The notes under the pieces are model-generated. The model did no database searches and was not told the DNA's origin. It saw only the letters and a program-made list of their open reading frames with translations. The position numbers were made by a program, and so were the translations under genes. Below are positions 1 through 64,000 of a DNA stretch of 64,000 nt, in pieces. Each line of letters begins with the position of its first letter. Within the stretch, counting starts at the first letter, position 1. Source of the stretch: Tomocerus qinae (Eukaryota > Arthropoda > Collembola > Entomobryomorpha > Tomoceridae). The stretch spans positions 28,272,001 through 28,336,000 of the forward strand of contig CM034546.1 in the NCBI GenBank assembly GCA_020055645.1, in the 5' to 3' direction.

Positions 1-19
1 GTATAGATGAAAAACTAAC

Positions 20-3000
20 TTTAATTGCGGATCAACGACTGCTTTTGGGTCGTCTTTCTTCCCCATGCGGCAAGTTCCACTGTAATGCCAAATCGTTCCT
101 GTGAAATGCCTCGCTTGACATTCATAATAAGCATCGCTTTTGAAAGTGTAATTTTCACAACCAGGGAAAGCCTTAGGTACAAGTGTAGCATTGTATTTTT
201 TGAACGCGTTTGTATTCTCATAAATATTGGCTATGTATTTCATTCCTAAATGCATAAAAGAATTCACTGTAATTAATTAAGTACTGAATAACCTAAGTAA
301 ATTGTATAGTTAATCTAGTTGCTCTTAGTCACAATATGATTGAACCTGAGTATGGGTATCCTTTGGAATTTAACATGGATATTTATCATAGAAACCAAGT
401 GTTTTTTTCTTTAAGATCCAAAACTCTAAACACTACTTGCCCTACCCTCTTTGCTAATGTCATGATTAGTGTTTTTGAATTATTTTTCATTTTTGGACAT
501 GTTAGTATGTATTATGTATGTTATATGGAGTGTACTGCCTCACTACACTACAAAGTGATAGTACTGGGCGCAGGTCTCAATTACGGGCATATTGCAAACT
601 CCCTCAACACTGGTATTGTTGTTAATTAATACCCGAGAAGCCTAAGGCTGTCATTTACGAGTCACTGTTGTGGGACTGTCATCGGAAGTCTACTAGCCCA
701 ACAAAGACAGGTCATCCAAAGCTACTCTACGTACACAGGATCACATACGAGGTATCAATAGTACGGCCCTTGTAATTGCAGGTTTGTGCTTAACCTTTGT
801 CTTAATTCCACATTTACAACTCAAACACTCGCCTTTAAACAGCCCTCGGCCATTTCACCTAGCTAAAGACTCGAACTGGCAGTGGAAGCACATATTAATT
901 TGTCAGACGACTGAGTGCTTCACCAAGCCAACGTGGCTGGGTGGACCTGTTAGTTAGTACTACATAAGACTTCATAAACTTATTAAGTGGTGTGTACACC
1001 ACTTTATAGGAATGACCGATCTGTCTGTCTGTCTGTCTGTCCGTCCGTAAGCACGATAACTTTCGAACGAAATGAGATGTTCAGTTCAAATTTTTTGTAC
1101 GTTAACTAGAGGTCAAAAGTAACATCGACTTCGTAAATGGGCAAAATCGGTCACACCCCCTGTCCGGGGGAGGGGTTTGAAACTTAAAAAGAATTAAAAA
1201 TCGTTGTAATTTCGGCTATTTTCACCGTGCAAAGTCGTGACATAGCTCGATTGAAAGGACAAAGGTCTATATACATTACTAAATAGGTTATAGTCATCCC
1301 CTGAGAGGGGAAGTGGGTGAAATACATAAAAATAACTGAAAATCGATGTAACTTCCGTGTTATTTGTCCTACAAAGTCGTGTAATGACTCGATTGAAAGC
1401 TGGCATGTCAATAGACACTATAAAGTCGGTTATAATCATCCCCTCTTAGGGGAAGTGGGTAAAATACATAAACATAACTGAAAATCGATGTAACTTTCGT
1501 TTTATTTGTTCTACAAAGTCGTGTAATGACTCGATTGAAAGCTGGCATGTCAATAGACACTATAAAGTAGGTTATTGTTATCCCCTGACAGGGGAAGTGG
1601 GTGAAATACATAAAAATAACTGAAAATCGATGTAACATCCGTGTTATTTGTTCTACAAAGTCGTGTAATGACTCGATTGAAAGCTGAAATGTCAATAGAC
1701 ACTATGAAGTAGGTTATTGTTATTTTGTTATCCCCTGACAGGGGAAGTGGGTGAAATAATAAAAATAAAAATCGATGTAACATCCGTGTTATTTGTCCTA
1801 CAAAGCCGTATAATGTCTCGATTGACAGCAAAAATGTTCAGCGACATTAAAAAGTAAATCCCAGTAACCCTCTGATTGGGGAGGTGGGTGAAAACTACAA
1901 CTGACTAAATATTCATGTAACTTCGGTTCGATTTATCGCATAAAGTGTTGTTACAATACAACTGGTTCGACAGGTCACAAAGACATGTCGTTAATGTCAT
2001 AACACACCACTTTGTTACACCCATTTGTAAATGGGTTATTATTTACTTTATTTTTTGTAATTCTATATCTTACCATGTATAACTCCTTTTATATCGAATC
2101 CCTCAGGATCACTAAAGTAGTTGGGGTCGATCAACGGAGCAATATTAGGATCCTTACTAGCCAACTTTACGGTCCCAACACTTTTTGGACGAACTTGAAT
2201 TACCCCAGCTGTGTTACCATCAATCCAATTTTCGCTGTATTGTTGCAAATATTTGTCCAAAGTTCCTGTCTTAAAATTGTACAATCTATACGCTGCAGTA
2301 ACGTAAAGATTACTTAAACCAGTGTAAAATTCCATAATTTGGATGTCAGGCCAATTTGGATCACCATTTAATGGACTAGAAGTATAACCGGTAGCAAACA
2401 AAGCATTGCCAGCAGCAGGTCCTTTTACCAAGCAGAAAAAACAACAAATTGTTATTCACTAAATATAACGATGAGGTTCACAATGTTATTTAAAAGTCAT
2501 TCAAAACATCTAATAAAAATCAGATAAATCTTACCCGATCGATCGCTTTCATATAAACTCATAGTGTCTGATGTAAAATCTCTTTCCACGACAAATGAAG
2601 TATGAGTTCCATTATTAAATGCAAATGGCAATATAGTTGCTAAATGGTCCTGTAAATTTTTTCCTACGTTGGTATTATTTAAAACCACTGGAATCTACCA
2701 AAATAAACAATTAGATCATTCTTTCAAAAACGACTATATGTCAAATGTTCTAGAAAGTTTGCATAATGTATTCAGAGTAATCACCTTCAAAGCGTCAAGA
2801 TCTTCCGCTGGTCCAATTCCTGATAAAAGAAGCAATTGCGGAGAATTTATTCCTCCTGCACTACAAATTACTTCCTTGCTCGCATAAGCATATTTTAACA
2901 TTGAATTGTTATGCCGCATGTATTCTACTCCAATTACCTTTTTTGTATTGACTGGATCAAATATAAACTGTAAGTTTTAAAAAAGAATAAACAGTCATTT

Positions 3001-6000
3001 TAAACTTATAGTTGCACTTATTTGTCTACATACACACATAATAATTTATTTTCTAATATTACACACGGAACATGGAATTTCACACCTTGGTTACTTTGGA
3101 GTAGCGACTAACTACGAGGTTTGGCCTATCAAGATAAGGTTCGATAAATGCTGAATATGTACTCCATCGACCTCCGTTTTTGGTAGTTGTATCGATTTTC
3201 ATCCACGCTGCAAAAAATTGACTGATTTCATAATACAAATAAAATTGTTTACTACTACATTGCATTGCATTCTAACAATCAGCAAATAGGGGTTTATTTC
3301 TTTCGAATGTTAATTTTTAAAATTTGAATATCATGTCTCCAGGTTGCAAAGACAACCCCTAGCTTTGGGGCACTTATCCAGAAATTTGGTTAAGGGGGAG
3401 CACTACCAAACATTTTTGCAATTTTTGGTATTTTTTGGAAATTCTTCTCTTTTCTCAGATTTAGAGGGTGCTGCGTCTCTCTCGACCCTAGATTTGTTAA
3501 CCGTATTTTCCATGAACACCTCTAATGCTCTATGGCGGTAGCCATGTTGGTTGCGGCTGTATAGAAACTATGGTTAACAAATCTTGCTATCGCCCCCTAC
3601 TGGATAGTGTTTTTCAGAAATATCGTGACACTTATAACGAGTGCGTAAACTAAATCAAATGATTTATTTCTTTATTCTCAGAGTTATTTGTTCAAGAAGT
3701 CAAAGCTTATTTTTAAGGCGTAGATATATTGATTGATTAAATTCTCAATTTATTATCTATAATGTCGGTTAATTTTCTTTTTAAATTTTCCATATTGTAA
3801 TGATGAACATCATAATATGACTAATGACTATGAGTATGAAAAAGATTAGTTGATATGGTAACCGCTGTTAGAAGGTAGTCCATCTTTTAAATTAATAACG
3901 GTCACCATGGATTATATTGGCAAAAGGCATTCTTTTATTTTTCAAACTAAATCTGTTTGCTTACCATTGGTTTGGTTTTCACACAAATCGCGTATTGGAT
4001 ACTTCAATTCTTCAAGGGCTTCAAAAAATATATCGGATGATGGACGATACTTTATCTTATCAATATACAAAGGACCTCCAGTTCCATGAATTTTTGCTAT
4101 GATTCCCAAAAATAAATACATCTTCAAAACATTTATAGGTTGTATATGCGATTAAAGTACATTTGAAAAATATAACATGCAATGATTACTATTTCAAAAG
4201 AATCTACAAACTTCACTTGTTCCGGGAATATGCCCAAAACTATCGAAAACCCGGGTCAACCCTCTCAAATAGAATTTAATCAAATTAAATATTCCTACCG
4301 AGAGTTTGAACTTCTTTTTAAGATTTGGCGTTTTCGCCGTTAATAACTAAGATTTGGCGTTTTCGCCGTTAATAACTAAGATTTGGCGTTTTCGCCGTTA
4401 ATAACTAAGATTTGGCGTTTTCGCCGTTAATAACTAAGATTTGGCGTTTTCGCCGTTAATAAGTAAGATTTGGCGTTTTCGCCGTTAATAACTAAGATTT
4501 GGCGTTTTCGCCGTTAATAACTAAGATTTGGCGTTTTCGCCGTTAATAACTAAGATTTGGCGTTTTCGCCGTTAATAACTAAGATTTGGCGTTTTCGCCG
4601 TTAATAAGTAAGATTTGGCGTTTTCGCCGTTAATAACTAAGATTTGGCGTTTTCGCCGTTAATAAGTAAGATTTGGCGTTTTCGCCGTTAATAAGTAAGA
4701 TTTGGCGTTTTCGCCGTTAATAAGTAAGATTTGGCGTTTTCGCCGTTAATAAGTAAGATTTGGCGTTTTCGCCGTTAATAACTAAGATTTGGCGTTTTCG
4801 CCGTTAATAAGTAAGATTTGGCGTTTTCGCCGTTAATAACTAAGATTTGGCGTTTTCGCCGTTAATAAGTAAGATTTGGCGTTTTCGCCGTTAATAAGTA
4901 AGATTTGGCGTTTTCGCCGTTAATAACTAAGATTTGGCGTTTTCGCCGTTAATAACTAAGATTTGGCGTTTTCGCCGTTAATAAATAAGATTTGGCGTTT
5001 TCGCCGTTAATAACTAAGATTTGGCGTTTTCGCCGTTAATAACTAAGATTTGGCGTTTTCGCCGTTAATAACTAAGATTTGGCGTTTTCGCCGTTAATAA
5101 CTAAGATTTGGCGTTTTCGCCGTTAATAACTAAGATTTGGCGTTTTCGCCGTTAATAACTAAGATTTGGCGTTTTCGCCGTTAATAACTAAGATTTGGCG
5201 TTTTCGCCGTTAATAACTAAGATTTGGCGTTTTCGCCGTTAATAACTAAGATTTGGCGTTTTCGCAGTTAATAACTAAGATTTGGCGTTTTCGCCGTTAA
5301 TAACTAAGATTTGGCGTTTTCGCCGTTAATAACTAAGATTTGGCGTTTTCGCCGTTAATAAGTAAGATTTGGCGTTTTCGCCGTTAATAAGTAAGATTTG
5401 GCGTTTTCGCCGTTAATAACTAAGATTTGGCGTTTTCGCCGTTAATAACTAAGATTTGGCGTTTTCGCCGTTAATAACTAAGATTTGGCGTTTTCGCCGT
5501 TAATAACTAAGATTTGGCGTTTTCGCCGTTAATAACTAAGATTTGGCGTTTTCGCCGTTAATAACTAAGATTTGGCGTTTTCGCCGTTAATAACTAAGAT
5601 TTGGCGTTTTCGCCGTTAATAACTAAGATTTGGCGTTTTCGCCGTTAATAACTAAGATTTGGCGTTTTCGCCGTTAATAAGTAAGATTTGGCGTTTTCGC
5701 CGTTAATAACTAAGATTTGGAGTTTTCGCTGTTAATAAGTAAGATTTGGCGTTTTCGCCGTTAATAAGTAAGATTTGGCGTTTTCGCCGTTAATAAGTAA
5801 GATTTGGCGTTTTCGCCGTTAATAAGTAAGATTTGGCGTTTTCGCCGTTAATAACTAAGATTTGGCGTTTTCGCCGTTAATAAGTAAGATTTGGCGTTTT
5901 CGCCGTTAATAAGTAAGATTTGGCGTTTTCGCCGTTAATAACTAAGATTTGGCGTTTTCGCCGTTAATAACTAAGATTTGGCGTTTTCGCCGTTAATAAC

Positions 6001-8627
6001 TAAGATTTGGCGTTTTCGCCGTTAATAACTAAGATTTGGCGTTTTCGCCGTTAATAACTAAGATTTGGCGTTTTCGCCGTTAATAACTAAGATTTGGCGT
6101 TTTCGCCGTTAATAACTAAGATTTGGCGTTTTCGCCGTTAATAACTAAGATTTGGCGTTTTCGCCGTTAATAACTAAGATTTGGCGTTTTCGCCGTTAAT
6201 AACTAAGATTTGGCGTTTTCGCAGTTAATAACTAAGATTTGGCGTTTTCGCCGTTAATAACTAAGATTTGGCGTTTTCGCCGTTAATAACTAAGATTTGG
6301 CGTTTTCGCCGTTAATAACTAAGATTTGGCGTTTTCGCCGTTAATAACTAAGATTTGGCGTTTTCGCCGTTAATAACTAAGATTTGGCGTTTTCGCCGTT
6401 AATAACTAAGATTTGGCGTTTTCGCCGTTAATAACTAAGATTTGGCGTTTTCGCCGTTAATAACTAAGATTTGGCGTTTTCGCCGTTAATAACTAAGATT
6501 TGGCGTTTTCGCCGTTAATAACTAAGATTTGGCGTTTTCGCCGTTAATAACTAAGATTTGGCGTTTTCGCCGTTAATAACTAAGATTTGGCGTTTTCGCC
6601 ATTAATAAAAGATTCAATTCAGCCATAATGGCCAATCCAAAAAATATATAGAATGGTTTCCATTTTTTTAATTTGTCGAATTTTGCTTTATATTAGTACA
6701 GCCCAAACTTTATAGTACATAACCCTTACTGCCCTAATGACTGTTATCGCTTAAAAATATAATTTATTGAAATACATTACGGTTTGGATAACTTCCATGG
6801 TAATCTTCCGATTTCATGAAATACGGAAGAACGCCATCTGCATTCCAGCTGGAATCGTTTGTTATATTTCCCCACTCATCAAAGCCGGCCGCATTTCCTC
6901 GTATATAAACCATAAAATTCAGAGAAGAACTTCCTGTTCACAAGAATTGGGGATTAAAGGTAAGCTTGTGATCATGTGGTATATCACGTGGAATATAAAT
7001 GAATTACCGTATTTTTATTAATTACCTCCTAAGGTTTTCCCTCTTGGTACGAATTGTTTCTGCAATAGAAATATGAATGCTACAGTATGACATTTTTAAA
7101 TATTACTGCTAATTCTAATCTACAAATGTACACTGTGTTGCGTGACTAATTTGGCCACTTGTATTTGTATAAAGACGGGAAGTAGTGCAGGAGGGTGACG
7201 CGCCATCCAAAATGGTGTGCCACTCTCTGTGAATTCAATTTTTCCAAAAAGGAACATGTTTACAACCTCCGAATTAATTAAAACTAAATTGGTAGTAAAC
7301 TCCAAAAGAATTCCAAGAAAAATTGTGAAACTTTTGTTTAAATATAATATTTTTGACCAGGAAAAGTCCTGAAATTGGACACAATTCTGATTCTGATTTG
7401 CTTGATGATATCACTTGTCACTTTTTATATTTTGTAATTCATATGATATCATGGCACGGCTTCAAGATTTTGACCTTATTGACTTATCCCTTGGGAATGT
7501 GAATGACACTCCTAAGGACTTTAAACAAACTATAAGAAAATTGTTGCTAAATCACATTTTGAGACCACTGAGACATTGTATTAAATTATTAACCCTAATT
7601 GTTGGTACCTGATTATTCATAGCTAGACAAGCATTTCTTTGTGGAACTGTTTCGTACATCCAATCAATGCTAGGGTTTCGTACGGTGTAGAATGCTGTGA
7701 ACGGTATGTATGAGATAAAATTGGGATCGCCCCCGGCTTCTAATAGTAGAACTTTGTAATTCTTCGGCGGAGCAGATAGACGATTTGCTACTACACATCC
7801 AGCCGATCCTCCTCCAACTACACAAATATAATTAATGTATTAAATGTTATTTAAAAAGAATTTAATAATTACGGTACAGAATCAGAACGATACCTGATGC
7901 CTTTATTGGCAAAATAATCATTATGCATAAATTAAGAGCTATACAATATTTCTGTATTTTTTTTACAAATCGTTGCATTTAAAATAATACAAATCGTTAA
8001 TTAGCACTTATATTGATTTCCAAATTATATGGAGTTGCAGTGCTATTCGTCATCAGATATTCCTATTTATTGTGCCTATGCTTTGCTGGCCTGTAGCCGA
8101 TTTGCAAAATGACATTGCACAATGAATATTATTTACAAAATGTTACATAATTAAATATAATCCAAACATTAAATTGATTTCAAATGTGCTTACGCCAAAT
8201 TTTTTGGATCCCAACCATTATTTGTGACTTTATGTTTTACTATACTAATATTTTAAAAGTACGATAGTATTGGTGTAAGTTAGTTTTAATTACATAAAAA
8301 TGAAACAAGTTAGTTACAAAGAATTATTTAATAATGACATTTGACCTGGGGCTTAGTACATGTCAACCTGTACTTATATTGAAAACCTGAATGTAAATGT
8401 TTGAGATTTGCATTTTGAAAAATCTATAAATAATATTTATAAATTTTAATAATTACCTTAGACTTACCGACAATGAAATCGTAAGTTTGACCATCAGGAA
8501 GAAAAATTGGTCCCATATTTTCAACGTAATCCTGTTTTTCTTGGATGTTAGAATAAAAAGCTATTAAATATGGAATAGTCAAAACAGTCATTGACAATAT
8601 GGGCTTCGGAATAGTTGGAAAAGCCAT
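20..8627 (-). CDS. GMC (glucose-methanol-choline) oxidoreductase, 10 exons seen, 3' end outside window
   Basis: FAD-dependent GMC oxidoreductase (glucose dehydrogenase/alcohol oxidase type). Exons assembled by eye, all with GT/AG borders and matching phases: 8468-8627, 7609-7817, 7026-7059 (34-bp microexon), 6781-6933, 3965-4096, 3086-3207, 2785-2967, 2535-2694, 2074-2421, 20-245; about 575 codons. The start is ATG at 8627, followed by a hydrophobic N-terminus suggesting a signal peptide or anchor. Visible motifs: YDFIVVGGGSAGC (FAD dinucleotide-binding, split over exons 1 and 2), LLLEAGGDP, PRGKTLGGSSSLNFMVYIRG, HGTGGPLYI, SAGGINSPQLLLLSGIGP (GMC signature 2), NVGKNLQDH, and in the last visible exon HYSGTCRMG, carrying the first catalytic His (family form is usually HPVGTCKMG). 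The exon with the second active-site His/Asn is outside the window. Substrate cannot be told; these enzymes oxidise alcohols or sugars. Introns are swollen by repeats. Confidence 0.88.
246..2073. other. Large intron of the GMC gene containing a repeat element
   Basis: The intron lies between exons 2074-2421 and 20-245. It contains the 985-2012 inverted-repeat element with internal tandem repeats and a short GTCT/GTCC microsatellite at about 1021-1047. I see no other gene; the small ORFs here are AT-rich and unrecognisable. Confidence 0.7.
985..2012. mobile_element. Non-coding element with 10-bp terminal inverted repeats and internal ~142-bp tandem repeats
   Basis: The ends are AAGTGGTGTG (985-994) and CACACCACTT (2003-2012), perfect 10-bp inverted repeats. 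The interior carries about five diverged copies of a ~142-bp unit; the landmark AATCGATGTAA recurs near 1341, 1483, 1625 and 1770, with a weaker copy near 1196. Each unit also has a CCCCTGA...GGGGAAGTGGGT segment. No transposase is encoded. The architecture suggests a non-autonomous DNA transposon or Helitron-like element with an expanded minisatellite core; the class is not settled. Confidence 0.5.
4319..6608. repeat. Satellite array: 79 tandem copies of a 29-bp unit, inside a GMC intron
   Basis: The unit begins TAAGATTTGG and contains the hairpin-forming GGCGTTTTCGCC (GGCG and CGCC arms, TTTT loop), then GTTAATAA plus one variable base. The first unit starts at 4319 and the last at 6581; 2262 bp separates them, exactly 78 x 29, so no net length change has accumulated. 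The main variation is the last base (C in most, G in many, A once near 4985). Rare variants include GCAGTTA (about 5264 and 6221) and a unit with AGTTTTCGCTG near 5721. The array lies in the intron between exons 3965-4096 and 6781-6933. There are no spacers, so it is not a CRISPR array. Confidence 0.97.
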
Positions 8628-11600
8628 TGTTAAAAAATATTTTCTCAGAACTGGTTAATGAAATGGAAGATTACAAACGGAGGTATTCAGATAATGGCAA
8701 TATGATCCATGCTTTGTTAACTATTGTTGCTGATAATTCAAAGATTGACAAAGACTTGCATAATTTGAGTTTTCATGTTTTGCGATGATAAATTACCATT
8801 TAATGGCCATTTCTTCATTAATTACATTTACGCCATTGTCATATACTTTAAGTTTAATGCCTTTCGTAGTTAACAATTGTTATAAACATAAAATTGCTGC
8901 ATTTTATTCCAAGCATAAAATTGAAATGTAATGTTAACTGCTTATTATTTTATTGTTATATTCGATGTGGAATTTATTTAGTAATTATGCAATACATAAA
9001 CGAGAAAAGTAGATTGGTGATTAAGTGTGCTGTAAATGCACGCTTCCCGAAGAGTGCCTTGATGAGACTGTTTCAAGTACTTTGAGCCTGAGCCCAATGT
9101 TATTTAAAATCGACGAAATTAGCATATTTGACCATATCATTCTACTCTAGTGATAAAATTAAGGTATCAATGTATTTATTATGACTACAATTTTAGTATT
9201 ACTGCACACTATATTTTTGTATGCCTTACATTGTTGTGAAAACGGAAATAAAAATAATAGTATATAAAATAGTCACAAGTATGATTGCTGGTACGTTGAT
9301 ATTAATTTGTATTACAGCGTTAAGGTTATTAAATTTATGAACCTAGGTTTGCCGAGTGCTAGTGTCCATATATGCTACTTTTATTTATGCTAGTTATCAC
9401 ATAATATAAACGTCATCGAAATGTATGTTGTATGTTTGTGTGAACGGATGTTGTGAAATTATGAATGTTATTTCTCGGCCACCGTAACGTTATTTCAAAA
9501 TGTATTAACAACACAATTTGGTTTATTTGCTGAAGATGCTAAATTCCATCCAGATAGAACTTACTAACTGCATACACGCTTGCGCGGTGATAAAATTATG
9601 AAAGTCACTGTTGTGAGACGTGGTAGTTGAGACTCTTTCTTTCAATTTAATACACCGTGCCGTGACCCAATTTTATACGCAAGAAAGTTTAAAAATTGGC
9701 TATCATACCCATAAGATAATCTTAAAGTGGAGTTGCGCAATGACAAATTTCCGTGATAATGTTTGAATGTAAAAGATGAACTTCGTGGAAATACGCAGAC
9801 GCAGAAAATTGCGTCACAACATGCATAAACCTTCAATGTACACTGAGCTGTGCAGTTTGACCGAGCTGAGCTGTGCAGGAACAATGCATGCATTCTGTAT
9901 GAAAAATTTTCCAGTTTTCAGTGGGCTCTACTGTTCATCCAAGGAAATTAGTCAGTCCTGTGTGGCATTTTACGTGTTAGCGATTTTGAAATTTTAGTTC
10001 ACTGGTAAATTTTATTTCACTGGAGGCAGAAATACAAATAACCATGGTAACATTTAAATATGCCAAATAACCTTTCAGATTTTGGACTGACTAATTCTCT
10101 TGGATGAACAATAGGTTTCTATTTCTTTTGTGTGGGAAAATTCAATTTGGCCATTTACATTGATGTTTGAATTTTGAATTGGTTTAATAAAAGTTAGATT
10201 CCCAAAAAAGTGAGTCAGTTTTCGATTCTGTAAAGCAAATTTTGCACCGTTTAAGGCAGTGGTGCAGATTTCAAAAGACTGTTTTTGCCACAAATGGGGA
10301 TGCTGCTAGGTAACCAGCAAAAAATATTATGGAGGGTAAATGGGAATCGCGAAAATTCGAACTTTTTTTGGGAAAGTCCCAATGGATCTGAGATTACTGG
10401 TCCTACATCCATGTAGTAAGTGTAAAAAGTAATCTTCAAAACTTATTCTAGAGGTTATACTTTGAAAACTTCACATTTTTGTCTCTGGCTTGAAGATATC
10501 ATCTTTTGAAACTTAAAATTGATACATAATCATGTATTTGCATTTTGTGGTGTATCTTCCAATCAAAGGCAAAATTGTGAAATTTTCAAAATATAATCTC
10601 TAGAATAAGTTCCGATGAATCTTTATTGAATATACTTTATTTTATGGGTGATGAATCAGTAATCTGGGATCCTTTAGCACTTTCCCAAACAAAGTTAATG
10701 AGGAATATGATAGTCAAGAGATCATTTACGTTTGTATGCACCAGGACTTTAAGCTCCCGGTACCGCAGATTTGGAAATCTCTGATGATTATCAAAATACA
10801 TGTAAAGATTGCTTTACAACTCTTGGAATTCTGTCTAAAGTTCTTACCCGATTTTCTTGTGTGGCACATTTTTGGAATCCTGAATATAATGTCGACCATC
10901 ACAATGTATAAAATATACGATATACATTAATGGTATAATAGTATAATAGTATGCTCAATGAGTTACTCCAATAGTCAAAAAATATTCTAAAGTTTCATCT
11001 TACTACTACCTAGGGTCAATAGGCATCGAAAAAATTCTAATTTCCAGTGTAACAGGCCCCGCTCACTGGCTAATTTCCACACTTTAGCTCCGCCAATTAG
11101 CCACACCCCCAAAGGGAGCGAGACATTCTATTGGCTGAGAACACGTAAGCTCCTCCTAATTTGGTGGCGGGCGAGTGCCGATTTTCACAGCAACCATGCA
11201 GGTTGCAAGAGATTTTCGATACCTGAGTCAATATGTTTGTATTAAAAAAGCATATTGGCGATCGGTAACGGTCACATTTTTAACTTGGGGAATAAGGTAA
11301 CTTTACTTTGAGAGGGGCGCTGCACCCCCTCCCAATGCCGCAGCGAGGGGGGCACGTCCCCTCCTCAGAAATCGAGAAAAATAAAGAAATTTTCGTCTAA
11401 AATCGCAAATTAATTTTTTTTCTCTTGGTGCCCCTCCCGAAATTTTTTTCTGGCTGTGGCCCTGCCCCCTTCCCCTCTTGGATGAGTATGGACTGTTGCC
11501 AAAAAGGAGTGGACGCTACTCACGTTCAAATTTTACTCTTTTTCGAGTACAGGAGTAGAGAACAAAACCTACAGCAAGCCGTAACAGAAGCTCGCCTGAG

Positions 11601-13396
11601 TAAAGGCGACCATGTGCACATTTTTGGTAGAATGATATTAGAAATATGTCTCTTTTGAATATGATTATTATACTAAAATCTACAGTAATTCAAAGGTAGA
11701 TCCATATTGATCATTATTGACTATAAAAATCAAAAAGTTTTAAAATAAGTAAAACAAGTTATATTTGAATATCAAAGTAAATCTTAAATTTGGTAGAAGC
11801 GGAGTGAAATATATTCCGCAAACAATTTGTAGGAAACACAATTGAACTTTTTAATACCCATTTTCTACTTTGATTATTAAAATGAAACAAAGTGAGAGCG
11901 CGGTATCTCAGCAACCGATGGACCAATTTGCCCCAAAATCAATAGGGATCGCCAGTGTACCATAGGCATTGTATTTACAAAGTTTGGTAAATATCCGTCT
12001 TGCATTTGAAAATTATCGTGGGGACAGAAGTACGGACTTACGGACAGACTGTGCGGTTCTATAAGCTCGCTTCCTCAGGTGATGAGCTAAAATTACAATA
12101 AAAAACACTCAATTTTCTAATTAATCGCTTGACGCTACATTGCTAATTAAGGCCTAGGCTAACTCGGCCTTAAAATGGTCCATTGTACAGTGATGGCAGC
12201 ATGTATAATGGTAATTAAAAGTATCCGAGTCAAAAATGTGGTTGGTAACCGGATTAATTTGCCAATGGCCAATTTCTCTTTCTAAACAAAAGGTTGACCC
12301 TAGGCCGTACTAAGGCGAAGTTTTGGAATATTTTTTGACTCTATCAATGTAACCTAAAATCTTTACCTCTGTCCCTGGCCCACCTAATGAGAAAGCACGA
12401 AAAGGTCAATTGGAGTTAACATAAAAATCTATGTATCTGAATAATCTGAAATACATTCCACCCATCGTACAATGTTGCCCCGGAATGCACACTAGCTTTA
12501 TTTATAACAGGACTTGGGTCCTGCGACCGGTACATTATATTAGTGATGAACCCAATTGAATGCCGGTGTAATTGGCCTAGAAACCATAAGTGTACGGACG
12601 CTTTAAAGGCAATACAGCGGCCACGTAAGATGGCAGAATAGTAGTAATTCTATTCCTTATTACTAGTCTTACTACTTTTCTGAACTCTTACTACATCAGT
12701 GTATTGGTTTGTATCCGTTCAAGTACAATTAATTCTTACAAAATTGTTTGTAGATGCACTAGCCCCATGTACTGCAGGACCTGGGTCCTGTGACCGCCTA
12801 GTTCATAATAAAACTATATTTTTTTCAATTCGCAAATGGTTTTAAGCTAATAGGAGGTTAAAAATGTTTTACGTCTTAAATAGAAAAACTAAGTCCATTC
12901 TTAAATAGAAAATATTCAGAGCTGGATGATTTTATTATCATAAAATTATGACTTTTATTATGAAGTCACAAATCGTGATGAAGATAGGATTAGGAAGAGT
13001 ATAAGTAGCCCTTAAAAAGTTTAGGTGGGTGCATATTTATGAATGTAGAATATGTAAAGCCCAACCGTGAGGTTAAACTTCACAACTCGTTTTGAGTATC
13101 ACGGACTGCTGTGAATACGCAAATCCGTGAAAGTCAGCCTTCTCCCCACTCCTAGTACCTTAAGATATTGTCATAAACTACATTATATACTATATTTGCT
13201 ATAATAGCTTATTTACATATATTATTAATTAATGCTAATTGTTTGGAGCTTATTGATTTCCTGTAGCTAAGATTTACTTAATTAATGCTTATCTCTAGTA
13301 TTTAAACTAAACCAGTTCTAACCAGTATGATCCGTCGTAAGACTAATGTATAAGAATTTTTTGTTATCTGTAGATAAAAATTAAATATTAATTAGC
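8628..13396. other. Intergenic, repeat-rich DNA upstream of the GMC gene
   Basis: I see no convincing gene. The stretch holds a MITE-like inverted repeat near 10357-10697, a GC-richer block around 11040-11500, and fragments of dispersed repeats. The GGACTTGGGTCCTG...GACCG type segment at about 12430-12540 recurs near 12780 and 14731-14815, and a GGTCACATTTTT...ACTTGGGG segment at about 11268 recurs near 14295. All ORFs are short and unrecognised. Confidence 0.55.
10357..10697. mobile_element. MITE-like inverted-repeat element
   Basis: The left end AACTTTTTTTGGGAAAGT followed by a GGATCTGAGATTACTG block is mirrored by a right end whose reverse complement reads AACTTTGTTTGGGAAAGT followed by GGATCCCAGATTACTG. 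A second, inner inverted pair (CTTATTCTAGAGGTTATA against TATAATCTCTAGAATAAG) is nested between them. No coding capacity. The target duplication is not clear. Confidence 0.5.
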
Positions 13397-13911
13397 TGTT
13401 AACATAAGTTACATTTTGTGAAAGACAAAGGAAATCGCTCGGGTATAAATACCACCCGCAATTCCTTAGTCTTGATCAGTTGCTCTTGGACTCCTTCCGA
13501 CGCTGTTCGTCCGTTCCTGTTCTCCACTGTGCAGTTGCCTTCGGGTCAACTCGTGTGGACTTCTCTGGACTTTGCCTATAGTTGTGTATCAACGTGCTCC
13601 TCCCAGTTGTGTATCAACTAGTCCTTTCAGTTGGTCTGTAAACTAGACTCTTATTACGTGTGTGGTTGTATTGTCAATCAGTCGTAATACCCTCTTAGTA
13701 ATTAAGTTAGTTGGTAATTTAGAGTTAAGTTAATAGTAGTTAGTAATTGTAGTTAGTTAAGTACAGTTGAGAATTAGGATCATGTTATGTAGTGCTATTT
13801 TCCTATATAATAAATCCTACCTAGCCTCACCTGTATATCTCGCGTATATTAGTACCTTGCCTTTTTCGATACGTTGCATTACTGTTAGTCCTTAGTGTTA
13901 GTTCCATAACA
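13397..13911 (+). repeat. Possible solo LTR or promoter-bearing repeat
   Basis: The segment begins TGTTAACAT and ends CCATAACA, giving TGTTA/TAACA ends. It has a TATA-like GGGTATAAATACC near 13440, a C/T-rich transcribed-looking stretch, and an AATAAA near 13805. This is LTR-like, but the flanking bases do not form a target duplication and no internal retroelement coding sequence follows, so the call is weak. Confidence 0.25.
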
Positions 13912-15086
13912 CCACCATAGGTACCAAAGTATCCGACCATCCATAACACCACGTACTTACTTAACACCACCAAAAACACCACCGTCCTATTTCCTGCATT
14001 CTACCTATAGCACACTACTCATGCAACCTCACATCTAATTCATTTATCCTATTTATCTATATCAGCTTACCTTATAAATATTTCTTTAATGTGATTCTAT
14101 TTTCGTTGGTCATAGTCATGAATGTCATGGAAGTTGACATTTTCCTGGCATTGACACTATACAACGGTAATATATGTAATTAGTTATTCCAAATCAAAAA
14201 AACAAAATTTTCTAAAACTTCAGCTTATTACGACCAAGGGTCAATATTTTTGTGTTGGAATTTTATTGTGACTATCGGTACTTACTCTGGTCACCCATTA
14301 TGGTCACATTTTTGACTTGGGGTATAATGTTACGCCTACGTTACTCTGACTCATCATTATGCATACTGCCAAGCTTAGATGTAAGCATCCCATCCATTAT
14401 ACCCAACATCCCCATCCAGGTGTATGAATTGGCTGAAAGGGATGTGTTGGTGATGGCTGTAATGGTACTTTATTTGGAAACTGGGGATGGGCTATATTAG
14501 ATGGATTACTTTATTTGAATATTGGTGGTGGGCTGGATAAGATGTTGATCTTTTCTTGGGTGTTTGGTGATGATAGGATGGATGGGGTTGGTTCTTCCAT
14601 CTTTTGCATTGGATGGGATGTTTACCTACAACTACAACTTAAGTCTATGCTGCCAAGTGTTAATCTGTTTTATCCGACCAAGCAAATAAACTGCTTCCTC
14701 TCACGCACCAGGTGGGTGACGGTAATAAGTTTCTGAAATACATTCTATCCATCTTGCAATATTGCCCTGGAGCTTTATTTATAACAGGGCCTGGGCCCTG
14801 TGACCGGCTAGTATTTTGATAAATTTGTTTTTTATGCCGAAATTATGTTAAAAATTCAAAATTTTTAGATATTTGATGTGAACGGATGTAAAGAAGAAAA
14901 TTATAAGTAAAGTAAAGGTTAGTATAAGTTAAGTAAAACTAAAACATGATATTGCATGGTAAGGGCTTTATTGTCAGATACTATTGAATGTACTACAAAG
15001 TAAATATACAAATATTACATCAAGAACCCATAATAATTTTCCGTTAATATTTGACTTCCAAAGAAAAAACCGTATTACTAGTAAGA
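13912..15086. other. Intergenic and 3' flank of PKS-1
   Basis: No gene is recognised. It includes copies of dispersed repeat fragments also seen at 11.3 kb and 12.4-12.8 kb, and a minus-strand AATAAA at 14967-14972, about 115 bp past the PKS-1 stop codon. Confidence 0.5.
14967..14972 (-). terminator. Candidate polyadenylation signal of PKS-1
   Basis: Minus-strand AATAAA about 115 bp downstream of the PKS-1 stop codon at 15087. Distance and sequence fit, but AT-rich DNA produces such hexamers by chance. Confidence 0.35.
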
Positions 15087-18000
15087 CTATAAGACTCCCG
15101 AAGTTTTAGCATATGTTAGGAACTTTTTAGCTCCTTCATAAGAGCTACCAGCTCTTTCATAGATATTTGGAATTACGTTAAGTATTTTCTGGCTAAATTT
15201 GCTATCAATTAACGTACCTCTAACAAAGTGCTTTGCCATGTAGATGTTATCAGTGTAAAGTGTCAATAGCAAATCATCACCAAAAAATGATAGACCTGCT
15301 TCGTCACCAATGTGTTTCTGCATTGTATTGATAAATTCATCTTGGCTCACAATCTTTAATTCGTAGCCTAGATCGGAAACTATATCTTTAAATTCATTGA
15401 CCTTGACAGTATTTGTGTGAATCAGATTGTACATTTCTGAGTCAACCATGTCATTAAACAAAAGGTCCATTGTTAATTCAGCTGCAATATCTGGCGACAT
15501 AAAAGACCAGCCTCTTTCATTATTACAAATAATACCTAACTTTATTGCAAGCAAAAATGAATTCATAACAAAATCTGTCCCAAAACTAAAATGTCCTGTT
15601 ACACTATTCCCAGCTATATTTGCATAACGAATGGCAATGCACGGGATTCCTCTAGAAATAGCTTGCCCAATTAATTTCTCGCCGACAAACTTTGTTAAAG
15701 CATAACCCAAGGCTATTCCTTCCCCGTTATTTTCATCATCAGGAAATTCTTCGTAAGCAAACCCAACGCCATTCAATTTATTTATAGCTCCAATAGACGA
15801 GGAATAAAATACTCGCTTTGTCTTAATATTTCCAGCAAACTTGAGAATATTAATTGTGCCCAGAACGTTGACTGCTCTTAAGTCAGTTGTATTAGGAGTC
15901 GGGCTGCAATACTCTTCGATAAAATTGACTTTGGCTGATATATGGAATACAGCATCCACGTCTCTAGATAGACAGATATATTCCCCTGGCGAAACTCCCA
16001 ACATATCCAGAGCCACATCGCCTTTTACTACAGAAACTCTATTAAGGTCTACTGTCAAATTATATTTCTTAAGATTTTTTATCACCCTTTCATAAGCTAA
16101 TTCTTGAGTGGAACTTCTAACTAAGCAAATGACAGTAACAAAAGGTTTTTTCAATAGATTTTCAAGCATATGCGCACCTAAGTGTCCTGTTCCACCTGTA
16201 AAAAGAACTTTTCGAATCTGACTTGCTTTCACATAATTTCCACTTCCTCTGATATCTTCTGGTAGAATTGAATCTTTTTTAATTAATTTTTTCAATTCAT
16301 CCTTATCAATTCGATGAGTTATTGGTTCCGAACTAACTGCAACCTTTCCCAATATTAAGTCAGTTAAATGTTCACTTAACTTACTAACACTTGGGTAATC
16401 AACTAATATATTATCACTTAAAGTGAAAGTGTCTCCCATTAAAGATTGCAGTTTGTTCTTTAATTCTACAGACATAAGAGAGTCTAATCCCATTTCATAA
16501 AACATTTGATGTTCATTAATTTGTTCTCTTTTTGGTATTTTTAATATATCTTTGATAAGACTACCCAATAAATCTTTAAAATATATTTTTGCATCCGCAA
16601 CTTTCAAAGATTTTATATCTTCTAATAATTTCCCTGACTCCAAACCAAGGTTATCCCCTCTTTTAGATTTTTTGTTGTCATCAAGATTATCATCGAAATA
16701 TTGAGACCAGACAACAGGGGACCAATAACCGGCTTCCTTTTCATTTAGATGCACTAGCCCAATATGGACTAAGTTGGGCCTGGACATAGCAAATTGTAGC
16801 GCTTCAATTCCTTGAGTAGGATTAAACGGATAAAGTCCAGGAATTTTAGAATTAGTAGCTGCACCTACATCTGACCAGGCTCCCCAATTTATAGATTGTG
16901 CAGCCAATCCAACCGAATGACGATAACGAGCAAATGCATCAAGAAAACAATTTGCTGAACAATGATTACTCTGTCCAAGTGGCGCAACTATGCCCGAAAC
17001 GGAAGAAAACAGAACAAAATATTGTATTGGCAAATGCTTTGTCAAATTGTGCAAATTTAAGCAACCTTGGATTTTAGCATTGAAAACAGGTTGATATTTC
17101 TCCCAAGTTTGATTGGCAAATACTGCATCGGAAAGAACACCTGCAGAGTGAATCACACCGTTAAGAGGAGGTAAGGAAAGCTTTTTGGAAGAAATTTCCT
17201 GAAACAAGTTTTGACATTGTTGCAGATTTCCCACGTCCACTTTTAATGATAAAACTTTACAGCCTATACTTCGCATTTTGTCTAAAGCAATAAGTGTTTG
17301 TGAACTCGGTAATGACCTTCCTATTAGTATCAAACATCCAGCACCGTAATCTGCCATCCATTTAGCTACTTCTAAACCAATTCCTCCTAACCCACCTGTA
17401 ATTAGATACGTTGCATTTTTGCTAAACAAAAATTCTTTTGTCTTTAACTCCCGACCAATATTTGAAATTTCTGGGTTACATAAAATAATTTTACCAATAT
17501 GCTGAGCTTTCATGAAATAATTTAGAGCGTTTCTAATATTTCTCATGTCAAATCTGGAGTAAGCTACTGGTTTAAATATGTCTTGGTTATAAACAACTTG
17601 AATACTTTCTTCTAACTCAGGGGCATCCACATGCTCGAGGTCAACGATTGTATATTCCACATCAGGTCTGAGTTTTTTGATATCTTCTGGTTGCCAAATA
17701 TTTACTTTTCCAATTTCAACAAATCGGGCATTTCTAGCACAATTTTCAAGTGTTGTCTCTTTAAAGCCTTCACCTGTCAATGAATTTAATACTACATCCA
17801 CTCCGTTGCCATTTGTTACATCACTAATTCCTTTTCCGAATGTCAAATCTCTGGAATTGAAAATATGCTCTACACCAAGAGATCTAAGATGACACTTTTT
17901 TCTTTCACTTCCAGCAGTAACTATAACTTTAGCTCCAATATAATTGGCAATTTGAATTCCATAAAGACCAACTCCTCCGGATCCTACATGAATTAAAACT

Positions 18001-21000
18001 GTTTCACCTCTTTTTAATTTGGCGACTGTAACTAGGCAGTAATGAGCAGTATGATGGCATAAAGAAATTGTGGCGGCCTCAAAAAAATTAAAATGAGAAG
18101 GTTTATGATAAACTGTACTTCTATCCTTAACAACGATATGACTTGCTGCAGTGCTAACACTCATTCCGAAAACTTCATCTCCAGCCTTAAATTTTGTAAC
18201 GCTAGTGCCTACTTTAGAAACAATTCCAGAAAAATCCGTACCCACCTCATCAAATAAAGTATGAAAGCCATCAGGTTTAAGGATAACTAAAACGTCCCTA
18301 AAATTAAGTGACATGGCTTTAATCATAACTTCGACATCATCTGGCTCTAATTGAGAATATTTTTTAGGTTTAAAGCTGACATCAGCAATCTTTTTTGTTG
18401 TTGGAATCCTCAGTTTATATCCTCCTTTAGGAAGCGTTAGAACATCATTATCTTCACTAAATTTTGAATAGCGAGGTGTAAACTTTTTACCTTTCCTATA
18501 GCTCATATAACTAATGTCGGGAAGGAAACATTCATAAAATAATTCTCTTGCATTATTTTCTATATCAATATCGTCAGGATCCATATCAACCAGAGATATA
18601 GACAATTTTGGGGCTTCATTAGTAAGACTCTTTAACATTCCCCAAACTACAGCTCCTGATGGATGAACATTTTCCTGATTCGTTGTAAACATTGCACCTC
18701 TTGTCACTCCAATTAACTTTGCATTAAGATTTCCGTTCTTAGCAAAATATTTACAAAAGTTGAGTGTTTTCATGTACAGTTCGTTTGCATAAGTAATCTC
18801 TGAATCCAGTGGCATTAAATAAAGCACTCGGAAAATGTCGTTTGTCTCTGTGATTCTATTTAATTCTTCTGTAAATTGAGCTTCGTCTAGCATATCCACA
18901 AATTGTACATTTTCGTTCGAATTTGATTTCACACCATGATTCAAGGCAATAACGCTTTGTCCAATATTTGAAACTAGTTGAATTACGCTTTTACTAAATG
19001 ATCCGCTATCGCAGAATATAAGCCAAGTCTTTGACTTGGTTGATACGGAAGATAAATTAAGTTGTCCTTTGGTCTTGGCAGCTAGAACGGATGAACTCTT
19101 AGCATCATTTGTTAAAAGATGTGACACTTCAAAACCATTTTCAGTCAGTACTCGATCCCAAATTTTTTTAGACACCATTGGATTCGTAGTCCTCAAATCA
19201 TAATCTCTAAATTTCCAATAACTGTCCAAAATACCATAAATGACATCTATTATCCTACTGGGTAATAGAACCTCCTGTAAGAGCAATATTCCTCCATCAA
19301 CTAGCAGTTTTCTAATGTTTTTTATCGATACCCTTAAACTTTCTGTTGCGTGAATAACATTCGAAGCGATAACAACGTCATAATGTTGTGGACAGAATCC
19401 CTGTATAGATGGATCGTTTTCAATGTCTAAAACTTTATAGTCAACCATATCAAACGATGATAATTCAATTTTTGCATTTTCAAAGAATTGAGCAGAAACG
19501 TCAGTAAAAGTATATTGGTAAGAAATTCCACTTTCCTGAAGAGCCTTTAAAATTGCTTTTGAAGTACCCGAACTTCCTCCGCCAATCTCAATTAATCTAA
19601 CAACTGCAATTTCATTATTTGAGATCATTTTAAAATCGTCAATCATTAAACAAAGACAATTTGCCATTGCTAAATTAGCTAAATAAACAATTAAACCTTT
19701 AGTGTAGAGATCTAAGATATTCATATCATTTCTTCCGAATAAAGCAGCTACAGGTTCAATCTTGACCGTTACTACATTCCATAAATTGTCTAAACATTTA
19801 TCCAATAGGTCTAATTCTATTGGTAATACCAATTTGATTGCCTGATGCAATTTTTCTAATTCACGTTGGATTTCTTCACTGTTAGGAAATTCTTTTACCA
19901 CTTTCCATTCTATGGAATCTCCTCCCATTCTAATTATATTTCCATCCTCAGTAAACATATCAATTATACGATTGAATAATTTGAAATGGTCAATGCACAC
20001 TATCCCTTGAACAATAATGTCTGTTGTTTTGTAAGTTTCTCCTAATCTCAGAAATATTCCATTTTCATTAAACATTTTTATCAATCTCAAGTGGATGTAG
20101 CGGTCGAAAAATAACTGTACTTCAGGATTGTATGATTCCAAGTCCTTCTCCATGGAGATTGCCAAATCAGGAATAATGTCAGCAAAGTCTTTCAAAGAAT
20201 TCATGTCCAAACGAGATTGCAAAGGCCCTAAACGGGGATTCCAGGTGTCTTTATATAAATCCGGCATTGATTTTTTCTGTCCAATAATTGTGTTCAAAAA
20301 TGAACCGACAGTTGTAGCTACAAAATGGACACCAACCATTGAAGACAATAAATTGAAATCCTGATCGTATAACGAAACGGAACCACTTTTGCTTTCAGCG
20401 TCCCAATTTGCATGTGCATATACAACGTCAGATGGAATTCCGCTAAATGCATAACAGTTTTCCATCCCTACAGGAAGCCACAATTGTTGGTCTTTCATTT
20501 CCATCGTTATCAATGCAATCGACTGCAGCATTGCATCTAATACTATTGGATGATAAATATATTCATCCAAATTCCAATTTGAATGTTTTATAGGAATAAC
20601 TGCAAAGGATTCATTTTCTAACAACCAAATTGATTCTATACTTCGAAATGCTTCTCCAAATACAAATCCGCTCTTCTGTATTTCGGTATAGAATTCATTC
20701 GAAGAATTTGGGTCTTTTAATTGCTCTTTGAACTTTTTCACATTATCATTTTTAAATTTTAATTTTGTATCTTCTTCCTCTAGTAATGTTACTGTACCTG
20801 CTGCATGTTTTTTCCATCCATGTAATTTATTAAAGATGTAAATATCAACTACCAAGAAATAATTTTGACCTTCCTGTGATTTAGCAATTACCTGCATCTC
20901 GTATTGCTTTTTCTCCTCTAATTCAAATGCACATTCGAGAGTAAAATCTTTAACGTGTATCTCCTTTGAAGTATTTCCTACATGTAGCAAATCCTTACCT

Positions 21001-23888
21001 ACAGCCAAAATAATTTCCATAAATCCTGCGCCTGGCATAATAACAAGATTTGCTACTAAATGGTCTTTGAGAAATTCAAATTCCGTTAGGTTCAAATGGT
21101 TTGTGTAAACAGTTTCACTTTTGTTTACTAATGAGACCTTCTTTCCTAAAAGTGGGTGGACTACATTGATTTCATGTTTCTCTGGGATACTAACCCAATA
21201 TTTCTGTCTTTGAAATGGATATGTCGGCAGCTCTAGTTTCTTTCTATTTTCTGGTGGATATATTGAAGACCAATTAATATTTGCCCCATTTAAATATAAA
21301 CTTTTTAAAGTTTCTATTAACACTTCCCAGCTATCTTTTTTATGCTGTAGAGTTGGAAGCCAAAGTGCATTTTCGACGACAGCATTCTTTACTCCCAAAG
21401 TTATCAAAATGGGACGTGGTCCTATTTCAATAAAAGTATTGCAACCATTTTCAGCAAGAGTCTGCATTCCTTTTTGGAAATTAACAGGATCTCTTGCATG
21501 TCTAAGCCAATATTTCCCATCTTTCATTTCATCTGCTGCCAAAAGTGATCCAGTAGTTCCAGAAACATATTGACAACTTGGGTTATTATATTTTATCTTA
21601 CTTGTGACGTGATTAAACTTGGAAAGAATTCCTTCGATATCCTGAGAGTGGAATGCATGAGGAGCTGCTAAAATCTTACAACGAATTTTATTTTCTGTAC
21701 AGATCTGTTCGCATTTTTTCAGTGATTCCATCCTACCTGCCACGACAATATCTTCTGGAGAGTTAACCACAGCTATATCTAACCATTCTTTTCCATTCTT
21801 TTTGGTGAATTTTGAAATTAATTCCTTCCCTTTCTCCTTAGAACACTGAATAGCCAACATTCCACCAGTTGGCAAATCAGATATTAGTTGACTGCTTTTA
21901 GTTAGCAAAGTCAATGCATCTTCAAGATCAACAATTTCCGACGCTACTGCAGCGGCAAATTCTCCGATGCTGTGACCCAAAACAAAATCTGGTTTCACAC
22001 CTAAACTATAAATTAATCTCAAAAGAGCATATTGAACACAAAAGATTGATAACTGACACGGTACACATTTCTGTATTAAAGACCCGACTTTGTCTTTCCA
22101 CAAAACGTCTTTTATTATTATACCTGTCTCTCTTTCTATAATATTTTCACACTTGTCAAATTCACTTCTAAAAATAGAATTACTTTTATACAAATTATGA
22201 GCCATTCCTAAATATTGGGAACCTTGCCCTGTGAAAAGAAATGCTATTTTCAGCGATTCTTTTGAAGACGGATTGGCAAAGCTGTCAGGATTTAAAGCTT
22301 TTAATAGATCGGAATTGTCTTTTCCGGTGAAACTTGCTCTATAATTAAAATGTGCCCGACCAGTATTAGCAGTACAGCACAAGTCACTGGAATTAGAGTC
22401 TGGATTATCCTTTAAAAAGTTCCTATAACGGTTAATTAATTCGCCTAGAGCATTTTCATTTGGTGCAGACAGATTTAAAATGTGATGGGTCATTGCTCCG
22501 TCAATAGCATTGCTTTTAATTTGACTTAATTCATTTTCTGCAGGTGGTTCTTCTAACAGAACGTGAACATTTGTCCCACTAATTCCAAACGAGCTCACAC
22601 CTGCTATTCGAGCCCTTTTGTTATTTCTTTTCCAAGGTGTTTTATCTAATGGAATAATAGCCGGAATAGATTCTAAATTGATACTTGGATTGAGAGTGTC
22701 AAAATTCAGGTGGGGAGGAATGGCTTCATGCTTCAAAGATAGTATTACTTTAATAATGCCCGCCAACCCAGCAACTGATTCAGTGTGCCCTATGTTAGTC
22801 TTTACAGAGCCAATAACTAAAGGCTTTTCCCTTTTTCCAGCATAACATGTAGACAATGCTGCAAATTCCACCGGATCTCCAACTGGAGTTCCAGTCCCAT
22901 GTGCCTCTAAATAATCGACTTCTTCAGGGCGAACTCCTGAATTTTTAAGAGCTTCCCTAACAGCTATCTCCTGACATATTTTACTCGGAGTGCCAAAACT
23001 AGATGAAGTTCCTTCGTTACTCATTCCACTCCCTCTGACAATTCCCAAAACTCGATCTCCATTTTTTACTGCATCACTAAGTCGTTTTAATACGATAACC
23101 GCCATTCCTTCAGCCCGTCCAAATCCATTTGCCTTTTCATCAAAAGTTTTACAATGACCATCTTCAGATAATACTGGATATCCCGTTCCATCAATATCAA
23201 CTATATTAGTTCCCATCACTAATCCTAAGTCTGTTTCTTTCCGTTTTAGACTCTCACATGCCAAATGCAAACCGACCATGGAGGACGAGCATCCAGATTC
23301 AGTTGCAATGTTGGGTCCATTTAGGCCCAGAAAATAAGCAATTCTAGCAGAAGTCGCAGAAAATGAATTGCCAAGGACGATACTGTGGAATGCATTCGTA
23401 TTGGCTTTCACCAGTCTTTCGTATTCCATTTTCCAAACTCCGGTGAAGACTCCAGTTTTACTCCCCTTAAGTGAATGTGGATTGATGGCTGCATTCTCTA
23501 AAGCTTCCCATGCTACTTCCATCAATATTCTTTGTTGGGGATCAATCGTTTCTGCTTCTCTTGGACTGATTCCAAAGAACCTGGCATCGAATTCGTCGAC
23601 TGGACATTTTAGAAATCCTCCATTGATTCCTTTAACCTTCTTTTCGTCAACATCAAAAAGTTCATAACGTTCCGGGGGTGTTGGCCGAATTCCATCTCCG
23701 CCTCTCAATAATAACTCCCAAAACTCTTCAATGTTGTTTGCTTCTGGAAAACGGCAACTGTATCCCACAATTGCAACTGAATTTTTGTAATAATTCCGCC
23801 GGTTCAAACTTCGATTGTTTCCTTTGATCGTAGGTTTTTCATTGGAATTAATTTCACATCGACATGGATCCCAAAGTTTGATTATTTT
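15087..23888 (-). CDS. PKS-1: intact highly reducing type I polyketide synthase with terminal thioester reductase (main exon)
   Basis: Multidomain iterative-type PKS. Residues are counted from the TTG codon at 23807. KS ~10-435 with Cys173 (in ESGCSSS), His303 (EAHGTGTP) and His341 (KTNIGHTES). AT ~525-835 with Ser613 (GHSIGE) and His720 in HAFHS, a malonyl-type motif. DH ~890-1170 with His916 and Asp1091 (DAMLQ). C-methyltransferase with SAM motif IEIGGGSSGTS ~1404. Pseudo-KR ~1590-1760. ER ~1800-2110 (HVGSGGVGLYG). KR ~2130-2320 (LITGGLGGIG), with His2282 where the catalytic Tyr is expected. ACP Ser2443 (GLDSLMS). Reductase ~2530-2880 with GGTGHLG and Tyr2702/Lys2706 (YALTK). The reductase implies NADPH-dependent release as aldehyde or alcohol. 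The exon has no ATG before residue ~94; in-frame coding runs upstream to a splice acceptor (AG at 23890-23889, TAG just before), so the start lies in upstream exons. Probably cytosolic. The only undamaged copy here. Confidence 0.93.
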   Translation of the reverse strand, partial: KIIKLWDPCRCEINSNEKPTIKGNNRSLNRRNYYKNSVAIVGYSCRFPEANNIEEFWELLLRGGDGIRPTPPERYELFDVDEKKVKGINGGFLKCPVDEFDARFFGISPREAETIDPQQRILMEVAWEALENAAINPHSLKGSKTGVFTGVWKMEYERLVKANTNAFHSIVLGNSFSATSARIAYFLGLNGPNIATESGCSSSMVGLHLACESLKRKETDLGLVMGTNIVDIDGTGYPVLSEDGHCKTFDEKANGFGRAEGMAVIVLKRLSDAVKNGDRVLGIVRGSGMSNEGTSSSFGTPSKICQEIAVREALKNSGVRPEEVDYLEAHGTGTPVGDPVEFAALSTCYAGKREKPLVIGSVKTNIGHTESVAGLAGIIKVILSLKHEAIPPHLNFDTLNPSINLESIPAIIPLDKTPWKRNNKRARIAGVSSFGISGTNVHVLLEEPPAENELSQIKSNAIDGAMTHHILNLSAPNENALGELINRYRNFLKDNPDSNSSDLCCTANTGRAHFNYRASFTGKDNSDLLKALNPDSFANPSSKESLKIAFLFTGQGSQYLGMAHNLYKSNSIFRSEFDKCENIIERETGIIIKDVLWKDKVGSLIQKCVPCQLSIFCVQYALLRLIYSLGVKPDFVLGHSIGEFAAAVASEIVDLEDALTLLTKSSQLISDLPTGGMLAIQCSKEKGKELISKFTKKNGKEWLDIAVVNSPEDIVVAGRMESLKKCEQICTENKIRCKILAAPHAFHSQDIEGILSKFNHVTSKIKYNNPSCQYVSGTTGSLLAADEMKDGKYWLRHARDPVNFQKGMQTLAENGCNTFIEIGPRPILITLGVKNAVVENALWLPTLQHKKDSWEVLIETLKSLYLNGANINWSSIYPPENRKKLELPTYPFQRQKYWVSIPEKHEINVVHPLLGKKVSLVNKSETVYTNHLNLTEFEFLKDHLVANLVIMPGAGFMEIILAVGKDLLHVGNTSKEIHVKDFTLECAFELEEKKQYEMQVIAKSQEGQNYFLVVDIYIFNKLHGWKKHAAGTVTLLEEEDTKLKFKNDNVKKFKEQLKDPNSSNEFYTEIQKSGFVFGEAFRSIESIWLLENESFAVIPIKHSNWNLDEYIYHPIVLDAMLQSIALITMEMKDQQLWLPVGMENCYAFSGIPSDVVYAHANWDAESKSGSVSLYDQDFNLLSSMVGVHFVATTVGSFLNTIIGQKKSMPDLYKDTWNPRLGPLQSRLDMNSLKDFADIIPDLAISMEKDLESYNPEVQLFFDRYIHLRLIKMFNENGIFLRLGETYKTTDIIVQGIVCIDHFKLFNRIIDMFTEDGNIIRMGGDSIEWKVVKEFPNSEEIQRELEKLHQAIKLVLPIELDLLDKCLDNLWNVVTVKIEPVAALFGRNDMNILDLYTKGLIVYLANLAMANCLCLMIDDFKMISNNEIAVVRLIEIGGGSSGTSKAILKALQESGISYQYTFTDVSAQFFENAKIELSSFDMVDYKVLDIENDPSIQGFCPQHYDVVIASNVIHATESLRVSIKNIRKLLVDGGILLLQEVLLPSRIIDVIYGILDSYWKFRDYDLRTTNPMVSKKIWDRVLTENGFEVSHLLTNDAKSSSVLAAKTKGQLNLSSVSTKSKTWLIFCDSGSFSKSVIQLVSNIGQSVIALNHGVKSNSNENVQFVDMLDEAQFTEELNRITETNDIFRVLYLMPLDSEITYANELYMKTLNFCKYFAKNGNLNAKLIGVTRGAMFTTNQENVHPSGAVVWGMLKSLTNEAPKLSISLVDMDPDDIDIENNARELFYECFLPDISYMSYRKGKKFTPRYSKFSEDNDVLTLPKGGYKLRIPTTKKIADVSFKPKKYSQLEPDDVEVMIKAMSLNFRDVLVILKPDGFHTLFDEVGTDFSGIVSKVGTSVTKFKAGDEVFGMSVSTAASHIVVKDRSTVYHKPSHFNFFEAATISLCHHTAHYCLVTVAKLKRGETVLIHVGSGGVGLYGIQIANYIGAKVIVTAGSERKKCHLRSLGVEHIFNSRDLTFGKGISDVTNGNGVDVVLNSLTGEGFKETTLENCARNARFVEIGKVNIWQPEDIKKLRPDVEYTIVDLEHVDAPELEESIQVVYNQDIFKPVAYSRFDMRNIRNALNYFMKAQHIGKIILCNPEISNIGRELKTKEFLFSKNATYLITGGLGGIGLEVAKWMADYGAGCLILIGRSLPSSQTLIALDKMRSIGCKVLSLKVDVGNLQQCQNLFQEISSKKLSLPPLNGVIHSAGVLSDAVFANQTWEKYQPVFNAKIQGCLNLHNLTKHLPIQYFVLFSSVSGIVAPLGQSNHCSANCFLDAFARYRHSVGLAAQSINWGAWSDVGAATNSKIPGLYPFNPTQGIEALQFAMSRPNLVHIGLVHLNEKEAGYWSPVVWSQYFDDNLDDNKKSKRGDNLGLESGKLLEDIKSLKVADAKIYFKDLLGSLIKDILKIPKREQINEHQMFYEMGLDSLMSVELKNKLQSLMGDTFTLSDNILVDYPSVSKLSEHLTDLILGKVAVSSEPITHRIDKDELKKLIKKDSILPEDIRGSGNYVKASQIRKVLFTGGTGHLGAHMLENLLKKPFVTVICLVRSSTQELAYERVIKNLKKYNLTVDLNRVSVVKGDVALDMLGVSPGEYICLSRDVDAVFHISAKVNFIEEYCSPTPNTTDLRAVNVLGTINILKFAGNIKTKRVFYSSSIGAINKLNGVGFAYEEFPDDENNGEGIALGYALTKFVGEKLIGQAISRGIPCIAIRYANIAGNSVTGHFSFGTDFVMNSFLLAIKLGIICNNERGWSFMSPDIAAELTMDLLFNDMVDSEMYNLIHTNTVKVNEFKDIVSDLGYELKIVSQDEFINTMQKHIGDEAGLSFFGDDLLLTLYTDNIYMAKHFVRGTLIDSKFSQKILNVIPNIYERAGSSYEGAKKFLTYAKTSGVL

Positions 23889-25015
23889 CTATTATCAGAA
23901 TAATTCCATTAGAGTACATTAGCAAAAATAATGTATATACCATTTTTCAATGTAGATGTTAGCTAAGCTATGTCAATTTATTATATTCAGTAAAAATATC
24001 TAGAACGAAAATACAAGTTCATGTATGTAGTATGTAGGTTATGCAAATGTAGAGATTTAATATGGAAAAGGCAAAGGGAAAATTATTCAACGACAACAAA
24101 GAAGATAATTCAAAAAGTCAAGGAAACCCCAAATACATTATTGATTACACAAATAAAGTATTTCATACACTCAGTAAACAGATATTGGCATGCGTATAAA
24201 TTCCTAATGATTATGTAGAGCGGAGTAAAACGTTTGTCAACAAATTTTACTTCACAAATCTAAGTTCTTCTGATGTTATAACTATATATTTATGTAGAAT
24301 TAAGTATCCGTTTTCGAAATTATTTATTTCTATTAAATGTTAATACGTCATGACTTGGTCATTGCTGAAATAATTTTCATTATCTCAGAGTCATTGTCTT
24401 TGCATTATCTCTATCGACAGTTTGCATAATCTACGTAGGTTAAAAAAATCGTGTTTTTGTTTATGCCGTTTTTACACTGAAACCCATTCTAAATTGGTTT
24501 CCGTGTAAAAGTATACTTTATTTAGAATTTAATTTCCATAGTTACTTTTGTATTTTTCTTTCTCATGCGATGCGATGTAACTTCGATGCTTTGCTTTTGC
24601 CTATAAAAATTTGGAATAGTCTACTAGATGTAATAAACTACTAGACCCCAGCACAAATCTTAGGGGAAAATCCAAGTTTAACATTGACCTGCCCTATTAA
24701 CCCCGTGGCAGTTTTATTCGAATATGGATTATGTCTCTTAGACTTTATTGTTATATAAGACCGAAGTTTGATCTCATAAGAAAGAATAATAAGGATAACT
24801 GAATCTCTGAGAATTCATCAAATGCAGTTTCGTTTACTGCCTCTGTATCATAATCGTAAACTATCATTTACAATATCGTAAACTTAAAACTGCATTATCG
24901 TAAAATGCCAATGGAACTATTGTAAACTACTCTATAATATATATATATGTCTTATATATAAAGTATTATGTGCAAATATATTGAGGGAAAATAAGAATTT
25001 TATTGGATTTTTTAC
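23889..25015 (-). other. Putative phase-0 intron joining the GT8-like exons to the PKS-1 exon
   Basis: 1127 bp, AT-rich, with a short AT microsatellite near 24935. It begins GTAAAAAATC after the last GT8-like exon and ends with AG before the AAAATAATCAAACTTTG start of the PKS exon. The same arrangement occurs in unit 2 (51508-52899). I see no start exon for the PKS here. Confidence 0.5.
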
Positions 25016-27609
25016 TTTAGTTCCAGCATCTTCATCCATAGCTATTTTTGAAGATGCGATGGTTTGCAATTCTCTGATTAAAAGCAATAAAATATTACTC
25101 TATGATTAAAATTCCAAAAGAAACAAAAGTCTTTTAAAAATTAAATACCGTTGTTCGGTGTATTCAAAGTCAGCGCTGTAAATCCTGGGCATTTCCAATT
25201 TCGGTTCATTGCTAAATACGTCAGACGAATTTGTAAACAGATGGGACCCTAAAATATAACATTAATTCATATTGTGTGGGTAGCCTTTTTAAATTACTTG
25301 AACAAAGGAAATGGAAAGTACTTACAAGAGAAGTGTGGTGTATTTGTAAGCTTTAGAATTTTATTATATATTTCCGAATTTGGTTTCATTACCAAAAAGG
25401 AGGGAAAATAAGAATTTTGTGTTTTTGACGTATCCGCTATGTAATATTCTTTGCCCACTTCGAATAATTCGTCACAATTTTGTAAAATCTATTTTCATAA
25501 ATATTCAGTTATAAATATCAGTTCTATATCTACATTTTTATTGTTATTACCTAATCTTTATTCGGCCTGATTTAAATAAAATAATCATTCCATGGAATCT
25601 TTGGAATCATACAAAGAAGGATTTTCTTTTTAACATTTTTATTACTGCAAATTCCTCTCCATAATCAATTTTCCATACCGCAGCGTCCAGCAATCGCGGA
25701 ACAGGGAATATATAGGTCAAGACATATAAATATTATGTTGAGTCGTATTAGGAGGAAGCTAGGTATATCCTTAGGTTTATTTTAAAATTGCATTGGCTGG
25801 AAAGACCCGTCTTTATTTTTATTACAGCATAAATAGTAAATATATAATATGGTGAATACGAATTATGGCTCATATTGATAAAGGAATGTCAATTGAAACC
25901 TCTTTTCTATTTTTGTTTGCACCAGGCATAAAATTACAGGTGTTATTGTTATGCATAATTTAGTACTACAGTAGTAGTGTATGTTAAATGTTAAGTGTCT
26001 TTTATGTTGTGAAAAAAACATCACCATCCCGAAATAAAATTGGCAATTTAAAAATTATAAGCTGAAGTTATGAAAATTAGGAATTATATAATGGCCGTTA
26101 ATTTAATTCACTTAATATAAATGGTTGTTAAAAGATTGGAAATAATCACCTTGCATTTTTGATTAATGATCGCAATTTTGGTGTACATTTCCATGTTAAA
26201 GGCATAAATTTTCATAAGATCTAATGTTCGCAAATTTCCTTTCCGGTGGTATTCATTCAAGTCCATTTGAATAACCGAATCAAAACATTGAGCCAAAAGT
26301 TGCCTGAAATTGAAAAAGCATCAGTTTTTAATTTGAGAATAACGCATTTAAATCATTAGTGTTCATTACCGAAGGTCATCTCCTAGGTCATTAGCAATTA
26401 GAACAATGGTATCTGCTAACGTAATGACTTGTGAAAGTGATGTTCCCAAAATTGCTGCTTGCCGTGCGGTTTCTTCATCAATGGCTGCCGTAACCCACGC
26501 ATATCTTGATTTTTCTATATAAAATAATGGAATGTAATTTTAATTCCTGTAAATATTTAAAATGGTTATATTTATACATGTAGCAACGCGGCACTTAAAG
26601 AATGGTCATATAACTTGTATTCTAAAGCTTGAAGAAAAGTCGACGAAATCAGAAGAGATTTCTGTTGTTTACCTTGCACGGTTGCACGGGGCATAATATT
26701 TTCTATGGACAGTGCATTGTGATTTTTGTTTATTTCGAAAAAGCACTGAATATCTCGTAGAAGGTCATATGAAACCATTCTGAAAATCCATTCGCTTCAA
26801 TGCTTTTTTGAGTGAAATAAAAATCACAATGCACAGTCCATAGAAAATAATATGCTGCGTGCAGGGTAAACGATAGTGTTAGACAGTCTTCAGATTTCGA
26901 AGACTGGGCTGCAAGATACTGTCATGCTGGAATAGGGAGTTATCTTACCACTCTTTTGTAAAAGTTTAGTAGAATTGATTCTACTTTTCGTTTGGCTGTG
27001 AAAAGAGTATCCATCCATTTTTGGTGACCTTAATCCAATGTACATGAATTAAATTAAATCATTTTTCCCTGCCAAGCGAAAAATGGATGGAGGCACTTTT
27101 CACTGCCAAAAGAAAAGTGGATTAATATCTTTTGTGTCCTTAAGGGGCGATATGTTGATCAGTGTGAAGAATGCAGGCACGTATCCAGGAAATTGACCAA
27201 GGGGGTGCCCACCAAAATATATTGGGAAAACAAAGATATATTCGCACAAACCGCGAATTTTTTTTGGATTTTTAACCTTTTTTGACAATAAAATCGTATT
27301 TTTCTGGAAACTTAGTGGGCACCGCCGGCCCCCCTTTGGATACGTGCTAGGTAGAATGTATCACATTTTTACCATAAATGTGTTTAAAAGCAATTCATAT
27401 TAGTAAGAATCTTTTTAGTTAATTTCTAGTTCCCCACCATTAAAACAAATCGACCAAATGAATAAATCCAAATGGTCTGAAACGAAAAAAATCCAATACA
27501 AAATTTAAGCAAATTTAATCGACTTTTTCAAAAACCCTTACTCTATTACTTGCTACTCTTACCGCTTTTTTATGTCTTTTTAAGTAAAAGAATACTTACC
27601 GAATTTCAT
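25016..27609 (-). CDS. Glycogenin-like GT8 domain, six exons, unit 1 (probable N-terminal part of the PKS-1 gene)
   Basis: Exons: 27600-27609 (ATG AAA TTC G), 26370-26514, 26150-26303, 25326-25488, 25149-25248, 25016-25073; 210 codons, no stop, all phases match. The protein resembles the GT8 glycogenin catalytic domain: an N-terminal SRYAWVTAAIDEE strand, an SLSQ...IVLIA segment, FDSVIQMDLNE (family FDEVIxVDxLD), LDLMKIYAFNMEMYTK (family TLTKLxxWSLTQYTK), then ILQNCDELF and FPSFLVMKPNSEIYNKIL. The DxD motif that binds Mn2+/UDP-sugar should sit just before ILQNCDELF; here it reads NQK. The later GGDQG region is also not recognisable. It is therefore likely a pseudoenzyme. The last exon ends in phase 0 at a GT, matching the phase-0 acceptor of the PKS-1 exon, so I favour one fused gene. 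A separate small gene with an unseen 3' end remains possible. Confidence 0.7.
26669..26870. repeat. Long inverted repeat in intron 1 of unit 1
   Basis: About 80-bp imperfect arms (26669-26753 and 26791-26870) sharing CATAATATTTTCTATGGAC and GTGCATTGTGATTTTT in opposite orientations, around a ~40-bp loop. It would fold into a hairpin in the pre-mRNA. Likely a foldback MITE. Confidence 0.65.
26980..27120. repeat. Short inverted repeat
   Basis: Arms of about 41 bp (26980-27023 and 27077-27120), roughly CTACTTTTCGTTTGGC...TCCATCCATTTT against its reverse complement, separated by ~53 bp. It lies in the same intron as the preceding hairpin. Confidence 0.6.
27174..27350. mobile_element. hAT-like MITE (177 bp)
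   Basis: The left end CAGGCACGTATCC is mirrored at the right end by GGATACGTGCTAG (11 of 13 bases pair). Flanking 8-bp near-duplications are GAAGAATG (27166-27173) and GTAGAATG (27351-27358), 7 of 8 identical. Eight-bp duplications fit hAT transposition. The ends also carry GGGGGTGCCCAC/GTGGGCACC arms. No coding sequence. Confidence 0.55.
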
Positions 27610-27800
27610 TTTATTTTAACGTAATGATGCGGCTTTAGCAAAAATGTTTTTAGAAAAATGCTGTTGGATTAAGTGACACGCTACAATAAATGATGTCTTG
27701 TACAATTAAACAAATATTGATAAATGGAAGTAATTTCAATGTTATCTGTAGAAATATATTTAATTTAGATACCAATTACCAAACGGAGAACCTGATCTAT
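27610..27800 (-). promoter_or_regulatory. Conserved 5' flank of PKS unit 1
   Basis: The sequence upstream of the ATG exon resembles the flank of unit 2 (54669-54860): both carry TTAAAATAAAATG at the start codon, a GTAAGTATTCTTTTACTT donor just after it, a shared CAATAAATGA patch and a shared CCAAACGGAG block about 180 bp upstream. This suggests a duplicated promoter/5'UTR, but no core promoter element can be pinned down. Confidence 0.35.
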
Positions 27801-28549
27801 GCCAACGACTGGGTACGTAAGAAGACGAACTCTTGCAAAGAACTAAGAACGACGACGATAACGAAAATTATTTAATACACAGTGCACTTTTCTATTTTTA
27901 AGTAGAGTAATTTAAAATGTGCAAAGGTTAGGTTGATTTGCAAGTTGATTGACAAAATAAAATAAAATTCAAATATTTAAGACTATCTCGGTGGCAGTAC
28001 AATTACTATTCCCACGATTTCGAATGGAAAGTAAAAGAAGTGGGAAATTCCCTATTCCCCGATGGCAAAAATGGGAAACAAAATGACCAAGTGGTGGGAA
28101 AATAGGAAATCGACTTGGAAATAAAACTTAATTCTCGCAAAATGGTAACATTTATTTATCATTTTTTTCATTTCCCACTTCCCTTTAATTCCCCCTTTTC
28201 CCAGTGTCCAAAAAATTGAGTGGGAAAAGGAGTACCCAAAACTATACAAGGCTCTGTTTCAGTTTGCAGTCCCCCATTTATTTACAAATTCATGTTAAAT
28301 TTTCTTGTATCTTCTTTAAATAAAATTAAAACAAATCTAAAAACTTAAAATTCTACATACTTTTCCTTTTACACCACTATCTGTCGCTCAAATTAACCGC
28401 CCACTGGTCGTTTTTGCCCCCTCAGTCATTATCGGTGGACGTGACAGTATCGACTATTTGTTTGAACTTTGAGCTCATAATACTGCCTTGTTATTGATCT
28501 TCCTCAATTTTTTCCCCATTGAACTTAAACCATAATCGTTTGTTTACAG

Positions 28550-29134
28550 CAGTGTACAAAATACCATTTACTACTTACCAGTGGTAAGTGGTTTTTAATG
28601 GTATTTAACGTTAAATACCACCACCTAAATAGTAGTGGTAAGTGGTAAAAATGGTAAAAAATGGTAAAAATTGTTTCGTTTAAATTTCGTGCTTAAATTT
28701 TGAATAAAATTGGGTGCCAAAGTATGAAATAGATTAGCAGCTGATGATTGTTGTCACAAATTGATAAGTGTCCATTCAATCATAGTTGGATTCAACCGAT
28801 GGGGACACTAATCGCCCTTATTTGCCGATTGAGAAAGTAATTGCAATTAAATTGGCACATTCATATCAAATTTTAAATTGGCGATGCCAAATGCAATCTT
28901 GGTTTTGGTAACATTTTTTTATAACTTTGATTAACTAAAGGGCTAAAAAAGGGAAATATTTCATAGAAAATAAAGTTTCAAAATCTATATCTTAGTAAGT
29001 CATGTGTATCTATAATCTATCTAATAAATTGCTAAAATTTACCATTTTTACCATTAAATGCAATTTTACCATTAAGTGCATTTTTACCACTGTGATGGTA
29101 AAAAAGCCTAAAAAGTGGTAAATTTTGTACATTG
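28550..29134. mobile_element. hAT-type MITE (585 bp) with perfect 8-bp target duplication
   Basis: The start CAGTGTACAAAAT is mirrored by the end ATTTTGTACATTG. The 8-bp duplication GTTTACAG flanks both sides (28542-28549 and 29135-29142). The subterminal regions are rich in TACCA/TGGTA motifs (ACCATTTTTACC, TGGTAAGTGGT). No transposase. Both the duplication length and the CA-TG ends fit hAT. Confidence 0.8.
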
Positions 29135-30648
29135 GTTTACAGGTAAAAATAACATGAAGTCACTGCGTGAAAAACAGTAGAATGCATTTGGAAAGGTAGA
29201 CAAGTGCCAGTTAGCATTAAAATTAAAGCCCTATATGTATAATATATTATGAGGCGCAATAGAATAGTGTTGTATATATTAAAGTTGAGATTGGTTTCAG
29301 AAAATTGGCTGACGGTGAAAAACTATAAAATGGTTCTATTTTATTATGGTAATTACTTATTAAGGTGAATATTAAAATATTTATATGGCTAGCTCAGCAG
29401 GTTACAGGTTGTACATTTGGTGCCAGTTACTGCTAATCAATTTAAGGATTGCTTAGCTAGAACAATTTTTTTGGTCTCATTACTGAAAGACATCTAAATT
29501 TTGTCTTCAGACATCGGTTCCTGACATCTGTATGAGGGAAGGTGAGGTTCCGTTTTTTGAAACATTAACATCACATTTTTTTCCAATTTTTGGTGTCTGG
29601 AGTAGTATAATTTGCATCTCACATGATGTACAGATAGCTCAGATTTTAAAACAATTAACAAATATACAAATTGTCGATATCCAGCTATACCTACCCAATT
29701 TCATTTTACAATAAGGGTCAATTTTGGCTTTTTTCTTTAACTCTCCGGTTTTTAACGTGTATTGTAAGAATATTCCTCTATACATAGGATGAAAATAGTC
29801 AATAATGTAAAATATTTGACTCCATAAAGCTAGAAAGCAATACTGAAGTTGGAGATACTGCACTTAACTACTTGTTTTTGTTTGTCAACTAGGTTTTATT
29901 ATTCACAGCTGATTACTAGAGATTATTGGTATATTATACCAGAAAAATGTCAACCGAGCAAGCCTTAACTAACCTTTGGATTGGAGACTACGTGGGATGG
30001 TAATGGTGAATATAATAGAATTATCTTAAAGAAACTCCTTTTGAACTACACAATGCCTTGTCTTAATATTATAAACAGTTCATTGCTACTATCATACTCT
30101 GAAAATGCAGCACCTTTAAATTCCAGACACTGATTGCAGCACCTGAATATCTTTATAATAATTGGATACGAGTCATTAATGTATTTCCTTCTTATTCCCT
30201 TTCTTTAAAATGCATACTTCTCAATTACCAGCTAACTCTATTTGCGTCCAAATTTATACATCTTTCAAATCAACCATTTCATTTACACTATGTTATATAG
30301 TCTGTAGTAATATAGTATGCACGTTTGTTTTCTGAATAAATCTCGAAAACAAAAAGATTTAAAGATAAGATGACAATGAAAGCTCACACTCGACTGGGCT
30401 CACCGATGTATATGTACGTACCTATTGAAGGAGTGCATAGTGTGTCTAATTTATATATTAGCGGACATAATAGCGCAGTGTACTAAGTCATTGAGTAAGG
30501 ACTAGGAGATGGTTGAAGAGCATGAATTTAACATTGTAAAGTGGCACACAAATAAATACAACACAAAACATTCAAAAATGAAACAATTAAAATTTATTTT
30601 AAAATCAATATTCTTAAAAATTATAAAAGTGAATTGTTTCGACAAACT

Positions 30649-30794
30649 CACAAAAAACACCATATTTGCATAAAAGCGAATTGTTTTGACAAACTCGGAC
30701 TAAAATGATAATTTCGTATAAATGCCAATTGTATTTTTCTTGTGCGAGTTTGTCGAAACAATTCGCTTTTATGCAAATATGGTGTTTTTTGTGA
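30649..30794. repeat. Near-perfect inverted repeat, ~50-bp arms
   Basis: The arm at 30649-30697 (CACAAAAAACACCATATTTG, GCATAAAAGCGAATTG, then GACAAACTCG) is repeated in inverse at 30744-30794 with very few mismatches and a ~46-bp loop. A further partial copy of the AATTGTTTCGACAAACTCAC segment lies at about 30632. Palindromic MITE remnant. Confidence 0.7.
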
Positions 30795-30917
30795 GTAGTA
30801 ATTATAGTAAGCAGTATGTGAGACATTCAAATATTTTGCGCTATTTTTAACTAGTTCTTACTATACTGCTCGTAATTTTGCTGAGAGCAGAAATTGGTTG
30901 TTATAGTATTCATAAAG

Positions 30918-31470
30918 ATTTGTCAAATGCTAGGAATTTTTTTAGCTCCATCATAAGAGCTGCCAATTCTTTCGTAAATATTTGGAATTGCGTTAATGAC
31001 TTTCTGGCTGAATTTGGTATCCATCAACGCACCTGTAACAAAATGTTTTGCAATGTAGATATTATCAGTGTAAAGATTTAGAAAAAAATCCTTGCTGAAA
31101 AAAGATAGGCCAGCTTCGTCACCGACGTGTTGCTGCATTGTACTGATAAATTTATCTTCACTAACAATCGTTAAATTATAGCCTAGATTGGATACTATAT
31201 TTATAAGTTCATTGACGTTTACAGTATTTGTGTTTAACAGATAGTACATTTGTGAGAGTTTTCATGTACAGTTCGTCACCATTAGTAATCTCTGAATCCA
31301 GCAGCACTAAATAAAGCACTTTACAAACATCATTTACTTCTGTGATTCTATTTAGTTCGTCTGTGAACGTCTAGCATGTTCACAAACTGTACAGTTTGGT
31401 TTCCAGTATTTGAATTGGATTTCAGACCGCATGTTTCAGATTTATTACGTCTTGCCCTAATTTGGTACTT
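30918..31470 (-). pseudogene. Relic A: PKS fragment with a massive internal deletion
   Basis: The 3' part (30918-31249) matches the C-terminus of the thioester-reductase domain (NTNTVNVNEL, NIYIAKHFVTGALMDTKFSQ, SSYDGAKK) but is frameshifted at its end. At about 31250 it jumps directly to the pseudo-KR region (DSEIT...ELYMKTL) and continues upstream to about 31470 with frame damage. ER, KR, ACP and most of the reductase are deleted. Same strand as the intact PKS genes. Confidence 0.85.
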
Positions 31471-31935
31471 AATGATATAATACAAAACATTCACATTCAA
31501 TGTATGTCCACATGTTTATTAGCAAAACTGGGGGTTTAACAGTACTAGGGGCCACTAGTAAAAAACTAAATAACTTTAAAACGAATTGGTATCTTTTAAT
31601 TTCAGTCCAATAATTTCTACAGCCCCTAAATAATTACCTAAAACATCAAAGCTTTAATAGTCAAGTTACTTGGGCCGAGGTCTTTTTCAAGTAGAAGACA
31701 TAGTTGATTTAGTTGATTTCTACAGTAATTTACATTAATTGTATTTCCTTGCACCGAGTCTTATAATTGCACAAGCCCATTAGTATTAGCTACAACCCAA
31801 ACCCTTGCTCAGCGGACAACGTAACTTCTGGTTGTAATTCTTTGGAGATTGTTACTTTATATTATTCCCTACGAACATAAAATTACATATTGAATCAAAT
31901 ATTCAAAAACATAAGTGATCATAATGGTTGGGTAC

Positions 31936-32889
31936 AATTTAAAGGGTAAACTTTTAGAGGGCTGTAAAAATAATTATTTAGGCAGTAAAAAGAATTTTAT
32001 TAGGCAGTTTTTTAAGGCAGTAATTTTAATCAAGTGGGGCAGTAAAAAACAATTGTGATAGGCAGTAGAACCAATAATTAAGGCAGTAACAAAATCATGA
32101 TATTTATTTAGTCAAATGGAGGATTAATTCAATTATAGGTCACTTCTCTAGGATTAATTCAGGGTAAATCCAATGTCAGTATTTAAGGAAAAGTAATGGA
32201 ACTATCAGTACTATCAAAATTTACGGGTTTACGAGTGTTTTAGATATACCTGGAGGTCGTCTTCGTATAATTGCTATCAATATCTACTTAACAATGGGTG
32301 GACGGAAATGTTAATATCTAATACGTACCTTGTTTATTCTGGCAATGGCAATTATGTGTTTACATGTATAAATTTTTTGAAAAAAACGAACATGTTCATA
32401 GTGAAATTTTATAATTGTCAGAGGTGTGAATGTAACATGCCACATGGAAATTTCAGATGACAAAATCCTTCAAAAGTTCTCCACTTTTTACAGCGATTAG
32501 GACTCATGTAAACGCTGATTACGTATGAAATAATTTTTTTCTGTCGGTTATTTCCAACAAAAAGACAGGATATCCGTTGCAGTTTAGTTTATAGGTAGCA
32601 TCATGGACATGCTTTCGGTATGTGACAAGCTTAAGTAGCGTTTTGTTGGACATAAGCCCCTTAAAACAGGGTTATCTTCGTCACGAGTCATACAGTCCAA
32701 AATTTTAAGTGAATCTATTCAATTAAAGCACATATAAAAAGCAATTTTTGGTACTGCTTTTATAATTGGTTCAACAGCCAATTGCATTTGTTTTTACTGC
32801 CTTTCTAATAAAAGTTTACTGCCGATTAAAAAACTACCTAAAAATTTCTTTTTACCGCCTAAATAATTATTTTTACAGCCCCGTAAACA
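31936..32889. mobile_element. Element with long terminal inverted repeats (about 0.95 kb)
   Basis: GGGCTGTAAAAATAATTATT (from 31959) is mirrored by AATAATTATTTTTACAGCCC (ending 32881); similarity continues inward about 110 bp with repeated GGCAGT motifs. The same flank beside PKS-2 lacks it. GGTAC occurs on both sides (about 31931 and 32890) and may be the target duplication. No coding sequence. Confidence 0.6.
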
Positions 32890-33322
32890 GGTACCTTAAT
32901 TTAAATAAAACAATGAATGTTTTCAAGAGAACTGAATAAATATTTATTATTATTACAAATACTATTGAACTAATAATATTCTAACAATAATAGTCTCGGT
33001 TATTTTTCTACAGCTATAAACAACTAGATAAATGGTTTATTAAATCGTTTTGGTAGTACTGATAACTAAAAGTTAATGTATACATTACATAAAATTACTG
33101 ATAAACAATCTTGTGGAAATAATTTTTTATATAAATAATATACCACATAATTATGATTATTATTGCCACTGGACAACTATATTGTTTTTTAGTCTTAGCT
33201 CAACTGCTTTCTAAAGATACAGCTAATTAAATACTTACATAAATAGGTAATTTTTATCCAGATGTCTGTTATTAATGAGCAATTACTAAATGCATGTACG
33301 GACAGTATGGTACACTCTTAAC

Positions 33323-33617
33323 CATCTTTGCACTCCTCTTGTAATGTCATTTTTCAAATCACCCTCTGGTCAACTAAACATTTATTCGACCGCAAAACAA
33401 TAAGTAAATATATTTACACTCTATAAGAATGTACTCCCATTAGGTATTAGCCCACCAATAATACCCGTTTAGGCGGGTATTATTGGTGAGCTAATACCTG
33501 GTGGGAGGAGATTCGGATACAATGTATATATATCCAATTATTGTGTTGCGGTCGGATAAATGTTTAGTTGGCCAGATGGTGATTTGTAAAAGGACATTAC
33601 AAGAGGAGTGCAACGAT
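33323..33617. mobile_element. Whole-length palindromic (foldback) MITE
   Basis: Two arms of about 145 bp meet near 33470 (ATAATACCCG-TTTAGG-CGGGTATTAT). Outer arms share TTGCACTCCTCTTGTAATGT and CAACTAAACATTTAT on opposite strands. The equivalent PKS-2 3' flank (near 42300) lacks the segment, which supports insertion. Confidence 0.75.
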
Positions 33618-33654
33618 GCAGTTCTCTCTTTGATTAACGAGAAAGTTATGTCAT

Positions 33655-36600
33655 TATATAATTCCTAAAGATTTGGCATATGTCAGAAATATTTTAGCTC
33701 CGTCATAAGAGCTACCAATTCTTTCTGTTATATTTGGAATTACATTTAGAATTTTCTGGCTAAATTTAGTGTCTATTAACGTACCTTTCAGAAAATGTTT
33801 TGCCATGTATATATATTATCACTGAAAGCGGTAGATAAGAAACCATTGCTAAAAAATGATACCGCCTCATCCTTATCGGCATGTTGTTGCATTGTATTGA
33901 TAAATTCGTCGCCACAAACAATCCTCAAATTATAGCCTAGGTCGGAAACTATATTTATAAATTCATTAACCTTTATGGTATTTGTGTGTATCAGATTGTA
34001 CATTTCTGAGTCAACATTGTCATTAAATAGAAAGTCCATCGTTAATTCAGCAGCTACATCTGGAGACATAAAAGACCAGCCTCCTTCGTTATTACATATA
34101 ATACCCAACTTTATTGCCAACACAAAAATATTAGTTAAAACATCTGTCCCGATGCTGAAATATCCTGTCACACTGTTTCCAGCTATATTTGGATATCGAA
34201 TGACAATACACGGGATTCCTCTAGAAATCGCTTGTCTAATTAATTTCTCGCTCACAAACTTTGTTAAAGCATAACCCAATGCTATTCCTTCCCCGTTATT
34301 TTCATCATCAGGAAATTCTTCGTAAGCAAAACCATCGCTATTCAATTTATTTATTGCTCCAATTGACGAAGAATAAAATACTCGCTTTGTCTTAATATTT
34401 GCAGCAAATCTTAGAACATTTATTGTGCCCAGAACATTCACTGATCTCAAGTCAGTTGTATTAGGAGACGGATTCCAATATTCTTCCATGAAATTTACTT
34501 TGGCTGATATATGATAGATAGCATCAACTTCTCGGGATAGAGAATTATACTCTTCTAATGACATTCCCAATTCATTCTGAGCTACGTCGCCTTTTGCAAC
34601 ATAAATTCGATTTAAATCTGCTGTCAGATTATATTTGTTAAGATTTTTTATCAATCTTTCATAAGCTTGTTCTTGAGTAGAACTTCTAACCAGACAAATT
34701 ACGGTAATAAAAGGTTTTTTCAAAAGGTTTTCCAACAAATGGGCACCTAAATATCCTGTTCCTCCTGTTAAAAGAACCTTTCGAATCTGACTTACTTTCA
34801 CATAATTTCCACTTCCTCTGATATCTTCCGGTAGAATTGAATCTTCCTGTACTAGTTTCTTTAATTCATTTTTATCAATTCGAAAAACTTCCTGTTCTGA
34901 ACTCACTTCGACGTTCCCCAATATCAAGTCAGTTAATTGTTCACTTAACTTGCTGATATTTGGATAATCGTTAAATGTAACAGCACTTACCACCAAAGTG
35001 TTTCCCAGTAAAGATTGGAGTTTATTTTTTAATTCTACAGACATAAGCGAGTCTAATCCTATTTCATAAAACATCTGATGCTCATTAATCTGTTCACTCT
35101 GTGGTATCTTTAGTATATCTCTAATAAGAGCACCTAGTAATTTTTTAAAATATATTTTTCCATCCGCCGGTTTTAACGACTTTACATATTCCAATAATTT
35201 TTCTGATTTTAAACTTAGAATTTGATTATCTTCACTAAATTTAACATAACGAGGTATAAATTTTTTCCCTTTCCTATAGCAAACATAGCTAGTGCCAGGT
35301 TGAAAACATTCAAAAAATATTTCTTTTGCTTCATTTTCCATATCAACTTCATCGGGATCCAAATCTATTATAGCTGCAGACAATTTGAGAGCTTCAGTTG
35401 TAAGATTTTTAAACATTCCCCAAATTACAGCTCCTGAAGGATGAATATTTTCCTGATTCGTTGTATTCATTGCACCTCTAGTCATTACAACTAATTTGAC
35501 ATTTGGTTTTCCGTTAATAAAATATTTACAAAAGTTGAGAGTTTTCTTGTACAGTTGATTGGCACTAGTGATCTCTGAATCCAGCGGCACTGAATAAATC
35601 ACTCCACAAACATCATTTAATTCCATATATTTAGTTCTTCCGTATACTGAAATTCATCTAACATGTCAATAAAATTTACAGTTTCATTTCCAATATTCAA
35701 ATTGCATTTCAGACCATGTTTGAGATTTATCACGTTTTGCCCGTTATTTAATAATAATTGGGTCAAGTTTTGGTAAAATGATTCACCTTCGTGAAATACA
35801 AGCCAAACCTTTGAGGCGATGGATATGGGAAATAAATTAAGTCGTATGCAGGCCTTGGCAGCTAGCACCGATGAACTGTTAGCGTCATTTGTTAAAAGAT
35901 AAGACACTCCAAACCCATTTTCAGTCAATACCCGATCCCAAATTTCTTTAGATACCATTGGATTAGATGTTCTCAAATCGTAATCCCGAAATTTCCAATA
36001 ACTGTCCAATGCACCAAACATGACGTCTGCAAGGTTGTGTCTCCAAGGTTGTGTAAATTCTTGTAGTAGTACCATTCCTCCGTCAATTAACAACTTTCTT
36101 ATATTTCCTATCGATACCAGGGTTACCAGGTATACTTAAATGGCAAGTATTATACTTAAATTGGGCCCTATACTTAAAATACTTGCAAGTATTTTAAAAT
36201 ACTTAAATTATACTTAAATATACTTAAATCAGCTAAAATCTGGGACAGTGAAATAACTTGAAGTCCTATAATATTAGAACACACTTTGTTATCTTTCAGA
36301 CACGTTTACTAATTGAAATTTTCTCGCGCTTCGCGCGAATTTAAGTATTTTTGTCTTTAAATCCTTTTTAATAGTCAAAATTGTCTTCCGATTTCGAAGG
36401 AAATTTATTAATAACTTATCAGTAGGGTATAAATATTAAACCTCTCTTCCTCAACTATGTCACTAAACAATTAAAGCTAAATTACTCAAAATTCTTTAAG
36501 CCTTTATTGATCAGTTTTGAAGTTGATTTTCAAAAATTTCTCGCGCTTCGCGCGGATTGGTATTTTCTCTTGATTTCCTCCTTCATATATTATGAAGTAA

Positions 36601-37792
36601 AATGCAAGGATATTTATTTCAAGATACGTAATTTACTTATTTTTGCTTCTTTTTCAATAAAAAACCGTAAATTTGTTGCTGCACTCATATGATTGCGCCA
36701 AATACGGCTGTATGACATTTATGAGCATTTACCAAGACGCGCCCGAAGGGCGCGGGTTTGTAAATGGCTTTTGTTGGCCAGGATACTTAAATTCGTTGAA
36801 GAAAATCTGGTAACCCTGATCGATACCCTCAAGTCCTCTGTTGCATGAATAACGTTAGAAGCGACAACAATATCATAATGATGTGGACAGAAGCCTTGTG
36901 CAGATGAATCGTTTTCAATATCTAATACTTTGTAGTCTACCATTTCAAAGGATGACAAATCTATTTTAGCATTGTCAAAGAATTGAGCAGATACGTCCGT
37001 GAAAGTATATTGGCAAGAAATTCCTCTGTACTGAAGTGACCTTAAAACCTCTTTTGACGTTGCCGCACTTCCTCCGCCAATTTCAATTATGCGAACAACT
37101 GTGCTGTCTTTAGACGATACAATGTCATCAAGGATTAAACCGATAAATTTTCCCATCCTAATGTTACCCAAAGAAATAACTAAACCTTTAGTGTAGAGAT
37201 CTAAGATATTCATATCTTTTCTACCAACTAATGCAGCTACAGGTTCAACTTTCTCGGTTATTACATTTCACAAGTTGTCGAAGCATTTGTCTAGTAACTC
37301 CAAATCCACTGGAACTACCATTTTTATTGTCTTATGCAGTTTTTCTAATTCAAGTTTAATTTCTTGCTTTGATGGAAATTGCTTTACCACTTTCCAATCA
37401 ACAGATTTTTTTTTTCATTTTAATTACATTTCCGTCTTCGATAAACATCTCAATTATCCGATCGAATAATTTGATTTGGTTAAGAGGTATTAAATTGTCC
37501 ACCATATATAATGTTGTATTGTAAATTTCTCCCAATTTCAGATGCATTCCATTTTCATTTAACATTTGTATCAATCTCAAGTGAATGTAGCGGTCGAGTA
37601 GATATTGTACTTCAGGATTGTATAACTCCATGTCCTTCTCCATGGAGATTTCCAAAGCCGGGATAACATCAGCAAAGTCTTTTAAAGCTTTTGTTTCCAA
37701 CCGAGATTGTAACGGACCTAACCGAGGACTCCAGGTGTTAATATATAAATCCTGCACTGATGTTTTCTGTTGTATAATCACGTTTAGAAATG
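33655..37792 (-). pseudogene. Relic B: decayed PKS copy with ER/KR deletion and MITE insertion
   Basis: Reading in gene direction: homology begins near the end of DH (37792), continues through the MT region, and reaches ACP (GLDSLMSVEL) and thioester reductase (GGTGYLG, YALTK). Lesions I can see: truncation of everything before the DH end; a run-of-T frame break near 37408; Trp-to-stop near 37269; a hAT MITE at 36118-36818 in the MT domain; a net 4-bp deletion near 35628; an in-frame deletion near 35218 joining SEDNQILSL directly to KSEKLLEYV, removing ER and KR; and a 2-bp expansion in an AT run near 33813 shifting the C-terminus. The ACP-TR part still reads open for over 600 codons, so decay is recent. 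Confidence 0.92.
36118..36818. mobile_element. hAT MITE family 1, copy 1 (701 bp), inserted in relic B
   Basis: Terminal inverted repeats CAGGGTTACCAG/CTGGTAACCCTG. Perfect 8-bp target duplication ATCGATAC (36110-36117 and 36819-36826). The subterminal region is rich in TACTTAAAT. The interior has GC-rich hairpins (TCGCGCTTCGCGCGA, GCGCCCGAAGGGCGC). No transposase. The duplication length and CAGGG ends identify hAT. Confidence 0.92.
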
Positions 37793-38456
37793 AAAAAAAA
37801 ATTTATGAAATTTTTATAAAATTTATGAAATTAAAATACATGTAAAAATCCCATATTGTTTTAAATGACTAACGCTAACCGTGTACATTTACATTTTACA
37901 TAAATACACATCGACTGTGTATATTAGACCTATGTTTTTCCTATTTACATTGATTTCCAATCAAATCAGGCAATAAGACCAGGTATTAAGCTTAATGCCG
38001 AGTAAAATTCAAGCATTAAGCTTAAAGCCTAGGCATTAAGCTTAATGCCGGGCATTTTTAGGCATTAAGCTTATCGCCTAGGCATTAAGCTTAATGCCTG
38101 AATTTACTGATTGCCGTTAACATATATATGGCGTACATACACTCATCCGTACATACAACCATTCTGATTACGTTTATACTATAGTCATAGTCATGATATT
38201 TCATTTATTTCAAATACTTCATTTATTTAATTTTTCGAGAAAAATTCCTAAAAATAAGAATTAATGCCATGTCTGCATGCAACGAATAAAATCATCGTTG
38301 AGACAAAATTCACTAATATAATATGTTTATTGCTATGCTATAATATAACTTTAACTATTTTAATAATGTAAAACTTCCTTAACCTAGCCAAAGGTCTTCT
38401 ACGCTTATAATATGTGCTTGTCAGGCAGTATGCAGATCTTTTAAGCTTTTGTGGAA
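37793..38456. other. Intergenic spacer between relic B and the chemoreceptor gene
   Basis: AT-rich DNA. Contains only the AAGCTT palindrome cluster; no gene recognised. Confidence 0.6.
37976..38102. repeat. Cluster of HindIII-centred palindromes
   Basis: Five copies of a near-palindromic ATTAAGCTTAATGCC-type motif; the best are perfect GGCATTAAGCTTAATGCC palindromes (about 38033-38050 and 38080-38097). They lie between relic B and the chemoreceptor gene. Function unknown. Confidence 0.8.
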
Positions 38457-39806
38457 TTATTCAACAGCTAACAAAAGTTTGATAACGCTACCACATACAT
38501 CAATTAGGAACACTGGTGGACTGTTATTGGTGATAGAGCTGTAGTTTCCGATTGTAAATGTGACTGGTCTGCACGATTTCCTGTATTTTTGGACGTAGCG
38601 ACTCTCCAATTTATTCCTGGAGGAGAAAAGTTGGAGACTTTTATTGCAGTTGTTGTACATTTCTGAAATCTTGAACATGATGACCAACATGAACAACCAT
38701 CCACCAATGGCAAATATTGTGGAGCCCAAAAAGAAGGATATTTGGAATGATGACATCATGGGGAAAAATTTTATGATCAACCAATTGCATAGGAGGATAA
38801 ATCGATTGATAGCGACGGATACTGGTTGCAAAATTTTACTCGCCAAATCTGTCATGATATTTAAATGTAGATTCAGCATTCGATTTATGTGAACCAAATT
38901 TAGTGCCGACCGAATCGAATTTTTCATCATGTATAAAGAATTTCCAAGTCTAAAAAATTTAAAATGTATGGTGGAATATAGTTCTTTTTTATTATTAGTA
39001 TAAAGTTTGATTAAAATAATTAAAATTGATTTAAACCTGATTTCTTTTCCGATGATTGTCAAATATGAATACATTAAATGAAATTCGTTCAGGAAGAAAT
39101 TCACCAAGGAAACAAAACAACCAGACTGCCAGGAAACTACGACCGATATCAAAATGTATAGGCTCCAATGCTGATACTCAGGTGGTAATAATTTGACTGG
39201 ATGAATTCGAGAGTCATGGTTTACCAAGGCGAAAATGCCAAAACCAATCGAGTACACGACTCCAAATGGAGTTGCCAATTTCTGGATGATCACTTGGTAT
39301 GTTTTGAAGTCGAAAGGCTCGTCCAAATAATATTTGGCTGAAAATACATAAACAAATTATTAATTCGGGATTAAAATTTTTTGTAATAAATGGATAGAAT
39401 TACTTTCGGTTTGTATGCAGACGGAGAAGGCATCTGTAGTCAGTTGGGCAATCATGGGCAAATAAATCAGCATCACCAAGTGGAAGGGAGTTCCTATTGC
39501 TAAGCCAGTAACTATGAAGAAACAAATGGCATGATTAAAGGATTCGTCCATTTCCAAAGTAAAGATGACGAGGTACGCCAATGTGTAGAAAAACAATATC
39601 AGCCAACAAATCACACTAATGTAATTTTTCACTCGATCGTATTTAGAATGGGAAACCTTGAAGATGTACTTTTCTGCATCGAAAATGGCAGGAATTGCTC
39701 CGAGCCTGTTTGCCATTTTTACATTGAAAGAAAAAATGCGATGTACTTCCAGACGGTTAATTGGAATCTTAAATTTTGATTCTTCTTGAATGTTATCTTC
39801 ACCCAT
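38457..39806 (-). CDS. Gustatory-receptor-like 7TM chemoreceptor
   Basis: Three exons: 39404-39806 (ATG start), 39037-39337, 38457-38949; phases match and give 398 residues, usual for arthropod Gr proteins (350-450). The 87-bp intron at 38950-39036 is in frame and open, so it could be retained. Several hydrophobic segments are visible (VICWLILFFYTLAYLVIF, FFIVTGLAIGTPFHLVMLIY, WSLYILISVVVSW, FFLGSTIFAIGGWLFMLVIM). The C-terminus has a CRPVTFTIGNYSSI...IDVCGSVIKLLLAV pattern like the conserved end of arthropod Grs. These are ligand-gated channels of sensory neurons; the ligand cannot be predicted. A hAT MITE sits 24 bp upstream of the ATG. It is unrelated to the PKS genes around it. Confidence 0.8.
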
Positions 39807-39830
39807 TTTAATGAATTTCAGATTTCACAG

Positions 39831-40518
39831 CAGGGTTACCAGGTATACTTAAATGGCAAGTATAATACTTAAATTGGGCCCTATACTTAAAATACTTGCA
39901 AGTATTTTAAAATACTTAAATTATACTTAAATATACTTAAATCAACTAAAATCGAAAACAATGAAATAACTTGAAGCCCTTTAATATTAGAACACTTTTT
40001 TATCGTTCAGGTACGTTGACTAATGGAAATTTTCTCGCGCTTCGAGCGAATTTAAGTATTTTTTGTCTTTAAATCCAGTTTAATAGTCAAATTTGTCTTC
40101 CAATTTCGAAGGAAATCCGTTAATAACTTATCAGTGGTGTATAAATAACAAACCTTTCTTCTTCAACTATGTCACTAAACCGTTAAAGCTAAATTGCTCA
40201 AAATTCGTTCAGTCTTTATTGATCAGTTTTGAAGTCGAATTTCAAAAATTTCTCGCGCTTGGCGCGATTTGGTATTTTCTCTTGACTTTCTCCTTCATAT
40301 ATGAAGTAATATGCAAGAATATTTATTTCAACATACGTAATTTACTCATTTTTCATCAAAAAACCGTAAATTTGTTAGCTGCGCTCATATGATAGCGCCA
40401 AATACGGCTGTATGACATTTGAAAGCATTTACCAAGAAGCGCCCGAAGGGCGCGGGTTGGTATATGGCTACTGGTGTCCAGGATACTTAAATTCGTTGAA
40501 GAAAATCTGGTAACCCTG
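39831..40518. mobile_element. hAT MITE family 1, copy 2 (688 bp), at the chemoreceptor 5' end
   Basis: Same CAGGGTTACCAG/CTGGTAACCCTG ends and the same interior as copy 1 in relic B. Perfect 8-bp duplication TTTCACAG (39823-39830 and 40519-40526). Inserted just upstream of the chemoreceptor start codon at 39806. Confidence 0.92.
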
Positions 40519-42326
40519 TTTCACAGGTTTTCATAAGCCCTAACCGTACAGTCCAACATTCAATGATGTTTTACATCCAATGCACGACGACTTGATAATA
40601 TTCAATTTAGATGAGAGTTACATTGGACTAGGAAGAATTACCGTTCTTCCGTATTACTATATATATTATAATATACTACCTAAATAATATTCTTATTTCC
40701 TAGTACTAACGATTCCATAATTTACCAAGAAATATAAGGTAAAGGAAATGCTTGGTTGTATGGCTTAATGATAAAAATTCAAAACGCAGTGAATGACTTC
40801 CTATTGTTCCTATAATAAGAATTTCTCCTTTTGCTAAACTTGTTTTCCTTTATTATAATCAAAGAGTCAAGATAAGTAACTAAAGATATGCCTCAGTATT
40901 CAGCACTGTGTAATCACAACGTTTTGCTACTTTTTGAGCAATTGGATGAACCCTGCTTTCGGAACAAATGTTTGGAGAATAAATAAAGTCAATCAATGGA
41001 TTTTAAGACTTTGTTCTATCCTAGCTCAGAGCAGATATGCCTTATAACATCAGGGATTTTTGTATTTTTCAACAATGCATTTTTTCGCATTGCTTGCATT
41101 GCATTTGTTTTGCGTTCAAATTTTGTTAGAATTGGTTGATATTTAAAGCAAAATAAATTAAGAAACTGAAAAGTGGGACCAATTTTCTACGCTATTAAGA
41201 CTTACCTATTTTCATTTTGCGGAACTGTTTTACTGTTTTTCTATTCTGTTTAGTTACATATTTTCTGAAAATAATTAAATACATATCCCGGCTTTAGAAC
41301 TATTTCTATACGATTTGGCTTTGCTTCCTGGCCAATAGAAAACCATTAATACAAATCGAAATTAAATTAACTCCACAGCCCTGAACAATGTTTTCAACTA
41401 TCTTCCTGTTCCTAAAGAAGATAATATTTCGCTAGTCTTGGTCATGTTACTATTACATGCTAGTTTAATCCAGGTCTCGAATGAATAAGTTATAAAACAT
41501 TCAAAAGTTAGGTTCCGATACTATTCCTAGTATTGACGATGACGACAGTGCTGTATATTTTTTGTTGACCTTGTTTTCTATGCAGGCAGTTAAAGAACAA
41601 CGAATAACCAAAGCATGACTATATAAACTGAAACTACTTACAATGTGGATAGGGAAATGATTAATATAATATACAATTACACCAACATAAATAATACCTA
41701 TATTGGTATCAGCTACAGGTCACAAACTCAAACCCCATTCAAACATTGCTCAGCGGCTAACATACATTAAAATCCCAAGTTGTGGTGAAATGCTTTGAAG
41801 ATTTGCCACTGTACCTTACCAACATGTAACTAAAATATATCTTAAATCAAGGATTCAAAAACGTATAAGTGAATGAAATAATGGTATTTATTACTCCTTA
41901 GTTACAATTGAAATAGTAAAGCAATGTGGATATTTTCAAGGGAACTGAATAAATATTTATTAGCATTTCTACTGAAAATGAAAATAATCTAACAATAAAA
42001 GTTACAGTTATTTTTAGATCAGCTATAAAAACGTAGGTAAAAGATTTAACAAATTACTTCCTTAGTAATGATAACTAAAAGCGTATGTATATATATTTAT
42101 ATAATGTTATTGATATTTTGTGTAAATAATTTTCAACAACGTATGATTATTAGTGCCCCTGAACATCACTAGTTGTTTTAAGTTTTAGTCTTAGATTAAA
42201 TTATACCTTATACATTATAAAGGTAGCGAATACTTAAATAATTTTGGTTCAGATGGATGTTGTTAATGATCAATTACTAACTGCACGTATACTGTACACT
42301 CTTTGACTAACAAGAAAATTATGTTA
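40519..42326. other. Intergenic and 3' flank of PKS-2
   Basis: No gene seen. From about 41690 to 42326 it matches the flank 3' of relic B (31780-33655 minus its insertions), marking it as part of the duplicated PKS unit. Confidence 0.6.
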
Positions 42327-45300
42327 CTATAAAATTCCTAAAGATTTGGCATATGTCAGGAAGTTTTTTGCTCCATCATAAGAGCTACCAATTCTTGAAG
42401 AAATATTTGGAATTACATCTAGGGTTTTCTGGCTAAATTTGGTGTCTATTAACGAACCTTTAAGAAAATGTTTTGCCATGTAAATATTATCACTGAAAGC
42501 GGTAGATAAGAAACCTTTGCTAAAAAATGATACCGCCTCATCCTTATCGGCGCGTTGTTGCATTGTTTTGATAAATTCGTCGTCACTAACAATCCTCAAA
42601 TTATAGCCTAGATCGGAAACTATATTTATAAATTCATTAACCTTTATGGTATTTGTGTGTATCAGATTGTACATTTCTGAGTCAACATTGTCATTAAAAA
42701 GAAAGTGCATCGTTAATTCAGCAGCTACATCTGGAGACATAAACGACCAGCCTCCTTTGTTATTACATATAATACCCAACTTTATTGCTAACACAAAAAA
42801 ATTAGTTACAACATCTGTCCCGATGCTGAAATAGCCTGTTACACTGTTTCCAGCTATATTTGGATATCGAATGACAATGCAAGGGATTCCTCTAGAAATC
42901 GCTTGCCTAATTAATTTCTCGCCTACAAACTTAGTTAAAGCGTATCCCAAGGCTATTCCTTCCGCGTTATTTTCATCTTCAGGAAACTCTTCGTAAGCAT
43001 ACCCATCACTGGTCAACCTATTTATGGCTGCAATTGACGAGGAATAAAATACTCGCTTTGTCTTAATATTTCCAGCAAACTTCAGGACATTTATTGTACC
43101 CAGGACGTTGACTGATCTCAAGTCAGTTGTATTAGTAGACGGACTCCAATATTCTTCAATGAAATTTACTTTGGCTGATATATGGTAGATAGCATCAACT
43201 TCTCGGGATAGAGAAATATACTCTTCTAATACCATTCCCAATTCATTCTGAGCTACGTCGCCTTTTACAACAGATATTCGAGTTAAATCTGCAGTCAGAT
43301 TATATTTGTTAAGATTTTTAATCAATCTTTCATAAGCTAGTTCTTGAGTAGAACTTCTAACCAAACAAATTACGGTAATAAAAGGTTTTTTCAAAAGGTT
43401 TTCAAGCAAATGGGCACCTAAGTGTCCCGTTCCTCCTGTTAAAAGAACCTTTCGAATCTCACTTGCTTTTACCGAATTTCCGCTTGCTATAATATCTTCA
43501 GGAAGAATTGAATCTTCCTCAATTAGTTTCTTTAATGCATTTTTATCTATTCGAAAAACTTCCGGTTCTGAACTTACTTCGACATTCCCCAATATCAAGT
43601 CAGTTAGACGTTCGCTTAACTTGCTAATATTTGGATAATCGTTAAATGTAACGGCACTTACCACCAAAGTGTTTCCCAGTAAATATTGGAGCTTATTTTT
43701 TAATTCTACAGACATAAGCGAGTCTAATCCTATTTCATAAAACATCTGATGTTCATTAATGTTTTCACTCTGTGGTATCTTCAGTATATCTCTAATAAGA
43801 GTGCCTAGTAATTTTTTCAAATATATTTTACCATCCGCAGGTTCTAATGACTTTACATAATCCAACAATTTCCCTGATTTAAAACAAATAGTGTCGTCTG
43901 TCTTACTTTTTCTGGTTTCATCAAGATTATCTTCGAAATAATGTCCTATTAATGGGGAAATACAACTAGCTTCCTTAACATTTATTTGTATTACCCCAAG
44001 TTGGACCAAAGGGGGTCGTGACATTACAAATTGTAAAGCATTAATTCCTTTGTCAGTTTTTAATGGATAGATTCCTGGATATTTTAAGTTAATGGCCACA
44101 CCAATATCTGACCAGGGTCCCCAGTTTATAGACTGTGCTGGTAATCCAATAGAATGGCGATAATGAGCAAATGAATCAAGAAAACAGTTTGCCGCACAGT
44201 GATTACTTTGTCCAAGTGGCGCAACTATAGCAGCCATTGATGAAACTAACACAAAATATTGCAATTGCAAATGTTTTGTCAAAGTATGCAAATTTAGACA
44301 ACCTTGGATTTTAGCGTTGAAAACAGATTGATATTTCTCCCAAGTTTGATTGGCAAATACGGAATCAGAAAGTACTCCCGCAGAGTGAATAACGCCTTTT
44401 AATGGAGGCAATGATAACTTATCCGAATGTATTGTCTGAAACAAGTTTTCACATTGCTGAACATTTCCTACATCTACCTCAAATGCTAACACACGACAGC
44501 CTTTACTTCGAATTGTATCTAATGCAATTAGTGTTTGTGAATGCGGTGCTGATCTTCCTATTAGTATCAAACATCCAGCACCGTAATCTGCCATCCATTT
44601 AGCTACTTCTAAGCCAATTCCCCTTAAGCCACCAGTAATAAGATACGATGCAGTTTTGATAAACAAAAATTCTTTTGTCTTTAACTCGCCACCAATTTTT
44701 GAAATTTCAGGCATTGATAAAACAATTTTACCAATATGCTGGGCTTTCATGAAATAATTTAGAGCGTTTCTTATATTTGTGATGTCAAATCGAGAGTATG
44801 CAACGGGCTTGATTATGTCTTTGTTATAAACGAATTGTATATTTTCTACTAATGTAGCCGGTTCAACCATCTCCAGATCAACAACTGTGTATGCTACATC
44901 AGGCCTCAGTTTTTGGACATGTTCTGGTTGCCAAATATTTACTTTTCCTATTTCGACAAATCGAGCATTCTTTGCACAATTTTCAAGTGTTGTTTCTTTC
45001 AAGCCTTCGCTAGTCAATGAATTCAAAACTACATCCACTCCGTTACCATTAGTTGATTTCTTTATTCCCTCACCGAATGACAGATCCCTAGAATTGAAAA
45101 TATAATGCAACCCAAGTGACCTTAAATAACACCTCTTTCTTCGACTTCCTGCGGTAGCTATAATTGTAGCGCCAATATATTTGGCAATTTGAACAGCAAA
45201 TAATCCTACACCTCCCGATGCTACGTGAATTAGAACAGTTTCGCCCTTTTTTAAATTAGCGACTGTAACGAGACAGTAATGTGCCGTGAGATGACAGGAT

Positions 45301-47881
45301 GGAATTGTGGAAGCTTCATATAAATTGAAATGAGATGGCTTGTGATAAATTGCACTTGTTTCCTTCTGCACGATATGGCTTGCTGCAGTACCCATACCAA
45401 ACCCGAAAACCTCATCACCTGGTTTAAATTTTGTTACACGAGAACCAACTTTTGAAACAATTCCAGCAAAATCAGAACCCATCTCATCATATAAACTCCG
45501 AAAGCCATCAGGTTTTAAGACAATAAAAATGTCTCTAAAATTAAGTGACATGGCTTTTATCACAACTTGGACATCGTCTGGCTCCAATGGAGGAGTTTTA
45601 GAAGGTTTAAAACTGACATCTGCGATTCTTTTGGTCGTTGGAATCTTGAGCTTATATCCTCCTTGTGGTAGACACAGAACGTCATATTCTTCAATACACC
45701 TTACATATTGCGGTATAAATTTCTTACCTTTCCTATAGCAAACAAAATTGGTTCCAGATTGAAAACATTCAAAATATATTTCTTTTGCATCATTTTGTAC
45801 ATCAATATCGTCGGGATCCATATCTACCAGAGACAAAGACAGTTTTGGAACTTCAGTTGTAAGACTTTTAAACATACCCCAAATTACAGCTCCTGAAGGA
45901 AGTACATTTTCCTGATTCGTTGCGTACATTGCACCTCTAGTCACTACAACTAATTTGACATTGGGATTTCCGCTTTTAGTAAAATATTTACAAACGTTGA
46001 GAGTTTTCATGTACAGCCCGTTAACATTAGTTAACTCAGAATCTAGCGGAATTAAGTAAAGAACTCCACAAATATCATTCAATTCCATGATTCTATTTAG
46101 TTCTTCCGTGAACTGAAATTCGTCCAGCATGTCCATAAATTGTAAGGTTTTGTTTTCAGTATTTGAGTTGGATTTCAGGCTGTGCTTCAGGGTTATCATG
46201 GTTTGTCCATTATTTAAAAATAATTTGATCACACTTTTATTAATTGTTTCCTCTCCGCAAATTGCAAGCCAAGTCTTTGACGTGGATGACACAGAAGATA
46301 AATGGAGTCGGACATTGGCCTTTGCACCTAGCACTGATGAACTTTTAGCGTCAGATGACAAAAGACATGACAGTTCGAAACCATTTTCAGTCAGTACTCG
46401 ATCCCATATATCTTTAGATACCATTGGATTCGTAGTCCTCAAATCGTAGTCTTTAAATTTCCAATAGCTGTCCAAAATACCAAAAATAATATCTACTAAT
46501 CTATGAGGTTGTATAAACTCTTGTAGAAGCAATATTCCTCTGTCAGTCAACAACTTTCTAATATTTCCTACCGATACCCTTAAGTCCTCTGTTGCATGAA
46601 TAACGTTTGAAGCGACAACAATGTCATAGTGGTATGGACAAAATCCCTGTTCAGATGGATCTTTCTCAATATCTAATACTTTGTAGTCTACCATTTCAAA
46701 CGATGACAATTCCATTTTAGCATTGTCAAAGAATTGAGACGAAACGTCGGTGAAAGTATATTGGTAAGAAATTCCTCTGTCCTGAAGTGCCTTTAAAACC
46801 TCTTTTGACGTGGCCGCACTTCCTCCGCCAATCTCAATTATGCGAACAACTGAGCTGTCTTTACACGATACAATGTCATCAAGGATTAAACCGATAAACT
46901 TTCCCATCCTAATATTAGCCAAAGAAATAACTAAACCTTTAGTGTAGAGATCTAAGATATTCATATCCTTTCTGCCAAATAATGCAGCTACAGGTTCAAC
47001 CTTCTCGGTTATTACATTCCACAAGTTGTCCATGCATTTGTCAAGTAACTCCAAATCTACTGAGACTACCATTTTTATTGCCTTTTGCAGTTTTTCTAAT
47101 TCAAGTTTAATTTCTTGCTTTGATGGAAATTCCTTCACCACTTTCCAATCAACGGAATATTTTTTCTTTTTAATTACATTTCCGTCCTCGATAAACATCT
47201 CAATTATACGATCGAATAATTTGATATGGTTAAGGGGTATTAAATTATCCACCATATATAATGTTGTATTGTAAATTTCTCCCAATTTCAGATACATTCC
47301 ATTTTGATTAAACATTTTTATCAATCTCAAGTGAATGTAGCGGTCGAGCTGATATTGTACTTCAAGATTGTATGACTCCATGTCCTTCTCCATGGAGATT
47401 TCCAAAGCCGGGATAACATCAGCGAAGTCTTTCAAAGTTTGTATCTGCAACCGAGATTGCAACGGGCCTAACCGAGAACTCCAAGTGTCGATATATAAAT
47501 CCGGCATTGATTTCTTCTGTCGGGTAATTGTGTTTAGAAATGAACCAACAGTTGTCGATACAAAATGGACACCTTCCATCAAAAATAATAAATTGAAATC
47601 CTGGTCGTATAACGAAACGATCCCACTGTTTGTTGTAGCATTCCAACTCCCATGTGCATAGACGACGTTAGATTGAATTTCACCAAAGGTGTAGCAGTTT
47701 TCTACTCCAGCAGGAAGACACAATGTTTGGTCTTTAATTTCCATCATTAATAATGCAATTGACTGCAACATCGATTCTAATACAATTGGATGATAAATAT
47801 ATTCTTCTAAATTCCAAGTGAAGTGTTTTATAGGAATCACTGCAAAAGCTTCGCTTCCCAACACACAAATGGATTCAATGC
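42327..47881 (-). CDS. PKS-2, 3' part: DH(duplicate)-MT-ER-KR-ACP-thioester reductase
   Basis: Continues the PKS-2 gene after the frame break at about 47881. In order: a second copy of the DH C-terminal half (IYHPIVLESMLQ, with the catalytic Asp replaced by Glu), MT (IEIGGGSAATS), pseudo-KR, ER (HVASGGVGLFAVQIA), KR (LITGGLRGIG; SNHCAANC with His at the catalytic Tyr position), ACP (GLDSLMSVEL) and TR (GGTGHLG, YALTK). The frame is open from 48113 to the stop at 42327, but the part above 47881 is out-of-frame DH sequence of the upstream half. Bases 47453-47881 are identical to 63414-63842 in PKS-3, whereas the flanks differ. Unless the joint is an assembly error or spliced out, PKS-2 cannot make one full-length synthase. 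Confidence 0.85.
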
Positions 47882-50800
47882 ATTGATTTTTTGTCTTGGA
47901 TAATTTTTTCCAAAAATGAACCAACAGTTGTCGATACAAAATTGACACCAACCATTGAAAACAATAAATTGAAATCCTGGTCGTATAACGAAACGTCTCC
48001 ACTGTTTGTTGTAGCATTCCAATTTGCATGTGCATAGACGACGTCAGATGGAATTTCGCCAATTGTGTAGCAATTTTCGATCCCCTTGGGAAGCCACAAT
48101 TGTTCAGGTTCAATTTTCATCGTTACTAATGCAATGGATTGCAACATCGAATCCAGCACAATTGGATGATAAATATATTCTTCCAAATTCCAAGTTGAAT
48201 AGTTTATAGGAATAACTACAAAAGCTTCGCTTTCCGACAAGCAAATTGAATCTATACTTTGAAATGTCTCACCGAATTGGAAACCACACTTCTGTATTTC
48301 GGAGTAAAACTCATTAGAAGGTTTCAATGCCTTCAATCTATCTTTAATTCCTTCAACATTTTTATTTTTAAATTTCAAGTTTGAATCTCCTTCTTCCAAT
48401 AATTTCACCGTCGCCCTTGCATGTTTTTTCCATCCATGTAATTCATTGAGGATGTGAACATCAACCACCATCAAATTATTCTGGCCTTCTTTTGGCGTGG
48501 CAACAACTTGCATCTCATAATGTTTTCCTTCCTCTAGCTCAAACGGAGATTCAAGAATGAAATCTTTTACATGTAATTGTTGTGAGTTATTTCCAACTTG
48601 CAGCAAATCTTTTCCTACAGCTAAAATAATTTCTAAGAATCCGGAGCTGGGCATAATTACAAGATTTGCTACTAAATGGTCCTGGAGAAATGCAAACTCC
48701 GTCAGGTTCAAATGATTTGTGTACACAGTTTCATTTTTGTTAACTAATGAGACTTTCTTTCCTAAAAGTGGGTGGATTATGTTTGTTTCATGTTTCTCTG
48801 GGATATTAACCCAATATTTTTGTCTTTGAAATGGATATGTTGGCAATTCTAGTTTCTTTCTATTTTCTGGCGGGTATATTGAAGACCAATTAATATTCGC
48901 CCCATTTAAATATAACTTCCTTAAGCTATCTAATAACACTTCCCAGTTATCTTTATTATGCTCTAGAGTTGGAAGCCAAAGTGCATTTTCAACGACAACA
49001 TTCTTAACTCCCAATCCTAACAAAGTAGACCGAGGTCCTATTTCAATAAAAGTATTGCAACCATTTTCAGCAAGGGTTTGCATTCCTTTTTGGAAATTAA
49101 CAGGATCTGTTGCATGTCTGAGCCAATACTTTCCATCGCTCATTTCATCTGCTGCTAATATTATTCCAGTAGTTCCAGAAACATATTGGCAACTTGGGCT
49201 TTGGTATTTAATTTTACTTGTTACATGACTAAATTTGGAAATAATTCCTTCGATATCGTGAGGCAGGAATGCATGAGGGGCTGCTAAGATCTTGAAACGA
49301 ATTTTATTTTCTTTACAGATCTGTTGGAGTTTTTTCAGAGATTCCATTTGTCCCGCTACGACAATTTCTTCCGGAGAATTAACCACAGCAATATCCAGCC
49401 ATTCTTTTACATACTTTTTGGAGAATGTCGAAAGTAATTCTTTCCCTTTCTCCTTAGAACACTGAATATTTAACATTCCACCAGATGGCAATTCGGATAT
49501 TAGTTGACTGCTTTTAGTTAGCAAAGTCAGAGCATCCTTAAATTCAAGGATTCCAGACGCTACTGCAGCTGCAAATTCTCCGATACTGTGACCCAATACA
49601 AAATCTGGTTTTACACCTAGGCTAAAAAGTAATTTCAGAAGGGCGTATTGAACACAAAAGATTGATAATTGACACATTACATATTTCTGAATAAAGTCGC
49701 CGTCTTTGTCTCCCCAAAGAACTTCTTGTATTACTATGCCTGTTCTTATTTTAATAATCTTTGCACATTCGTCAAAACAATTTCTAAATATACAGTTACT
49801 TTTATACAAACCATGAGCCATGCCTAAATACTGGCAACCTTGTCCCGTGAAGAGAAATACTATTTTGAGTGAATCTTTAGACATAATACTGCCCACGCTT
49901 TTAATCTTCAAAGCTTGTGCTAAATCGGAATTGTCTTTTCCGACGAAACTTGCTCTGCAACTGAAATGTGCCCGACCAATATTTGCAGTATAGCATAAAT
50001 CACTGGAATCAATCGTTGGGTTACCTTCTAGGATGTTGGTGTAAGATTTAATTAACTCGCTCAGGGCATTTTCACATGTCGCAGACAAATTCAAAATGTG
50101 ATGGGTCATTTCTTCTTCAATGGTTATACTTTCAATTGGGTTGTATTGATTTTCTGTATGTGGTTCTTCTAACAGTACGTGAACATTTGTCCCACTAATT
50201 CCAAACGAGTTGACACCTGCTATTCGAACTCTTTTATTATTTCGTTTCCAAGATTTTTTATCTAATGGAATAATGGCTGGAATAGATTCTAAGTTGATAC
50301 TTGGATTAAGAGTTTCAAAATTCCTGTGGGGCGGAATAGTTTCATGCTTTATTGCTAGTATTACTTTAATAACACCCGCCAATCCTGCAACTGACTCAGT
50401 GTGGCCAATGTTTGTCTTCACAGAGCCAATAACTAAAGGTTTTTCCCTTTTTCCAGCATAACATGCCGACAAAGCCGAAAATTCTACTGGATCTCCAACT
50501 GGAGTTCCAGTCCCGTGTGCTTCTAAAAAATCAACTTCCTCAGGGCAAACTCCGGAATTTCTTAATGCACCTCTTATTGCAATTTCCTGACCTATTTTAC
50601 TCGGAGTTCCAAAACTAGACGAAGTTCCTTCGTTACTTATCCCACTCCCTCTGATGATTCCCAAAACTCGATCTCCATTTTTTATTGCATCAGTAAGTCG
50701 TTTTAACACGATGACTGCAATTCCTTCTGCCCTTCCAAATCCATCCGCCTTTTCATCAAAAGTTTTGCAATGGCCATCCTCAGACAAAACTGTCATTCCC

Positions 50801-51507
50801 TCTCCATCAATATCAAATATGTTTGCTCCCATCACCAATCCTAAATCCGTTTCATTCCTTTTCAAACTCTCACAGGCTAAATGCAACGCGACCATGGAAG
50901 ACGAACATCCAGATTCAGTTACAATGTTTGGTCCATTGAGACCAAGGAAATAAGCAATTCTAGCAGAAGTTGCAGAAAATGAGTTTCCAAGCACGACATT
51001 TTGGAATGCTTTTGTTTTTGTTTTCACTAGTCTTTCATATTCCATTTTCCAAACTCCGGTGAAGACTCCAGTGTTGCTCCCTTTTAGAGAATGTGGATTG
51101 ATAGCTGCATTTTCCAGTGCCTCCCATGCTACTTCCATCAACAATCTTTGTTGAGGATCAATCATCTCTGCTTCTCTTGGACTGATTCCAAAGAACTTGG
51201 CATCAAATTCATCAATTGGACATTTCAGAAATCCTCCATTGATTTTCTTTATCTTCTTTTCGTCTAAATCAAAAAGTTCGTAACGTTCCGCTGGAGTTTG
51301 TCGAATTCCATCTCCTCCTTTTATTAATAACTCCCAAAACTCGTCAATATTATTTGCTTCTGGAAAGCGACAACTGTGTCCCACAATCGCAATAGAATTT
51401 TTGTAGTAATTTCGCCGCTTTAATGTTTGATCATATAGACGGTGATGAGGATTACCATGTTGCATATTAATTTTGCCCCAACATGGATTACAAAGTTTGG
51501 TTATTTT
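47875..51507 (-). CDS. PKS-2, 5' part: KS-AT-DH, ends prematurely
   Basis: The exon begins after a splice acceptor (CACAG ending at 51508) in phase 0 with AAAATAACCAAACTTTG, like PKS-1. KS has ESGCSSS, EAHGTGTP and KTNIGHTES. AT has GHSIGE, but the HAFH motif reads HAFLPH (49264-49266), so the catalytic His is Leu. DH has His in DHLVANLVIMP and Asp in HPIVLDSMLQ. Just after DKKSM (where PKS-1 continues PDLY) the frame meets a stop at 47875-47877, because a second copy of the DH C-terminal half follows in another frame. There is no ATG at the exon start, so the start codon must be in an upstream exon, probably the GT8-like exons at 52900-54668. Confidence 0.85.
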   Translation of the reverse strand, partial: KITKLCNPCWGKINMQHGNPHHRLYDQTLKRRNYYKNSIAIVGHSCRFPEANNIDEFWELLIKGGDGIRQTPAERYELFDLDEKKIKKINGGFLKCPIDEFDAKFFGISPREAEMIDPQQRLLMEVAWEALENAAINPHSLKGSNTGVFTGVWKMEYERLVKTKTKAFQNVVLGNSFSATSARIAYFLGLNGPNIVTESGCSSSMVALHLACESLKRNETDLGLVMGANIFDIDGEGMTVLSEDGHCKTFDEKADGFGRAEGIAVIVLKRLTDAIKNGDRVLGIIRGSGISNEGTSSSFGTPSKIGQEIAIRGALRNSGVCPEEVDFLEAHGTGTPVGDPVEFSALSACYAGKREKPLVIGSVKTNIGHTESVAGLAGVIKVILAIKHETIPPHRNFETLNPSINLESIPAIIPLDKKSWKRNNKRVRIAGVNSFGISGTNVHVLLEEPHTENQYNPIESITIEEEMTHHILNLSATCENALSELIKSYTNILEGNPTIDSSDLCYTANIGRAHFSCRASFVGKDNSDLAQALKIKSVGSIMSKDSLKIVFLFTGQGCQYLGMAHGLYKSNCIFRNCFDECAKIIKIRTGIVIQEVLWGDKDGDFIQKYVMCQLSIFCVQYALLKLLFSLGVKPDFVLGHSIGEFAAAVASGILEFKDALTLLTKSSQLISELPSGGMLNIQCSKEKGKELLSTFSKKYVKEWLDIAVVNSPEEIVVAGQMESLKKLQQICKENKIRFKILAAPHAFLPHDIEGIISKFSHVTSKIKYQSPSCQYVSGTTGIILAADEMSDGKYWLRHATDPVNFQKGMQTLAENGCNTFIEIGPRSTLLGLGVKNVVVENALWLPTLEHNKDNWEVLLDSLRKLYLNGANINWSSIYPPENRKKLELPTYPFQRQKYWVNIPEKHETNIIHPLLGKKVSLVNKNETVYTNHLNLTEFAFLQDHLVANLVIMPSSGFLEIILAVGKDLLQVGNNSQQLHVKDFILESPFELEEGKHYEMQVVATPKEGQNNLMVVDVHILNELHGWKKHARATVKLLEEGDSNLKFKNKNVEGIKDRLKALKPSNEFYSEIQKCGFQFGETFQSIDSICLSESEAFVVIPINYSTWNLEEYIYHPIVLDSMLQSIALVTMKIEPEQLWLPKGIENCYTIGEIPSDVVYAHANWNATTNSGDVSLYDQDFNLLFSMVGVNFVSTTVGSFLEKIIQDKKSMH

Positions 51508-52899
51508 CTGTGACCAGAACAAATAGTTTAATAGTCATTATTAAAAACTATAGGCATAAATGCAAGCCTATATTGAACTATGTAGAAAAGCTACAACTGA
51601 CATTAACAACAATTACCTTTGATCCTTCCCTTAATTCTCATGTGATGAAACTTCAGGTATTTGCAAAAGAAAGTTTTATTGTTAACACATTATAACACAG
51701 CAAACACGCATTATTTTTTGAGCACCTGGCACCTATACTGTACTATTATTACTGCTTGATAAAACTAGTGAATAACTATGCAATATAATAACCAACTAAA
51801 TTGACTTTATGAAATTGCTTCATTAAATTGGTGCTTTAATTGTGAAGCAGTACATCAATGAATTAAAATTGTAAAGAATTAATTAAAATTCAGTAAAATT
51901 ATGTATGAAACAATATAATATAATCTTCACAACAATTAAAATTTGCATAAAATTAATATATACCTAGTCGTTTCGATACGATACATTTATTGAACGTAAA
52001 AGTGTAGAAGCTACAATTGTTTCCGCCTGATTGTTTATTTATTTACATTTTTGAATAGAAATGGGAAAATTAGTATGGTTTTGCTTATATAGATGGATCT
52101 TTGAGCTATGTATGTATTTTTTGTAAAAACCCCAATTAACCCTAGTTTTTTAAGCGAAGCAGGGTGGATTTATTGCTAAAAAACCCCAGCCCATAAAAAT
52201 CCAACCCGAAGCCCAGCCCCTGAACTACTTAGCCGCCTCGTATAGCCTACTATATAAATCACAGGGTTCACCACATAACACAGTGTCCTTTAATCAAATT
52301 GTGACAATTAAAAGTCCCATAAATGGTTCTGTGATTAGATGAATTTTTTTCTTTTTAAAAGACAAAGAAATGCCTAAAACCTTGGGTTTTTAAATGGTAT
52401 ACGATTTCAGATACCCCAAGTTGCATAAAACTACCAGTGAATGTAGGCTTAAAAACGGTTTGTATGGGATTTTCCATAAGGAATTAAAAAGAACGTTTCA
52501 TCTTCCAACGTTTGGGAGACTGATTTTTATTTCACAAGTAGATGGGGACCTTAAGATTCTTTCGCTTCAAAAAATTTTGATCGAAATTTATCGGTGGCTG
52601 AGATTTGTGACCTTTAAAAGTGGTTTTCTCCGAATTTTAAGTTCGTCAAACTCAGTGGTGCGACACTTTAATCAACATTTTAATTTTTGAAAAGATTTTT
52701 AAGGCTAAATGCCGTAAGGCATTGCAACATTGCATCTGTCGGCATCAGGGAACCATGTTTAAAAATCAAATGAATTTTTTTAGCGTAAAATTTCATTCAG
52801 TCTCACATTATCCTTTTGTCGCAAACTGATTATGAAAGTAGACACTGTGCATAAGAAAGGAAGGAAATACTGAAATAATAATTTTAATTGATTTTTTAC
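51508..52899 (-). other. Putative phase-0 intron joining GT8-like exons to the PKS-2 exon
   Basis: 1392 bp, AT-rich. It starts GTAAAAAATC after exon 52900-52966, the same donor as in unit 1, and ends CACAG before the PKS-2 exon. A plus-strand ORF at 52394-52690 is unrecognised and has no counterpart in unit 1. Confidence 0.5.
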
Positions 52900-54668
52900 C
52901 TGAATTCCAGCATCTATTTTCACAGCTATTTTCGATGATGTAATGATTTTTAGAGTTTGCAATTCCCTGACAAATTAAATGATGCATTAAAATCATATTG
53001 GCAACAAGAAAGTAGTTTCAAGAATTAAATACCGTTGTTCAACGTATTCAAGGTCATCGCTGTACATCCTGGACATGTTTGGCATCCTTTCATTTCCAAA
53101 TGTGTCACACGAATCAGATAACAGATGGGACCCTAAAATAATAATGATATTTCTTACTTTATAGCTTTCCTTTAATACCGACCAATGGAATAGACTTACA
53201 GGTAAATTTTTGTATATTTGTAAACTCGAGCATATTTTTATAAACTCTCGAGTTTGGTTTTATTAAAAGCAATGAGGGGAAGTAAACATTTTGTATTTCA
53301 GGAGTATCTGTCACGTAATATTCCTTTTCCAGGTTGAATAATTCGTCGCAATTTTGTACAACCTATTTTCGGAAATAAATATTAATTATAAATTTATTTA
53401 GTCCACATTACTAAAAATTAAAAATAATTATAATAAATAAACAATAAACATATTTAATATTTAAATAATATGGAAATAATATGCGCGCATATTAAAGACG
53501 GTTGTTTAAAACTCTCTACTTTCTATTTCGTATCCGGTTGGCTGTACCTAATATCCGGTTGGCGCAATATTTTATACATGTTTGTTTTATACATAATTTA
53601 ATGTTAATAAATACTTAATATGTGAAACATAACTGAAGATATGGAAATTAATTAATTTATCGTATCATTTACTTCTCTCATTATAAATGTTTGCAAGGAA
53701 TTTTGAAACATTGTTATCACCTTGATATTTTGATTAGTTATTGCAACTTTGGTGTACATTTCCATGCTAAAGGCATAAATTTTCAAAAGATCTATTGCTA
53801 GAATATTTTGATTGAGACGGTTTTCATTTAAATCCACGTGGATAACCGAATCAAAACTTTGAACCAAAAGTTGACTGAAATTGGAAATACATTATATCAA
53901 TTATTTGTAAATTTTGGAATAGAGCATTTAAAATCTATAGTACTTAAGTTCATCTTCAAGGTCACCAGCAATTAGAACAACTGTATCTGCTATCGTAATG
54001 ACTTGTGCAAGTGATTTTCCCAAAAGTGCAGCTTGATGTGCAGTATCTTCATCAATGACCGTGGTAACCCACGCATATCTTGAACTCCCTATATAAAACG
54101 TTAATACTTTTTATATTTTTTGAAGTTGTGATTGTAATTATTTAAATTTACTGTATGGGTGAAGGACCAACCAGTGCAGTGATCTCAGATCCTTAGGGAA
54201 TTTCTAAAAAAGTACGAATGTTCTCATTGTTTTGCTATTTTCCTAGCAATATCCTCATTTGTGGCAAAAATAATCCGAGTCTTTTAAAGCTTAAACCTTA
54301 GCCTAATAAATGCATATTTTAACTTCTTTTACGTTTAGTTTAGTCATGGAAACTATCATTCTTTTCTGTTAGTAGTTTTAAATATTGTTCTTTATTTTCT
54401 AACAACTTTCATTTATTTACAGCCATTTTCTTTAATTTTTAAAGATTATAATCAATGATCACTAAAGATAATGTCAAGATTTTAAAAATAACGACGTCTA
54501 CTTTGTACTGACAAATTACGAAATAAAGACAGGTTAATGGACGGACCGTCAATTAACCCGGCCAACTTAATCTGCTTTAAACTTGGTTTGAACTCTGTGA
54601 ACTCCATAAACGATTGATTAAGACTTGCTGATCTTTTGTTTATATAAAGTAAAAGAATACTTACCCAT
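52900..54668 (-). CDS. Glycogenin-like GT8 domain, six exons, unit 2 (probable N-terminal part of the PKS-2 gene)
   Basis: Exons: 54665-54668 (ATG G), 53944-54088, 53721-53874, 53200-53362, 53033-53132, 52900-52966. The four middle exons have exactly the lengths seen in unit 1 (145, 154, 163, 100 bp) and the same phases; 211 codons without a stop. GT8 features: SRYAWVTTVIDED, FDSVIHVDLNE, IDLLKIYAFSMEMYTK, VVQNCDELFNLEKEYYVTD, FPSLLLIKPNSRVYKNML. The DxD position reads NQN, so metal/UDP-sugar binding is probably lost, as in unit 1. The ORF stays open through divergent substitutions, which suggests selection on the protein. An alternative 3' end reads through the final donor to a TAA near 52780, but unit 1 does not match there. 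The last exon ends in phase 0, as the PKS exon requires. Confidence 0.7.
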
Positions 54669-54860
54669 TTTATTTTAATGTGAATTTTTAGAAGAATCCT
54701 ACTTTGGAATAATTCACAGACAACAATAAATGAGTTTGTAAACAAATTTGTTCTTAAACTGGAAGAAAGAAAAAGCAAAAGTATTTGTTGAGATGTTACT
54801 GGATAACCGATTAATTTTCATTAAGATACCAAACTACCAAACGGAGTGTCTGAAGTGAAA
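54669..54860 (-). promoter_or_regulatory. Conserved 5' flank of PKS unit 2
   Basis: Matches the unit 1 flank (27610-27800) at the TTAAAATAAAATG start context, at CAATAAATGA and at the CCAAACGGAG block. Likely duplicated promoter/5'UTR. No defined core element can be named. Confidence 0.35.
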
Positions 54861-57800
54861 ATCACACACCGCTGTGTAGATAAAGATCAATAGAGAGTAT
54901 GACAAAAAAATTAAGTACAGCATTGTTTTATGATTAAACGGGGTATTTTGATTGTGTAAGGTTTACGGTGCTTTACTACTTGATGCATAGTGTAAAAGAT
55001 TCTATAATATCGCAGATGCGGCACCAAGTCTTGTGGGGCACTGGGCAAGCCCTCTCTCTAATTTACAAGCGGGCAATCATTTTTAATATTATTTAAATAA
55101 TTATAAGTACTTTTGTTGAAACAATTGTAGTATTTGGTTTGTTTCGTCCACCTGGTAAATTTATTCTCTATATTTTTAAATTTGCTTTTCAATTATTATT
55201 TGGGACCAATAGCAACATTTTTTCTTGCTGATCAATTTAAATTTTCAAATTGGATTTTGTACGCCGCTCTAAGTACCAATGGGCTATGAAATGGCATTTA
55301 CGAAACCTAAATCCATCCCTAACCTTACAAATAAAAAGTTTTAATAAAATAAAATTAACATAACATATACACATTCACAATATTCACCTACCCGGGCAAA
55401 CAATTAAAAGACAAAAAGATGGAAAGCAAGAGATAATTATGCTGAAAATGTGAGCTATTTTTTATATCCTTTTTTGCATCTTTCAGTCATATTTTGATTT
55501 TTGGCCATTAGTTGAATTAGCCCCTACTCAATTCAGCCGCCCACTTATCAACTTTTAACTTTGCCTGTGCACTCAGCCATTTCCTACTAGCTGGCTGAAC
55601 TCTTAAAACAGGAAAACATGAAATCACTTATTGAATATTAAGGTACATGTGAAAAGATTTAATAAGTTAGCTTGCAACTATTGCATAATATACTAGACAA
55701 TTGGATAACGAAGCATGTTTAAGTTGAGGAAAACTCAACTCGGTAAAGTCATTGCAGAAAATTGGTTTACGAGGAAAAACAGGTGTTATGGTTTCATCAT
55801 AAATGGAAATATTAATCTAGAGAATAATTCCAAGAGAATAAAACGCAATAAAGCAAACGAGGATTGGCACAGCATAAGAAAATTAGGGGAAATAAAGAAG
55901 GCTTTAAACTTGTCGTTATACGAGTACAGAAAAAAATTACAAATCACGAAGATAATTGAGGATGAAATGGTTTAAAGTATGTGCTTGCGGCAAAAGCATA
56001 TTAATAAATCTATAAGCTTAAAATATTTATTATATAATGGGAAACCCAAATTTTTAATGGCATTTAGTTCATTAACATTTATCACAATTTCAATAATACC
56101 TATAAAGTTACGGAGAGTATACGGAATTTTATTTAAGGTTGGTGCCTCTAAGTTGCTGACTCTAATTCCCTTGAATACACAGAATGCATTGTTATTTCAG
56201 AACATTTTAGTATTCTAACTGTAACGAAAAATTAGATAAAAGGAGAGAGGAAAGGTTCACTTTTGTCATAAGGAAATAAGAAAACGGCATCAACGTGCTA
56301 CACGAAAAGGTTTTTCAAATTTAAATTTGTGTACACTAATATAGGTATTATGATTGTGCTGGTTGCTAGCAAAATTTTTATTTCTACTAGACAGCCAATT
56401 TTTTCTACCTTCAGAAGCATTTTATAGTAACATTCCAGGTACAACATATTAAGCGAACAAAATTGCAATCCCAATAAGACAATTGTAATACAATCACTAA
56501 AAAAAATACATAACAAATGGTGATATTTCTGCAAAACTACCATATTTTCTTTAGATACAAATATTGAACTTTGCCTGTACTGTTTTAATTGGTTGCACGA
56601 AAGGTGTTTATATAACTAATTGTTGTGGCTATTTTACCTTGCCGTAAATTGATTACCTGACATGGCTACATATTGTTGAAAAATGAAATAATAATTAACT
56701 AAATTTATTTGGATTTAATTCATTGAGAAGATCTGGATCTTTCTTGTTTACAATTGAGATGCATCCATCCCTTGTGAAAATGTTGTCTTCGCAGGACTTG
56801 CCGCAGGGGTAAGTAGCCGGTAATTAGTTAATTTGTACAAAATTTTGAATTGCTATTTTATATACAATCAAAAGTGAATTAAGTATTTACTTGAATTTAG
56901 TATTAAGTCTTTACATTATTGTTTTTCATCAGCTAGCAAGTGATAATCGGTAACATATGCCATATGTCGCAACAGTTAAGTCTAGCAATGAATTAATTCA
57001 TCAGGATTCCTGAAGTGGCAGGCGTGGCGATAAATTTGTTGGACAAACCCGAAGTTTTAAGTCCCATGGAAGAATCCTGTTATAAAATCCCCTATAATAG
57101 TAAATGTAATATGTGGCTTAAACTGTTACTTTAACTGTTTACTGCATGCTTTGTCATTCAAAACTGAAGAAACGTAGATATTAAAGTAATTATAAACAAC
57201 CATACAACAATTATATTCAAATAGAAAAAACAAGATACTATAGACAAGAAAATTTTGGAAAAGGTTTGGTCTGAGATCAACTTTAAACCATTGAACCTGA
57301 ATGGAGGAAGAAGGCCAAAGATAACAAGGTTACCACAGGTATACTTAATTGGCAATTATATAATACTTAAATTGGGCCTTATACTTAAAATCCCTACAAG
57401 TATTTTAAAAGACTTAAATTTTACTTAATGAGATTAAATCGGTAACAATGAAATAACTTTATTTTTAATCATTAGAAAACATTTTGGAACCGTTCAAATA
57501 AATTACAAAAATGAAATTTTTTCCCCTTTGAGTCGATTTAAATGTTCAGTGTCTACAAAAACATCAATGCTTTGTACTCAAGTGTTAGCCGTAGAGCCAC
57601 AGCTATACAATCACGAAATAAATTCCTTAATACTACTACATACCCAAGAAGTTTATTTAACCCTCCTTTATTTTCATATTTTATGTAGTACAACGTACAA
57701 CTTTGAAAGTAAAAGTAGTTAATGGAAAGTATATAAAAGTTATATAAGGTATATAGCTTTGTCATTAGTAATGTAATTTAATTTATATTACATTAAGTAG

Positions 57801-58258
57801 ATCTCAAGATTATAATTACAATTACATAAAAATAACGAATTCCTTATGTTAAATTACAGTTTACCTCAACTTATTAGGATTCATTAATCATTAGTAACTT
57901 AAAATTACGCACAAAAACTCAAGTTTTTGGAAGACCTTTCTTGAAAGATTTAACGAAATTTGAAACCACGGAAAAAAACGGAAGAATAATTTCTTTCAAA
58001 GGTAAAGTCTAAATATTGGTGTATAAGCTTTTGATCTAACCAATATTTTGAATACTTCATTAAACGTTCAGCAAAAACAAAAATTTTATTGAAATGTTTT
58101 TGAATTCAGCTCATTGTAAATAGATGGAGATCATAGTAAATCAATTTTAAGTGTAAACTATAATCATATAGATATTTAATTATTTTTCGCTAGTATTAAA
58201 TTGTAGTTGCCAAATTCAATCAACACCGTACGCAATATCATTACATAAAAATTTTTTA
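54861..58258. other. Intergenic region between PKS unit 2 and PKS-3
   Basis: AT-rich. Contains a degraded hAT MITE (57329-57560). A plus-strand reading frame runs 55715-56218 with one in-frame stop (TAA at 55973); its Lys/Asn-rich products are not recognised and are probably not genes. Confidence 0.55.
57329..57560. mobile_element. Degraded, truncated copy of hAT MITE family 1
   Basis: From AAGGTTACC the sequence follows the left portion of the elements at 36118 and 39831 (GGTATACTTAA, AATACTTAAATTGGGCC, ACAATGAAATAACTT) with many substitutions, then fades. The right end is missing. Confidence 0.7.
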
Positions 58259-60130
58259 TTATAAAATTCCTAAAGATTTGGCGTATGAAAGAAACTTTTT
58301 AGCTCCGTCATAAGAGCTACCAATTCTACAAGAGATATTTGGAATTACTTTCAGGATTTTCTGGCTAAATTTGTTGTCTATTAAGGTGCCATTGAGAAAA
58401 TGCTTTGCCATGTAGATATTATCAATGAAAAGAGTTGACAAGAAATCCTTACTAAAAAAAGACAGGACGCCATCGTCACCTACATGTTGTTGCATTGTGT
58501 TAATAAATTCGTCTTGGCTAATAATCGACAAATTGTGACCTAGATCGGAAACTATGTTTACAAATTCATTGACCTTTATGGTATTTGTGTGTATCAGATT
58601 GTACATTTCTGAGTCAACATTGTCATTGAACAGAAAGTCCATCGATAATTCTGCAGCAATATCTGGTGACATGAAGGACCAACCTCCTTCGTTAATACAA
58701 ATAATGGCCAACTTTATCGCCAACAAAAACGCATTAATTACGAAGTCTGTCCCGATACTAAAATATCCTGTTACACTGTTCCCAGCTATATTTGGATATC
58801 GAATGACAATGCAAGGAATTCCTCTAGAAATAGCCTGTCCAATTAATTTCTCGCCTACAAACTTAGTTAGAGCGTATCCCAATGCTATTCCTTCCGCGTC
58901 ATTTTCATCTTCAGGAAACTCTTCGTAAGCAAACCCATCGCTGTTCAACTTATTTATTGCTGCAATTGACGAGGAATAAAATACCCTTTTTGTTTTGATA
59001 TTTCCAGCAAATCGTAGAATATTAATTGTACCTAGAACGTTCACTGATCTTAAGTCAGTTGTATTCAAAGAAGGGTCTCTATAGTCTTCATTGAAATTTA
59101 CTTTGGCCGATATATGGTAGATAGCATCCACTTCTCGGGATAAAGAGTTGTACTCTTCTAATGGAATTCCCAATAGTTCCTGAGCTATATCGCCTTTTAC
59201 TACAGAAACTCGATCAAAGTCTACAGTCAAATTAAATTTTTTAATATTTTTAATCAATCTTTTGTAACCTAGTTCTGAAGTGGAACTTCTAACCAAACAA
59301 ATGACGGTGATAAAAGGTTTTTTCAATACATTTTCTAGCAAATACGCACCTAAGTGTCCTGTTCCTCCTGTTAAAAGGACTTTTCGAATCTGACTTGCTT
59401 TCACACTATTTCCGTTTCCTCTTATATCTTCTGGTAAGATTGAATCTTTTTTAATTAATTTTTTTATTTCATCTTTACCAATTCGATGAGTTATTGCTTC
59501 CGAAATAATTGCAACCTTCCCCAATATTAAGTCAGTTAAATGTTCACTTAACTTACTAACACTTGGATAATCAACTATTATATTATCACTCAAAGTGAAA
59601 GTGTTTCCCATTAAAGTTTGCAACTTGTTCTTTAACTCCACAGACATGAGCGAGTCTAATCCCATTTCATAAAACATCTCTTGGTCATTTATTTGCTCCC
59701 TCTTTGGTATTTTTAATATATCTTTAATAAGACTACTTAGTAAATTTTTAAAATATATTTTTCCATCCTCCACTTTCAATGATTTTATATCTTCTAATAA
59801 TTTTTCTGACTCCAGCCCAATGTCCCTTCTTTTTGTCTTTATAGTGTCGTCAAAGTTGTTATCGAAATATTGGGAGCTAAACACAGGGGACCAATAGCAC
59901 AATTCCTCCTCATCTATGTTCACTAGCCCAATTTGGACCAAGTTGGGCCGGGACATTACAAACTGTAGACCTTTAATTCCTTGATCAGGGTTAAATTGAT
60001 AAATTCCAGGAGATTTAAAATTAGTTGCCGAACCAATATCTGACCAGACACCCCAATTTATAGACTGAGCGGGCAAACCAATCGAATTGCGGTATCGAGC
60101 AAACGCATCTAGAAAGCAATTTGCTGCGCA
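58259..60130 (-). CDS. PKS-3, 3' part: end of KR, ACP, thioester reductase
   Basis: Open frame from the frame break at about 60130 to the stop at 58259. It contains the rest of KR after the NADP-binding region (CFLDAF..., AQSINWG), ACP (MGLDSLMSVEL) and the thioester reductase with GGTGHLG, a YSSSIAAIN Ser motif and YALTK. It is in a different frame from the upstream part. Sequence quality of the domains is like PKS-1, so the break is recent or an assembly error. Confidence 0.85.
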   Translation of the reverse strand, partial: CAANCFLDAFARYRNSIGLPAQSINWGVWSDIGSATNFKSPGIYQFNPDQGIKGLQFVMSRPNLVQIGLVNIDEEELCYWSPVFSSQYFDNNFDDTIKTKRRDIGLESEKLLEDIKSLKVEDGKIYFKNLLSSLIKDILKIPKREQINDQEMFYEMGLDSLMSVELKNKLQTLMGNTFTLSDNIIVDYPSVSKLSEHLTDLILGKVAIISEAITHRIGKDEIKKLIKKDSILPEDIRGNGNSVKASQIRKVLLTGGTGHLGAYLLENVLKKPFITVICLVRSSTSELGYKRLIKNIKKFNLTVDFDRVSVVKGDIAQELLGIPLEEYNSLSREVDAIYHISAKVNFNEDYRDPSLNTTDLRSVNVLGTINILRFAGNIKTKRVFYSSSIAAINKLNSDGFAYEEFPEDENDAEGIALGYALTKFVGEKLIGQAISRGIPCIVIRYPNIAGNSVTGYFSIGTDFVINAFLLAIKLAIICINEGGWSFMSPDIAAELSMDFLFNDNVDSEMYNLIHTNTIKVNEFVNIVSDLGHNLSIISQDEFINTMQQHVGDDGVLSFFSKDFLSTLFIDNIYMAKHFLNGTLIDNKFSQKILKVIPNISCRIGSSYDGAKKFLSYAKSLGIL

Positions 60131-63100
60131 ATGTGATTACTTTGTCCAGGTGGTGCAAATAACGCAGCCATTGAAGAAAACAACACAAAATATTCCATTT
60201 GCAAATGTTTTGTCAAATTATGCAAATTTAGACAACCGTAAATTTTGGCATTGAAAACCGATTGATACTTCTCCCACGTTTGATTGGCAATTATTGCATC
60301 AGAAAGAGCTCCCGCAGAGTGAATCACGCCTTTTAATGGGGGCAATGATAACTTATCCGAATGTATTGTCTGAAACAAGTTTTCACATTGCTGAAGATTT
60401 CCTACATCTACCTCAAATGATAAAACACGACAGCCTTTACTTCGAATTGTGTCAATTGCAACAAGTGTTTGTGGATTCGGTGGTGACCTTCCTATTAGTA
60501 TTAAGCATCTAGCGCCGTAATCTGCCATCCATTTTGCTACTTCTAAGCCAATTCCTCGTAACCCACCGGTAATAAGATACGATGCATTTTTGCTAAACAG
60601 AAATTCTTTTGTCTTTAACTCACGACCAATATTTGAAATTTCAGGCATTGATAAAACAATTTTACCAATATGCTGGGCTTTTAAGAAATAATTTAGAGCG
60701 TTTCTTATATTTGTAATGTCAAATCGAGAATATGCAACGGGCTTGATTATGGTTTTGTTATAAACGACTTTAATATTTTCTTCTAAATCAGCCGGTTCCA
60801 CTATCTGCAGATCCACAACTGTGTATGATACATCCGGCCTCAGTTTACGGACATCTTCCGGTTGCCAAATATTTACTTTTCCTATTTCGACAAATCGAGC
60901 ATTCTTTGCACAATTTTCAAGTGTTGTCTCTTTAAAGCCTTCGCTGGTCAATGAATTCAAAACTACATCCACTCCGTTGCCATTGGTTGTTTTCTTTATT
61001 CCTTCACCGAATGACAGATCTCTAGAATTGAAAATATATTTCAACCCAAGTGATTTAAGGTAATATCTCTTTCTTTGACTTCCTGCGGTAGCTATAATTG
61101 TAGCGCCAATGTGATTGGCAATTTGAACTGCAAATAATCCTACACCTCCAGATGCTACGTGAATTAGAACAGTTTCGCCCATTTTTAAATTAGCGACTGT
61201 AACGAGACAGTAATGTGCAGTGAGATAACATGATGGAATTGTGGAAGCTTCATGTAAACTGAAATGAAATGGCTTGTGATAGATTGCACTTGTTTCCTTC
61301 TTCACGATATGGCTTGCTGCAGTACCCATACCACCCGAACACCCGGTTGAAAACCCGAACACCTCATCACCTGGTTTAAATTTTGTTACACGAGAACCAA
61401 CTTTTGAAACAATGCCAGCAAAATCAGAACCCACCTCATCATATAAATTCCGAAATCCGTCAGGTTTCATTATAACAAAAATGTCTCTAAAGTTTAGTGA
61501 AATTGCTTTAATCATAACTTCAACATCTTCTGGTTCCAATGGGCAACTTTTGTCAGGTATAAATCTGACATCTGAAATTCTTTTTGTCTTTGGAAGCTTA
61601 AGTTTATATCTTCCTTTTGGGAGACTTAGAATTTCATTATCTTCGCAAAATTTCACACAACGAGGTACATATTTTTTACTTTTCCTATAGCAAACATAGC
61701 TTGTGCCAGGTTGAAAACATTCAAAAAATAATTCTTTAACATTATTTTTAATATCAACCTCGTCGGGGTCCATATCCACGAGAGATATAGACAATTTTGG
61801 TGATTCATTAGCAAGACTCTTTAACATTCCCCAAATTACAGCTCCTGATGGAAGTACATTTTCCTGATTCGTTGTGTACATTGCACCTCTAGTCACTACA
61901 ACTAATTTGACATTGGGATTTGCGCTTTTAGTAAAATATTTACAAACGTTGAGAGTTTTCATGTACAGCTCGTCAACATTAGTTAGCTCCGAATCTAGCG
62001 GAAATAGCGGAATTGAATAAAGAACTCCACAAACATCATTTAATTCCATGATTCTATTTAGTTCTTCCGTGAACTGAAATTCGTCTAATATGTTTACAAA
62101 TAGCAAAGCTTTCTTTCCAGTATTTGAATTGGATTTCAGACCATGCTTTATGGTTATCACGGTTTGTCCATTATTTAAGAATAATTTAATCACGTTATTA
62201 CTAATGGTTTCCTCTTCGCAAATTGCAATCCAAGTCTTTGAGGCAGATGACACAGAAGTTAAACGAAGTCGGATATTGGCGTTGGCAGCTAGCACTGATG
62301 AACTTTTAGCGTCAGTTGTTAAAAGGTGTGACAATTCAAAACCATTTTCAGTTATTACTCGATCCCAAATTTCTTTGGATACCATTGGATTCGAAGTCCT
62401 CAAATCATAATCCCGAAATTTCCAATAGCTACCCAAAATACCAAAAATTATATCTACTAATCTATGAGGTTGTATAAACTCTTGTAGAAGCAATATTCCT
62501 TCGTCAACCAATAACTTTCTAATATTTCCTAACGATACCCTCAAGTCCTCCGTGGCGTGTATTACATTTGAAGCGATAACAATATCATAATGATGTGGAC
62601 AAAATCCCTGTACACATGGATCTTTCTCAATGTCTAATACTTGGTATTCTACCACTTCAAACGAAGACAATTCCATTTTAGCATTCACAAAGAATTGGAA
62701 AGAAATATCTGTAAAGGTGTATTGGCAAGAAATTCCACTTTGCTGAAAAGCTTTTAAAATCTCCTTTGACGTAGCAGCACTTCCTCCGCCAATTTCAATT
62801 ATGCGAATCACTGCGATTTCTTTCCTTGATTTAAAATCACCTAGGATTAAACTAAGAAACTTCGCCATACTTATATTAGCTAAAGCAACAACTAAACCTT
62901 TAGTGTAGATATCTAAGATATTCATATCGTTTCTACCAAATAATGCAACTACAGGTTCAACCTTCTCGGTAACTACATTCCACATGTTATCCATACATTT
63001 GTCTAGTAAATCCAATTCTACTTTCAAATCCATTTTTATTACCTTATGAAGGTTCTCCAATTCGAATTGAATTTCTTGTCTAGAAGGAAATGGCTTCACT

Positions 63101-64000
63101 ACTTTCCAATCCTCGGAATATTTTCCATTCTGAATTACATTTCCGTCCTCCATAAACATCTCAATTATACGATCGAATAATTTAATATGGTTAAGGGATA
63201 TTAAATTATCCACCATAATGGAAGTTGTATTGTAGATTTCTCCTAATTCAAAGTAAATTCCATTTTCATTAAACATTTTTATTAATCTCAAGTAAATGTA
63301 ATGGTCCAGTAGATTTTGTACTTCAGGATTGTATGATTCCATTTCCTTTTGCATAGAGATTTTTAAAGCTGGAATAATATCAGCAAAGTCTTTCAAAGAT
63401 TTTATTTGCAACTGAGATTGCAACGGGCCTAACCGAGAACTCCAAGTGTCGATATATAAATCCGGCATTGATTTCTTCTGTCGGGTAATTGTGTTTAGAA
63501 ATGAACCAACAGTTGTCGATACAAAATGGACACCTTCCATCAAAAATAATAAATTGAAATCCTGGTCGTATAACGAAACGATCCCACTGTTTGTTGTAGC
63601 ATTCCAACTCCCATGTGCATAGACGACGTTAGATTGAATTTCACCAAAGGTGTAGCAGTTTTCTACTCCAGCAGGAAGACACAATGTTTGGTCTTTAATT
63701 TCCATCATTAATAATGCAATTGACTGCAACATCGATTCTAATACAATTGGATGATAAATATATTCTTCTAAATTCCAAGTGAAGTGTTTTATAGGAATCA
63801 CTGCAAAAGCTTCGCTTCCCAACACACAAATGGATTCAATGCTTTGAAATGCTTCTCCAAGTTGAACACCGCTCTTCTGTATTTCGTTATAGAAATCATT
63901 AGAAGGCTGTTGCTCCTTCAACATATCCTTAAAGCTTTCTACATTTTTCCTTTCAAATTCTAATTTTGGATCTCTTTCCTCTAATAATGTTACTGAAGCA
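60131..64000 (-). CDS. PKS-3, 5' part in window: DH(partial)-MT-ER-KR, continues beyond the right edge
   Basis: The coding sequence enters from the right edge within DH. DH C-terminal half has HPIVLESMLQ (Glu for the catalytic Asp), MT has IEIGGGSAATS, ER has HVASGGVGLFAVQIA and an 8-residue insertion around STGCSGG not present in PKS-1 or PKS-2, KR has LITGGLRGIG. Just at the KR active site the frame breaks: GGACAAAGTAATCAC should be followed by TGC GCA GCA, but two extra bases intervene (near 60130-60133), giving a stop shortly afterwards. KS, AT and any GT8-like exons lie outside the window. Confidence 0.85.

Follow-up and report, generated by a model that had tools for sequence, protein, structure and literature searches.

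Organization of the Locus

The window, a stretch of 64,000 nucleotides from the springtail Tomocerus qinae, carries on its minus strand a polyketide synthase (PKS) gene, unit 1, for which seven exons are predicted. The last of these (15087..23888) is an open frame of 8.8 kb and 2933 residues that follows an AG in phase 0, as the first-pass annotation had it, and encodes a 36-residue linker, the ketosynthase (KS), acyltransferase (AT), dehydratase (DH), C-methyltransferase (MT), enoylreductase (ER), ketoreductase (KR), acyl carrier protein (ACP) and thioester reductase (TR) domains, and a stop codon. Upstream on the same strand lie six short exons (27609-25016), also correctly placed in that annotation, which have an ATG, lack a stop codon and end at a phase-0 donor 1127 bases before the PKS acceptor. 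Exon 1 (27600..27609) reads ATG AAA TTC G and closes in phase 1 at a GTAAGT donor. The glycogenin-like part takes up exon 2 (26370..26514, encoding KSRYAWVTAAIDEET...), exon 3 (26150..26303), in which NQK stands at the DxD position, and exon 4 (25326..25488, LQNCDELF...); exon 5 (25149..25248) lies past the part alignable with glycogenin, and exon 6 (25016..25073) ends without a stop codon at the phase-0 donor GTAAAA.

The PKS of unit 2 is preceded by an equivalent set of six glycogenin-like exons, missed earlier, with the same phases and the same phase-0 junction (52900..54668, minus strand; exons at 54668-54665, 54088-53944, 53874-53721, 53362-53200, 53132-53033 and 52966-52900). The two head-to-PKS arrangements are 27 kb apart, and their introns have diverged (46-73% identity). 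The ATG and donor of exon 1 are the same in both units. Exons 2 to 5 have 145, 154, 163 and 100 bases in either unit and are 82.1, 80.5, 71.8 and 75.0% identical, respectively, with 0 indels in 562 bases versus 14.8 expected from the three short introns, which show 6 events in 228 columns. Two exon indels separate the units, of 6 bases in exon 1 and 9 bases in exon 6 (67 bases in unit 2, with the same donor), and both are multiples of 3. The exon borders were picked by eye as GT-AG, their weight coming from the fact that the same choice is allowed at all six homologous introns of unit 2. At the protein level the two heads are 62% identical. Omega between the units is 0.63 for the head (bootstrap 0.42-0.97), 0.92 for the linker and 0.20 for KS-DH, dS being somewhat unequal (0.38 in the head vs 0.58 in KS-DH). 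The pre-KS stretch, described earlier as ~37 residues conserved with unit 2, has nearly that length (about 36), and its conservation is only loose, as the omega of its 36 codons indicates.

The 5' part of the unit 2 PKS exon (47875..51507, minus strand) has its frame broken within the DH region, where 376 bases are duplicated in tandem. Unit 2 also contains a 383-base stretch that is 99.7% identical to unit 3, inside a region 85% identical overall. The window thus offers one intact PKS frame, in unit 1, and one disturbed, in unit 2.

In both units an in-frame TAA lies 9 bases before the ATG. Directly above the PKS acceptor three in-frame stops are present in unit 1, and the nearest stop in unit 2 is 9 codons above. 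The first internal methionine of the PKS exon is found at residue 123 in unit 1, deep in the KS and not at residue ~94 as had been claimed, and at residue 15 in unit 2. The stops above the acceptor, together with the late methionine of unit 1, mean that coding sequence from an exon further upstream is required for the PKS, and we infer that splicing 25016 to 23888 provides it. BLAST homology between the units ends 12 bases above the acceptor. Intron 6, which separates the glycogenin-like exons from the PKS exon (23889..25015, minus strand), is 46.0% identical to its unit 2 counterpart, and only its first 27 bases are similar (88.9%). Comparison of the two introns revealed no conserved extra exon and no conserved exon with an ATG; phase-0 frames running from an ATG to a GT amount to 12 and 23, where 200 base shuffles give 12.4 and 18.4 on average. 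The fusion of ~3140 residues that had been proposed comes to 3143 by the gene model, recurs in unit 2 and has a counterpart in Folsomia candida, a protein annotated at full length whose glycogenin-like N-terminus is colinear.

The Polyketide Synthase Body

In the unit 1 PKS, Pfam places KS, AT, DH, MT, ER, KR and ACP in this order, followed by TR. The domain order of the architecture put forward in the first-pass annotation, GT8-like-KS-AT-DH-MT-ER-KR-ACP-TR, stands. This architecture is not confined to the locus, the same one being found in unit 2 and in the F. candida protein, P0045. The Pfam KS begins at residue 36 of the PKS exon, residue 246 of the fusion. All the domains lie on the minus strand. 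The KS (22698..23783) has its Cys in ESGCSSSM and both His, the AT (21330..22241) has GHSIGE and HAFH, and the DH (20310..21158) has the His motif DHLVANLVIMPG, with Asn where Gly is usual, its His and Asp being present. They are followed by the MT core (19284..19592, PF08242), the ER (17481..18344, by Pfam), the KR (16869..17414), with GQSNH instead of the usual GQANY, the ACP (16365..16568), with GLDSL, and the TR (15522..16199), with GYALTK, predicted to perform reductive release. Predicted active-site residues are present in KS, AT, DH, ACP and TR according to consensus motif patterns; patterns for the nucleotide sites of MT and TR missed unit 1, the translation of which does show IEIGGGSS and TGGTGHLG. 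A dead ketoreductase, considered on the grounds of the Tyr-to-His change in KR, was dropped, as 6 out of 10 comparators from the database have GQANH in one KR or more. Among solved structures, the TR has its best relatives in MxaA and a reductase-length chain from a type I PKS; the NCBIfam thioester reductase model scores 186 bits, under its cut-off of 213.

Compared with solved structures only (best 60 of 108 matches), the KS scores 407 bits with CurL, 576 with a putative PKS (two stretches summed) and 241 with fatty acid synthase (FAS). Judged from these scores, it is of the bacterial PKS type and nearer to bacterial PKS than to animal FAS.

The Glycogenin-like Head

Against solved glycogenin-1 structures the unit 1 head gave an E-value of 3.1e-10, which became 1.7e-11 with units 1 and 2 as a profile and 5.1e-14 when the P0045 head was added. 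The alignment stops near residue ~155 of the ~260 of glycogenin, that of the three-head profile at ~120, and nothing is alignable beyond. Glycogenin is a stand-alone, catalytic protein in which the DxD motif, characteristic of GT8 enzymes, binds the metal, and the C-terminal part of its catalytic domain carries the acceptor tyrosine. At the position aligned with DAD of glycogenin, NQK is found in unit 1, NQN in unit 2 and DCA in P0045, so that the motif is broken in 3 of 3 heads, and the later catalytic part with the acceptor tyrosine is not recognisable in the head alignments. All three heads have N107, C108, D109, L111, F112, K83 and other positions in common; K83 aligns with the lysine in LTKLHCW of glycogenin, which we take to be Lys86 of the human protein, at the UDP-glucose site.

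The best reading of these alignments is that the head, with its ~210 residues spread over six short exons, goes back to a fragment of an intron-containing animal glycogenin gene, one that covers the N-terminal part of the protein. As predicted from its motifs, it cannot be a normal glycosyltransferase. The label "GT8-like" given to it earlier is thus apt for its ancestry, that of a truncated glycogenin relative, and not for sugar-transferase activity. Pfam assigned 0 families to the heads (unit 1 at E up to 1, all three heads at E up to 10). Direct searches with the head found nothing at E <= 0.001 among 582 long-protein and 136 short-protein candidates, a result that says little, since the long-protein search missed P0045 as well.

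The Folsomia candida Protein P0045

P0045, a protein of 3195 aa, is annotated in F. candida as "phenolphthiocerol synthesis polyketide synthase type I Pks15/1-like", a name silent on the head. In the protein search (best 120 of 1098 matches) it is 34% identical to the unit 1 PKS exon over 99%. It has the same Pfam domain order and a C-terminal thioester reductase; its KS starts at residue 245 by Pfam, and the ~244 residues that precede it form a glycogenin-like head. Its head matches the heads of the window in BLAST at 6e-4 and in alignment at z 10.7 and 9.1, with 0 of 1000 shuffles as high in each case, and is only 18% identical to the unit 1 head. Alone against solved glycogenins it gave an E-value of 0.12. 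With its predicted structure glycogenin entries fill ranks 1-40, the model having low confidence (mean pLDDT 49.9) and not being independent of the window, four fragments of which were included in its alignment. A profile match of 5.5e-88 was discounted because P0045 itself was in the profile.

Among the 120 listed proteins P0045 is the best match of the post-MT stretch, ER, KR, ACP (marginally, 39.3 vs 38.6 bits) and TR (139 vs 71), the second for AT and DH and the thirteenth for MT; for KS it is the fourth of 286 domains. The 36-residue linker searched alone matched 0 of the 120, P0045 included. In a KS tree made up of F1, F2 and 60 KS domains (the best of 286, without those that span fewer than 380 positions) and containing no animal FAS, P0045 groups with the KS of the window (SH-aLRT 99) on a long branch (1.58), so that long-branch attraction is possible.

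Probable Origin and Role of the Predicted Fusion

Parts of animal and putatively of acquired origin share one reading frame both in the gene model of unit 1 and in the annotated protein P0045. The fusion looks real and old, and, as far as the sequences indicate, two springtail lineages or more share the head-PKS join. Very probably, a single seven-exon gene encodes one fused protein of 3143 residues with a non-catalytic head. From the bacterial-type KS and the single PKS exon we infer an acquisition: a microbial PKS gene would have been taken up and would most likely have landed downstream of a glycogenin-like gene or its fragment, which would supply the promoter, the start codon and the splice donor, and the whole fused gene would then have been duplicated locally. 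The body is a bacterial-type, intronless, single-exon iterative PKS (KS-AT-DH-MT-ER-KR-ACP-TR), predicted to elongate an acyl chain with C-methylation and reduction and to release it reductively as an aldehyde or alcohol, which would be methyl-branched if the MT is active. The head most likely acts as a non-catalytic N-terminal domain in folding, dimer contact or the docking of a partner.

Within the fused protein, such a structural role of the head has roughly even chances, only somewhat better than those of its being a passenger without a role, a tentative but serious alternative. The head would in that case consist of leftover 5' exons that give the PKS its promoter, ATG and donor and are translated since they are tied to its frame. 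The needed downstream PKS alone would enforce this frame, and the frame is indeed kept while the amino acids change rather freely, as the omega values of the head and linker against that of KS-DH indicate; the broken catalytic motif and the low identity to the P0045 head are in keeping with it. However, 983 of 1000 bootstraps give the head an omega below 1, the residues listed above are identical in three heads, and the head is retained with nearly constant length in both lineages. At the other extreme, the head might by now have been recruited into the function of the synthase, for instance as a platform for docking or priming that binds a partner from glycogen metabolism or acyl transfer. 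This is unlikely; if true, an animal carbohydrate-priming protein starts or positions the synthesis of lipid chains in springtails.

It is improbable that two adjacent genes are present, one of them glycogenin-like, standing alone and read through the exon 6 donor up to a stop of its own, the other a PKS gene whose first exon went undetected. With the donor unused, the frame would run for another 27 codons to a stop at 24934-24932 in unit 1 and for another 39 codons to one at 52782-52780 in unit 2, and the first 27 bases past the donor are those similar between the units; moreover, the early ATG of the PKS exon is present in unit 2, though not in unit 1. The read-through tails, however, have unequal lengths and are similar over only ~9 codons, and introns 1, 4 and 5 (intron 2 does not) likewise begin alike in units 1 and 2, so that the similar bases need not be coding. 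The lack of a conserved ATG exon in intron 6 also speaks against two genes, as does P0045, which, as annotated in the database, combines head and PKS in one protein with an N-terminal part of nearly equal length.

Still less credible is a head that works as a glycosyltransferase or self-glucosylating priming domain and puts sugar on the PKS or its product. Descent from glycogenin and the common K83 would agree with such an activity, against which stand the DxD motif broken in every head and an alignment ending before the later catalytic and acceptor-tyrosine part. An artefact of assembly or contamination that brought unrelated sequences together, of which the stretch shared by units 2 and 3 might be a sign as a possible assembly join, is very unlikely in view of the same head-to-PKS order at two places with diverged introns and again in a protein annotated in another species.

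Comparison with Known Systems

The head of the predicted fusion resembles glycogenin-1 (GYG1, glycosyltransferase family 8) over its first ~155 residues, and the P0045 head matches its fold. Unlike that stand-alone, catalytic enzyme, the present head is truncated, has a broken DxD motif, is joined to a PKS and falls below Pfam recognition. The fusion has probably been overlooked, as Pfam is blind to the decayed head. The database type I PKSs P0098 and P0051 have the same body domains in the same order, KS-AT-DH-MT-ER-KR-ACP, but start at the KS and have no thioester reductase by Pfam, and P0051 has a second KS-AT; among the proteins listed, P0015 and P0063 carry a reductase family. A glycogenin-like N-terminal domain is described for no PKS among the open-licence literature matches listed, and the head described here adds a domain type to the N-termini of PKSs.

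The animal FAS-like PKSs (AFPKs) of arthropods (PMC10764717) are likewise PKSs encoded by animals, and a few of their sequences are reported to end in reductive domains; the comparison with FAS structures would set the present KS apart from them, as it is of the bacterial PKS type. F. candida is reported to have 30 type I PKS clusters (PMC5490193). Since springtail PKS genes are many, the true starts of the proteins matter to anyone expressing them. F. candida is also reported to have the greatest predicted number of HGT-chimeras among the arthropods treated in PMC13389597, the main text of which does not contain the words polyketide, glycogenin, ketoacyl or glycosyl, while its data sets could include this gene. 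HGT-chimeras combine sequence of animal descent with sequence gained by horizontal transfer, as the gene described here may do, and the present locus offers a testable case in which a bacterial-type single-exon gene may have been made expressible in an animal by capturing 5' exons from the host.

Structure of the predicted fusion gene

Within the window a single PKS unit is intact, unit 1, whose open frame (23888-15087, minus strand; 8.8 kb, 2933 residues) encodes KS, AT, DH, MT, ER, KR, and ACP domains and a C-terminal thioester reductase (TR). Three stops lie immediately upstream of 23888 and the earliest methionine is residue 123, within the KS, so the frame requires upstream coding sequence. 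Six minus-strand exons are located upstream: exon 1 (27609-27600), exon 2 (26514-26370), exon 3 (26303-26150), exon 4 (25488-25326), exon 5 (25248-25149), and exon 6 (25073-25016), their borders having been placed by eye at GT and AG. The junctions are in-frame throughout, and an in-frame stop precedes the ATG; the exon 6 donor is in phase 0, as is the PKS acceptor, located 1127 bases further on. The spliced product of this gene model, predicted from DNA, is a protein of 3143 residues, in which a glycogenin-like head and a short linker precede the KS.

Comparison of units 1 and 2

In unit 2 a homologous six-exon set (54668-52900) lies upstream of the second PKS exon (start 51507). All six introns are GT-AG, at homologous positions and in equal phases in both units, and the heads are 62% identical. 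Exons 2-5 are equal in length (145, 154, 163, and 100 bases) with zero indels, against 14.8 expected over these 562 bases at the rate of the three short introns (6 events over 228 columns). The length differences in exons 1 and 6 (6 and 9 bases, respectively) are each divisible by three. Apart from its first 27 bases (88.9%), intron 6 shows 46% identity between the units, and the BLAST match extends just 12 bases above the PKS acceptor. The dS values of the head (0.38) and of KS-DH (0.58) are near each other, not equal; omega is 0.20 for KS-DH and 0.92 for the 36 linker codons, with the head between them at 0.63 (bootstrap 0.42-0.97; 983 of 1000 replicates give a value under 1). A kept frame with loose amino-acid constraint would be expected of a segment translated before a needed PKS, which supports the fusion; taken alone, it does not establish a function for the head.

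In unit 2 the PKS frame is interrupted within the DH region, where 376 bases are duplicated in tandem (47538-48246). One copy is 99.7% identical to a stretch of the third PKS copy (63465-63847), against about 85% in its surroundings; it may derive from recent gene conversion, from unequal crossing-over, or from an assembly join. The third copy itself (58262-63999) is split, with two overlapping frames near 60109-60136, and its 5' end is outside the window. Broken PKS remnants without KS-AT are located at 33657-37850 and 30938-31481; a tblastn search detected no glycogenin-like head in their vicinity.

Between the PKS copies there are two minus-strand open frames with many hydrophobic stretches (38457-39824), which gave nothing above the Pfam cut-off and which may represent an arthropod chemoreceptor. 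Minus-strand exons resembling GMC oxidoreductases occupy 1-7839; one (6767-6937) passes Pfam PF00732, and two other pieces were tested without a match. A 29-base satellite, with 79 copies about 98% alike, is present at 4319-6608.

The Folsomia candida PKS

The PKS protein search matched 1098 proteins, the best 120 of which were used for comparisons. P0045, named as a PKS from F. candida, a springtail, covers 99% of the query with 34% identity. Among the best 120 of 1098 it ranks first for the post-MT stretch, ER, KR, TR, and, by a small margin, ACP, while it is second for AT and DH and thirteenth for MT; its KS is fourth among 286 KS domains. In the KS tree (62 rows) P0045, on a long branch, joins both window KS domains with an SH-aLRT of 99. 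The linker searched alone matched 0 of these best 120 of 1098 proteins.

The KS starts at residue 245 in P0045 versus 246 in the predicted fusion, and the preceding P0045 head is colinear with the window heads (BLAST E 6e-4), with 18% identity to a window head. Its Smith-Waterman scores against them lie 10.7 and 9.1 SD above 1000 shuffles, none of which scored as high. Searched alone against solved structures, the P0045 head has glycogenin as its top match, with an E of only 0.12; its inclusion strengthens the glycogenin profile match of the window heads from 1.7e-11 to 5.1e-14. The predicted structure of P0045 residues 1-207 is poor (mean pLDDT 49.9), the first ~90 residues being better. A structure search with this model, whose alignment included four window exon fragments and which is therefore not independent of the window, also points to glycogenin, which takes ranks 1-40 of the 41 matches at E <= 0.001; rank 41 is a Skp1 sugar transferase. 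Given these matches to F. candida, the window DNA probably comes from a springtail.

Possible role of the head

The head aligns to glycogenin residues ~5-155, followed by about 55 residues aligning to nothing and then by the linker. The metal-binding DxD motif of glycogenin is replaced by NQK and NQN in the window heads and by DCA in the Folsomia head. The later portion of the glycogenin catalytic domain, where the acceptor tyrosine sits, is unrecognisable in the head by sequence alignment. With the DxD broken and this portion unrecognisable, sugar transfer by the head would be very unlikely. Certain residues are identical in the three heads of unit 1, unit 2, and P0045; together with an omega below 1, they leave room for a structural role.

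Predicted product and origin of the PKS

Active-site motifs were found in the KS, AT, DH, ACP, and TR of unit 1, with Asn replacing Gly in the DH motif. The KR motif (16869-17414) is GQSNH; since its His likewise occurs in 6 of 10 database comparators, as GQANH in at least one KR, the reading of a dead KR was not adopted. The closest solved structure to the reductase is MxaA. Judging from its domains, the synthase would be iterative, C-methylating, and reducing, with release of an aldehyde or alcohol. Springtail cuticular lipids are described as unusual, including cyclopropane hydrocarbons attributed to the fatty acid pathway (PMC10825826).

Among solved structures, the KS is closer to bacterial PKS than to animal FAS, and the whole PKS lies within one exon. 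The simplest history would be a horizontally acquired PKS that later gained animal 5' exons; acquisition has been reported for PKS genes of F. candida (PMC5490193; PMC10764717).

Relation to known fusions

Among the literature matches listed for glycogenin, GT8, or springtail PKS, none was seen to describe a PKS carrying a glycogenin-like domain. Fusions of animal and acquired sequences are a described class in arthropods, and F. candida tops their predicted number (PMC13389597). The words polyketide, glycogenin, ketoacyl, and glycosyl are absent from the main text of that paper, the data tables of which could list the fusion.
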